Assembly (NCBI RefSeq): GCF_017916325.1
Contig: NC_090156.1
Coordinates: 676,001-740,000, forward strand
Direction: 5' to 3'
Length of the DNA: 64,000 nucleotides
DNA from: Leishmania martiniquensis
Lineage: Eukaryota; Euglenozoa; Kinetoplastea; Trypanosomatida; Trypanosomatidae
A program made the translations under genes and the position numbers. Shown one piece after another: positions 1 through 64,000 of the stretch. The notes beneath the pieces were generated by a model. The model was not told the origin of the DNA. It ran no database searches and saw only the letters and a list, made by a program, of their open reading frames with translations. Every line of letters starts with the position of its first letter. The stretch's first letter is position 1.

Positions 1-1281
1 CACGACAAGGGGCAGCAAAGTCAGGCCGCGGAACTCCACCACGAGCAGCGAGACGGGGAACAGCATCGCGAGGAAGAGACAGGTGCCCATCGTCAGGTCC
101 TTGAAGCGGTGCAGGGCGTAAAAATCAAGCAGGAAGACCAGAGCCAGAACGCCAAGGCTGACTATCACCGGCACCCCTCCTAACAAAATGTAGATGCGGT
201 ATCCGTACTGCACGTACTGCAGGGTGCAGAAGGACGCCGCGGCGAACAGGAACGGGAAGCCGTTCGGTATGTTGAGCACCACAAACTGAAAGCCGGCTCG
301 CACGTTCACGCTTGCCATTTGGTATCGCAGCTGCTGCCTCGCCGCCGGCATGATGTAGATCAACGTGTACAGTTGCCAGAGACAGAAGGAAAGGATGACG
401 GTGATGCCGCACCAAAGCCACGAGAAGCGCTCCTTGCGCGCCAGATTGATCTGAATCAGTAGCGTAGGTATAATGACATCACAGATGCCCAGCATGATCG
501 TCACGGCAGAGGCGGCAATGAGGAGTTTATTGCGCCGCAGCCGCATCAGCAATGGCAGGGGCTCGAAGTGGGCCTGCATCACGACATTTGAGACGATGAT
601 GGCCACAATAGACAGATATGCCATCCAGAGCAGCCCGAAAACGATGGTGGTGGTGCAGACACCCCCCAAGTCGACCCCCTCTGAGACGCACATCGCCGTT
701 GTGATGGCAAGCGCCACCGAAAACAAAGTGATGGATAGGAAGAAGTGCAGCACAAAATGGCGCCGTCGCTGCACGTATTTGTAGTACTGCTGGCTCTCCC
801 GGTAGCGCCGCACCTTCTCCATCGTCTTGCGCAGTGCCGTCCGCGAGGGAGGAGGTAGGGGTTCCAGTGTGCCACGCTGCAAGATGCACAGCTCCTCTGC
901 CTCGAGGAGGCGCATCCGATTCACGATTTCCTGACTCGCGCCGTTGTAGGCTGCCGTGCTGTTCAACCGAACCACTAGCGGGTAGACAATGCAGATGCGC
1001 TTCGCCACGTACTCCCACAGCACCGGGTGCTGGCAGAGCTGATACCAGCTGCGGCAGACACATGATAAGACGCCGATCCAAGCAAAATTATCGCCGTCGC
1101 TTCGAATCACATCAATGAACACATCCAGCAGCAGCTCACGTGGGAGTCGATCCACGTACGGCTCCCCTCCCCGCACGACGCACGCGCCTGTGTGGTCACC
1201 ATTGGCTGCCGCCTCCCCGTCCGACCAGGTGGAAGAGGGGAAGGACGAGCTGTGTACTGCATGCCTGTGAAGTTCGATCAT
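1..1281 (-). CDS. F-box protein with multiple membrane segments (3' end outside window)
   Basis: The frame is open from an ATG at 1281 to the window edge, giving 427 residues with the C-terminus missing. Residues about 46-95 read as an F-box: RLPRELLLDVFIDVI, then WIGVLSCVCRSWYQLCQHPVLW. This motif normally binds Skp1 in SCF ubiquitin ligases. From about residue 180 the protein turns strongly hydrophobic, with about seven candidate membrane spans (for example HFVLHFFLSITLFSVALAI and WLWCGITVILSFCLWQLYTL). An F-box joined to a polytopic membrane region is unusual and could place an SCF-type adaptor on an organelle membrane; that role is inference. It is the most downstream gene seen in the leftward cluster. 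No domain family is recognised for the membrane part. Confidence 0.75.
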   Translation of the reverse strand, partial: MIELHRHAVHSSSFPSSTWSDGEAAANGDHTGACVVRGGEPYVDRLPRELLLDVFIDVIRSDGDNFAWIGVLSCVCRSWYQLCQHPVLWEYVAKRICIVYPLVVRLNSTAAYNGASQEIVNRMRLLEAEELCILQRGTLEPLPPPSRTALRKTMEKVRRYRESQQYYKYVQRRRHFVLHFFLSITLFSVALAITTAMCVSEGVDLGGVCTTTIVFGLLWMAYLSIVAIIVSNVVMQAHFEPLPLLMRLRRNKLLIAASAVTIMLGICDVIIPTLLIQINLARKERFSWLWCGITVILSFCLWQLYTLIYIMPAARQQLRYQMASVNVRAGFQFVVLNIPNGFPFLFAAASFCTLQYVQYGYRIYILLGGVPVIVSLGVLALVFLLDFYALHRFKDLTMGTCLFLAMLFPVSLLVVEFRGLTLLPLVV

Positions 1282-2889
1282 GCCTTGCGTGTAGAGCGAA
1301 AGCGGCTTAAAAGCGAAACGAGCGCACTTAGGACCGTAGCGAAAAGACAAGATGAGGCGAGTGAGACCAGAGGAGGCAAGAGTGGCCGGTCGATTTTTTC
1401 TTGGCTGCAGCGTATCGCTGTTGCTGTGCGATTGTATATTTGTTTCGCTTCTTTTCTTCTGTCCTCTCACTGTCTCCCCGGCGTCACTCTGTGGATATGT
1501 ACCTCTGAATGCGCGCACGCTAGTGTGTGTGTGTCTGTGTATTCGCACCCTAACGTCTTTTTTGTTTTCCGCGAAGGATGAGGAAGCAGTGGCACTGACG
1601 CGTACCGCAACACCTGACCTAACGGCGCAGATCCCTCTCCCTTTTTTCTTTTGCCACCGCTAGAGCCGTAACTGTGCGTCGGCGTGGTGGGAAAGAGACC
1701 TTAGCGGGACAACGACACTACAGCAGCGGGCCCTCAATCGAGCCCGCGCACACGGCAGCACAGGCGGAGAACCAAAAACGGGCGAGTAAATAAATAAAGC
1801 GAAAAGAAGAGCCCCGCCAAGAAGCAAAAAATTGTGCCGCCTCCCGATGCATTCGACTGACTCCCCCACTGCTGTTCGAGCAGAATTACAAAGGCTGTCC
1901 AGCACACATGCGCCCCCGCAACACAGCGGCGCACACGTGCGTCAGCGCAGCCTATCCTCCTGGCGTGAGCTACGTGCGCGGCCCTCCACTCAGCGCCGAC
2001 AGTAGTATCCCACCGGCTTTCCGAGAATGAGTCTTAGGGCACCACCGCCAAGCTACGTCAGGAAGCCCTCTCACTCGTCAGCCTGACAGCCTTCACGTCT
2101 TCCCCCAGAAAATAGAGTCGAAGATGCCCTTTCCTGAATATCAGCAAGAGGCATAAGAGATGGGAATCGTGCGTGTGCGCGCCCGCTGGAACGAAGAGGC
2201 CGCCCCCGAGTGAGCGATCCCCCGAAAACAACGTGAGCGACCACTAAGGAGTCAATGAACTGGAGCTAAGCGAAAGAGGGAGGGGGAAACAAAACGAGAG
2301 AGGGCCCACGCGCACCAACGCACCGTCGCCAAGCGATTTTCGCTTCTTCGAAAAAAAAGGAAACTTCTTGGCTGAGGGTCCGAAGCACAGAGAGGGGGGA
2401 AGGAGGTGGAGTGGAGAGTGAGGGCGGGGCGCCGGAGGGTGAGGTGGGAGCGATTTATGCTCGGTGTGAGAAGAGGGGTGTTGAGAAATAGATATGGGGA
2501 AAGGCACGGGTGGAGACGAAAAGGTACGCAGAGTTATTCAAGCAGGAAAAAAAAGCTGTGAGCGGAAACAAAACGAGTGAGAACGACGCAGGCGGGACGT
2601 GCAGGAAGGCGTAAGAGTGATCTGGTCGTGGCAAAGCGGGAGGAAGGGGAGAAGAGAAGAGAGAGAGTTCGCGAAAAAGAGCCGCCGGTCGCCTTCGGTG
2701 CTCTGCAGCGGGTAATCGTGACGGTGAGCCAAGAACAGCGAGGGCAGGGGGTGCGCAGAAGACGCATGCAATGACAAGACGCTGCCAGAGTAGTGTGCTG
2801 ATGCTTCCTTGCGGAGGGCGTAGTCATTGCCAGCAAGGGTTCTTCTTGTTCGATGTGTCTATACTCTGTCCAATATGAACTGAACTCTA
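1282..2889. other. Intergenic: 5' leader of the F-box gene and distal 3' UTR of the next gene
   Basis: No convincing coding frame is present. The plus strand is rich in A and G, so the sense (minus) strand is pyrimidine-rich, as expected for trans-splicing and polyadenylation signals. Short open frames here encode biased Leu/Ser/Phe/Arg strings and are treated as noise. Confidence 0.5.
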
Positions 2890-3480
2890 ACTCTCAGCCG
2901 AAGGCCCGTCCCCCAGCGCCAAGCAGCCACAGACACGCGTCACAGCAGAACTTCAACGGAGCCCTCTGCGCATAGCCCTCCTGCCTCAAGCTCGCCACAC
3001 ACTCCACAAGTCGCCTCACAGCCCTACCTATAGTGCCAGCTGCCACCTGGCGCATCCTTCGGGGGTGGCGCCGACCCCTCGCACGAATAAACAGTGAAAG
3101 GGCCGGGTAGGATCGGCTCACGTTCACGCCTCACCCATCATAAGGGGGGGGCAACTGTGCTTACTGTCGCAGGGCACTCCGACGCGCTGCCATACCGCGC
3201 CTGACGGCAGGCATCCGTGGGCGATCCATTGATAGGGCTTCACAACGTCGTAGCCGCTTGACCGTGTCATCGCCATCATTAGCTCATCGGCAGAGGGCTA
3301 GTGAAGGATGGTTGGCTTCCCCACAGAAAGTGGGCTACGAGAATCGTGGGTTGGCACGAACGCAGGGGGTCCCCTGTTGCTTGGGCTTCCAACACAGAAT
3401 CATCAACGCAGTACGAAACCAATGTAAAGCGATGGAAGCCCGCCCGAGGCCATCTCGGTGCACCGTTCCCTGTCGCTTGC
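2890..3480 (-). repeat. Diverged SIDER-like retroposon remnant
   Basis: The minus strand of this stretch aligns collinearly with the 3' half of the 564-bp repeat at 39693-40256. By eye the aligned 100-150 bases are roughly 65% alike, with nearly equal spacing. Shared landmarks include a CGAAGGA-GCG-CAGGTG block, GGCGAC-TG, TTGAGGCAG, and CTGCTGTG followed by TGGCTGCTT. Boundaries are approximate. It begins just after the stop codon of the gene at 3484-4161, so it would lie in that gene's 3' UTR in sense orientation, the usual position of Leishmania SIDER elements. Confidence 0.5.
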
Positions 3481-3483
3481 TTC

Positions 3484-4161
3484 TCAGGGGCTCACCGTGA
3501 GCGGCAATGGAGCTGCGGCGTTTGCCAGAAGGCTGCCCTTACACTCTCGAAATTGGTAAGAGAGAGCAGAGAATAGTCTGTGAAGTTGCTCCGATAGCGC
3601 CCTCATGTCTTCGTATATAAGGGTCCCTAGTCGCGACACGAACTCCTCCCAGGTGTCCTCGAACTCGGCCCTCAGCCGTAAGCACTCAACTTCGTGCTTT
3701 CTTCGCTTCTGGTTCTCGGCCATGAAGAGCTCCTGCGCCCTCGCATCCGCGTTCTTTTTCGGCTCCAGCTTGTCGCACTGCATGCGCAAGAGCGCCAGTG
3801 TCTTCTCCGCCTTGCATTTCCGCTTCCAACTCTCCTTCAGCTGGTATTCGCTTTCCACCATCATCTCGAAGCGAACGGAGAGCAAGTGGTTCAACTCCTC
3901 CATCAAGTCCTGTAGCGCGACACCGTCACGCACCTCATCAATGCCACACACCAGGGCGCCGCTGGACTGAATGATGACGGGTGTATGAGTATTGGAGGCC
4001 AAGCGCTGGAAGGAGGCCGCGACGGCGGCCAATGCACGCGTGAAGCGTCCGGTGCACGCGTGCAGCTCCTTCAGCGCCTTCCTGTGCTGCTTCAGAGCCT
4101 CCTTAGACTTGTTCACTGCTGCCTCAGGTGACTGGGAAACCTCCTTGACCTTCTTCGGCAT
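3484..4161 (-). CDS. Hypothetical long-helix (BAR-like) protein
   Basis: This encodes 225 residues from the ATG at 4161; the upstream extension begins only with GTG. The protein is almost entirely helical and rich in Lys, Glu, Arg, Leu and Ala. It starts MPKKVKEVSQSPEAAVNKS and has extended heptad-like segments around residues 15-50 and 85-205. The long amphipathic helices and basic patches suggest a BAR- or IMD-type membrane-curvature domain, but no diagnostic motif is visible and a plain coiled coil is equally possible. There is no signal peptide or membrane span. It sits between a SIDER-like element downstream and a zinc-finger gene upstream in the leftward cluster. Confidence 0.65.
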   Translation of the reverse strand: MPKKVKEVSQSPEAAVNKSKEALKQHRKALKELHACTGRFTRALAAVAASFQRLASNTHTPVIIQSSGALVCGIDEVRDGVALQDLMEELNHLLSVRFEMMVESEYQLKESWKRKCKAEKTLALLRMQCDKLEPKKNADARAQELFMAENQKRRKHEVECLRLRAEFEDTWEEFVSRLGTLIYEDMRALSEQLHRLFSALSYQFRECKGSLLANAAAPLPLTVSP

Positions 4162-4927
4162 ACTGGTTGCGCGGTGCACTTACCAGTCGCTGAGAAGACC
4201 TTTGTGCGAATAGTCAAGCCCTATCGGGGTAGGAGGGAGGAAGAAGGTGACACGGCTGTTGCTTCCGGGATCACTTTGAGAAGCCTCGTGCTCGCATTAG
4301 AGCGTGCTTCCTGTAAGTAAAGGAGAGCCAAAATGCTGTCTGCGTGCGCATGCGCCACTGTGCCCTCTGCATGCACGGAGAGAGTACAACGCTGAGGCGA
4401 GGCTTCGATGCAACGATTGAATCACTGCACGCCAGAGAACCGTTAGATGGCCTCGAGTGGCTGCAGTTCGCGCCAGCCGATGAGGACGTGAAGAGGGGAA
4501 AAAGAAGACGCGGCAAGAGGTGCGAAGGTGACGGTAAATGCCCCGAAGCAGTTCACTCACTGAGAGGGAATTGATATGCGAGCACAATGTGCATCGCCAA
4601 GAAAGAAAAACGTCTGACATTCGCGTAGACAGACAATTTGTGTGGGGGAGAGGGGGGTCGTAGCGGTGCAGAGGGTCTCGCCTCATCCTCTCCCTCCACT
4701 CAAGAGGTGCGTCATCACCCGAAAGAGGCAACAAAGCCTCTGCCTGCCCTCGTGATTTTTCGCAGTTTATTTCCTTGTCCGTTTTTTGGGCGCTGTAGCC
4801 GAAGGCCCACCTCGTCGAACATCACGGTGCCTTACGTGTCCTCGACGGAAGTGCCGCAGTCGTGTTTTCCCGCTGATCCATAGTACAGCAGATACGATCA
4901 ACGGGAAGCGGGTGATGCGTCCACGGA
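4162..4927. other. Intergenic
   Basis: This holds the leader of the helical-protein gene and the 3' UTR of the zinc-finger gene. No repeat or credible coding frame was seen. Confidence 0.4.
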
Positions 4928-5404
4928 CTACGACGGCGCCGTCGCTCCATCATAGCCACAGCACTCACAGTGCAGAGGTTCCACGACGGGCAACGAAGAT
5001 CCACACGGCGACTCTCCCTGTCGCTTGCGAAGGGCCTTGCGAGCGTCCACGGTCCAGTTCACTGTCTCGCACATGGGGCATATCCACTCCTGTGAGTCTC
5101 GCGGAGCTGCGTCGCCTGACGCTGCAGCGTTACGCTCATGTGCGCACTTCATCATGCGCACACGCCACGAGCCGTCGTCACTGTCACTGTCCCCCGTATC
5201 AGCTCCGCTCAGTGCACGATGGACATCGGTAGTGTTCACCTGCCCCTCAAAGGTGGAGGCCAGTAGGTCGGCAAGTATCTCTAGCGAGTGTTCCCGCTCA
5301 TCTGTGGTGAGAGGGCGACGCTGCTGCAAGGCGCTCATTCCACCGTTTCGGTGTGTATCTGTGTGTTTATATGCACTTCGGAGGTCGTTAAGAAAATTGA
5401 GCAT
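4928..5404 (-). CDS. Small RanBP2-like zinc-ribbon protein
   Basis: This encodes 158 residues from the ATG at 5404. A second ATG at 5338 (136 residues, MSALQQRRPLTTDEREH) is equally plausible because the residues between the two look like translated leader. The C-terminal part has W-I-C-P-M-C-E-T-V-N-W followed, after about 32 residues, by L-H-C-E-C-C-G-Y. The W-x-C-x2-C-x3-N start is the RanBP2-type zinc-finger signature, a fold that binds ubiquitin or single-stranded RNA. The second Cys pair is unusually distant. An acidic stretch (DTGDSDSDDG) precedes it. The function is unknown. On the sense strand a T-rich tract followed by CTCTGAG lies just upstream of 5404 and could be the splice acceptor. 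Confidence 0.65.
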   Translation of the reverse strand: MLNFLNDLRSAYKHTDTHRNGGMSALQQRRPLTTDEREHSLEILADLLASTFEGQVNTTDVHRALSGADTGDSDSDDGSWRVRMMKCAHERNAAASGDAAPRDSQEWICPMCETVNWTVDARKALRKRQGESPCGSSLPVVEPLHCECCGYDGATAPS

Positions 5405-8011
5405 GCGTTGATGAGGCTCATCTCAGAGGGAAGTAAAAAAAAACATCTAGCCTATAGGGTGTCAGACTTATACCGCCACAAGCACTTCACTCGTGCTTCA
5501 CCTCGCACGGCGCACTCCTCTAGGGCGGCGCCAGAGAGGGGGGCTAAGACAGCGTGTGAAAAGACGGTGCGACAAAGAAAAGAACGCGTCATACACTTTT
5601 TGAAGAAAGCAGGGAGTATAGCATGTAGCACAGCCAGACCGCATTGGACACGTCGTAGACTCTTACGGGAGCCAGCAGAACCGTGAGGAGAGGCAGCCCT
5701 GTTCGACCTCCCCACCCACACCACCGCTTCGTCTGCCATTTCCCCCCTTGCGCAGCCCCCAATCAGCAGGAGCCGAGCGAAGCGGAGTCGCCTTTGTCCC
5801 CTCGCCCCCTTTTTCAGTGCAGGAAACGTCAGACGCGAGCATGCAGCGTTTTCTAACACAGGGTGGCGTATCGACAGCAACTCGTGCGTGGATGCCTCTC
5901 TCCCTCTCAAGCCCTAGCGTCCATGACTTGGGGTGTCCCCCTTCGCCCTTGAGCTGCCCATCGGGAAAGCGGCTCCAACCCGCAGTCGCAGGAAGCAGTT
6001 GTGCACACAATCATTGCGCTTGCGCGAGTGACCCATGCTTGATAGGGGCCATCAAATTTCCTTCGCAGATTTCGCTTGTCGAGTTGAACGGTCTCTTCAT
6101 GGCCGAGAATGACAGCATACGTACCCCCCCCATACACACACGCACACACACCAAATACGCACGGACATGTACCAAGAGCGAGCACCGCACATTATCCTCT
6201 CCACAAAAGCCTTCAAAAGACGTCATGAGAGCCACAGAAGAAAAAAAGATCAAAGGTGCCCCCGTCACAGCTGCCCACGTGTAAACTCGTGTGTGGCTGT
6301 CGCACACATGGTGATGGCAGGCCATTGATCTCCTATCCTCCGTGTCTTTTTTTGGCATTTAGAGTATGCCCCAAGCGCTTGTGCGTACTTGCCGGTGGTG
6401 GTGATCGACCAAGAAACTTTGCCGGCATGCGGCACCTCTTCCTCGGCGTTGGAATGTGTTGCTGCACGTGCGCCTTTACGTCGGCGGAGGAGGCGCCTAC
6501 ACGACGAGACAAAAAAAGAGCAAAGGCGAAAGGAAGAAAAAAGGAAAAAAGAAAAAAAAAACGGCAAAAAGCGCACGGCACAGGCGACCATAAAAAGGCG
6601 GCCAAAGGGAAACGCACACACACACACACACACCGCACTGCAAAAAGTAAAAATACAGAAGACGGCGAGGAGAAAGAGAGAGCGAGACGGGAACAGTGAG
6701 GTTTAGCTGAGCAGTGTCCATCACCAAGAGTAGACGTGAGGCGCGCCCGTTGTGCGTCAAAGCGTGTGTATGTCTGCGGGGGGTGGGGTGGGGGCAGGGC
6801 TATGAAGGTAAGGGCGCGAAAGGGGTGCCGGAGAGGATGGCGAAGGAAACGAGGAGCCATAAAGGAAGAGAGGAACGGGCGAAGAGAAGTCAACGTACAT
6901 AAAGTGGCTTACTGCGTTGTATGTGAGCAGTGCCACTTGATAGCCGTGACTGGTGTCGCCACCGGTCTCCCCCTTCGTTGCCTACATGGCGCTCCCTCAC
7001 CTTTCAGGAGCTCTCTCTCTTCACATAATTTGCTCCTCCGGTCCGCCCACATCGACAACAGTCGCACTGCACATACCTTGAGTCATCCACTGCCTGCTCC
7101 CCCACTCTACACCCAACAAGAAACTAGCTCAGTCGCAGCCGCGCACCAAAAGCCCCAGACACAAAGAGAGAGAGAGAGATGGCACACCGCACAAGGAGGA
7201 CAGGGATGGCAGCCTCTCTTTACTCCTCCGCGGAAAACCTTCAAAGGAAAGAGTACGCGTAACACTCATCCGCGAGTCATACGTGGAGACCGAAAAGCGT
7301 CGGCGATGACTATTAGAGAGACAGGTTCTCCGCTACATACGCGGGAGGGCACGCATGCGCCGACGCGAACCCCGCTCCTACTCCTGCCGCTGCTGCGCCC
7401 TCCCTCCTCTTCGGCACATGCAAGACCGCCACCGGCTTGACTCCTCTTACATACGCGCGAAACACGCTGGCCCCACTCCACAGATTGAGAACACACACAA
7501 AGCAAGGAGATGGTGACAACAGCACCAACGCAAACGGCCAGCCGACAGTCATCGGCAGACACGTGAACAAAAATATAAACGCGATCGAAACAGGTGAGAA
7601 GGTCTCGGCAGTACACACGAGAGGCGTCCTGAGCTGAAAAGGCGGAGAGGAGAGGAGGGGAGGGGAGGAGAGTAAAGGAGGAGACGCCTACTCACTGGCA
7701 CGCACAGGCACAAAAGAGGGTGCGCACACCCACGCGCGGAGAAGAGCAAAGTGAGCGGACGGCAATGGTGGCAGAAGAGAAAAAAATACACTACACGATC
7801 TGTCCACTCAGCAGCCGTAACCGTCGTCCCGGCAGGAGATCTCGGGGACTTGAAAGGGGTTACACAGTGATGGAGGAAGAGGGAAGGGGAGGGAGGGGTC
7901 GCTGCAGATAAGGGCACTGCAGATTGGGCGGCCCGTCAGCACCAGTGAAAGGGCCATTCTTTTCTGTGGGCATGTATGCTTCCTTTCTCTCATCCGCCCC
8001 TTGCTCTACCG
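5405..8011. other. Long intergenic region with AC microsatellites and AG-rich tracts
   Basis: These 2.6 kb lie between the ubiquitin-fold gene (its 3' side) and the zinc-finger gene. AC dinucleotide runs occur at about 6133-6151 and 6614-6633, with AG-rich stretches at about 6530-6560 and 7640-7680. Several frames of 100-230 codons are open, but they encode low-complexity Arg/Ser/Pro/Leu strings produced by the skewed base composition. Most of it is probably 3' UTR. Confidence 0.5.
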
Positions 8012-8506
8012 CTACATAACACAGCAGCAGCTATCCTTCTTCACCTCGTGCCCCTCGCCCGAGTTGCCTCCCTCCGTCGCGCCGCCGGACTTACTTTTTT
8101 CCTTTTTTGAGTTATCCACCGGCCATGTGCGGTTCTTCTGGATGACGAGGTGCAGCAGCACCGACGGTTTCTCTAGCGCAGCCTTCCTCTCTTCGCTCGT
8201 CTCGGCGGCAGATACAACGCACATTTCCTGCTCCGCAGTCGTCAGACACTTCTCCAAGAAGTCGCTGTCATTCAGGGCGCGTCCTGCCTTGAGCACGCAG
8301 ATCTGTGACCCTTTTATAACATCCGCCATCTCACTCATCTCACTCGGCCAGTTCGAGCACAGATGCGACTTCATCCCTTCGATCGTCATGGCAGAGCCAT
8401 CCGCCTGCAGCAGAGGAACCGTGGCATGCACCACACGTCCCGAATAGATCGGCGTGCAGGCCCCTGTGAGAACACAGCGAACGCGCACGCGTTGCATGGC
8501 TACCAT
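8012..8506 (-). CDS. Membrane-anchored ubiquitin-fold protein (UBL3/MUB-like)
   Basis: This encodes 164 residues from the ATG at 8506 (a second ATG is at 8497). The frame stays open far upstream to 9127, but that extension is Leu/Ser/Phe-rich and looks like translated leader. The middle of the protein reads as a ubiquitin-like fold of the UBL3/MUB type. The fold is followed by a charged linker with KKEKSKSGG and an end of C-C-C-V-M. The last four residues form a CaaX box for prenylation, and the two Cys before it could be palmitoylated. In plants and animals such proteins are tethered to the plasma membrane and dock E2 enzymes or sort cargo; that role here is inference. The C-terminus has no Gly-Gly, so the protein is not conjugated like ubiquitin. 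Confidence 0.8.
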   Translation of the reverse strand: MVAMQRVRVRCVLTGACTPIYSGRVVHATVPLLQADGSAMTIEGMKSHLCSNWPSEMSEMADVIKGSQICVLKAGRALNDSDFLEKCLTTAEQEMCVVSAAETSEERKAALEKPSVLLHLVIQKNRTWPVDNSKKEKSKSGGATEGGNSGEGHEVKKDSCCCVM

Positions 8507-10251
8507 GGGGAAGTCCTTCGTACGTCTATGTGTGCGTTTATGTGCCTGTGCCTGTGTCGTGATGCGAAACACGGCAACGTCACAGAAGCACACACACACA
8601 CAGGCACCCGCGCACTTATACAAGCAGCGGGAGAGCGGGTGTACGCCACGGCAAAGAGAAGAAAGAGCTGAGGGAGGTGCAGTGGTACGGACCAGCGTGC
8701 GAAATTCAGTTCCTCCGAAGCTGCGGCAGACGTACCCGAGCAGAGATACCTTTGTGAGATAGCAGATAAAGTTCGAGGGTGCCCCTGTGTGTATACAGAG
8801 ATGTACGCATATAAGCGCAAGTGCAGCCGTGAACGTAAAGAGAGAGTTGTGAGGGAGGGCCCTTGGGAAAGGGGCGTAGAGGAAGAGGGTGAGGAGTGGG
8901 GGGGGGAACTGTCTGTTGACGATGGCAGCTTCAGGAAACCCAAACTTAGACACTCTGATCCCAGACAGCCCGGTGCTGTTACGTGAAGAAAGCAGCAGCA
9001 ACAAAAAAGAGACTAAAGCACGAAACGAAGCAATGGTGTAATAATAGAGAAGGGAAGGGGGACGAAAAGGGAGGAGGAGAGGAGAGCACACTGCAGTGGC
9101 GCCAACGGAGGCAATGACGGCGACCACTCAGAACATAAAGCAGAGAAAAGGGGAGATGATAGAGAAAAAAGAGGGAAATGGGAGCTGCGAATAGGTGCGT
9201 GTGTGTGTGTGTGTGGAAGGAGAGAGAAAAAGGCTGCCGTCGACGGCTATGATGTGATGGGTTGTGGTGCGCCTCTGTATGCTAGGCGTGGGCTTCTGCT
9301 CTTGCACGTACGCAAAGAGAGCGTATGCGGGAGGCTTGTTTTGGATGTCTATGCGTGTGTGGTGTTGGTTTTGAGGAGGGAGGGCGGGAAGAGCGGGAGA
9401 CAGTGGGAAGCGGTAGTGTAAGAAGAGCTGCCACCGAGGGTGGGAAAGAGCACTCCCTCACGTGTGCATAGGCACACACATATATGCAGGTCTGCCGGTT
9501 AGCCTGCTACTTCTCCAGACAGCACTGCACTGCCGATGTGTATGCGCAACGGTCGAGCTTCACTGTGGCATCAAGAAGTGACTGCAGTGCATGCCCATAC
9601 CACGAGCGGCCGCGATGACACGCACACCACGTTGCGCACTCGTCGTGGCCACTCTTGTAGAGGCAATGATGTGCCTCCTCCGCGCCGTTCTCGATTTGCC
9701 GACACTGTGCCGAATCGTTTCCTTTAAGCAATCGGCCCACGTTGAAAGAGAAAAAACAGCTCACATCATCGCAACTTGCCCTTCGTGTCGATCCATCAAA
9801 CACCATCGAGCATACACGTTTCGACGGCCCTCCCCATCTTGCAGTAGCTTTGGCACCGGAAACACGCTCCGCGCATACTTCTGGGGGTGCGCAGGGGAAG
9901 TGGAGGAGAGGCGGGGGGGGGTAGAACGAGAAGACGGAGGAGGGGGAGGGGGAGGAGGCAGGCCCCCAACTGTTCGCGGCCCGCGGAACGTGCACAGCAG
10001 AGAGAGAGAGACGCTCCTCCCTCCGACGAGACGAAGAAGTGAAACCTGCCAGAGGACGAACACAGAAAAGGCAAAGGAGAGAGGGCGGCGGCCGGACAAG
10101 CCGTCCGTACACGCGAAGTCGAACACTCGCTGCGCCACTCGGCCGGTATCGCAGACAAGCTCCCTGGCAGGTTGCACCTCTCGAAAAGTGCGCGCCTCTG
10201 CGCGCGCAGGTGGTACCTCGCACGGAAGGCACTATTCTACCCCACTTGCTA
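8507..10251. other. Intergenic with AC/GT and G-rich tracts
   Basis: An AC run lies at about 8589-8602, a GT run at about 9199-9214, and a GGGGGA-type tract at about 9915-9960. No credible gene is seen. The long minus-strand frame here (to 10403) overlaps the PPR gene out of frame and is compositionally biased. The stretch probably combines the leader of the ubiquitin-fold gene with the 3' UTR of the PPR gene. Confidence 0.45.
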
Positions 10252-20129: not shown

Positions 20130-21182
20130 CAGGGCGGCACAAGTGGCACCGGTTAGGCAGTTGCGCAGCCGTGCGTGCACCACAGATGCAACTCAACCAC
20201 CTCGGAGCTGCAGAAACGCTTGAAAAGGAGCACAGAATCGAAAGGAGGCCGTCATAACAGCGTAGAACGTGCGCTGCAGTGGGCCCTCAGCAACCACACA
20301 CACTGCACACACGTACTTTGCGTCGGTTTTCGAGTACAGACGGAAGATGACGATGCGCGTAATTAATGAACTGCGTTCTTGGACCTCTTCGTCTGGTGTC
20401 ACTGAAGGAGGAGCGGCAAGAGAGGCGAAGCACAACAGGCGGCTAGAAAGCAAGCACACGTGAGCACCCACTGGCAGACGACAAGTGGGGAGACGATTGT
20501 GGGGGGGGGGGCCGCTGCCGGCTTTAAAAGGGTCAGGAGCAAAATGGATTCGGATCGAGTACGGCGATTCATGAAGAGAGCGAAGTTAAGAGGGGTAGAG
20601 GGGGAACGATAGAGAGGTAGCCAAAAGCAGGCAAGAGGAGAAGCGTGAGATGTTTTTGGGTGTAGGAGCACGCAGAGGCCAGCGGAACGAGGGGAAGGGG
20701 GCTCACCATCCCTCAAGAAGCCCTGCTGCTCACGCGCCCATGGTCACAAGGGGGGCTCACGCGATGAACGGCATGAGCAGCAGCAGTGAGCGCAAGAGCA
20801 TGACTTGGTGGGGCAGCGAGCAGGGAAGGGGTGGGGAAACATAGAAGCTCACCACTCCAGCGACGCTGCGTGCTGCATTGACAGCCAGCGCGCTCCACGG
20901 CTTCATTATGTGCGACAATTCGTGTCCCCGTACGATTGGGCTTCGCCTGTCACTCATAACGGCACATACGGAAGAGTGGGACCCCCATTGCTGTATGTGT
21001 GTGTGTGTGTGTGTGTGACCTTCATGTTCGTGGGGAAGGTGGGGGCACGCACCGAGAGGAAAAGATGGCGCAAAAAGGAAAAGGGTGCGGATAAATTAAG
21101 CACGCACGCCGGAAAGGGGGGATAGCAAGGAGTGGTTCCGCATGATGCAGAAGACGTTGGCCTGCCCAAGTCGATAGAGGGC
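20130..21182. other. Intergenic with G11 and GT microsatellite
   Basis: A run of 11 G lies at 20501-20511 and a GT dinucleotide run at about 20995-21017. The rest is AG-rich on the plus strand. No gene is supported. The GT run lies in the likely 3' UTR of the helical-repeat gene. Confidence 0.45.
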
Positions 21183-22514
21183 TCAGTCTTTTGTAATGAG
21201 CGACACGCCGCTGGAGCCGACAGGGTAGAGGCCGCGCTCAACAACCTGCGAAAGGCGAGTTTTGACGCTCTCGGGCAGCACGGAGTGGCGCGAAAGATAC
21301 TCTGCCGCCTTCAGCTTCAGTGCTCGCACCGCGACGTTTTCTTCGTGAGCGCCGCTGCTTAAGAAGGACGCGCAGACAGCACCCAGTATTCGACTCAAGC
21401 TCTCCTGCAGAAGGGCCGCATTCACTACCCGCCAGAGAGCGAGGCGCACCATGTCATCGGGAGAGGTGCGTGTCTGCCACGCGTCCAGTAACAGCTCCTT
21501 GGTGAAGAACGATGCAGTCATGTGCGGTGAAGATAGCATGGACGACATCAGATTCAGAGTAGACAAGCGCAAGGAAGACGAGGTGCTGGCGAGTCTCACC
21601 TGAAGAGTGCTGCACGGCAGACGACCTGTGACAGCGTCCCAGCCTGCTTGCGTCGAGGCCGCTGAGCCGACAAGGTCGAAGATGGCCTCAGTAGCAGCGT
21701 CGTTCCTCTCGGACCCCTCTAGGGCTGGCATCACGCACGACACACAGGCAGCAGCCTCGCGCTGCCCGTTCGCCTCGTGACGGAGCAGCACAATGCTCCA
21801 GAAGCGGCATACATATGCAAAGCACAAGGCATCGTCATTCGCGCGCAGTAAGCTCATCGTGCGCTCCCGCAGAGCAGCTGGCACAGCAACCGTGCGGCAC
21901 GCTACCCCACTCGCCACGATGTAATTCGCCTGCAAAAGTGGGTCATTCTCGAAGGAGTTCTGCGTGGCATCAAACAGGAAAGGAAGAAGAGACGTCCATC
22001 GCTCCAGGAAGCAGCACATTGTCTTGTTCTCTGCAGACTCGACAGCATCGCAATCAAACAGTCGAAGTACCTTTTCGCTGTGGAAGTTAGCGTCCAGGCA
22101 AGGCCCCAGAAGCGCAGCTGCCTCAGCATTATCACTCGCAAGAGTGATCAGTAGATGCAATACTTTTGACATGCTTCCGGCGATGGCTGTGTCGGCGGCA
22201 GCGGCTGAGCGCACGATAAACTCCACGAGGAATCGAGCTGCAGAAGCAAACAGGACCGCCATGTTCCCTCTCGACGGTTGGGTGAACACGTCTTCTAGCA
22301 CTCGCCCGACAAGGCGGAAGACATCTACGTTACCGACCGCCTCCATCTCACCTAGGAGCACACATAGCGCGTCTATCTTAGGAGCATCCTTCAGCATAGC
22401 AGCAATCTGCTGCGGTGTGAGAAGCTGCTGTAGCCGCTTTGTGGCATCGCGCGATACGGCGATGTCGTCCGCCGACACATCAATCGCCAACTGCCGAATA
22501 TCCTCGGCGTTCAT
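21183..22514 (-). CDS. Helical-repeat protein, possibly a PSMD5-like proteasome assembly chaperone
   Basis: This encodes 443 residues from the ATG at 22514 (MNAEDIRQLAIDVSADD). A TTTTCTCTCTAG acceptor-like sequence on the sense strand lies about 15 bases upstream, so the longer frame to 22604 is rejected. The protein is built almost wholly of amphipathic helices with a HEAT/ARM rhythm. The length, the absence of other domains and the overall layout resemble PSMD5/S5b, a chaperone of the 19S proteasome base. No short motif proves this, so the assignment is tentative. There are no membrane segments or signal peptide. Two 20S proteasome subunit genes occur elsewhere in the window, but in different transcription contexts. 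Confidence 0.6.
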   Translation of the reverse strand: MNAEDIRQLAIDVSADDIAVSRDATKRLQQLLTPQQIAAMLKDAPKIDALCVLLGEMEAVGNVDVFRLVGRVLEDVFTQPSRGNMAVLFASAARFLVEFIVRSAAAADTAIAGSMSKVLHLLITLASDNAEAAALLGPCLDANFHSEKVLRLFDCDAVESAENKTMCCFLERWTSLLPFLFDATQNSFENDPLLQANYIVASGVACRTVAVPAALRERTMSLLRANDDALCFAYVCRFWSIVLLRHEANGQREAAACVSCVMPALEGSERNDAATEAIFDLVGSAASTQAGWDAVTGRLPCSTLQVRLASTSSSLRLSTLNLMSSMLSSPHMTASFFTKELLLDAWQTRTSPDDMVRLALWRVVNAALLQESLSRILGAVCASFLSSGAHEENVAVRALKLKAAEYLSRHSVLPESVKTRLSQVVERGLYPVGSSGVSLITKD

Positions 22515-23218
22515 CGCTGTCAAATTTACTAGAGAGAAAAGAGGACGTGGTTCTAGCAGCGTTGCAAGCAGCCCCAATGTGTGTGTGAGGAAGGGGGGGT
22601 TCACATATAAATAAGCGGAGCATCAGTGCAGTTAAGGGTGCGTGACAGCCAGCGAGCAAAAAAGGAGACAGGGGAGGGGACTATGCGGCGAGTACCAGGA
22701 CGCGGAAGCAAAGGCGGCAGCCGCGCAACCATCCATGGAAAAGAGTCATACACTCCCCAGGCACATCCACTGCGACACCACGCTCGCCAGCGTACCCACG
22801 CGGACGAAAGAAACGAATGGGCAGCCTAATCGAGAGCGGCAAGCATCTTAGAGAGGCAGCTGTGCTCCACTCGTAGAGCAGCCGATTGATGGCGCCAACA
22901 CACTACGTGGTGCGATGGAGCGAAGAGAGCACGTGTACGCACTCACCCGGAAAACAGCAGACGCGCCGTCACGTGAGAAGAGCTGAGAAAAGCGCCGTCT
23001 CCACGCGAAGACAAGGACGAACAGCGAGCAGTGAAGAGCTGCAGCAGCACGAAAGAGAGTGAGTACCCCATTTCCACAGTCTTTGATGCAGTGAGGGTGA
23101 GAGAAAAGAAGGTGGCGCGAGGTCGTGCTCATGGGAGGCAGGAAAGTAAGCCAACGAGGGCATAAGCACGCGCCAAACGAGTCCCGATGGCCGTGCATCA
23201 CAAGCTCAGATCTATGAG
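22515..23218. other. Intergenic
   Basis: Apart from the acceptor near 22530, only AG-rich sequence is seen. It is the 3' UTR of the MYND-finger gene. Confidence 0.4.
22529..22546 (-). promoter_or_regulatory. Putative spliced-leader acceptor
   Basis: On the minus strand CCTCTTTTCTCTCTAG sits just before the ATG at 22514. It would give a leader of only about 15 bases. Confidence 0.55.
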
Positions 23219-23656
23219 CTAGTGTGCTACTCTTGTTTCAAAGAGCATCTGAGGCCGATACTCTTGTCGGCAGCGAGAGGCATGATAGCGGTGGCGTAAT
23301 CGTTGACAGGCGGCACTGCAGTACCACTCGCGCCCACAGCGAGGACACGAGAAGCAGTTGTTAGAAAAGACGAAGCAGTAGTCGCACATGGGTGCTGCAT
23401 GGTCGTCTGCTGAACAGTTGGGCGAAAAGACTGCGGCCTCCTCAGGTGAAAGCGCTGCATTCTTTGGCTCAGCGCCGTCACCGTGACTGCATTTGGGTTT
23501 CTTCGGCGGCGTCGCCCTCTCCTCAAGCTTACGCAAGCGGTCGTCCACCCGTGCATTATGCAAGCGCTGCTCGCGCACCAGTGCCCCTAAGGCTGTCAGC
23601 CCAAGATCGGCGATCTCAGCGTATAAAATCTGCTCCTCCGTACGAGATGGGTTCAT
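23219..23656 (-). CDS. MYND zinc-finger protein
   Basis: This encodes 145 residues from the ATG at 23656 (MNPSRTEEQILYAEI). A short N-terminal helical segment (about residues 5-50, LGALVREQRLHNARVDDRL) is followed by a charged linker. A MYND-type finger occupies about residues 90-130: CDYC, CPRC, YCSAAC, and HRYHASRC. MYND fingers bind short proline-rich or PxLxP-like peptides and recruit partner proteins. No SET or other catalytic domain is attached, so it is probably an adaptor. The function in trypanosomatids is unknown. A leader of ordinary length precedes it; the next gene upstream is 4 kb away. Confidence 0.8.
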   Translation of the reverse strand: MNPSRTEEQILYAEIADLGLTALGALVREQRLHNARVDDRLRKLEERATPPKKPKCSHGDGAEPKNAALSPEEAAVFSPNCSADDHAAPMCDYCFVFSNNCFSCPRCGREWYCSAACQRLRHRYHASRCRQEYRPQMLFETRVAH

Positions 23657-26574
23657 TTGGCACTACGCCCACCAGGCTTCGAAGCTACAGTCGGCTGCTC
23701 TACCAGCTGGGGGGACAGGTCAACATGGAGGAGCGTAAAAGAGAAATGCAAGTGTCTGCGACCGCTGACTGCTCAGTTCATGAAGAAAAGGGAGGGGCCA
23801 ATTACGAAATACAATGGGAGGCGGTGGGAGGCGCGCGAGGCAAGTAGCTTTGGACGATGGGCGAATGTGTATGTGTGCGGATGGTGGCGTGTGTGCGGGT
23901 TGGGGGAGGGGGGTAAAAAGTGCTGTCACTGTATCACGCGCGAGAGCACAGCGGATATGGAAGAAAAAAAACATGCGAGGGGAAAGCACAGAGGGTAGAA
24001 GAGCGCATACAGAGCTGGACTTCACACCGTGTCCAAGTGCGCTGTAGCGTGGTTGTCTTCGCGTCACCCGCTCTTTCAGCCTCACGAGGCCCTAAACACA
24101 TTGAGGCCAACACTAAAAGAGCACTGCCGCAGGGTAAGGCTGAAGGCGTAAGTCATAGCACTGGCAGAGAGACAAAGAAGGGTGTACGCAGTTTCTCAAC
24201 AAGACATGCACAACTGCTACGGTTAGCTGCCACTTTCGTGTTGGAAAAGACGCACGTAGACGACCGTCCGGGTCTAAGTGCGGCGGCAGGGTGAAGTAGC
24301 TTCATCCTTTCTTGCTCCTCTCCATACCTGCCACCTCCCGCTTCACCCTCTTTGTCGTTGTGTCTCGCTTTGTATCTCCCTCGTTTGTATTCTGTGCAGA
24401 AGGGTGCCTTTACGACAGCAGCGCGAAAACAACCAGATCGACGAAACAGTCTGAGAGGCGACCGTATTAGTGGGTTTAGTAACACAACAAGAAATGTACA
24501 GGGTAAGTGACCTTACGTATCAGCGAGCTCCTCCTCCCTCCACCGTCTCATCTCTCGTTTTCGCCTTGTCGTACTCGGTTTTCAAACATCACCCTTTCGC
24601 CTTTTCTCTCCCCAACTGCCCGTAGCCCGCGGCTGCTGTGCACGACAGCTCGACTGTCTGATGCTACCTGTGCCATAATACGTTGCTCGGTAAGAGGCTC
24701 GGAACAAAGGGAAAGAGCAATCAGCGACAAAATGAGGAAAAAAAAACGAATGGGAGGGGAAAACGTGGGTGGTCGGTGAGTAGCGGAGGCGTGGCACATC
24801 AACACACAACACAAGACTTCAAAGGCGAAAGCAAAAATGGAAAAGAGAGAGGCGAAGGGAAAACGAAAAGGGCCCCTTTCGGAAAGAAAATGAGAAAAGA
24901 AGCGAAAGATGGGAAAAGCGACTCAAGTCGGCGGCGCCAGCACGTGCCACAGTAAACCGAGAAAAAAATATAGGAAAGATGTGCGTCAAGTCCCCCCTCC
25001 TTTGAAGCAGCGCACGAACCGAGGATAATGCTGTAGGAGCGACAAAGCCCATCGCAACTTGATGTAGGCATCCTCTTGTGTCATGCACGGGCGCATACAA
25101 GATATCCTCCGCAGCGCGAGCCTGCGAGCTCGCGCGCATGTGGATGTGCCGGGAGGAGGGCAGAAACGGAGGGCCAAGAGAGAACGAGGCACACGGAAGG
25201 AGAGCAGTTGAAAAAAAACTCCAGAAAAGGCAGAAGAAAAGTCAAAACACAAAAAGACAGCGGCGCCGATAAGATTGGGTGATGGGTCTGACGGCGGTTC
25301 GAAGTGGAAAGAAAGGCGTACTCTCCGAGAGTTGGAGATGTGTGTGCGAGGATATGTGAGAGGTTTCTTGTATCCCTACACGACGTACCACTAGCGGCCT
25401 TTGCCATTCCACAAAAGACTCCCGGAAACGAGCGCTGTCTTCAGTTCATCTTGCCACTGCCACAAATCTCTTCGCTTCTCTCTTTCTCTTCCTCTGCGGC
25501 TTCGTTGTGAGGCCACATGACATTCTCTCTGCGGTCGTGCGTTCGAGTGGGTCCCTTGCTTGACCTTAAGCTTTCGTTACCGTCGCCAACTTTTATCCTG
25601 GCCATCTCTGCGGCGTCATCTTCTGCCCCCTATCCCTTCTGCATAATCGCGGGGGCACGCAGCTTCTGCCGAAGAGTCGTCGTCCGAGAAGCGCCATCCA
25701 TTTTTGTTTGCGTGCGTTTCTCTTCGGTGCACGTGTGGTCTCCACTGCCTCTCCTGTTGCATTTCCGGCAATGGCACCCTCGCGCACACCCATGAGCACA
25801 CCGCCACTATACGAGCCACTACCGCCGTATCTGAGGAGAGAAGCCCCATCGCAGCTGCTATAGCAGCACGAAAAAGAGATACGCGGATTGGCGCAGCAGT
25901 GGCAGAACAAAAAACGAGAGAAGCGGAGGCAGGGTGGGAGGGAAAGGGCATATTCGCCCATTCAAAAAAAGGGGGTCAAAGATGAAGTCGGAGGTTATAT
26001 GAAGGGGTCACCCACACGGCTCAATGTCCCGTTTCTATCCTTCACTCCCCTTTGCCATCCTCTTCACGTGCTTCAGTCATCCTCCCAACAATGTTGCTCG
26101 AGAAAACGTCTCTTTAAGTAAAGAAACAAAAAGGCTCTGCCAAGAGAGGAGAGCACAAACAAGACGCGCTCTCTTTGCGCACGTGTGCGTGGGCCTGTAG
26201 AAGTGGAGGCCTTTTTACCACAGAAAAAAAAATATGCGCACGCGAACAAAACACGCGCTTAAGAGTGCCAGTGTGCGTCTAGGGTAGCAAGTGATAGAGG
26301 CCGAAGGGGGGTGCGAGGGCTGCATAGCCCGGAACTGGTCGAAAGAGCACAGTTACAATAGGGTGGGCAGGCACGAGCATGGTTGAGGCCTGTTGATGCC
26401 GTGGCACCTTCTCCTTTCGCTCTGACTTCTTCGTCCTCTTACTTCTCTTCTACACGACAGCATAACATACAGCTGCGAAAAAAAAGAGAGAAGGCCACTG
26501 GCAAAGACAGACACACCCGTACTTGCCTTTCTTTCAGAGAATGTACACACTATACAGTGATAGAAGAGAGAAAC
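23657..26574. other. Unusually long gene-free stretch, likely 3' UTR of the PUF gene
   Basis: Together with the repeat at 26575-27138 and the stretch to 27629, this makes nearly 4 kb without a supported gene. The sequence is AG-rich on the plus strand between 24700 and 25300 and mixed elsewhere. Open frames here are short and biased. An unrecognised non-coding RNA or a very long PUF 3' UTR are the likely options. Confidence 0.4.
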
Positions 26575-27138
26575 TTTTCCTCTCGCGACGTGCCCGTTGT
26601 ACCATCGATCGTGAATTCACCCCCACTCTACCGCGGGCCTGTTGCAGGCTCATCGCGTAGTGTGAAGCAGCAACAGATACGCGCCCCACAGCAGTGCCGG
26701 CACAGTCATCTGAGCACAGTCTCTGCCTCAAACGCTTCCCACTGTCTGGTGAGCAGGTCGCCCCATAGCCACATCCAGTATACCAGCCGACACCTGACGC
26801 GTTCCTTCGCCCCTCCCCCTCCAGGGCGACTCACGCTCTCCACACGGGTAGGCAGCGAGGAGGGGCAGGTGAGGAATATTCGAGTCACCTTGACACTCTA
26901 CCTCCCATATGGGTCGTGCAGAAGTGTTCACCATTGCACTTGACTCCAACGCAACGCCACCCACGAGCTGGCCGCCAACATCAGTAGCGATGCATCGCCA
27001 CTGCTCTCCCGACTTCACAGGGGAACGGCCCCACCATCACCAAAAGTGGCTCGACATTGGCAAGGGCAGGGGCTTCGGGGCCTCCTGAGAATGGGCCACT
27101 GGGCCATATGATGCCCCGGATTCAGGCATCCCCTGCCA
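26575..27138 (-). repeat. Left copy of a 564-bp inverted repeat (SIDER2-like)
   Basis: This is the reverse complement of 39693-40256. Every part compared by eye is identical over 564 bases; the ends are set by the first mismatches. The size matches the roughly 0.55-kb SIDER2 retroposons of Leishmania, and the element ends in a short A-rich stretch (GAGAGGAAAA). It lies in the 3' region of the PUF gene in sense orientation. No target-site duplication is obvious. Confidence 0.85.
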
Positions 27139-27629
27139 TCGGTGTGAAAGAAGGAAGGGACAGAAAAAGAGGAGGGTGGCAAAATCACGTGAAGCGGACC
27201 TGAAGCGAAAAAAGAGATGAAAGGAAATGAGGCAAAGAAAAAATGAACAGAATATTTCGCTGATGGCTTCCAAATGGACGTATTCACGCACAGTTTAATA
27301 GCCAATATGCACAAACGATCCACTTTCACTTACCCCTTCCCCGCTTGCCACTTCTCGCGTAGACATGAAGGGGTCACTCCATTGTGTCCTCTTCCATACC
27401 CCGCACCCACTTTTGAGGAAAAAGAGGCCTCACGGAGGGGGAGAGGGTACCTCACAGAACACTCGAGACGCACGCCCGTCATAACCAGTGGTTCTCGATA
27501 GACTGTGGGGTTCCTTTGTCACATGTTTCGTCTTGTCAATCAGTCTTGTGGCAGTGAAGGCGCTAGAAGCGGCAAAAAAGCGCTTTTTCTTCCGTTGCTC
27601 ACAGCCGGCCGTCAGCACCGATAGCGGGA
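27139..27629. other. 3' UTR proximal to the PUF gene
   Basis: No gene seen. It begins right after the PUF stop codon (reading leftward) and runs to the repeat. Confidence 0.4.
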
Positions 27630-29354
27630 CTACGATGTCTGCCATGGCGTCGGGCGATGATAATGCTGCCGCTGATCTGCACCGCCCAAGTAATGTCGCC
27701 CGTAGTTGGAGGGGCGGTCAAGCTTAACATGCAGACTGCCCCCGCTCCCTTGGCAAACAGCAACCTCGTAGTCACGGTGTGCGTGGAAGTTGTTGCTTTC
27801 CATCTTCCGTGCAACAGCCTCGATCTTGCCTTCCATCTTCTTCGCGTACGGTGCATTCTTGATCAGCGGCATAAAGGGGCGAATGGCGTTTACCAGTTGC
27901 TCCGCGTGCGCCGGCGTGATTATCGTGAGCGCCGTCTGCAGGACGTAGTTACCGAAGTCGTCTTGAATGAGGTGAGAGATGATCTCAGGGTTGCACATCT
28001 CTTCAACGTACATGACCTGCACCGGTTTTGAGGCACCACGCAGCACCTTCTCCATCACGTTGGAGCTGAACTTGTTCATGGACAGCGGCACGAGGTGGGG
28101 AAGGAAGGCGAGGGCAATAGTATCGTTTATCTTGCTGTCGTTCGCCTCTAAGACGTACTGGAGGACGTAGTTTCCGAACGGATCCTGGACAATTTGGAGA
28201 CAGCAAGCGAGCACCTCATCGATGAGGGCAGCCTTCTGCCGAGGTGAGGCGTATTCGAGGCAGCGCTGCAGCACACAGCACCCCTGCTTGTTCTTAGCAA
28301 TCGACACGCAGTCCGTTGCGACTGCCTTGTAGATGTACTCCTTGTCGTCAAAGTCGAAGCGCTGAAGCACTTTTTGAATCACATGGTTCCCATGCGCATC
28401 CTTGACTAGCCTAACAACATCTTTGGCGAGCGCCTCGCAGATAATCTCCATCTCCTCGCGAGTCGAGATAGTCTCGATCATCTTCTGTACACTAAACGTA
28501 CCATGCGGCGTGAGGGCAATCCTGCAAATCTGTGGTGCCGCCACGATGGCGACCTTGAGCCGCACATCATTTGGCATTATGTCAAATAGCTTTTGAATCA
28601 GAAAATTCGCATATTGGTCTGTCATTAGCTCCCCAACATGCGGAATAATCTCCTCCATGATCACTTGCACCGCCTCATGGTCGAAATTCGTGTCTAGCCA
28701 CCGCTGCAGGTAGCGGCAGCCGTGCTGATCCTTCGCGGTTTCGTACACTTTGCCTCGTAGGCTGTCGATACTCACGGCACCGTTCTGGGAATACTTGCTG
28801 CCATTTCCTGGCCAGTCATTGTAGCCTCCACCCATCATCATGTCCTGCGAGGCGAGCACCTGTTTTTGCATCATTGTGTCACGCACCGGCATACTGTTGA
28901 CCTCTGTGGCCGTCATGTGGCTCATCCGTCCTGCACTCATCCCCCGGTTTCCTGCGCCAGGGGAGGGGACATACACCTCATTACTGCTGTAAATTTTTGG
29001 CGTGCGGTCGTGCTGGCTGCTGTAAGCGCCATTGAAGTGGTTGCTACAGCGGCGCTGCGGTGGACTCTGCACTGGCGTGTGCGGAATACCGATGTTGTGC
29101 AAGGAAGCGTTGATTGGCGTGTGGTTCTGTGGCTGCCAAGGGGCAGCATTCGTGAGCTGGTGCTTGATGGGGGAGCTCAACTCTGATGCACTTAGCGGGG
29201 ACGGTGTCGCAAACACTTGCGAGCTCTTGGTGTACTTTCCTGGAGGCTTTGGCTGCTGCGCTGTGTCCTCCGTGTTCACGACATACTGCAAGATCTCCTC
29301 AAGGTTATTGCACCCCTCCGCCCTGTACTCATCTTCGTGCACCGTCCAGGCCAT
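27630..29354 (-). CDS. PUF1: Pumilio/PUF RNA-binding protein
   Basis: This encodes 574 residues from the ATG at 29354 (MAWTVHEDEYRAEG). The first 190 residues are low-complexity and rich in Ser, Pro, Asn and Gln. Eight PUF repeats follow (about residues 195-545). The RNA-reading positions can be seen in each helix: GCRYLQ, ANFLIQ, GTFSVQ, GNHVIQ, GCCVLQ, GNYVLQ, SSNVME and GNYVLQ. By the known PUF code these predict a UGUA-containing target. PUF proteins bind mRNA 3' UTRs and control stability or translation, which matters greatly in trypanosomatids because genes are not individually promoted. Its neighbour on the strand-switch side is the MCU-family gene. From memory this pairing matches T. 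brucei PUF1, hence the symbol. Confidence 0.9.
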   Translation of the reverse strand: MAWTVHEDEYRAEGCNNLEEILQYVVNTEDTAQQPKPPGKYTKSSQVFATPSPLSASELSSPIKHQLTNAAPWQPQNHTPINASLHNIGIPHTPVQSPPQRRCSNHFNGAYSSQHDRTPKIYSSNEVYVPSPGAGNRGMSAGRMSHMTATEVNSMPVRDTMMQKQVLASQDMMMGGGYNDWPGNGSKYSQNGAVSIDSLRGKVYETAKDQHGCRYLQRWLDTNFDHEAVQVIMEEIIPHVGELMTDQYANFLIQKLFDIMPNDVRLKVAIVAAPQICRIALTPHGTFSVQKMIETISTREEMEIICEALAKDVVRLVKDAHGNHVIQKVLQRFDFDDKEYIYKAVATDCVSIAKNKQGCCVLQRCLEYASPRQKAALIDEVLACCLQIVQDPFGNYVLQYVLEANDSKINDTIALAFLPHLVPLSMNKFSSNVMEKVLRGASKPVQVMYVEEMCNPEIISHLIQDDFGNYVLQTALTIITPAHAEQLVNAIRPFMPLIKNAPYAKKMEGKIEAVARKMESNNFHAHRDYEVAVCQGSGGSLHVKLDRPSNYGRHYLGGADQRQHYHRPTPWQTS

Positions 29355-29918
29355 TTTGGATAAGGAGCGTGTTGCCGTTTCCAAACGACGTGAGTTACTC
29401 AGACAAAATCAAAGCGAAAATTGTCCCTTAAGAAAAAATCAACACGAACGAGAACGCAATTAAGAGCAGAGGGGTACAATCGTGTCCTTTGTCAGCCAGC
29501 CTAACAGTACGGCTTGCACTCGCATCGATGGGGCAGACAGCACCGATAGAAAGCCGAGGGCACCACCAAGCAGCAGAGCAGGCAGGGGAAAGTGCGCCAG
29601 AAGGAGTGGAAGTTCGGGAGGATGTTGGACACTTAGAGAGCCGCATAGATGGCAGGTATGTATGCCTCTGAGAGGAGCGCCTTTGTTAGCCCAGCAGGAG
29701 AAGTACATCTTCCTTTTTTTTTACGAGCTCACGTATCAAATTCGTGGGATAACCGTTTCAAGCTGCATCAGCCGCCAGCGCTTGGAAATTTCGTTTGCTG
29801 TGTGATTTGTCGCCCCACTTGTTTTGCGGCCCATATTGTACAGAAAGCCCTTTGCATGAGTACGAAGTTCGCAAGGCACGTGAAAAAAAACACGCACACG
29901 TATGCCACATGACATGGC
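29355..29918. other. Intergenic
   Basis: This holds the leader of PUF and the short 3' UTR of the MCU-family gene, with a T10 run at about 29717-29727. Nothing else seen. Confidence 0.4.
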
Positions 29919-30675
29919 TCACCAGGGGTGTGAGCAAGCGCTTTGTGTTTTCGCCGCCTCCTCAACCATCTTTGAAACGCGCCCGTCGTCGATGGCAATA
30001 ACCGTCTGCAGCTCCTGCATAGTCTTCATATCGCGTATCGCCTCCTTGGCGTCCACGCGCCGCACGCTCAGTTCTCTTACGAGCAGATGTGGCACAAAAA
30101 TGTCGCCAACGCTTTCGTACGAGTACTCAGTGCGAGAGAAAGTAGGCATACGCGCACAAGGCCGTGGCAGTCGTCGCAAAAAAAAAAGTGACCGGCTCCA
30201 TCACATCCCATCCGTACACCTGAAACTTTAGGTACGCCAGCACCAGCATCTGAGTAGCGCTCCCGAGCGCTGTCAATGCCCAGAACTCTCTTTCGCGGCG
30301 CACCGCCCTCTCTACCGCTGGTGAGGCCTGCTCGTTGAACGCGCAAGCAGATTTAGAGAGCGAGTGGTACAAAGTTGCGAGCCTTTTGCTTGCTACCGAT
30401 ACGAGAGGGAGGCCACTTTTCAGATGCACAGCGTCGACGACAGCCTTAACGTCAGTATACACATACTCATCCACCTCGACAATCATCTTGGCTCCTTTGA
30501 GAACATCTACGTACTCCGCCGCCTCCGCATTTGACATCCGAAATCGTGATGGGGTTAGGTGTCCCTCTGTCAAAAGAGCCATAAAGGCATCTTTAGGAAG
30601 AATTTTCTTGCCACAGAGGTCAATGGCCCGGCGCGCGCACAAGGCTTTGCGCAAAAAAGTTTCGGTCATCCTCAT
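29919..30675 (-). pseudogene. MCU-family mitochondrial calcium channel subunit with an apparent frameshift
   Basis: The first frame runs from an ATG at 30675 (MRMTETFLRKALCARR, presequence-like) to a TGA at 30127. It contains a first membrane span (WALTALGSATQMLVLAYLKF) and the MCU signature GWDVMEPVTFFF, where the Asp and Glu form the pore's selectivity filter. Just after the second span (CAYAYF) the frame stops. The expected MCU tail (SRTEYSYES, then a charged helix) continues in a second frame that ends at 29919. A one- or two-base change near 30130-30160, or a length error in the A10 run at 30178-30187, would explain this. It may be a real lesion or a sequencing error. The locus is beside PUF and proteasome alpha-2. 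From memory the T. brucei counterpart is MCUb. Confidence 0.75.
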
Positions 30676-31103
30676 GTCGGCAATTCCCTGCTCGACTTGA
30701 GAAGATGAGCCCAGAAAAATGAAAAGGAAGCAAAACAGAAGAGGCATAAAGGTTCATCAAGTGCTCGAAGAGCTCGACGGCGTACTGCATATGAGGGATC
30801 TACGCTCAAAAAATGCTCGCTGCCGGCATACGCGGGAAGCACGCGAGCTTCATCTGATGAAGCAGAGGGCAGTCACACCTTCTCATTACAAATCAGTAGG
30901 GTCAAGAAACAGGCTCGATCGCTTTTCTTTTGCTCCAAGCACAAAAGTGGAATGCGGGCACCAGGGAGAAGAGGGCGGGAGGCGTGATCATGGTGACTTG
31001 ACCAGAAACCATAGTTGAAACAGATGACACTTTCAACAAAACGTTTGTTGCACAACCCCGAAGTCTATATACTTTTCGCTATGCGGCATCATGCACATCC
31101 TCA
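30676..31103. other. Intergenic
   Basis: Apart from the acceptor tract, this is the short 3' UTR of proteasome alpha-2. Nothing else seen. Confidence 0.4.
30696..30745 (-). promoter_or_regulatory. Putative spliced-leader acceptor of the MCU-family gene
   Basis: On the minus strand a long T/C-rich tract (CTTCTGTTTTGCTTCC and onward) ends in CTCAAG about 20 bases before the ATG at 30675. An upstream in-frame ATG at 30747 lies before this tract and is therefore unlikely to be used. Confidence 0.55.
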
Positions 31104-31799
31104 CTAAATCTGGTCCAGATAATCGTGCAGCTGATCGCTGCTCAGGATTTCGAAACGCTTATCTACAACACGTCCCACCTGAGTGTTTTCTGGCGTCATC
31201 TGACCATCAAAGCCTTCCTTCAAGGTCAGCAATGCGGTGTGCACAGCATCCTCCAGCTCGATGTCCGCAGTGTAACGCTTTTCAAGGAATGCCTTCGCAT
31301 CTGAGCTTCCAGTGCCGATTGCCGTTGCCTTCCACGCCCAGAACGTGCCGCTGGGGTCCACCTGATATAAATGGTAGCCGTTAGCATCCACACCTGAGAC
31401 CAGGAGAGAGCAGCCAAAAGGCCGGACACCGCCGGACTGGGTAAATTCCTGATAGAGAGCGCTGATCTGTCGTACAAGCTGGCTGATCGGAATGGGCTCG
31501 TGATACGTTAGCTTATACTGCTGGCAGTTCTTTCGTGCTGAGTCGATAAGAACACGGCAGTCCGGGCCCATGCCACTGTACGTGCAGCCGACATGCTCAT
31601 CCAAGACAAAAACCTTCTGTATCGATGAAGCATCCACCAGGGTAGAGGAAGCTTTCTTCTTCGCAGCAATGACGACACCATCCGTAGCCTTTACACCCAG
31701 CGCAGTCGTCCCCTTTCCGGCCGCTGTCGTGGCATATTCAATCTGAATAAGTTTTCCCGAAGGGCTAAACGTGGTCAGACCATAGAATGCCTCCGTCAT
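31104..31799 (-). CDS. PSMA2: 20S proteasome alpha-2 subunit
   Basis: This encodes 231 residues, the normal length. The N-terminus has the alpha-type signature (YGLTTFSPSGKLIQIEYA) that forms the gate and the H0 helix. KASSTLVDASSIQKV, GPDCRVLIDSARK and RPFGCSLLVSGVD are typical of alpha-2. Alpha subunits form the outer rings of the 20S core and are not proteolytic. Trypanosomatid proteasomes are conventional 20S particles capped by 19S or PA26. It is read toward the MCU-family gene, with a 3' gap of about 430 bases. No anomalies. Confidence 0.95.
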   Translation of the reverse strand: MTEAFYGLTTFSPSGKLIQIEYATTAAGKGTTALGVKATDGVVIAAKKKASSTLVDASSIQKVFVLDEHVGCTYSGMGPDCRVLIDSARKNCQQYKLTYHEPIPISQLVRQISALYQEFTQSGGVRPFGCSLLVSGVDANGYHLYQVDPSGTFWAWKATAIGTGSSDAKAFLEKRYTADIELEDAVHTALLTLKEGFDGQMTPENTQVGRVVDKRFEILSSDQLHDYLDQI

Positions 31800-32562
31800 T
31801 TTCAGTCACGGAGCTGATCTCCTTTTTTTTTCAGGTGAAAATTGAGATATAGCTCTGCCTGTAGAGTAACCTGTACCGTTTACTTCACAACCTATGTATG
31901 CGGAAGTAGCAAGTGTAGGGAAGAGGAACGAATGGCTACTGTAGTGCTTAAAATACAACCGCGCTAGATGAAACAGGTAACAACTTTCATCGTTGTTATA
32001 AGGTTGTGTCACAGTTTTTTTTTGACAATGTCAGGTGAGGGGTCAAGAGATCTGGAAGAACTGCACAGCTAGTGAAACAGCTCATCATGAATAGGCAAAA
32101 CCACGCACTTGGCCCTCAAGAGTTCGCCCGCGCATCCGCCAGGGTATTGAAACTATCTTCCTTTTTCGTCAACGCCTAGAGCATGGAATAGCTTCGCATC
32201 TGTTATTGAATGCTGCACCAGCTTGGAGTGTAACCACGCTCGCGCACTCAACAAGCTTTTGACTCTCTCACGATTCGTGCGCAATAACCACTCTATGTGA
32301 AAATCTTTTCTTTTCCCCCTCATACTTGACTAGCATAACCGGAAAACTAACCAAAACCAAAGAAACCACGACAACTACTTGACGCTAAAAAGAAGGCACC
32401 TCTCGTCTCCTTGCCTGAAAAGAAGTCCTACGCTGATTTTTTTTTGATGACCTTTTGGCCCAGACATACAAAAAGTAAAAGGCTAACGATCAGATTATGT
32501 TTGAGCGCTGGCAACTGAAGACCCAAAGGCACGATGGGCACTAATAACTTTACACTCAGCGG
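31800..32562. other. Intergenic with T runs on the plus strand
   Basis: T runs of 8-10 occur at about 31822-31831, 32013-32022 and 32436-32445 on the plus strand. The region is more AT-rich than its surroundings. No gene or repeat seen. Confidence 0.4.
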
Positions 32563-33036
32563 TTACGCTGACACTGGCTTCTTCCCCAAGACAAACATAT
32601 CATGAAGTATTGGCGCCTTCTCACGCCAGTCCGCTGCATCGGCATCGTACAAAGGTTCGAAGTCTCGGTCTAGCCAGTATTCATACGCACCCTTTCGGTT
32701 TTTCTTTACTGGCTGGTAGAGCGGCTCAAACTCCTTCCATGGCTTTACGCCGTAGAGAACAGTGTGGTCAAAGTGGCCAAGGGCGCGCTTTTCCTCCCAC
32801 TTCTCCAGCCAGGTCTCATGCATCATGCGCTCGACATACCAACGCATCTTTTTGCACATCGAGTGCTCCTCACCCCAGTTTCCGATGCAATGGAGCCACT
32901 GGTAGTAGGCCAGAATGCCGTTCTTCTGCTTGTTATTCGTTGCACAGAAGCGAGGGTCGCTGAAATCACTGAAGTGAGGCATTGCCGGCATCTCCTCACG
33001 CTGGATTTTGTACTTCCTATGATCTTCGTGCGGCAT
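32563..33036 (-). CDS. COX6: Cytochrome c oxidase subunit 6 (Cox6b-like, trypanosomatid)
   Basis: This encodes 157 residues from the ATG at 33036. The centre resembles the Cox6b/CHCH pattern: F-C-A-T-N-N-K-Q-K-N-G, then Y-Q-W-L-H-C, GEEHSMC and WLEKWEEKRALGHFDH. These Cys normally form disulphides in the intermembrane space. A 50-residue C-terminal extension (YEYWLDRDFEPLYDADAADW) is typical of the kinetoplastid version. It is a nuclear-encoded subunit of respiratory complex IV and has no classical presequence, as usual for CHCH proteins. It is the second firm gene from the strand-switch region. Confidence 0.85.
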   Translation of the reverse strand: MPHEDHRKYKIQREEMPAMPHFSDFSDPRFCATNNKQKNGILAYYQWLHCIGNWGEEHSMCKKMRWYVERMMHETWLEKWEEKRALGHFDHTVLYGVKPWKEFEPLYQPVKKNRKGAYEYWLDRDFEPLYDADAADWREKAPILHDMFVLGKKPVSA

Positions 33037-33454
33037 TTTTTTGGATGTTGTAGTCGGCGGATATTGTACTTCGCGAAGATGAAGCTAACGAGGCATACAC
33101 TTGTAGGTGATATACACACAAAAGAGGCGAGATAGTTCGTGGCCGCCAATATTTGCAGATATGTTCAAGCAAGCAAGGATTCAAAAGAGTAGTGTCACCT
33201 GTAGAGATATTTTGCCGCAATTGCGTTAGTATGGCCGCTGCATTTTGTTCTCTCAAGCATCTTTTGTGAGGACAGCATAGCGAGAGAAGATGGCTATCGC
33301 ATAAACTAGAGCAGCACACGCTCTCATCCAGGCAGCATCATAGACATGGTTGGCCGCGCAACCCGAATGAACGCAAAGTGCGTACACTTGTTTTTTTTGT
33401 TTTGCCTTATGAACGAAAAAGGAAAAAAATAGGCCGATTACGATTTAGAGACAC
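33037..33454. other. Intergenic
   Basis: This is the leader of COX6 and 3' UTR of eL32, with a T8 run near 33390-33400. No other feature seen. Confidence 0.4.
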
Positions 33455-33856
33455 CTATTGGTTAGCGATCTTGCGCAGCTTCGCGTTCCCGTTTGCCAGA
33501 CGCACATCGAGCTCCAAAGCCTTGCGTACAATAGCCTTGCGCTTGCAGGCACCGACGGTGTGCGAGATGACACCAGCGTACTTGCGGTTCTGCATTACGA
33601 GCATGTACAGGTCCTGCACATTGTTGATAGGAAAATTCCGAAAGCCCGAGGGAGTGATGTACTTGGTGGCGCGGTCGCTACCATAACCTTTGTTGGGCAT
33701 CGCCTTCTGGCCCTTGTAGCGGCGGCGCACCGGGGAGTCCTCGCCGCGTGGCTTGCGCCAGCTGGAGCTCAGCTGCGGGAAGAGCTCATAGCGGTGGCGA
33801 GTGAAGCGCTTCGTGCGCTTCTTCACGATACGCTTCGAAACGAACGGCTTAACCAT
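33455..33856 (-). CDS. RPL32: 60S ribosomal protein eL32
   Basis: This encodes 133 residues, the usual length, from the ATG at 33856 (MVKPFVSKRIVKKRTKRF). Highly basic, with the family signature SSWRKPRGEDSPVRRRYKG, then MPNKGYGSDRATKYITPSGF, and a C-terminal part with VISHTVGACKRKAIVRKALEL. It is a structural protein of the large ribosomal subunit. It is the first firmly identified gene of the leftward cluster, directly beside the strand-switch region, a position often held by strongly expressed genes. The upstream extension of the frame to 33877 does not begin with ATG. Confidence 0.95.
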   Translation of the reverse strand: MVKPFVSKRIVKKRTKRFTRHRYELFPQLSSSWRKPRGEDSPVRRRYKGQKAMPNKGYGSDRATKYITPSGFRNFPINNVQDLYMLVMQNRKYAGVISHTVGACKRKAIVRKALELDVRLANGNAKLRKIANQ

Positions 33857-35505
33857 TTTGGTGTGCTGTAATGGCACTGTCGCATATGGTGAGAGAGTTC
33901 ACAGGCGATGAAAAATGAGGAAGAGAGGCGGCCAAGAGGTGAAAAAAAGACGCGAATATCCATCAAGAAGAGGACAATTTTCGTTGAGGTGCAATGCAGA
34001 AGTAAGCAAGGATGGTGAGCATGATACGCACGGGCTTCTGCCCCGTAGAAGGGAAGACTCAGACTCACGTTAGACGATTTTTTTCATTCTAGAGCCAGCA
34101 TTCCACACAGTTTTCATAGATAGCAGAGCTACTGCTGAAAAGCTTTTGATTGGGCTTTGTCGGCTTGCCATGCAACAATTAAGCTCTTCTTCTACGCCAG
34201 CTTGGTTGATGAAGGCTGGGAACGATGGGCTTCACATTTCTGCGTAGGTGGGTATTCGCGTCTCGAAGCAGAGAGACAGATGGTTAGCGATTACCTGTCA
34301 GTTTACTCTTGCGTCCTGTTTTCTTTGCTCTATGGGCGTACGGTTTCCGGGTTATGGTGTCGAATTGAAGTCGACTTGCAACGGCGAAAAGGGCAACTCT
34401 ATCGACTGCAGTGGTCACAGTAATGCAGCCTTTGCAGCATTGAATGAAGAACACCGGAGCATCATCACCTGGGTATATATCGCTGCTCATGCAATGACTA
34501 ACGAGCCGAGCACTCCAACCCAGAGGGGTAAGAAGAGAGCAGACTCTTCGTTTGTAGGTGAGGCATAGCTGACCATAGCGCGTGCTGCACCGCTGACATA
34601 TTTCGATGCCACCAATGTTTGAAACTGTACCCAGCTCTCGGCAAAAGAGACAAAGCTGCTTTGATGGCTCCATTTGGCGGCGAAGCGAAAGCTGAAGCAA
34701 TACAGATGCGCAGAAATGAGAGGCGCGAAAGAGTTGTAAGATATCATTAGAGAAGCACCTTCAACAAGGGTGCAAGCATTATTTTGTACGGTGCCGCAGG
34801 CGATTACGTTGCTGACTTCCCACAGAAGCAAATCGCCCTCAGTGCTACATGCACGCGATAGCCACCCTGGCTCTTTGAGCCTCTCATTCAATGGCATGCG
34901 AGAGAAGATTAAAAGATTTATTCTTTCATCAACGAGTCCTGGAGGGGGGGGCAGGCACATAAGGCACTGAGGCTATACGAAAGCTGTAAAGCTTAGGAAT
35001 CCCGCCACCAATGTCCAGTGCGAACGTCCTTGATACCTTTGCCGCACAGCGGAAACGGAAATAGAGAAGGGAGAGGGGGGGGTCAAAATTTTCGCCGTCG
35101 TGATGCTCATATTATTACGGCTGCTTCCCATCTCTTTGAAAAGAAAAAAAAAAACGTTTTGGAGGTGAAGAGGAAGGGGGGGGCGCAGAAAAACGCTCTC
35201 TCAGCTACTTCGCTTTCGCGTACCATTCCATGAAGTTGCTGCGGCTCTCACCTACCGTCTCTTCCTCTCCTGTTTCCTCGTACATACTGAAGCGTCTGCT
35301 GTGCGAGCCGAGAAAGTGGCAGCACAGCGCCACGATTTTTAACGCTTTCATGTATCTTTCGCTCGACCTCAGGTTTACCTACTGACAATCTTCCCCTTTT
35401 ATTGTTACACGCGTAGGCCAACCGCTTTGAGGAAAACCTCATTTTCTCTCCTTTAAATGGATTCCAAAGAAATTAATTGATACTTTTTAAACATCTTTGG
35501 CTACT
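33857..35505. promoter_or_regulatory. Divergent strand-switch region, presumed bidirectional Pol II start region
   Basis: All firm genes to the left are on the minus strand and all to the right are on the plus strand, so transcription must start here in both directions. In trypanosomatids such regions carry histone variants and acetylated histones (established knowledge) and lack a TATA-type promoter. G8 tracts lie at 34944-34951, 35075-35082 and 35176-35183, and an A11 tract at 35144-35154, all on the plus strand. A small minus-strand ORF (34284-34673) may be the first gene of the leftward unit. Confidence 0.85.
34284..34673 (-). CDS. Possible small zinc-ribbon protein inside the strand-switch region
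   Basis: This would encode 129 residues from the ATG at 34673 (MEPSKQLCLFCRELG). It has C-L-F-C, 13 residues, then C-Q-R-C, followed by a basic region, and later QCCKGC. The C-terminus is strongly basic (RKPYAHRAKKTGRKSK). The sense strand upstream is pyrimidine-rich with a TTCAG about 20 bases before the ATG, as for a trans-splice site. No family is recognised. It could be chance, because the protein is short and the spacing of the Cys pairs is its only clue. Confidence 0.35.
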   Translation of the reverse strand: MEPSKQLCLFCRELGTVSNIGGIEICQRCSTRYGQLCLTYKRRVCSLLTPLGWSARLVSHCMSSDIYPGDDAPVFFIQCCKGCITVTTAVDRVALFAVASRLQFDTITRKPYAHRAKKTGRKSKLTGNR

Positions 35506-36024
35506 ATGCCGCCCTCGAAGGAGGTCGCTGATCAGAGTCGGAAATTCGGCTTTAAAGAAACCCGTGAGCAGTTCCAGCAGCGCAAGAGGCAAGAAAGAGA
35601 CCTCAAATGGAAGGAAAAGCTGTCCAGAGAGGATCTCAGTAAACTGCGTCTGGAGTTGGAGTCTTTGAGCAGAGCCCGTTTTTTGGCACCTCAGCAAAAC
35701 GAACGTAAGCGCCTTGTACATCGCATGATTCAGGACCTCGAGGCGATAAGTAACAAAGAACCCGAGAAGGAGGCACCTCTCACAGCCAGTACACTGTCGC
35801 CCGTGGACTCGGATTCGGATGATGATCTATTTTTAGCGAGAGGCACCGCTACAAGTGACGAGCACAGAGGCCTGTTTGTGCCGCGCTCGATCCGCAGGAA
35901 GCAAGTGGAAAAAAAGCCCGAGAAAAAAACACCTCAGGAAATTGCTGAAGAGGCGGAAAAAAAACTTTTGGCTACTTTGCAGGACGACCACGATCTTGAC
36001 TCGTTTCTCGATTCCCTCCAATGA
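35506..36024 (+). CDS. Small charged protein, possibly WBP11-like
   Basis: This encodes 172 residues from the ATG at 35506 (MPPSKEVADQSRKFGFKE). It is rich in Lys, Glu, Arg and Gln, with a helical N-terminal half, an acidic segment (SDSDDDLFLA), and a C-terminal part with LFVPRSIRRKQ and the end DLDSFLDSLQ. The F-V-P-x-x-[IL]-R-x-[RK] motif followed by an acidic-hydrophobic tail resembles the C-terminus of the splicing factor WBP11, though the proline-rich middle of WBP11 is absent. The match is by eye and weak. It is the first gene of the rightward cluster. Confidence 0.6.
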   Translation: MPPSKEVADQSRKFGFKETREQFQQRKRQERDLKWKEKLSREDLSKLRLELESLSRARFLAPQQNERKRLVHRMIQDLEAISNKEPEKEAPLTASTLSPVDSDSDDDLFLARGTATSDEHRGLFVPRSIRRKQVEKKPEKKTPQEIAEEAEKKLLATLQDDHDLDSFLDSLQ

Positions 36025-36560
36025 AGATGTGTCATCTGCTGGTGTGCTCGCCTGAAAGTACAGCACCCATTAGTACCGCAGGGAGCGATAGAAAAAGTTT
36101 TTATTCGAGACCACAGAAAAAGTTGTACATCACCACAAGCGCTTCACACATGCGTTTTTCTGCGTGGTTTCTCATTTCAGAGATTGGTGGCAGGTCTCTC
36201 GTGAAGTACAGGATTCTTGAGCCAGCGCTGAAGCTCAACAGGCTCGCAGAAAAAAATGAAACTATGTTTGTTGAAAAAGTGCGCTTTTGTGGGGGCCCAA
36301 CTTTCACGAAACAGAAGATAGCTACCATGCTGACTTACTTTCCTTTAGATTGGTTTGAGATTAGCTAATGCAACCTTCGTTGAAGCCCGTATGAGCTGTG
36401 AATTGCGCTCCTTCTCTGCAACCGACTGCGTAGCACAATCAGCCATTCTCTTCGCTTCTCCAGTTTTACGGAGGCACTCTGCTACTTTCTATAGTACATT
36501 GCTTTGCCTTATCGTAGTCTCCTCTCTCTCACTATCTTGGTCCTTTGCCCTTTTATCGTT
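36025..36560. other. Intergenic
   Basis: The last 60 bases are T/C-rich and hold the likely acceptor of the next gene. Nothing else seen. Confidence 0.4.
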
Positions 36561-37697
36561 ATGTTTCTTGTGAATCACACCAATGTGAGTGGCAGCGTTG
36601 ATAATGCGGAAGATACTAGCATGAGCAGTAAGATTGCAGAGCTTTCGCGCAAAATACTATCGAAGGAGCGGTACTCGCAGATACTGGAGCAAGGAAAATG
36701 GCTGCAAGGACTACTCAAAGGGGTTTCTCTTAGTCTCGGGGCAAACGAGGCGGAGGAGTACGCTTCTCCAGTTGTATTGCCGTACGGCTCCATTGTCTCT
36801 GGCACTTCCTTCACAGACGGCGACGCGGATTATATTGTTTCCTTTCCCGTTACCTCGGAAAACGCTCGGCAAAAAGGCGCATACGTCATTGAACGTGAGC
36901 ACCAGGAAACGCTCCTTTCCGATATTTTTGCTCACATTCGAAAGAACAACAGCGATGTCGAGCTACATCCACAACGAATCTTTCGTGCGAGAGTGCCGAT
37001 CGTGCAGTACGTACGCAAAACTATTCAGCATAGCAGCAAATTTGATCTCTCTCTCTCGATAGACGGGCTGAAAAACACTTTGCTACTTCGGCAGTATATG
37101 GCAGGTGATCCTCGACTTCGGTTGGGGGTGCTAGGTGTAAAGCAATGGGGACGAGAGCACCGAATACTGAACGCTAGACGCGGATGGATCTCCCCGTATG
37201 CGCTGTCCATCATGTACATTCATTATATGAAAGAGACAGGCCGCACAACGCTTGTCTTTGATGAGGAAGCAATTAGTCAACGGGTCAATGCAATCGTCTC
37301 CGTTGCCGCGGAGGCCAATGGCGACCTCAGCCAAGTCGATGAATTTGCCGCAATTTTGCCTCTGCAAGAAGCAGATATTTCCCTCATACAAAGCGACGTC
37401 CTGGGCTTCTTCGACTTCTACGGTACCCCTGGGGGTTTCGACTTCGATGCTTCCGTAGTCGATATTCGCTCTCGGGAACGCTTCTTTACCAAAGACGAAT
37501 GGTGTGAGTCCCTAGGTGAGCTGGACGAGAAGGAGCGGTGGCACCTTCTCGGCCACCAGGTGTTCCTTATCCGAGATCCATTCGAGCCTCACAGCCTGGG
37601 GCGCAGTGTTGATTTTTTTCGAGGGGAGGATGTCAGAGAGAAGTTCCGCTCAGCTGCCGTGAAGAAAGAGCCGCTCTCACTTTTTGCATCGCTTTGA
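36561..37697 (+). CDS. KPAP2: Non-canonical poly(A)/poly(U) polymerase, KPAP2-like
   Basis: This encodes 378 residues from the ATG at 36561 (MFLVNHTNVSGSVDNAED), which lies just downstream of a T/C-rich tract. The earlier in-frame start is TTG. The nucleotidyltransferase motif is PYGSIVSGTSFTDGDADYIV, with its two catalytic Asp; a third acidic position lies in FDLSLSIDG. The central domain follows: VKQWGREHRILNARRGWISP and YALSIMYIHYM, which binds the nucleotide. Such enzymes add A or U tails to mitochondrial RNAs in trypanosomatids. Position beside CBF5 matches, from memory, T. brucei KPAP2. A TUTase cannot be excluded, because specificity residues were not assessed. Confidence 0.8.
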   Translation: MFLVNHTNVSGSVDNAEDTSMSSKIAELSRKILSKERYSQILEQGKWLQGLLKGVSLSLGANEAEEYASPVVLPYGSIVSGTSFTDGDADYIVSFPVTSENARQKGAYVIEREHQETLLSDIFAHIRKNNSDVELHPQRIFRARVPIVQYVRKTIQHSSKFDLSLSIDGLKNTLLLRQYMAGDPRLRLGVLGVKQWGREHRILNARRGWISPYALSIMYIHYMKETGRTTLVFDEEAISQRVNAIVSVAAEANGDLSQVDEFAAILPLQEADISLIQSDVLGFFDFYGTPGGFDFDASVVDIRSRERFFTKDEWCESLGELDEKERWHLLGHQVFLIRDPFEPHSLGRSVDFFRGEDVREKFRSAAVKKEPLSLFASL

Positions 37698-38271
37698 TCC
37701 CTAGTATGAGGTCAACATTTGTGGCAGAAGTCAAGTCTGGTGGTAGCTGGACTTGCTTTTTGCCAGAGGCGTTTCTGATGCGCAGACACATGTGCGAAAT
37801 AGTGTTTTTTTTTTCTCAGCAGGGGAGCTATGATACTTGTGCATCTGCGCTCGTATTTCCAGGAAATATTGACTAAAAAATATAAATGTGAGATGACGGG
37901 ATCCGTATCCCACTAGAAGTTCCTGTGCCGAGTACAGGAACCGTGCTTTTCAGCTTTTTTCGCTTGTGTTGTAGGTATCGCAAGCGAGACAAAAAAATGT
38001 AGATCTGTGACGACTCATTTCTCAATACTCCCTCACGGGTTTCGATATTTTCAATTGAACAGAAGAGACTTCAATGGGTGCTTACATGGGTGAAATGAAC
38101 CCTTGCTGCTAAAGTACAAATTCTTCTCTCTTTTTTCTCTGGAGCCTCTCTTCTATGTGCCTCGGATTTCTACCCATAACAAACGAAATACATCTTGTGA
38201 TGATGCAGCCGTTCTTCTCTGGCTCTCCGCATTCGCTATGACATAGTTCTGGGCTCTGCGCAGTTGTCGAA
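37698..38271. other. Intergenic
   Basis: The stretch is AT-rich relative to the window, with a T run near 37804-37814. No gene or repeat seen. Confidence 0.4.
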
Positions 38272-39429
38272 ATGCCACCAGTACTGGTCCCTACAGCTTG
38301 TGAAGATTGGTCTCTTAATGTCGACGATGAATCGACAAAGCGATTTTGGTGGAACAATACGTACAGTATTACCCTCTGGGAAGAGACGCTGAACATTACT
38401 AAGGAAGCGGAAACAATTACCGATGCCGATGTATGGTCCAAGTTTATTGAGCTTCAGTTGCGGTGTGCTTTCAAAATATGCAACATTTGCCATTCACCAG
38501 AGGGAAATACCGACATGAAAGTGTGCTGCTATTGCGGTAACACCGTTCACGACGCCTGCTCGGAGCCTGCAACTCTGGAGCAGGTCATGTGGAAGCCTGC
38601 TAATCTTGCATATGTAGATCACATGCGTGCCTGCTTTCAATGCCAAGCAGTGGAGTACACAGAGGGATTGGTTCCACAGTCGCCGAGCGAGTGTGATAAT
38701 GCCCGCCGTGCTGCCAAGAGGGCACTAACAATATCCGACGAGTATCCACCAGCTACCGTTGAGAGGATCCAAAGGCTTTTGCAGCAAGCCGGCACAGCCT
38801 CTGATGATGCAGCACTTCTGAAGGAGCTGCAGTCGCTCGTGCAAAGTTTTTTTCAGTCGCCGCAGTCGCTACAGTTCTTGCGCAAAGAGTGCATCGCCTC
38901 CAAGGGTGGCGGAGTAGGAGTGGTAGCAGCGAAGAACATACCGGCGCTCTCCATTATCGGCGTTTACCCCGGATACTTGGATTTTCTGAGTGGCGAGCAA
39001 GCCAAGTGTGGTCGCCCAGTACCCAAGTATGCTTTGATGGAGTACAACTGTGCCAATTACTTTAATGAGGTATTTGTAGAGCTTCAAACAACGTTCACGC
39101 CCTTTATAAATGAACCAAATGTCGACGAAAAGAGCAACTGTGCCTGGATTCAGGAGCCACACCGCAAAAACGGGCGACTGAGTGTCATCTGCGTTCGGGA
39201 CATTCAGGAGGGTGAAGAGCTGACGATCGGATACGGTCCTATTTATCCGCGCGCGTACCCGTACTGCTATGATGCGTATGCTTGTCACCAGATCGAAGGC
39301 CACGCAGCACATCCATGCTATTCGCTGTGGCACTGGCCTACCCTTCAGGAGGCAGACGCACGGTTTATCTGCTACATTGCCTACAATGAGAGCGAGGATT
39401 CGTATACTCTTTGGAACAGCGAGGCGTGA
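38272..39429 (+). CDS. WW-PHD-SET domain protein (putative lysine methyltransferase)
   Basis: This encodes 385 residues. A WW-like fold lies near residues 10-40 (EDWSLN, then FWWNNTYSITLWEE), although the usual final Pro is Thr. A PHD-type zinc finger follows at about 70-125 (CNIC, CCYCGNTVHDAC, CFQC). The SET domain spans about 205-325: SKGGGVGVVAAKNIPALSIIG, FINEPNVDEKSNC in the position of the NHS motif, and IQEGEELTIGYGPIYPR. A Cys-rich tail (CYDAYACHQ, HPCYSLWHW) could be a post-SET-like region. SET enzymes transfer methyl groups from SAM to Lys; the substrate is unknown. The protein could read and write histone marks, but a cytoplasmic target is possible. Confidence 0.8.
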   Translation: MPPVLVPTACEDWSLNVDDESTKRFWWNNTYSITLWEETLNITKEAETITDADVWSKFIELQLRCAFKICNICHSPEGNTDMKVCCYCGNTVHDACSEPATLEQVMWKPANLAYVDHMRACFQCQAVEYTEGLVPQSPSECDNARRAAKRALTISDEYPPATVERIQRLLQQAGTASDDAALLKELQSLVQSFFQSPQSLQFLRKECIASKGGGVGVVAAKNIPALSIIGVYPGYLDFLSGEQAKCGRPVPKYALMEYNCANYFNEVFVELQTTFTPFINEPNVDEKSNCAWIQEPHRKNGRLSVICVRDIQEGEELTIGYGPIYPRAYPYCYDAYACHQIEGHAAHPCYSLWHWPTLQEADARFICYIAYNESEDSYTLWNSEA

Positions 39430-39692
39430 TGATAGCTCAGCTTACTTCAAGAGGCAAAAGTTGTATGCCGAACGCGAGGTGAGAAAAGCTTCACCAGACA
39501 GAAGGGAAAAACAGTGCCGACCCGCGATCCTGAGCCCATCGAGAGAATCTTTCTCTAGGCGGCACTGCATCGTGCTTAAGAGTTTCGTCTCATGCCGCTA
39601 AAGAGCGGCCCTCTGGGTACTTGTCTGCAAGCTGAGGGTAACCCGTGCGCTGAAGTTCTTTGTTTTTCCTGAAATCAGCGAAGAGACTGTGT
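39430..39692. other. 3' UTR between the SET gene and the repeat
   Basis: No feature seen. Confidence 0.35.
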
Positions 39693-40256
39693 TGGCAGGG
39701 GATGCCTGAATCCGGGGCATCATATGGCCCAGTGGCCCATTCTCAGGAGGCCCCGAAGCCCCTGCCCTTGCCAATGTCGAGCCACTTTTGGTGATGGTGG
39801 GGCCGTTCCCCTGTGAAGTCGGGAGAGCAGTGGCGATGCATCGCTACTGATGTTGGCGGCCAGCTCGTGGGTGGCGTTGCGTTGGAGTCAAGTGCAATGG
39901 TGAACACTTCTGCACGACCCATATGGGAGGTAGAGTGTCAAGGTGACTCGAATATTCCTCACCTGCCCCTCCTCGCTGCCTACCCGTGTGGAGAGCGTGA
40001 GTCGCCCTGGAGGGGGAGGGGCGAAGGAACGCGTCAGGTGTCGGCTGGTATACTGGATGTGGCTATGGGGCGACCTGCTCACCAGACAGTGGGAAGCGTT
40101 TGAGGCAGAGACTGTGCTCAGATGACTGTGCCGGCACTGCTGTGGGGCGCGTATCTGTTGCTGCTTCACACTACGCGATGAGCCTGCAACAGGCCCGCGG
40201 TAGAGTGGGGGTGAATTCACGATCGATGGTACAACGGGCACGTCGCGAGAGGAAAA
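39693..40256 (+). repeat. Right copy of the 564-bp inverted repeat (SIDER2-like)
   Basis: Apparently identical, as the reverse complement, to 26575-27138. It sits in the 3' UTR of the SET gene, upstream of CBF5, in sense orientation with transcription. Homology ends at GAGAGGAAAA on one side and TGGCAGGGG on the other. A frame of 96 codons (39813-40103) is open in both copies but is not convincing as a gene. The element is homologous to the diverged copy at about 2890-3480. Confidence 0.85.
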
Positions 40257-40468
40257 TGCTTGATTCTTTGTGCCTCATGTCACTTTGGGCTCCCCTATCT
40301 CCGACCTTCGCCTTTCTTCTGCGCACACACTTTGCCTCCCACATGGGTTCTTTCGCTCTTCATATGGATACGTCGCTTTCATGGTTTTCCACTGCATAAG
40401 CTACGAGTTTCTGCCTTTCGTTTCATGTGATAGTCCTGCGATCTGAGTAGTCTTTCTCTGTCTTGGCA
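40257..40468 (+). promoter_or_regulatory. Leader and splice-acceptor zone of CBF5
   Basis: The stretch is T/C-rich, with several candidate AG acceptors in the 50 bases before the ATG at 40469, including GAGTAG before a TCTTTCTCTGTCTTGG run. Confidence 0.4.
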
Positions 40469-41761
40469 ATGGGCAAAAAGAGAGTTGGAGAGATCCAGCG
40501 CCATGAGGACTTTTGCATTCCCGTTGGGGAGAAGGACCCAAACAGCGCGCTACCACCTGAAGAATGGCCACTGCTGCTTAAGAACTATGATAAGATGAAC
40601 GTTCGCTGTAGCCATTTCACCTTGCTCGACTGTGGCTGGTCTCCGCTGCGGCGCCCCTTATCCGAGTACATCAAGTACGGGATGATCAACATGGATAAGC
40701 CTTCCAACCCTAGCTCTCACGAGGTTGTCTCCTGGATCAAACGCATTTTGAAGTGTGACAAGACTGGCCACGCTGGTACATTGGATCCAAAGGTGACTGG
40801 TGCCTTAATCATTTGCATTGACCGTGCCACACGATTGGTGAAGTCTCAGCAGAACGCCGGTAAGACGTACATTGGCGTACTGCGCCTTCACGATACAGTA
40901 AGTCAAAAGAAGGTGGATGCTGCTCTTCAGCGACTAACGGGCCCATGCTTCCAGCGTCCTCCTCTGATCGCGGCAGTTAAGCGCCAGCTCCGCATTCGCA
41001 GCATCTACTCGAACCAGCTGATTGAGTATGACAAGCACCGGCACTTGGCTGTCTTCGAGACGCACTGCGAGGCTGGTACGTACATTCGTACCCTTTGTGT
41101 GCATCTGGGCCTCATCCTCGGCGCTGGTGGCCACATGGAAGAGCTGCGTCGCATTCGGACTGGTGTCATAACGGAGAATGATCATCTCTCCACCATGCAT
41201 GACGTCATGGACGCTCAGTGGCTCTACGAGAACGAAAAGGATGACACTTACCTGCGTCGCGTCATCCTGCCGTGCGAATACCTGCTGTCGAACCACAAGC
41301 GCATTGTCGTGAAGGACTCTGCTGTCAACGCTGTGTGCTATGGCGCGAAGCTGATGATTCCAGGTCTTGCGCGCTTCGACAATGGCATTGAGCGCGACGA
41401 TGTCGTAGTGCTGATGACCACGAAAGGTGAGGCTATCGCACTGGCGTATGCAGAGATGACCACGTCTCAGATGGCCTCTGTTGACCATGGCATCGTTGCG
41501 CGAAGCAAGCGTGTGATCATGGATCGTGACACATACCCGCGCCGCTGGGGTCTTGGCCCGATCGCTGTGAAGAAGCGTTCAATGATGAAGGACGGCCTAT
41601 TGGACAAGTACGGTCGCCCCCAGTCGAACACCCCATCGGACTGGTTCTACGTCGACTACGGAGGCGTTAGGACAAACGCGGAAGGTGTCCAATACGGTCA
41701 GGCTCCGTCCAAGATGAGCGGTGTGAAGCGCCAGCGCGTGTCCAACTCGGATGACGATTAG
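40469..41761 (+). CDS. CBF5: Cbf5/dyskerin rRNA pseudouridine synthase
   Basis: This encodes 430 residues from the ATG at 40469. A DKCLD-like N-terminal segment is followed by the TruB catalytic domain with [14 protein letters not shown]; the Asp near residue 106 is the nucleophile. [18 protein letters not shown] and [19 protein letters not shown] complete the fold. A PUA domain lies at about 290-365 ([21 protein letters not shown]). Cbf5 is the catalytic subunit of H/ACA snoRNPs and modifies rRNA, including the many pseudouridines of trypanosomatid rRNA. The Lys-rich KKE tail of the yeast protein is absent; the end is acidic (SNSDDD). Confidence 0.95.
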
Positions 41762-43026
41762 GGTGCCTCTTGTCTCCCCCTCATTCCCCATCCTGCGTCT
41801 TTCTCTACCCTGAGGTGGTAAGATCTCAGGTGTGTGTGTGTGTGGAGGCAGGAGGGAAGGAAAAGAGAAGGTGTGCGCGGTGACGAGGCTTTGCACAAAC
41901 GCCAAAGAAAAGCTGCAGGTGGAGGAAGTTTATCACTTACCCAACGCTTACGTGCACGTGCGTGTGCGTGGCTGCGTATATTTGTTTTGCTTTTGGCTTC
42001 TGTGTTGTCTGACGTTCAGACTAAGCGAATCTAATTTTAAGTCACTCTCCGTTTGAGTTTGCGTGTCGGTGTGCAATGATTTCTCTTTCAATCGATGGGT
42101 TGATCATTGTTTTTCTTTCTTCTCCTTTCCCCTTTGCCAAACGGGCTAAACTGCCGAAAGAAGAAAAGTGAGACGCACTTGAGATCCGTGAATGCTGTCT
42201 GCGTGCGTCTGCGTGTCATCGGTTTCGTTGCGCTGCATCACGGCCACCTCACGACGCACTTCCACCTGACTAGAATACATTCAGGGTGATACTCTCATGC
42301 AACCTTGTCATGCCTGCATTGCTCCTCCCTTCCATCAAAGCGCTGAGGGAAAACAAAAGCTGCACTGGAGCTGTCGGCGTCGTGGAATGAAGTAGGTGAG
42401 TATGGCGGGGCACAAGTGTGTGCGTGTGCAGTGCGAGGGTGCAGTTCCGGCCTCACCCCCTCTTTCCCCCCTTGCGCTTGCCAAATCCGATGAATGTGAT
42501 GCACGCACATGCGTATGATCTGAGCACGACTCGAGTGGGAGCAAACGAGGCATAAAAAACTGAAAAGTAGAGTGAAATTGTTCTTTACTTGGAAGAAACA
42601 CCGAAGGACACGGTGGCCGTCGCTACTGTGGTTTGCCACAGTGCTCCAGAGACAGGGTGTCGCTGCCATATGGCATTCCATAGGACGTCCCGAAAACGTC
42701 TCCACCATGGGCGAGCTGACCTATGCCACTGCGTAGGCGTCAAAGCCTCTGGTGCGCCTGCATCACTGACATCTCGGCCGAGAGAGGACTCGCTGAATGC
42801 GGCAGCGTTGATGCCCGAACGGGCAAACAAGAAACGAAAGGCAAGCGGTTCTTTATCTGCCTCCTCTCCTTTTTTGGCTCACGTTCAATCGCTAATGTGC
42901 TCGATGCGCCGCACACGTTTCGAACTTTCCCTCTGTTTGTCCTGTCTCCCTTTGTGTCCGTCCTCTCCCTTCCGCCGCCCCCCCCCCACACGTGAATTTG
43001 CCCCCTTTCCGCCGCCTGTTTCTGAC
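41762..43026. other. Intergenic with GT run and C10 tract
   Basis: A GT run lies at about 41830-41843 and a C10 tract at 42978-42987. The last 250 bases are strongly C/T-rich. No gene is supported. The minus-strand frames here are Ser/Arg-rich artefacts. Confidence 0.45.
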
Positions 43027-43062
43027 CCTTATTCTTCTCTTCACCGCTTTCCTTCTCCCCAG
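43027..43062 (+). promoter_or_regulatory. Putative spliced-leader acceptor of the ATP synthase gamma gene
   Basis: A near-unbroken pyrimidine tract (CTTATTCTTCTCTTCACCGC and onward) ends in CCCCAG at 43061-43062, giving a leader of about 80 bases before the ATG at 43143. Confidence 0.65.
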
Positions 43063-43142
43063 TGACTCCCTTCTCAACGTAAAGTGAACAGCTGTTTTCA
43101 CCAGGAAGCAAGAGCCGTAATCGCCAACGTCCCCGCTTCAAA

Positions 43143-44054
43143 ATGTCTGGCAGACTTCGTCTCTACAAGGAGAAGCTGGACGGCTACAACCGCTTCTACT
43201 CCATTGTGAAGACGATCAAGATGGTGACGCTGGCCAAGTTCCGCATGGCACAGGCGCGCATTAAGACGCGTGACTACACCCTTCGCTATACCGAGAAGGC
43301 TTTTAGTAGGCCCGGCCAGCTTATTGGGGACTCGCCGCAGGCCAAGACAGTATACATCCCTGTGATGACAAACCGTGGATCGTGCGGTGCTCTCAATAGC
43401 AACGTTGTGAAGGTAATCGACAGCGTTGCCTCTAGCCGCGCCTACCTCATGCCTCTTGGGAAGAGGGGTATCGAGGCCCTCTCGAAGCTATACCCATCTT
43501 CCTTCCGTATGGGCATTGTGAACGACATGCACGAGCCGATGCACTTCGCGTACGCCACGTACGTGTGGGAGAACGCGCAACAGCTGTGCCCCGAGGCTGA
43601 CCGCTTTCACATTCTTTTTCACCGCTGTGTGAGCGCTGGTTCGCAGAAGCAGTGCTACTACAACATTCCTGCCTACGATAAGTGGAAGGAGGATCTCGCT
43701 GACGCCTCCAGCACCGAGAACCAGAAGAGTCGCTACCTCTTCGCCAATGCGCTGCTGAACGAAGACGAGCAGATGATTCGAGACTTCTACGATTTTCACG
43801 CCACTTTGGCCATCCTGAACGCTGTGTGCGAAAACGAGCTCTCGGAGCAGGCTGCGCGCCTGGTTGCCGTTGAGGGACAGCTTTCCAACATCAGCACTCT
43901 GCAACAAAAGACGAGCTCCTTGTACAACAAGACTCGCCAGAGCAGCATTACCTCCTCGCTGATAGAGATTATCTCGGCTATGACATCTCTCGAGGGCAAC
44001 GCGGCAAAGGGTGTGCGGAGGACGAACTTCTGGGAGAGTGCACGCATGAAGTAG
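43143..44054 (+). CDS. Mitochondrial ATP synthase F1 gamma subunit
   Basis: This encodes 303 residues. Gamma is the rotating central stalk that couples proton flow to ATP synthesis or hydrolysis. The N-terminal coiled coil is clear (MSGRLRLYKEKLDGYNRFYS, then IVKTIKMVTLAKFRMAQARI). The signature TNRGSCGALNSNVVK lies in the Rossmann-like core, and the C-terminal helix has LSEQAARLVAVEGQLSNIST and NKTRQSSITSSLIEIISAM. No cleavable presequence is obvious. It is the second mitochondrial gene after KPAP2 in the rightward unit. Length and motifs are normal. Confidence 0.93.
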   Translation: MSGRLRLYKEKLDGYNRFYSIVKTIKMVTLAKFRMAQARIKTRDYTLRYTEKAFSRPGQLIGDSPQAKTVYIPVMTNRGSCGALNSNVVKVIDSVASSRAYLMPLGKRGIEALSKLYPSSFRMGIVNDMHEPMHFAYATYVWENAQQLCPEADRFHILFHRCVSAGSQKQCYYNIPAYDKWKEDLADASSTENQKSRYLFANALLNEDEQMIRDFYDFHATLAILNAVCENELSEQAARLVAVEGQLSNISTLQQKTSSLYNKTRQSSITSSLIEIISAMTSLEGNAAKGVRRTNFWESARMK

Positions 44055-44993
44055 GCGATGTGCAATGCAGTGCCGGCGCCTGGATGGGTGGCTTCCCACC
44101 CCACTGTCGCCCGCGCCCAAGTACCTCAATGTGTCTCCTGTGGTGTAGCGCTTCCCTCGTGCAGAGGTTGTTTCCCTTTGGCTTCCTCGTAAGACAGCTG
44201 TGTCTTTTCGCCCTCACCTCTGTGCGTGCAAGAGAAGACGCACTGACACAGGACTGCTTCGCGCATGCACACCGAGAGGAGTACCTTTTAGCACTGTTTT
44301 TCGTTTTGTTAGGAATATCGGTGGATGCCGCATTACACATTGGTAGGAGTAAAGCCCCGTCACAAAGGGGAAGACGGGGGCTAATGCGAAAAAAAAAAGG
44401 AACGCGGGGCGCGTGAAACTGATGTTCTCTCCTCACACCCCCCTGGAGCACTCACTGTTTTTTGTTTTCCTCGCTCACCACTTCCTTTATTTCGTATGGG
44501 TTCTTAGGAGGCGTTCGTGTGAGACTCTGACGAGTCGTTGCTCCTAACCTGCGCTGAGTGGCCTGTGCGGCTGCCGGAAGCAGTCTCTTGCCTGCATCGG
44601 CTGTGCTGCGCAGTCTGCCTCTCCCTACCCTCTCACTGTCTTCAAAGGAACGACAGTGTCATTGGCAGTGGTGACAATGCTGAAGGAGAGAGAACTGTAT
44701 GTCTCTGTCTTTCTCTATTTCGGGTGAGACCGAGTAAGAGATCGACATGTGGACAAAGCAGTAGGGAGGGTGAGAGGGTCTTTGCGTCACGGCGGCACGC
44801 TTCCTTCTGTTGCCCTTGCTAAAGCGCTTTCCTTGAGCCCATCTGCGCGGGAGTGCATTCCTTCGCACGAGGCCATCTCCCAGTGCACCTTATCATCCGC
44901 TCTATCTCCTCCGCTATCGTTGTCCTCTCTGTTACCACCCCACGCTGGTGCTGAATTCAACTAAACCTTCCCAACGCGCATCAACAGGTTCCA
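44055..44993. other. Intergenic
   Basis: The 3' UTR of the gamma gene and leader of eS6; C/T-rich from about 44880 on, with AG acceptor candidates such as CATCAACAG at about 44982-44990. Nothing else seen. Confidence 0.45.
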
Positions 44994-45743
44994 ATGAAGC
45001 TTAACATCGCGTACCCCCGAAACGGGACGGTGAAGCAGTTCGATATCTCGGACGAGGTGCTCCGCCGGGTGCAGCTGCAGGACTACCACCTCGGCAACGA
45101 GGTTGACGGCTCCATCTTTGGCAGCGAGTTCAAGGGCTACATCTTCCGCCTGCGCGGTGGCTCGGATAAGGATGGCTTCCCGATGGTGCCCGGCGTGCTC
45201 GCCCCCAGCCGTGTGTCGTTGCTGCTGAAGCGCGGTGCGATCGGCTTCAACACCTTCCGCGGCTACCAGGGTGAGCGCCGTCGCAAGAACGTTCGCGGAT
45301 GCGTGCTCGCGAGCGACATTGCGGTGCTGAACGTGACCATCTCCAAGGTCGGTGACCAGCCCATCGAGGGTGTGACGGACATCACGGCGCCCCGCCGCCT
45401 GGGCCCGAAGCGCGCGAGCAAGATCCGCAAGCTGTTCAATCTGTCCCGTACGGAGGACGTGCGAAAGTACGTGGTTCGTCGCCGCGTCGCCAAGAGCGGA
45501 AAGAAGGACCGTCTGAAGGCCCCAAAGATTCAGCGCCTCATTACGCCGAAGATCAAGGCCCGCCGTGCCAAGAAGGCTAAGGATGCCATTGCCAAGGTGC
45601 GGGCGTCTGCCGCTGAGCGTCGTGAGTACCTGCGCCTGATTGCCTCCAACCGCCGCGCACTGCGCCAGCGCGAGCACTCCAAGAAGCACACCCGCAAGGT
45701 GCACGCCCAGCGCGCCGAGGTGGCTGCGTTCCAGAAGAAGTAA
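44994..45743 (+). CDS. RPS6: 40S ribosomal protein eS6
   Basis: This encodes 249 residues, full length. It starts MKLNIAYPRNGTVKQFDISD and has LRGGSDKDGFPMVPGVLAPS, LLKRGAIGFNTFRGYQGERR and PRRLGPKRASKIRKLFNLS. The C-terminal helix is long and basic but has no RRRLSSLR-type phosphorylation cluster at the end, where animals carry the S6-kinase sites; here it ends KVHAQRAEVAAFQKK. It is a small-subunit ribosomal protein. A reverse-strand frame of similar length is a shadow. Confidence 0.95.
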   Translation: MKLNIAYPRNGTVKQFDISDEVLRRVQLQDYHLGNEVDGSIFGSEFKGYIFRLRGGSDKDGFPMVPGVLAPSRVSLLLKRGAIGFNTFRGYQGERRRKNVRGCVLASDIAVLNVTISKVGDQPIEGVTDITAPRRLGPKRASKIRKLFNLSRTEDVRKYVVRRRVAKSGKKDRLKAPKIQRLITPKIKARRAKKAKDAIAKVRASAAERREYLRLIASNRRALRQREHSKKHTRKVHAQRAEVAAFQKK

Positions 45744-46550
45744 GCTGACTTGCAGTGAACCACGTATACGGAGCGACGGCCATGAGCGCCTTCTCTTTTT
45801 TTTCGTTTCTTCTTTTCATTTCCTCCGAGCCAAACAAGCAACTATACAACGATTAGCAGAGCGTTGAGAGTTACAGCGGGGGTGTCTCAGTCCAGAGTTG
45901 AGACAGCAACGTGAGGTGTGCAGGCGTGTTCCGCAATGCTCTCAAATGGATGGGGGGCGCTCTGCGTTTGTATCTACGTGTGCTGAGTTCTCAAATGGTG
46001 AGGCAGGGCGCTGTGGAGGGATAGGGGAGGGTGAGTGGACGAAGTCCGAGAGGATGTCCCTTAGCGGGTAAAGTGGGCCAGACAGACGCGACTCACCGCA
46101 CTGTTCCCTTACTTCTCTTTCTTCTACCCACTTGTGCGGAGCCCAACCTCGCCTTCGGAGGCCTATGCACACACAGGTCGGCATGCGCGCGCTTCCGACA
46201 CATCCCCCTTTGCGTGCTTGCAGCCAATCGCTCGCGGGGAAAGAGAAACAACGTGCATCCCTCACAGGTCCCTCTTGCTGGACTGCCCATGCGCCCACTT
46301 CACCCCTCTCTGCTACTCATCTCTCTTGAATCACAACTCAGAATTTTCATCTGTGCCAGTTTTGTCGCAGGGATAAGATCAAGCAAACGTTCCTTCTTCC
46401 TCTTTCTCCTGGGCTATTGCCTTCCTTCTGCGTGGGTCTGCGCTCACCCACCTTCACCCCCTACTCAGCTACTTTCTTTTCCCAGCACCTCTCCCCCTAT
46501 ACACACAGAGAGAAGTTCTCTGATCTTTAGGATTTCTGTGCTACCCTCAC
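45744..46550. other. Intergenic upstream of the first proteolipid copy
   Basis: The first 300 bases hold the 3' UTR of eS6. From 46080 on the plus strand is C/T-rich. No further gene seen. The sequence upstream of 46551 differs from that upstream of the second copy. Confidence 0.45.
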
Positions 46551-46556
46551 CCTTAG
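46551..46556 (+). promoter_or_regulatory. Putative spliced-leader acceptor, first proteolipid copy
   Basis: CCTTAG follows a T/C-rich tract, about 90 bases before the ATG at 46647. The identity with the second copy begins at this CCTTAG. Confidence 0.5.
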
Positions 46557-46646
46557 CTTCCAACGTTGCATTAGTGCCTATCAGCCTCGACAGCGCTATA
46601 CGCACGCTCATCCCTTCTTTTACCATAGGGAACAAGTCTTTCAGCT

Positions 46647-47216
46647 ATGAAGTACCAAATTGCAAGCGTTGTGGCTGCCGCCGCGGTGTGCGGCGGCGTC
46701 GCTGCCGTGTCGTGCGACGACAAGTACCCGCAGTCGGCAGCCTTCTTCGGCTCGATGGGCTGCGCGTCCGCGCTGATCTTTGCCAATCTGGGGTCTGCCT
46801 ACGGAACGGCCAAGTCCGGCGTCGGCGTTGCGCACCTGGGCATCTTGCACGCCGACCGCATCATGCGTGGTATTGTTCCGGTGGTCATGGCTGGCATCCT
46901 TGGCATTTATGGGCTGATTGTGTCCGTGATTATCAACAACAACATCAAGACGGATGACAACTCGTATTCATCGTTCTCGGGCTACCTGCACTTTGGCGCT
47001 GGTCTGGCTGCCGGCCTGTCGTCTCTCGCGGCCGGCCTGTCGATCGGTATTGCTGGCGACGCGTCTGCGCGCGCGTACGGTAAGCAGGAGAAGATCTTCG
47101 TTGCCATGATTCTGATGCTCATTTTTGCAGAGGCGCTGGGCCTGTACGGCCTCATCATCGCGCTTCTGATGAACAACACGGCTGGAAAGGTGGCTGGCGG
47201 CTGTCAGCAGGCGTAG
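46647..47216 (+). CDS. V-type ATPase proteolipid subunit c, copy 1
   Basis: This encodes 189 residues. Four membrane helices form a duplicated hairpin pair: FFGSMGCASALIFANLGSAY, GIVPVVMAGILGIYGLIVSV, FGAGLAAGLSSLAAGLSIGI and the last with IFAEALGLYGLIIALLMNN. The Glu in the last helix (about residue 162) is the proton carrier of the V0 ring. Compared with the usual c subunit, about 25 hydrophobic residues are added at the N-terminus (MKYQIASVVAAAAVCGGVAA); these resemble a signal peptide or an extra span. V-ATPases acidify acidocalcisomes and endosomes. A second copy with the same coding sequence lies 1946 bases downstream. Confidence 0.93.
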   Translation: MKYQIASVVAAAAVCGGVAAVSCDDKYPQSAAFFGSMGCASALIFANLGSAYGTAKSGVGVAHLGILHADRIMRGIVPVVMAGILGIYGLIVSVIINNNIKTDDNSYSSFSGYLHFGAGLAAGLSSLAAGLSIGIAGDASARAYGKQEKIFVAMILMLIFAEALGLYGLIIALLMNNTAGKVAGGCQQA

Positions 47217-47218
47217 CA

Positions 47219-48496
47219 GCTGGTACACGTACTGTTGCGTGGCGAGGTCTCTTCTTCTCTTACCTGTGCGCGCTGGCGCTAGCGTGCGTCTGTATAAGTA
47301 ATGGTGTACCTGTGTGCGCCCCTTGATGCGTTGCTGTCGATCGATGGGTCACTTTTGCCTTTAGCGGGCAATGCGCACACGACTGATGGTGGCGCTGAAG
47401 CACGACGCCGAGCGGCATTGCTCTCTTTGCTAATAGGGGGCTTCACGCAGAAGCATTGTCTCTACTTGCTTCGAGTCGCTTCCAGCTGCCCATCCACTAC
47501 GAGCGTCTCGTTTTGATGTTACACGATGCCTGGTACTGCAAGAAGAGCAGATATACACTGGTAGCTAGACGGCAGTCCAGTGATGTGTGCACAGGCGTTT
47601 TTTTTTTAGCACACACACACATATATATGGAGATGAGCGAGTAGGGGCGTGCTACTTTTTTGATGCGTGTTGCTGCTGTACCTCAGATGCATTCCACGCT
47701 CCTCTCTGATTCCTGTCACCACAACCCCATCTTCGATCTCTTCCTTACTTTGCATAATGAGTATGGTGCACCGATCGGAAGAAAGCACAGTGGAAGGAAG
47801 GGAAAGGAAAGGTGAGGGGGAGTGATACGAGGATGCGGAGGCGTGTACTCTGAGCGCGCAGTGCATGTTTGTGTCTGTGAGCCTGTGGCTCCGCAGGTGT
47901 GACTGTCGTTGCCTCCATCCTTCTGCAGCTGTTTACGTTTTGCCGATTGTCTCTGTGGTGCCCTTTTCCCCCTTCAACAACATTTATTGCATTAGCGTCT
48001 CTTGCCTCTTCTCTGTGTGTGTGCGCCTTCTGCGTGGGGGCGATCGATTACCGGCCTTTTTTGTCCTTCCAAACGACCGAAGCAGGCAAGCAAAAACAAT
48101 TAAAGGAAAAAACGACCGGCGCGATGCACACGTAGACGTGTGCCAGACTCGCAGACCCATGCTGTGAGTCTGCTAATGGTGGACACACACTTTTGCTGTT
48201 GAGGGCGCCCCAAATTTTGATCAGGTAAGCCACTCGTGAGTGGAAACGAAAGACGCTTATGTCTCTGTTTGCCAGACAGTCGCCGAGGCCAGCTTCTTCC
48301 TTCTCTCTCCATGCGCATGGCTTCTCCCCTTCACTGATTCTTCTGATGCGAGGACCCTCTCCCTTTTCACCTGCGCGATTCTTCTCCCTTCTCTTGTTCC
48401 GCAATTTTTTGCTCTCTCGTGCCCTTTGGGTCACGTGGTCGCGCAGTAATCTGTCGTGGTAGCAGTTTCTCGGTGCCCTACTTCCCCTCGCTCTCT
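47219..48496. other. 3' UTR and spacer of proteolipid copy 1
   Basis: This is 1.3 kb of non-coding sequence with an AC/AT run at about 47610-47628 next to a T run. It is the copy-specific 3' UTR, unlike that of copy 2. Confidence 0.45.
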
Positions 48497-48502
48497 CCTT
48501 AG
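48497..48502 (+). promoter_or_regulatory. Putative spliced-leader acceptor, second proteolipid copy
   Basis: CCTTAG, preceded by TCCCCTCGCTCTCT. It is the first shared sequence with copy 1 and lies about 90 bases before the ATG at 48593. Confidence 0.5.
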
Positions 48503-48592
48503 CTTCCAACGTTGCATTAGTGCCTATCAGCCTCGACAGCGCTATACGCACGCTCATCCCTTCTTTTACCATAGGGAACAAGTCTTTCAGCT

Positions 48593-49162
48593 ATGAAGTA
48601 CCAAATTGCAAGCGTTGTGGCTGCCGCCGCGGTGTGCGGCGGCGTCGCTGCCGTGTCGTGCGACGACAAGTACCCGCAGTCGGCAGCCTTCTTCGGCTCG
48701 ATGGGCTGCGCGTCCGCGCTGATCTTTGCCAATCTGGGGTCTGCCTACGGAACGGCCAAGTCCGGCGTCGGCGTTGCGCACCTGGGCATCTTGCACGCCG
48801 ACCGCATCATGCGTGGTATTGTTCCGGTGGTCATGGCTGGCATCCTTGGCATTTATGGGCTGATTGTGTCCGTGATTATCAACAACAACATCAAGACGGA
48901 TGACAACTCGTATTCATCGTTCTCGGGCTACCTGCACTTTGGCGCTGGTCTGGCTGCCGGCCTGTCGTCTCTCGCGGCCGGCCTGTCGATCGGTATTGCT
49001 GGCGACGCGTCTGCGCGCGCGTACGGTAAGCAGGAGAAGATCTTCGTTGCCATGATTCTGATGCTCATTTTTGCAGAGGCGCTGGGCCTGTACGGCCTCA
49101 TCATCGCGCTTCTGATGAACAACACGGCTGGAAAGGTGGCTGGCGGCTGTCAGCAGGCGTAG
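48593..49162 (+). CDS. V-type ATPase proteolipid subunit c, copy 2
   Basis: The protein has the same sequence as copy 1 (189 residues). The identity block is 668 bases (48497-49164 against 46551-47218) and covers the presumed leader, the whole coding region and two bases after the stop. Recent duplication or gene conversion would explain it. The two genes should give mRNAs with the same leader and coding region but different 3' UTRs, which in trypanosomatids allows separate regulation. The Glu in the last helix and the N-terminal hydrophobic leader are as in copy 1. Confidence 0.93.
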   Translation: MKYQIASVVAAAAVCGGVAAVSCDDKYPQSAAFFGSMGCASALIFANLGSAYGTAKSGVGVAHLGILHADRIMRGIVPVVMAGILGIYGLIVSVIINNNIKTDDNSYSSFSGYLHFGAGLAAGLSSLAAGLSIGIAGDASARAYGKQEKIFVAMILMLIFAEALGLYGLIIALLMNNTAGKVAGGCQQA

Positions 49163-49164
49163 CA

Positions 49165-50551
49165 TCTGACATATGTATGGGTTGCTCAACGGTGACGAGG
49201 CTGGTGCAGGTAGTGTACAGGAATTTTCCCTCCCATTTCATGCGATTCAGAGGTGCCGGTGAGGGCGCGCACAAGCACCGGGTACCTTGCGCGGTTCACA
49301 CACACACACACTCACACCTACACACAAGGCCACAGACTCTCGAACAGCATTTCATGTGCGGAGAGTTTCTCCTGTAGCCATGCTGATTCTTTTCTTCCGT
49401 GATTCCTCGATTGACTTCGTCTCGGCCAGACAAGTGAGAAATGTTTGCCAGCGTGCCTTTATTATCGCTCCCTCCACCACTGCTTTTACCATTGGTGCTG
49501 ACGAGAAGCGCGCTGTCATGTGTCATTGTGCTCGCACCCTCTTGCGCCGCTGACGCCTTTTCGTTTCGGTTGCCGCTGGTGAAGGAGTTGTGGATGACGC
49601 TTTTGTTGTTCGTAGGAACCGGGGTGAAAGAAAAAAGAGAGACTGCAATAATGGGAAGAGAAGCCCGCATAATGCACCCCATAGTCGATTCGGTGTTGTT
49701 TCGTTCGCCTTCTGTGAGTTGCAGCCGAGAGTACGTGCGCGTGGGCATACATATGTGTGAGCAACTTCGTATGACTTCATTTGTCCTCGAGCGCCCGATG
49801 CGGATGGGGATGACGTGGAGTGATTGCACGTGATTGAGGAAACATATCAAGCCTTCCCAATGAAGGCGCTGTGATAGAGGCTTGCCGCACCTTTTTTTTA
49901 GCTTATGGGCACACAGGCCGGCAGTGGGGCGTGTGTGTGGAGGCAGCTATGCCTCACCGTTTCTTCGACTCGCTCTCTCGAGGAGTGATTTTGCGTGATT
50001 GCCATTCAGCGCAGTTGGTCAAGGACTTCGTATGTGCGCGCTCGTCTTCACTTCTCGGGTTATGTTTCTCTCTTCCTTACCGCATTTCTACAGCCAACAG
50101 GTACAGGCAGCGAACCCAGACGTGCTTACGCCGGCCCACAAAGTCCTTTTCGACTCGTAAGCAGAACACCTACGGCTGCTCTTCCACATGAGCATATCTA
50201 CATGGGCACTACATCTATCATCTCTTTTCCTTTGCGGCCACCATCTGTTGTATTCTCGTGGCCTCCATTGCCGAGCAGGTTAGCTTCCAGTCATTGCCCC
50301 CGCCCTTTTTTTCTCCCTCTCCTTCATTTGCCGAATACGCATGGGATTTCATGCCGTGCCACGCAGGTCCCTCTTTCACTTGCTCTCGCGTCTCCCTCCG
50401 TCACGCCCTAGGTTTTTTTCCCTGAGCTGCTGCACGAGCGCGCAGGGGTACGCGCGTCTACATCGCTTTCTGTTTTTCATATGGCAGCCCTTCACCGTGC
50501 TCGGCTGTGCTGTCACGCTGATCACGCGCGGGGGGTAACTTCGTGGGATGT
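49165..50551. other. Intergenic
   Basis: An AC run lies at about 49297-49312, in the 3' UTR of proteolipid copy 2. The final 300 bases are C/T-rich. A 184-codon minus-strand frame at 49296-49850 is on the wrong strand and biased. Confidence 0.45.
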
Positions 50552-51958
50552 ATGCATGCTGTGATGCTGCGTAAAGCCCTATTTAACGGTGCACGGCACC
50601 ACGGCGGGAAGTTAGCGCCCCTCTTCCTTGCCTTGGGCATCGCGATGCTGTTCATTCTTCCAGTTCGGCGCACACGGAGTATCTACATCGATGAGAACGC
50701 GGTCGGCCAAATGTACCCGTCAGCAAACGCTGGCTCTGTGACCGCCTACCTCGACCCCACTGTGCGCTGGCCGCGACGACTGGTTCGGGGGCGGCGCTCT
50801 CCCGGTTCCGAGATCGTGGCTGTGTATGTCAACACCGATTATTCGGCTTCCGTCTTGCTTGCCAATGCATTGATCGAGGTGGTCCGCCGCAGGAAGAGCC
50901 TAGCCTGTGACGTACAGTTCTACTTTCTGAAGAGCAACGAGGAGTGGCCAGTGCCGCAGGCGTACACCCGTGCCGCACTTGTGCTGAACATTTCTACCCT
51001 GTACAGCCGCTACATCTGCATCGACACTCTCGGAAACAACGGCATCCAGCCCAACCAGGACTATACAAACTCCGCTGCTCAGTTTGCGCGAATGAACGGG
51101 CTCTCGCCTAGTTACCTCTGCCAGCACCCTCGTCGCATCACTGACAATGTTAAGGACGGGTTTTGGTACTACTGGAGTTACCTCGAGGCGTCTATGCAGC
51201 TCTCGGCTCGTCCACAGCCGTGGCACATTCTCCCAACCCACAGCATCAACACTATTGCCATATCCTCCGACCCGCTTTACAGCGCGAGCTCGACGCTTCT
51301 GGGCCAACAGGTGACGGATGCGTTTGCGACAATGCTGCTGCAGATCATCGTCTCCCTCAATGGCCTGGAGGAAAAGTTTCACCACTCCCACTTCGTGTGG
51401 CTGCCTGTGAGCGTGTGGCGTTACGTCGAGTACGACCACGCACAGTTCTGCATCATGCTCTTTGTCGCCTCTATCTTCTCCACAGCGTACTCGGAGTATC
51501 AGCTGCGTGGCATGAGCATTACCCCGCTGTTCGCCACGCTTCTGCTCACGCCTGTTGGGGCTGCGGCTGCGTTTCGGGCCGGTGGCTGGAGTGCCGTTGC
51601 CGCGGCGTCGGCCGCGTTTTCGTTGCTTTTTCGACTTTTCATGTCCCACGTCAACAGCGTCATATGGCTCACCTTCAACGCTATAGCGCTGTGCCTTCTG
51701 ATCATCCTGCAGCCCGCGTGCGGCTTGATGGCCGGGGCGGCCTCAGCGATTCAGGTCTTCTTCACCCACAGTGCCCTTCAGAACCGGCCCGCCATGGCTG
51801 TCGGTGCTGGAGTATCGTTCATACTCGTCTACTACTTCATTTACTACCTCCATATGCCGCTCTTTGGTATAGCCGGCATCAGCGAATTGTTCGTCAGTTT
51901 TGTCATTTACCCCAATGCATTGTGGATCGGTAGTCGGCTCCTCTGTTTGACTTGCTGA
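50552..51958 (+). CDS. GAA1: GPI transamidase subunit GAA1
   Basis: This encodes 468 residues from the ATG at 50552 (MHAVMLRKALFNG); a start at 50564 is also possible. An N-terminal membrane helix (LAPLFLALGIAMLFILPV) is followed by a lumenal domain of about 260 residues containing YVNTDYSASVLLANALIEVV and LEEKFHHSHFVWLPVSVWRYV. That last element resembles the conserved ERFHQSFFFYLL region of GAA1. Several membrane helices make up the C-terminal third. GAA1 works with the GPI8 protease to attach preformed GPI anchors to proteins in the ER. GPI-anchored surface coats are essential for trypanosomatids. The peptidase-like fold keeps the usual non-catalytic look. Confidence 0.85.
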   Translation: MHAVMLRKALFNGARHHGGKLAPLFLALGIAMLFILPVRRTRSIYIDENAVGQMYPSANAGSVTAYLDPTVRWPRRLVRGRRSPGSEIVAVYVNTDYSASVLLANALIEVVRRRKSLACDVQFYFLKSNEEWPVPQAYTRAALVLNISTLYSRYICIDTLGNNGIQPNQDYTNSAAQFARMNGLSPSYLCQHPRRITDNVKDGFWYYWSYLEASMQLSARPQPWHILPTHSINTIAISSDPLYSASSTLLGQQVTDAFATMLLQIIVSLNGLEEKFHHSHFVWLPVSVWRYVEYDHAQFCIMLFVASIFSTAYSEYQLRGMSITPLFATLLLTPVGAAAAFRAGGWSAVAAASAAFSLLFRLFMSHVNSVIWLTFNAIALCLLIILQPACGLMAGAASAIQVFFTHSALQNRPAMAVGAGVSFILVYYFIYYLHMPLFGIAGISELFVSFVIYPNALWIGSRLLCLTC

Positions 51959-52510
51959 GAACCACTGCTCCTGCACTTCGCTTGCGCCCGAGGTACCGCC
52001 GCCATCCACCACCGCTAACACGCAAGATGCAACGTGACGTGAGAGACAGGGATACCCGCGATCCATCAGCGTCCCTACCGAAGCATTTGGGGGCAAAAGG
52101 TGAATGTTACAACACTAAAGAACACATGTTGGGCTTGCCTTCTTCCATTTTTTAAATTCTCTATGTCAATGATGCAGTGCCTCGCCTGCACACAGCAGCT
52201 CCTGCTTCTCCCATGAAGCTCTTCGGCTCCTTCCCCTCCTTTGCTGATGCCCGCCGGGGAAGAGCATTATACATGTCTTCCTCCTGTTTGCCTTCTTCCT
52301 ACCAATTACCGCTTACTTTACTTCCATGGGCGGATGATTGCATCGACAAACGCCTGCCTTCTCTATGTATCCACTCTTCTCTCTGCCATTCCGTCGCACA
52401 TTTTCTCTGTACCTCCTTCCGACCCCCCCTTCCCTCCACCCATCCGCTAATTGCCCGATTGCGTACGTTCCTCGACACAAAAAAATATCACAGGCTTACT
52501 ACGAAGCAAG
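51959..52510. other. Intergenic, pyrimidine-rich at the right
   Basis: This is the 3' UTR of GAA1 and leader of eL43. A strong C/T tract (about 52410-52470) precedes ATATCACAG, a likely splice acceptor just before the eL43 ATG. Confidence 0.5.
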
Positions 52511-52789
52511 ATGGCGAAGCGTACAGTGAAGATGGGCGTGATGGGCCGCTACGGCACCCGTTACGGCGCGAACCCGCGCAAGCGCGCGAAGAAGCTTGAA
52601 GTGTCCCAGCACGCGAAGCATTTCTGCTCCTTCTGTGGTAAGTTCGCGTTCCGCCGCAAGGCTGTCGGCATCTGGCGTTGCGATGGCTGCAGTAAGACGG
52701 TCGCCGGTGGGGCGTATACCTTGAGCACGCCAAACAACAGCACTGTCCGCTCCACGGTGCGCCGTCTGCGCGAGCTGGCCAAGATTTGA
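52511..52789 (+). CDS. RPL37A: 60S ribosomal protein eL43 (L37a)
   Basis: This encodes 92 residues, the normal length. It starts [20 protein letters not shown] zinc ribbon has CSFC near 39-42 and CDGC near 57-60, separated by [14 protein letters not shown]. The end [14 protein letters not shown] is typical of the family. It is a small zinc-binding protein of the large ribosomal subunit. It lies between GAA1 and proteasome alpha-5, in the middle of the rightward unit. Confidence 0.95.
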
Positions 52790-53527
52790 CGTCGTAAGAC
52801 TGATGCGGACGTCGTCCCTTCCTCGAGTGCTTTTACTTTTCTCCTCTGATTTCTCTCCTCTGGGGACACCTTCGACAAGAAAAAAATGCAACGCTCTGAT
52901 GAGGCGTGCGTCGGAGCTGCAGTAGCGCGTGCGCTGTCCTCCTTCCTCAGGAGCGCCTAGTGCATCTGCAGTAAGCGGGCGCCTTCTGCAAAGACGGACG
53001 CGGCGAGAGGTGGCCAAGGATGGGAAACGGCGCTGAGCGCACACGCATCTACACATGAGCATAGTAACTCAGACACAGGTGCCCCTCTTCTGTCGTCCGT
53101 TTCTCTGCCAAGAGGGCACGGTGAATGGGCCTGTGTGCACGGCGCAGACGTGCAGCAGCCTTGCTGATACTTTCCCGCTGTGCGTCGATGAGGCAGTCGT
53201 TTGTCTCTGTCTCTCATACTTCGCTTTTACCGCTCTCCTTTCTCTGTGACTCCTTCCGTCTCTGCGCGTCTGTGAACTGCCGCTGTGCGCAGCCCCGACA
53301 GAAGGAGGTTTCCTCTTTTTTTTCTCTCGGTCGAGCGCGCCTCTCTATCCTCCTTCATTTTGTATTCAGCGTCCTCTCACCCTTGCTCTCTACGAGTCCA
53401 TACACTCTGCCTCGTTACGCGTGCGTGACCTATACACCCAAATCTCACCTACACACTAGGGGCCTGCTCTCACGCTCTCTTTCTCTCCGTCTTTCCCCTG
53501 GGCCGCACGTGTGCAAGCCATCCCATC
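52790..53527. other. Intergenic
   Basis: C/T-rich in the right half. The likely acceptor of the next gene is GTGCAAG, about 10 bases before its ATG at 53528. No gene seen. Confidence 0.45.
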
Positions 53528-54262
53528 ATGTTCACCTCCAAGTCCGAGTACGACCGCGGTGTGAACACCTTCAGTCCGGAGGGCCGCATCTTTCAGATCG
53601 AGTATGCTGTGGAGGCCATCAAACTGGGGAGCACCAGCCTCGGAATCCGCACGCCCGAGGGCGTCGTTCTTGCCGCGGAGAAACGCGTACCGTCGACCTT
53701 GGTCATTCCGTCCAGTATGAGCAAGATCATGGAAATCGACAACCACATCGCAGCTGTCATGAGTGGCATGGTTGCCGATGCGCGTATCCTTATTGAGCAT
53801 GCCCGCGTGGAGGCGCAGAACCACCGCTTCACGTATAACGAGCCCATGTGCGTGGAGTCCTGTACGCTAGCGACCTGCGACCTGTCTATCCAGTTTGGTG
53901 AGAGCGGTGGCAAGCGCAAGCTCATGTCGCGCCCGTTCGGTGTGTCGTTGCTCATCGCCGGCGTAGACGAAAAGGGCCCGCAGCTCTGGCAGACAGACCC
54001 CAGCGGCACGTACACACGCTACGACGCCCAGGCCATTGGCGGTGGCGCCGAGGCGGCGCAGAGTGTCTTTGCGGAGCGGTATCACCGCAACATGACGCTG
54101 GAGGAAGGCGAGACGCTCGCGGTGGACATTCTGAAGCAGGTGATGGAGGACCAGGTGTCGCCGGAGAACATAGAGGTGGCCGTTGTGCGCGCCGACGATG
54201 GCAACTTGCACATGTACACGCCCACCGAGATCAAAGCAATTATGATTCGCTTGCCAGAGTAA
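53528..54262 (+). CDS. PSMA5: 20S proteasome alpha-5 subunit
   Basis: This encodes 244 residues. The alpha signature is YDRGVNTFSPEGRIFQIEYA, with VEAIKLGSTSLGIRTPEG next. MSGMVADARILIEHARVEAQ, RPFGVSLLIAGVDEKGPQLW and a gate-forming N-terminus that begins MFTSKSEYDRG identify alpha-5. It is a non-catalytic outer-ring subunit of the 20S core. The leader of this gene is very short if the GTGCAAG acceptor is used. A second alpha subunit (alpha-2) lies 22 kb away in the opposite transcription unit. Confidence 0.95.
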   Translation: MFTSKSEYDRGVNTFSPEGRIFQIEYAVEAIKLGSTSLGIRTPEGVVLAAEKRVPSTLVIPSSMSKIMEIDNHIAAVMSGMVADARILIEHARVEAQNHRFTYNEPMCVESCTLATCDLSIQFGESGGKRKLMSRPFGVSLLIAGVDEKGPQLWQTDPSGTYTRYDAQAIGGGAEAAQSVFAERYHRNMTLEEGETLAVDILKQVMEDQVSPENIEVAVVRADDGNLHMYTPTEIKAIMIRLPE

Positions 54263-55729
54263 AGAGTGGAGGACATCCAAGGGATAATGTGGATACGGCA
54301 GTCAGCGATCCCCCCGTAAAGAGTGGGATATGCAGAAAAGGGAGGTGTAACATTCTGCCGATACTTGTGTGTACTCTTTCCAAGCTCGGTGCGTGGAAAA
54401 CCAGGTGGGGCGGGGGAGGCAGCGCTGCATCGTCAACGCTATTCTCCCTTTCTCCACCTCCAACCCCATCAGTACCATCTCCTTTTTCCACCGTGAGGCC
54501 TCTTCTCGCCGTCCTCCTCTTCCACTATCCCACCTTATCCTCTCTGTTGCTGCGGAAGCACACGAATACGGGCTGCTGCACAGGCGCGCAGCAGCAGCAG
54601 GCGTTGCGTATGTGGTGTCGTCCTGTTTGCGCTCTTCGTTCCTCTTCTTTTCTATTTCCTCTTCTGTCTGTTTGCTCCTCCTTTTTTTGTTTGTGCGTGC
54701 TCTCAGTCGCTTTGTGGTGGTTTCCACGCACGCTTTCTCTGTGAGTGTGTGTGCGCCTGTGTATGCGTCTGTTTCCCTGTATGTGTGTTTATGTTACCTC
54801 CTCCGTCGGCTGTGCGCGTGTGTGTGTCTCTCATGCGCACACAGACACTGGATCGGTCATGGTATTCGTTGAATGGAGGACTAGCGGAAGCAAACGAAAA
54901 ACTGAAAGGCACGCACCCGAAGAGCAACTCTACCCTGACCAAAACTTCAGCGCGAAGTGCGAAAGCCATGCATGACTCACGTGCAGCTGGCAGCATGAGA
55001 TGTGGCCCTGTCAGCAGTACAGAGGCCGCGATGCGGTACGTTCAGCCGCAATCATTCTGCTGCTCTAGTGCTGCCACTTTCTTCTTCGCATGGAAGAAGA
55101 TGGGGCTAGTCGGATGAACCAGGGGCACGTTCTGTTGAACATTGCGGGACTCACATCTTCTCCAGAGCCTGTGCCCCATCCATGACAACCTGAGAAATGG
55201 TGCCTTATTTTCGGACATGTCCGACATGGCCTGCTTGAGGGCTTCCGTAGTCAGATGCCCATAGCACCACTATAGGGTAGCACTCATCATTCCATCTATG
55301 TTCTCTTCCTCTGTCTCTCGTATGTTCGCCTTTTTTGGGAGGTGCTGTGCAACTGCCCTCCCCTCCCCCGTCTCTCTTTTTCATTTGACCGCAGTTCACC
55401 GGCACGTGGCATCTCCCTCCCTCTCTCCAGCCTTTCTTTTATCTGTCACCTCCACACGCCCTCATACATACACGATCACTCATCCCTTTTCCCTCCTCTT
55501 GGCTTCAACGAAAGAAAGAACAGGGGCGCCTCTCTTTGTTTTGCTGCTCCCGCCTTACGTGCAGACTAGTGTCGCTGACAACTCTCTCCCTCCCTCTATT
55601 CTGCTCTTAGTGTGCATACTCTCTCGCGTCCCTTCCCCCACCCCCTCTCCTGCACTTCCTTCCCCTCACAGTCTGGCCGTAACAGCTTTGATTCACCCGC
55701 TTCTTGAGCTCACACACCCAACAAACAAC
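54263..55729. other. Intergenic; faint SIDER-like resemblance near 54940-55100
   Basis: A GC-mixed stretch at about 54940-55280 has scattered words in common with the SIDER elements (CAGCTGGCA, then GATGTGG and TTCTGCTG in order), but the match is too weak to call. GT-rich sequence lies at about 54740-54840, and C/T-rich sequence from 55300 to 55700 forms the long leader zone of PEX14. Confidence 0.35.
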
Positions 55730-57103
55730 ATGGCGGCTGCAGTCCCTGCCCAGCCTCAGATGCCGCTTGCAGAGCCGCTGCCAGAGCCAGAACAACCGCC
55801 CATGCCAGAGATGGACGCTGATGGAGCGGTTCAGTCTGCCATTCGGTTCTTGCAAGATGTACGTGTGCAGCGCTCGCCAATCGAGTCGCAGATCCGTTTT
55901 CTCAAAGGCAAAGGTTTCTCGAATGGACAGATCAGGTACGCCTTCGCCAAGGTAGGAAGGGTGGTCACGGCGGAGAAAATCGCCTCTGTTCGTGCCTCAG
56001 TCGCCAATACTGCACCATCTCCTACCACAGCTGCGGCAGGTGCCGCCCCGCTCTCTGGACAACTAAAGGCGGCTCGGCAAGAAACCCCATTGACCATCGC
56101 GCCTGGCCCTCAATACACACAAACACTTTTCCCCTACTCACCTCCGCCGCCGCAGGTGGAGCGCCAGCGGAACGTGGCGGACTGGCGTGACGTTGTGATT
56201 AGTGTTGGTGCGGCTATGCTTGCCGGGCTTGCGGGGTACACGATCTTCAACCGCTACTCCCCGTACGAGTTTCGTCGCAAGTCGGAGAAGAAGCCGCGGC
56301 AGCATCGCGGCTCTCACTCACGGTATCGGTCCGCTAGTAATGCGTCTTCGGATAGCGAAACAGATGCGTCGTCGATGCGGTTGCGCGGTCGTGTGCCTCC
56401 GCTGCCAACGCCGCCACCGGTGGCTGCCGCTACGGTGCCGATGGTGTCGGCTACTCGAGCACCCGACCTCACCGAGGAGTTGAAGAAGCTGCAGATGGAG
56501 CTGGATGAGATCAAGGAGGCGCTGGCCAGTGAGCGCAAGAAATGCGCTGACCTCGCCGTGAGTGCGGCGAAGATCCGTGCGGACAAGCAGCAGCTTAGCA
56601 GGGCCAACGATCGCCTCACGCAGCAGATTGACGGCCTTAAGAAGGAGATCGAGAAACTGGAGGCGGAGAAGGGCGCTGCGGCCGGTGAAGCGGCGCAGAC
56701 GACCCCGGAGGGGGCAGCGGCGGCAGTGCCCACGCCTGCTTCGACGTACTTGCCATCGACGGCGACGGAAGGCGATCAGACACGGAATACACCAGCGGTG
56801 ACGCTGGAGCCGAGTGCCGTGACGGCTCAATCCGTCGTGCCATCACCTGAAGGTTCGGCGTCCGTTATAGCGGCCCCTACGATTTCGGCGCCTATCACGG
56901 AGACGCCCTCGACTGCAGCCAGGCTCGTTGCTCCTGTCGCACCGGCACCTGAATCATCCACAGCGGCTGTTGCTGCGCCCACTGCCGCTGTGAATGCCGA
57001 AGTCCTCGGAGCGACTGCTATGGAGGCGGTTGCGTCGCTCCTCCCCACTAGCAGCGCCGATTCGCGTGCGACAGCCATCGACACCCCCGTGTCCATGAGC
57101 TAG
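55730..57103 (+). CDS. PEX14: Peroxin PEX14 (glycosomal import)
   Basis: This encodes 457 residues from the ATG at 55730 (MAAAVPAQPQMPLAEPL). The frame is open upstream to 55298, but that part is leader-like and C/T-rich. The conserved N-terminal domain (about residues 30-75) reads AIRFLQDVRVQRSPIESQ, then IRFLKGKGFSNGQIRYAFAKV, which binds the WxxxF/Y motifs of PEX5. A membrane helix lies at about 153-172 (VVISVGAAMLAGLAGYTIF), then a coiled coil at about 248-314, and a Pro/Ala/Thr-rich disordered tail. PEX14 docks cargo-loaded PEX5 at the glycosome membrane. It is essential in trypanosomatids and a known drug target. Confidence 0.92.
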   Translation: MAAAVPAQPQMPLAEPLPEPEQPPMPEMDADGAVQSAIRFLQDVRVQRSPIESQIRFLKGKGFSNGQIRYAFAKVGRVVTAEKIASVRASVANTAPSPTTAAAGAAPLSGQLKAARQETPLTIAPGPQYTQTLFPYSPPPPQVERQRNVADWRDVVISVGAAMLAGLAGYTIFNRYSPYEFRRKSEKKPRQHRGSHSRYRSASNASSDSETDASSMRLRGRVPPLPTPPPVAAATVPMVSATRAPDLTEELKKLQMELDEIKEALASERKKCADLAVSAAKIRADKQQLSRANDRLTQQIDGLKKEIEKLEAEKGAAAGEAAQTTPEGAAAAVPTPASTYLPSTATEGDQTRNTPAVTLEPSAVTAQSVVPSPEGSASVIAAPTISAPITETPSTAARLVAPVAPAPESSTAAVAAPTAAVNAEVLGATAMEAVASLLPTSSADSRATAIDTPVSMS

Positions 57104-57857
57104 GCCGACTGTCGGCGTGCCAGGGTCACCACGAAAAAGCGTGCGGTCTCAGCTTTTCATCGCTTGCCTCGCGAGAAGTGGTTATGAGCCGGTGCTTGTG
57201 CGCGCACCATATGGCGTGACCCCAGCGTGTTGATTTGCTGCTAGCGCAGAATGGTCGGCGAGAGTGAGAAGCACGCAAAGAATGCGAAAAATGCGATCGC
57301 CACCGCCACCAACAGAGTACCACCCACAGAGACGCACATCGAACGCCCACAACGAACAGATGGCTCCACCCCTCTTTAACTCAGAGACTATAACGTTATG
57401 ATGACTGGCATCCGAGTGAAGACAGCGACCGCGTCTGCTCGGCAGGCACACAAGCGTTGCTCAGGCTACTTGGTGCTCTCCCCTATGCGCTGGACCACTT
57501 GCTCAGGGAATCGAGCGCCCACGTGACCATGAGAAAAGTCTCGCTCTCACCCCCCTCCCCTCCTCTAGTTGCAGCCCTGATCCGTGTAAGAGAACGCGGC
57601 CAACTGCCTTGTGGTAATGTGCCAGGGAGAAACCCACGGGGCACGCTGCGCCCCGCCGGACGTGGCTCGGCGATTCTTTGCAGTGCTGCACTCAGTCTCC
57701 ACTTTCCTCTTCCTAACCACCGCTGCTGTTCCTCTCACTGCCGTGTGAACTCTCAGAGAGAGTCCTCCCTCCTCCTCCTCGTCCGCAAGCGCGCCTGCGT
57801 CGAGGTTGCTCTACCAGCACATCCTCACTGGCATTTTCTTTGGTGGACGCGGCCAGC
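57104..57857. other. Intergenic
   Basis: This is the 3' UTR of PEX14 and leader of the next gene. C/T-rich stretches lie at about 57540-57580 and 57700-57780. No gene or repeat seen. Confidence 0.4.
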
Positions 57858-60800
57858 ATGACGACGTTGCCTCCAGCCCCTGGAGAGGAGCTGGTCGCTG
57901 TCGCTAGCAAGCGCTTTGCTATAGACTTCTCCTCCGATGGCGAAGGCACCGCCGCACCTCATCCATCCAACCGTCCTCGGCTCGGTAGCAGCAGCGATAT
58001 TGAACTCTCCGGCCTTTTCGATGAGAGCAGCGACCGACACGATGGTTCATTACAGAGGACGTCGCCACCGCGCCTCGCTTCCACAAACGATGAAGGCGTG
58101 CCACGACTCTCAAGCAGTGCGCATCTCGCTGGGGGTGTGCTAAAAGGCGCCCCTGCTGACATGGCTTCTAAGCAGCGAGGGCTGCAGCTGCGGCGCTTTT
58201 CCATTGTGGACAGCAGCGCAAGCGATCAGAGTGGGGTGTCTTATGCATCGCATGGCTTGCTGTCCTCAGCTGCCTCGACATCTCGCCGGCGCCGCGGCGG
58301 CGTCTCCAAGCATCGGCATCCGAAAACGTCACTTATTCGCGTGCCTGCGGTCTCCCTTGCCGCAGAAGCTTCTCTTCAAAGCCTCTCTTCCTCTGCCAGG
58401 GATGCTGTGACGCCTTCTCCAGAAGTGCTGGACGGCATGGAGGCGGCAGGGGACTCTTCGGGGCTGCGGCAGCCGCCTCAGTCTCGCCGTCGTGTCGCAC
58501 CTGCCGCGCCGCGGTGTGCTGACCATCTTGGTCCCTCTGCCGTCGTCATGGCCGAACCTGACTTCCAACCCGCCGTGGCGGCGCCACAGCCGTTGCCGAT
58601 TACCGAGGCACGCAAGCACTCCGACCGCAGGCACGGCGCGGCCGCAGCACGCCGAGTTTCCACTGAACGAACAGAGGAGTGCGGGCCAGCATGGGCAACG
58701 GCAGAGGTGCAGAAGCCTCCGTCGCAGCGGCGGTCGAAGGATGGTGAGCGGGAGAACCCATCGTCACCCAAGGACGACACAGCGGCACATCCGCGGAGGT
58801 GCCCGATGAAGGAGAGGGAGGGCGCGCGCGCGCTGCGCGTCCGCGTCACCAACCCTACAAGCCTCTACGACAGAGCCATCCAGGGGCTTATGAAAGCGTC
58901 TGCCAAGCGGGAGGCGATGCGTGCCAAGTTGGAGGAGGACATGCTAGCCGAGGCGACGTTCCACCCCACCATTTCGCCTCGCGGGAAAGCGCTTAAGCGC
59001 AGCGGCGACGGCGTCGCTGCTGCTCGAGACTCTGCCGCACAATTACATTACCGCCTCCAGCTGCTAGAGCTACCAGATGGGGCAGCTGATGAGGCTCATA
59101 GCTACATTCCTCGGCTTTCACGTACCTCGGAGATGATCGTGCGGGCGCGCCGCGAGCGCGGCGGTGCCGAGTTGCCCCCAGAAGAACGCCTGTACCGTGA
59201 TTACTTCTACCGGCAGCAGGCTATGGAGGAGATTCAGATGGCGGCGTCTCAGCCAGCCGTGGTGCGCCGCAAGCGCGACATAGAGGCTCATGTCGCGGAG
59301 CTGTACTCGTTTGAGGAACAGCGGCAGCGTGCAATCACGGCGGTTCGCGAGGCACACCAGTCGGCTTTTGCTGAGGCGCGCCAGTGCCTCTACGTCGACC
59401 CCCGGGCGCTAGTAGAGCGCCTGACAACGAAGCGATCTTCGTCCCAGCGGCGCACCGCCACTACCCAACTGGAAAGGGACGAATGCCGCTTCAGGCCTCA
59501 GACCAGTGCAAGCGCCGCGGTGCTATCCCATCAAGCCCGCCTGCGTGGTCTCCATCGGTGGGTGCGCTACTTCTGCGGCTCTGACCTTCTCTCGACAGAC
59601 GTGCTGTCTACGTTTCGTGGACAAGCCTCCCACGAGGCGGCGACGCTGTCAGCGCTTCTCTGGCGATACAATCCCACCAAAACCGAGTGGAGTGTCGAAG
59701 AGCTCGCGGACGCCCTTGCTGCCGAGTCGATGGGTAACCTCTTCGCTGCAGAGCTATGGTGTCGTCGTCCACCAGTCGGCGAGGCGCCCACGCCATCGAG
59801 TGAGCTGACGTTCCGTCCTCGTCTCAACCCCAAGAGTGCTACCATCGTTGATAAGATGGAGGCCCAGCACCGGCGCGGCCCGATTTACGACCGTCTGTTT
59901 CTTAGCGCAAGAGTGAAGCAATTGTCTCAGAGACAGCAAGAGCTGGAGGAGGAGCAGGCTTCTATAGAGACCAAGCACCGCGAACAGCAGCGCCGACAGC
60001 GCGTGCAAGGCGTCTGGCGCGCACAGGAGGCGGGGAGGCTTGAGGCGTATCGAGCGGTAAAAGCGAAGGAGCACGACAATAGCGCCGCTGCGGAAGTGGC
60101 CGCAGCACAGGGGCGACCGCGTCCATTCACACCCACATGCTCTCATCAACTTTTAGTGGCCGCATCGTCGTCTCTACTCCGCTGTGGTCGCCGTGGCAGC
60201 GAGCCGCCGTCTTTGTCGCCGAGGCAGCCTACCGTCACTGCAGATGCGACTGTAACTTTCCCGTCACGCCCTCCCTCGCCGTCAGTGCCAGCGACTCCAT
60301 CTGCCTCACCTCCAGAAGTGACGCGCGCCAGAGGAAGCAGTACCGGTGTTACATTGGCTGCTACAAAAGGAGTCAAAGGTGGCAGTGGCAGCCACTTCAG
60401 CTGCCCGTCTCCTCTTTCCCACCCGGCGAAGAGCTCAGGACAGGACGCTCCAGGAAAACAGTGCCTGGGGAACGAAATTCCTCAAAGCCTCAACGACTTG
60501 CCCGTCACCGTCAAGCATGAACTAGAAAGAGCAGCCGAGGAGCTTCATGATCTTCTGGTGAGTCCGACACGTCCCTCTGAGGCAGCGCAGAAGGCATCCA
60601 ATGCCTCATCGCAGTGCTCCGTCCCAGGTGCCACCCGCGGTGCCCCTTCTGAAGTGAATCACCTGCGTGACCGTCGCGGCAAGCTGTGCTGCGGCTCCCT
60701 CGATCTCGTGCTCGCGTGCGCGCAGCTGCGTGATCCTCAAGTGCTCCCTTCTGCCGAGCGTGAGCGCCTGGACAAGGCACAGAAGCGCCAACTGCGCGAG

Positions 60801-60860
60801 CTTGGGCGCCTCCTCTACAACCGTCACATCTCTAGAATAAAAAGCACACGTAGCACGTGA
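57858..60860 (+). CDS. Large hypothetical protein with four F-x-P motifs
   Basis: This encodes 1000 residues from the ATG at 57858 (MTTLPPAPGEELVAVASK). The preceding in-frame TTG at 57840 is not used. The N-terminal 330 residues are disordered and rich in Ser, Ala, Arg and Pro. The rest is helical and charged. The motif F-x-P, followed by a Ser/Asn-rich turn, recurs at about residues 367 (TFHPTISPRGK), 542 (RFRPQTSASAA), 650 (TFRPRLNPKSAT) and 755 (PFTPTCSHQ). Repeats of this sort occur in many trypanosomatid cytoskeletal and flagellar proteins. No catalytic motif is seen. The function is unknown. Confidence 0.75.
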   Translation: MTTLPPAPGEELVAVASKRFAIDFSSDGEGTAAPHPSNRPRLGSSSDIELSGLFDESSDRHDGSLQRTSPPRLASTNDEGVPRLSSSAHLAGGVLKGAPADMASKQRGLQLRRFSIVDSSASDQSGVSYASHGLLSSAASTSRRRRGGVSKHRHPKTSLIRVPAVSLAAEASLQSLSSSARDAVTPSPEVLDGMEAAGDSSGLRQPPQSRRRVAPAAPRCADHLGPSAVVMAEPDFQPAVAAPQPLPITEARKHSDRRHGAAAARRVSTERTEECGPAWATAEVQKPPSQRRSKDGERENPSSPKDDTAAHPRRCPMKEREGARALRVRVTNPTSLYDRAIQGLMKASAKREAMRAKLEEDMLAEATFHPTISPRGKALKRSGDGVAAARDSAAQLHYRLQLLELPDGAADEAHSYIPRLSRTSEMIVRARRERGGAELPPEERLYRDYFYRQQAMEEIQMAASQPAVVRRKRDIEAHVAELYSFEEQRQRAITAVREAHQSAFAEARQCLYVDPRALVERLTTKRSSSQRRTATTQLERDECRFRPQTSASAAVLSHQARLRGLHRWVRYFCGSDLLSTDVLSTFRGQASHEAATLSALLWRYNPTKTEWSVEELADALAAESMGNLFAAELWCRRPPVGEAPTPSSELTFRPRLNPKSATIVDKMEAQHRRGPIYDRLFLSARVKQLSQRQQELEEEQASIETKHREQQRRQRVQGVWRAQEAGRLEAYRAVKAKEHDNSAAAEVAAAQGRPRPFTPTCSHQLLVAASSSLLRCGRRGSEPPSLSPRQPTVTADATVTFPSRPPSPSVPATPSASPPEVTRARGSSTGVTLAATKGVKGGSGSHFSCPSPLSHPAKSSGQDAPGKQCLGNEIPQSLNDLPVTVKHELERAAEELHDLLVSPTRPSEAAQKASNASSQCSVPGATRGAPSEVNHLRDRRGKLCCGSLDLVLACAQLRDPQVLPSAERERLDKAQKRQLRELGRLLYNRHISRIKSTRST

Positions 60861-61509
60861 GAGAAAGGATAAGTGCCTGCTGCAAGGCGCGCGCACGTGC
60901 AGGTGGGCTACTATGGGCTTCTCTCCATCGCTTCAGACGGCGAACCCATTCCCTCTCCATACACTGTGTGGGGATTTATTTCGCTTCTTTTGTGTACATT
61001 TTAGCTGTTTTGCAGGTTTAGACCGTCGGCATTATCAGATCATGTGCAGCTCTCTGTGACACACTGCAAAGGAAAAAACGAGAGGAGTGTGCTGCAGTGG
61101 ACGTGGATGAGGAAGAGAGACGGTAGGGCGCTCGGTGCGCATTACCGTCCGCCACAGTTGGGTGAACCCGCAGGTTGCACTCGCACGTTCACTCGGCACA
61201 TGATGAGTGCCGACTCCTTTCATGCCTTTTACACCCTCGCTTCTGTGGGGTTGCTCTGCAATTGTTTCAACTCAGCATTGCAGAGCATTTGACTGCTCAT
61301 TCCACGCTTCCATCCCCTCCTTGCCCATCCCTCCCATCTTGCTTCTATGGGGTGCACCGATGACACAGGTCGAGTGGATCGGATGAGGCAGCGACGGCGT
61401 TTACCATCGTCAACGAACATACATATTCGAAGTACATCTCTCCCCTGAACGTCATCTGGCACTACTCAGCGGTGACCTACCTGTTTTTCTTTTTGCACCA
61501 CTGGCAAAA
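60861..61509. other. Intergenic
   Basis: This is the 3' UTR of the large gene and the leader of the BolA gene, with a T/C-rich stretch just before 61500. Nothing else seen. Confidence 0.4.
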
Positions 61510-61749
61510 ATGTCGAGCATCTGCGACACCATCGTAGCACGCATCCAGGAGGCGTTTCAACCGGCAGAGCTGGAGGTGACGGAAATCAGTGCAGATCAGG
61601 CCAAGTACGACGTGCGTATCGTCTCTTCGGCGTTCGCCGGCGTGCCGCTGCTTCAGCGCCATCGTATGGTCAACGATCTCTTTAGCGAGGAGATGCGGTC
61701 CGGTAAGATTCACGCCTTGAGCATATCCGCTAAGCCGCCACCATCGTAA
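61510..61749 (+). CDS. BolA-like protein
   Basis: This encodes 79 residues (MSSICDTIVARIQEAFQPAE). The family signature is FAGVPLLQRHRMVNDLFSEEM, then RSGKIHALSISAKPP, with the invariant His near residue 50 that helps bind an iron-sulphur cluster with a monothiol glutaredoxin. There is no mitochondrial presequence, so it looks like the cytosolic BOLA2 type. BolA-glutaredoxin pairs deliver or sense iron-sulphur clusters. It is the last clear gene of the rightward unit in the window. Confidence 0.9.
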   Translation: MSSICDTIVARIQEAFQPAELEVTEISADQAKYDVRIVSSAFAGVPLLQRHRMVNDLFSEEMRSGKIHALSISAKPPPS

Positions 61750-62880
61750 GCGTTGTTTGCGCGTGTCGGCTGCATTCATTTCTTTTCCGCTCGCCTCGAT
61801 CTCTCCTCTCTGGACCGAATACGCGAAGACAGAGGGGCGGACCTGCACACAGGCACGGCAGCGTGAAGGGTTGGCGACTAGTGCAGAAAAGCACCAGGCG
61901 AGCGAGACGATCCAATCATCGCATTGAGCAAAGAGGGTGTGATCCCGCCCCTGTCGGGGCTGTATGCTCCACGGCCCATGTCCTTGAGGCGATTTCATCT
62001 CGGCATGCTTCTCTTGCGGGCTGCACCTGTTGTCGCAGTAGTGCAGATAGTTACTGGTGTCTCTCCAGCTGCTGCTTCCTCCTCCCCCCTCTCCACTGAC
62101 ACTCTTTCTGTTCCCGTTTCCTCGCTTCTCCCTGCTTACTTCTGATGCCTGTGAGGTGCTGCGTCCGACCTGCGTACCGTACGTTTCACACACCTCTCTC
62201 CTTTGTCACTTCACACAGAAAGGCGTGCCATGCTGTGGAGCCCACCGTACATGACTGAAAACGTAACCGGATGCACGCGCCATGCACGCAGGCTGGATGA
62301 ATCCCGCGGACTTGGCGGTACAGCGAGACAGATACGGCAAGCCGCAGAAGCCGACTTTCTCACGTAAGCCTCTATCCCAGTGTGGCTCACTCTTGCCAGC
62401 CCTTCCTTCCTTCCCCGCCATACCCCTTCGCATGATGTTGTACTTACCACGCCTGCAACCCTGACAAGGCAGCGGCAAGAGAAAGAGCAGCCGACACGCT
62501 GCCGCCGTCATGTCTCTTCTAGTGCACCTCAAATCATGCTTGCCTCCCCTATAGAGGCCTCCGTTTTCTGTGATGATTCGCTCCCTTGCTTTGCTTTCAA
62601 AGGCACTGGGAAAGGGAGCGACAACAAAGCGGCGTCACAGTCGTTCGCCGAACGCCACAGCGTGCGCGTCTTTGCTCTCTCCGTGACGAGGATATCGGCA
62701 ACCACGTGCAGTGACACACGGGATCTGTTTTCGTAGGGCGGGGATGGTGGGGGCATCCACGCATAGGCGTCAAGCAGAAATCACAGTTCCCACCATAGCA
62801 CTCCCCGCCATCACGGAGGAAGCCTGGCATATGGCCCGCCACAAATAAGCAGCGAACATTACGCAGGCTTTCAGCTACTC
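61750..62880. other. 3' flank of the BolA gene, no clear gene
   Basis: Only short frames are open. A plus-strand frame at 62282-62464 encodes 60 residues of ordinary-looking composition but has no recognisable relative. C/T-rich stretches occur near 62090-62140. Confidence 0.35.
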
Positions 62881-63770
62881 GAAGAGGACCTGAAGAGCGC
62901 GTTGCGCGATACCTACGCGACTCTTCCCATGCTCCTGATGGCCCACTCCTCGACGAACTCGAGCAGGTTCATCAGTGACTTCCCTCTGAGAATCGTAGAG
63001 GTCGCAGTGGCATGACCAAAAGCGGCGATGCATACCACGCGATGAAGACAATTCCGGAAAGCATTCAGAACGGGACGGCTGAGGGCGACTGATGCAATTC
63101 GGCCACGCACCGGCTGGTACTACCGCCTGCTCAACGACAAAGCAGAGGTCGGCGGTGTAGAAGGGCCGGAGGGAGGAAGCTCAAAACCGCCTCATGAGCG
63201 ACAGTGGCGGCAACGCGAGCGCCTCGGCCGGGCGCCCCCTTGGGGCTTCGCCGCCGCGCCGTGGGGTGCGTTGATCGGGTCGGATGCTTTTTTGTGCCAC
63301 ACGCACCCGCTCGGATGCCTTGAACAGATGCGCACTTTATCGATCGGTGGGCAGCTGCGGCCGAGCTCACCCTGAAGCTCTGGTTCCACTCTTAAAGGCC
63401 ACCACAATTTTTCTGGGAAGCATTCTCTCTACCCGCACTGAAGGCTGCTCGGATTGCGAATAGGCAGTAAAATACCCAGCTTCAGGCGCCGGATACTTTA
63501 TTTTGTCTCCTTGGGAGGGGGGGCGTGCCCGACGCACCAAGGCCGCTTTGAACGATGCTGGGTGAACGGTGCCGGTCTTGCACACCCCTACAGGAGTGCG
63601 CGTTGCTCATCAAACACGCACTGTCTCCATGGGCCTCAGGCCACAAAGGCACAAGACGTCCATGGCCCTGCTTGAACGGTTGATGGATGAGTCTCGGCTA
63701 TTGCCTTTGGAGCATGCGCCACAGTTGACAGGCCTGGACGCACGCCGAAGACCTAGGGGCAGGTGAAGCT
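62881..63770 (+). other. Possible decayed coding sequence
   Basis: One plus-strand reading stays nearly open, with only scattered stops, from 62881 to 63766. It gives reasonable protein-like stretches such as EPEERVARYLRDSSHAP, KATTIFLGSILSTRTEGC and MALLERLMDESRLLPLEHAP. This is more coherent than the biased frames seen in other gaps. It could be the remnant of a retroelement of the ingi/DIRE type or of an ordinary gene, but no reverse-transcriptase or nuclease motif was found. Low confidence. Confidence 0.25.
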
Positions 63771-64000
63771 CTTCAGGCCCCCTTTATGCGTGTCCTTCAG
63801 TCAGCCCCCTTTGCTCTTGCCGCTTGCCTGCACAGTGCTCCCTCCAGCTAGGTGGAGATGATACGCGCGATCCACTGCGTCATCTCGGCCGTGTATCATG
63901 GCGAGCACGCTACTGTGCAGATTGCCAAGTCGGCAAGGTATTGTACAATTCCGCAAAGCGATCTGTTTTTTTTTTAAGGCAGGATTACCTCAGGCCATGG
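63771..64000. other. Right edge of the window
   Basis: A T run lies at about 63966-63976. No telomeric hexamer repeats are present. Nothing else seen. Confidence 0.3.

What the first reader, a model, noticed from the sequence alone, without database searches (positions are those of the whole stretch)
26575..40256. Perfect 564-bp inverted repeats bracket the strand-switch region so that an inversion would be transcriptionally neutral
The two repeats (26575-27138 and 39693-40256) are reverse complements with no mismatch seen by eye. They flank a segment holding the left-arm genes from PUF to eL32, the divergent start region, and the right-arm genes up to the SET protein. Because transcription diverges inside the segment, flipping it would still leave all genes pointing outward, co-directional with the neighbours. 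Most inversions in a polycistronic genome would be harmful; this geometry would not be. It could therefore be a natural inversion polymorphism.
Basis: partly seen in the sequence, partly recalled or inferred. Interest (0 to 1): 0.75.

Follow-up and report, generated by a model that had tools for sequence, protein, structure and literature searches.

The report
Twin retroposon copies around a promoter
Two identical copies of what looks like an old, common Leishmania mobile-element relic sit face to face on either side of a transcription start region; such pairs are known sites of DNA rearrangement in these parasites, but nothing examined here shows that the DNA between them is ever flipped.

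Summary
ORFs of at least 300 codons are 47 of 47 minus left of the switch and 8 of 8 plus right of it over 261.5 kb, so a flip would keep genes pointing outward.
The arms are not a unique device. They belong to a degenerate ~0.55-kb dispersed family matching SIDER retroposons: 12 elements in 261.5 kb of this chromosome arm, 10 of 12 sense to transcription. Sense-biased elements on opposite sides of a divergent switch come out inverted by default. Near-identity of neighbours is not unusual: 3 such SIDER pairs in 261.5 kb, and local sets on other chromosomes.
Published L. major gene numbers fit the orientation seen here. No flipped form was found; reads and sister strains could not be examined. 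Rearrangement at inverted repeats, and one SIDER-flanked inversion, are published. A useful correction: one novel junction alone cannot tell an inversion from a ~96-kb linear amplicon. New member of a known kind; the polymorphism is untested.

The parts
26575..27138 (-). left SIDER-type element, sense to left-arm transcription, 491 nt downstream of the PUF ORF
   Evidence: identical reverse complement of 39693-40256; family membership by nhmmer
39693..40256 (+). right SIDER-type element, sense to right-arm transcription, 263 nt downstream of the SET ORF; ends GAGAGGAAAA
2851..3365 (-). third, diverged SIDER-type element in the window, sense to the left arm
   Evidence: nhmmer E 8.7e-21 against the 564-nt element
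27630..29354 (-). PUF (Pumilio) gene, PUF3 orthologue
   Evidence: Pfam PF00806 E 5.4e-54; hits named pumillio protein 3
30127..30747 (-). mitochondrial calcium uniporter family gene (MCUb by position, inferred)
   Evidence: Pfam PF04678; LmjF.21.1690 is MCUb
31104..31799 (-). proteasome alpha-type subunit (alpha 2 by position, inferred)
   Evidence: Pfam PF00227, PF10584; LmjF21.1700 is alpha 2
33455..33856 (-). ribosomal protein eL32
   Evidence: Pfam PF01655
33857..35505 (.). divergent strand-switch region (limits approximate)
   Evidence: change of coding strand and codon-position GC
36561..37697 (+). poly(A) polymerase-like gene (KPAP2 by position, inferred)
   Evidence: Pfam PF22600, PF03828
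38272..39429 (+). SET-domain protein gene
   Evidence: Pfam PF00856
40469..41761 (+). CBF5/dyskerin pseudouridine synthase gene, first gene outside the right arm
   Evidence: Pfam PF08068, PF01509, PF16198, PF01472
43143..44054 (+). ATP synthase F1 gamma subunit gene, synteny anchor outside the segment
   Evidence: Pfam PF00231

Best explanation
The arms are two SIDER-type retroposon relics lying in sense downstream of the PUF and SET genes, on opposite sides of a divergent strand-switch region of a Leishmania (probably Mundinia) chromosome 21. Sense orientation on two outward-transcribed arms makes them inverted by default. Their identity is most likely due to recombination between close neighbours (gene conversion, or crossing-over that inverts the loop), as for other neighbouring SIDERs here. 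They are a typical two-member substrate for rearrangements known in Leishmania: rare inversion of the 12.6-kb loop, or fold-back linear amplicons. Shown: sequence, family relationship, geometry, local near-identity of other pairs. Inferred: gene conversion, and any rearrangement at this site.
For: Family: with the 564-nt element as query nhmmer finds diverged relatives over roughly 370-525 nt at window 3365-2851 and on C10, C26 and C31; an iterated profile finds 12 elements in C21:496001-757500, 10 of 12 sense to transcription. Published SIDER2 features: mean 550 bp, G+C rich, subfamilies of at least 85% identity confined to neighbours, target-site duplications not clear in L. infantum (PMC2424063, passages); sense SIDERs about 4-fold commoner, mostly in 3' UTRs (PMC2689281, passages). 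Concerted neighbours: of 10 repeat pairs of at least 200 nt in the 261.5 kb, 3 are near-identical SIDER neighbours: 530631/537103 inverted 97.9%, 556921/568143 direct 99.7%, and this pair 100%. A C26 query also hit local sets on C26 (3 at 100%), C32, C34, C11 and C24. The pair's best other relative on this arm is 69% over 151 nt, so the two were homogenised or copied recently. Function of such repeats: in L. major 242 of 507 repeat groups have two members, and PCR gave products for 40 of 48 tested rearrangements on chromosome 23, 15 of them at inverted repeats (PMC4028189, passages); for PTR1 linear amplicons inverted repeats 3-10 kb apart were used most (PMC4256157, passages).
Against: The two 79-nt SIDER signatures could not be tested against a reference; an internal-duplication test was negative or weak (2 of 100 controls reach the score in one of four elements; 18, 48 and 52 of 100 in the others). 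No clear target-site duplication flanks either copy. G+C of 60.5% is below the 66.5% mean published for L. infantum SIDER2. The identity runs exactly to both ends of the element, which recent copying of a whole element would also give. Gene conversion is not separated from duplication by any test here.
Confidence: 0.75

Rival explanations
1. One reading: the 12.6-kb loop with its strand-switch region flips between the arms and both orientations segregate in natural populations, because the flip is transcriptionally neutral.
For: Arms identical over 564 nt, above the 200-bp cut-off that PMC4028189 chose because recombination is more efficient above it; all genes would stay outward; a SIDER-flanked inversion is published for chromosome 32 of L. 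infantum (PMC2689281 section 8).
Against: No flipped form seen; L. major gene numbers fit the unflipped order; in T. brucei numbering the poly(A) polymerase KPAP2 (Tb927.10.160) is next to CBF5 (.170), as in the unflipped form but for the SET gene between them here. Only one assembly could be examined.
Confidence: 0.15
2. The arms matter mainly as an amplification cassette: fold-back at the pair gives a palindromic linear chromosome of about 96 kb, with the divergent start region in the middle, two copies of the 41.8-kb right end and chromosome ends on both sides.
For: C21 ends 41.2 kb beyond the right arm in a telomere-like tract; predicted size 96,170 nt; linear amplicons running from inverted repeats to a chromosome end are established (PMC4028189, PMC4256157, passages).
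Against: No amplicon data for this locus; the 12.6-kb loop is slightly beyond the 3-10 kb pairs used most often; read depth unknown.
Confidence: 0.15
3. One element was recently copied into the second site (late retroposition or template-switch duplication), so identity reflects age and not conversion.
For: Identity stops exactly at the element's ends and the flanks show no similarity beyond short chance-like matches.
Against: No target-site duplication at either copy; SIDERs are regarded as extinct (PMC2689281); the other two neighbour pairs share only part of the element (234 and 339 nt), as conversion tracts would.
Confidence: 0.15
4. The perfect identity is an assembly artefact, two similar copies made equal by short-read polishing.
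For: If this is the published nanopore assembly, it was corrected with Illumina reads (PMC8421402, passages); 564 nt is longer than usual Illumina reads (general knowledge).
Against: Other near-identical pairs in the same 261.5 kb keep differences (99.85, 99.74, 99.71, 99.57, 99.40, 98.3 and 97.9%).
Confidence: 0.07

Closest known systems
SIDER1/SIDER2 short interspersed degenerate retroposons of Leishmania
   Same: about 0.55 kb, G+C 60.5%, dispersed and degenerate, mostly sense, downstream of coding regions, likeness to neighbours
   Different: signature sequences not tested; this pair is 100% identical, beyond the 85% that defines subfamilies
Repeat Alignment Groups (RAGs) with inverted members, PMC4028189
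   Same: low-copy, chromosome-specific non-coding repeats over 200 bp, inverted, kb apart, 41 kb from a chromosome end
SIDER-flanked inversion on chromosome 32 of L. infantum, PMC2689281 Figure 4C
   Same: inverted segment bounded by SIDERs
   Different: that is an observed difference between species; here only the potential is seen

Membership tests
SIDER retroposon family | about 550 nt, G+C-rich dispersed element | tested here: met
   564 nt, G+C 60.5% against 55.6% for the window; relatives on C10, C26, C31 and C21
SIDER retroposon family | many degenerate copies genome-wide | tested here: met
   12 in 261.5 kb of C21; further partial hits on C10, C11, C24, C26, C30, C31, C32, C34, C36; no full census possible, and with the third window element found only itself
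SIDER retroposon family | sense orientation in intergenic/3' UTR positions | tested here: met
   both arms lie downstream of stops and in sense; 10 of 12 elements sense; UTR ends themselves not mapped
SIDER retroposon family | 79-nt trypanosomatid retroposon signature(s) near the 5' end | tested here: inconclusive
   no reference sequence at hand; internal duplication test weak
SIDER retroposon family | A-rich 3' end and target-site duplication in a minority of copies | tested here: inconclusive
   ends GAGAGGAAAA; best flanking matches 5 and 4 nt, chance-like
RAG (repeat alignment group) | non-coding repeats of at least 200 bp and at least 85% identity on one chromosome | tested here: met
   564 nt, 100%, two copies, both on C21
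RAG (repeat alignment group) | rearrangement detected at the repeats | not testable with these tools
   needs reads or PCR
Inversion polymorphism | both orientations present in a population | not testable with these tools
   one assembly only; L. major order fits the unflipped form

The most novel reading that the evidence does not exclude
Because SIDERs are sense-biased, identical neighbours are direct repeats inside a gene cluster but inverted repeats across a strand-switch region. So SIDER-mediated inversions in Leishmania would be channelled to switch regions, where they are transcriptionally harmless, and the loop here is a freely flipping neutral polymorphism invisible to short reads.
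Probability: 0.15. Interest if true: 0.6.

Novelty: new member of a known kind. Interest (0 to 1): 0.3.

Why it matters
If the loop does flip, it would be a case where inverted repeats rearrange a polycistronic genome at no transcriptional cost, and could help explain why some strand switches lie at rearrangement points. It also gives a simple way to separate inversions from linear amplicons: an inversion makes two novel junctions together, each one-sided linear amplicon only one of them, so a single-junction test at such a pair cannot tell the two apart.

Tried and rejected
Considered and set aside: a unique inversion device or recombinase target (the arms belong to a dispersed family; no recombinase gene was looked for beyond the Pfam scan of 20 window ORFs); chance; a tRNA-associated repeat (ARAGORN found no tRNA in the window); identity as something exceptional (two other near-identical SIDER pairs on the same arm); an old inversion recognised by swapped target-site duplications (own flanks share 5 and 4 nt, crossed flanks 6 and 4 nt within 20 nt, all chance-like). 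Literature searches aimed at inversions of this kind: 13 papers, all listed; 15 of 27 listed; 15 of 62 listed; apart from PMC2689281 no listed title or abstract start is about a Leishmania inversion. PMC6143741 was listed for LmjF.21.1690, but its main text did not hold it. One search (six T. brucei gene numbers, at least two per paper) found nothing; one search asked for at least one, with .290 exchanged for .280. The gene numbers searched were recalled and then checked in papers; recalled and not checked: that gene numbers follow chromosome order, and that Tb927.10.290 is proteasome alpha 2.

Full report
What was checked. The two arms are exactly as described: 564 nt, 0 mismatches, no extension by even one base at any of the four ends. 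With one arm masked, the longest exact inverted repeat left in the window is 19 nt, and 20 Markov controls gave 14-20 nt. In the 32.3-Mb genome (41 contigs; the window is C21:676001-740000) these are the only two full-length places among 13 scored (lower bounds).

Where it is. The best named relative of the PUF protein is from Leishmania sp. Ghana LV757 at 87%; L. panamensis and L. major are at 80% (best 120 of 1508 listed). This points to the subgenus Mundinia. PMC8421402 (passages) describes five Mundinia genomes; that the window is L. martiniquensis or close to it is a guess, resting on the 87% distance. C21 (757,500 nt) ends in a telomere-like tract that is mostly the heptamer GGGTTAA, from 754,792 to the end. 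The N run 740001-745000 directly beyond the window is probably withheld sequence and not an assembly gap.

Geometry. Over C21:496001-757500, ORFs of at least 300 codons are 47 of 47 minus left of the switch and 8 of 8 plus right of it. The switch lies between eL32 (ends 33856) and the first plus-strand coding-like ORF (35506). The arms lie 491 nt past the PUF ORF and 263 nt past the SET ORF. A crossing-over between them would move the centre of the switch by about 2.5 kb (34.7 to 32.2 kb), swap the neighbours of PUF and SET, change only sequence beyond the repeat in their 3' regions, and leave every gene outward.

What the arms are. nhmmer with the single element finds a third, diverged copy in the window (3365-2851, minus, E 8.7e-21) and relatives over roughly 370-525 nt on C10, C26 and C31. 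An iterated profile finds 12 elements in 261.5 kb: 9 of 11 minus (sense) in the left cluster and 1 of 1 plus (sense) in the right, so 10 of 12 sense. Several of the 12 match only part of the profile. Scaled to 32.3 Mb this is about 1,500, of the order of the 1,853-1,986 SIDERs counted in three other species (PMC2689281 Table 1). Size, G+C richness, sense bias, lack of clear target-site duplications and likeness to neighbours match published SIDER2 features, though G+C (60.5%) is below the published mean of 66.5%. The 79-nt signatures could not be tested (inconclusive).

Why inverted and why identical. With sense elements about four times commoner than antisense, two elements on opposite sides of a divergent switch are inverted in most cases, so no design is needed. 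Near-identity of neighbours is not unusual either: among 10 repeat pairs of at least 200 nt in the 261.5 kb, three are neighbouring SIDER pairs, 6.5, 11.2 and 13.1 kb apart, at 97.9% (234 nt, inverted, inside a gene cluster), 99.7% (339 nt, direct) and 100% (564 nt, this one); two more rows are SIDER pairs at 73-74%, and the rest are tandem or dispersed duplications. Of the three, this one is the longest and the only one without a difference. On other chromosomes hits also come as local sets: three at 100% within 12 kb on C26, and pairs or larger sets with equal scores to the query on C32, C34, C11, C24 and C10; equal scores cover the aligned stretch only. Single hits were seen on C30, C31 and C36, and a search with the third element of this window found only itself, which shows how insensitive that search is. 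These searches pick similar copies by design and are not a census. The inverted pair at 530631/537103 is a useful contrast: its loop lies inside one gene cluster, so flipping it would reverse genes against transcription.

Mechanism. The best reading is local gene conversion of old elements, or inverting crossovers with the same effect; a recent copy of one element into a second site is not excluded, because the identity ends exactly at the element's ends and no test here separates the two.

Is there a flipped form? None was seen, and reads could not be examined. Published L. major numbers for MCUb (LmjF.21.1690), proteasome alpha 2 (LmjF21.1700) and ATP synthase gamma (LmjF.21.1770) rise in the order found in this window (passages of PMC6027440, PMC2374696, PMC9318571); the flipped form would put the proteasome gene before MCUb. 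This takes for granted that numbers follow position and that the window's Pfam-identified genes are the orthologues. In T. brucei KPAP2 (Tb927.10.160), CBF5 (.170) and ATP synthase gamma (.180) have consecutive numbers, and COXVI (.280), MCUb (.300) and PUF3 (.310) form another block (passages). Both speak for the present orientation being the older one.

Inversion or amplicon. The flipped chromosome has two novel junctions. A linear amplicon that duplicates the right end (96,170 nt: twice 41,808 plus the 12,554-nt loop) has one novel junction, identical to one of these two; a left-end amplicon has the other. This is my deduction; the passages of PMC4028189 that I saw interpret the inverted-repeat products as amplicons.

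Known or new. Amplification and rearrangement at such repeats, the SIDER content of many of them, and one SIDER-flanked inversion between species are published. This pair is a new member of that kind, distinguished by perfect identity and by straddling a divergent switch.

Noticed in passing
C21:496001-757500 (loci L014-L033 and the window): Twelve SIDER-like elements in 261.5 kb scale to about 1,500 per genome, whereas PMC12278014 lists 116 INGI copies for L. martiniquensis and 977-1,671 for most other Leishmania species in the passage seen, with L. chancei (435) and L. tarentolae (543) lower. If the window is from L. martiniquensis, library-based masking misses most of its SIDERs.
   Followed up: partly
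C21:754792-757500 (locus L016, contig end): The telomere-like end is mostly the heptamer GGGTTAA (378 counted in the last 6 kb, against 10 of TTAGGG, the Leishmania unit as recalled); a base-calling artefact or a variant telomere repeat.
   Followed up: partly
window 46551-47222 and 48497-49168: Direct repeat of 672 nt at 99.85%, 1.9 kb apart, overlapping two 189-aa ORFs (46647-47216 and 48593-49162), downstream of the S6e ribosomal protein ORF.
   Followed up: no
C21:662948-674684 (just left of the window): Tandem duplication of about 5.9 kb at 99.7% identity, with a related 1.17-kb piece at 632649-633816.
   Followed up: no
window 33857-35505: By gene numbers T. brucei carries both arms as blocks in one order (KPAP2, CBF5, ATP synthase gamma, then COXVI, MCUb, PUF3), so this strand switch may sit at an inversion breakpoint between Leishmania and T. 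brucei; T. brucei strands were not checked.
   Followed up: partly
C21:530631-537335: Inverted SIDER pair (234 nt, 97.9%) inside a single gene cluster, where a flip would reverse genes against transcription; a natural contrast to the pair studied here.
   Followed up: partly
C26:573266-585152: Three SIDER-like copies at 100% identity (as rounded) over 371-427 nt within 12 kb.
   Followed up: no
C21 (whole contig): The window's PUF protein is also recorded on a contig of 761,043 nt, while C21 as held here is 757,500 nt; the held contig may be trimmed or another assembly exists.
   Followed up: no
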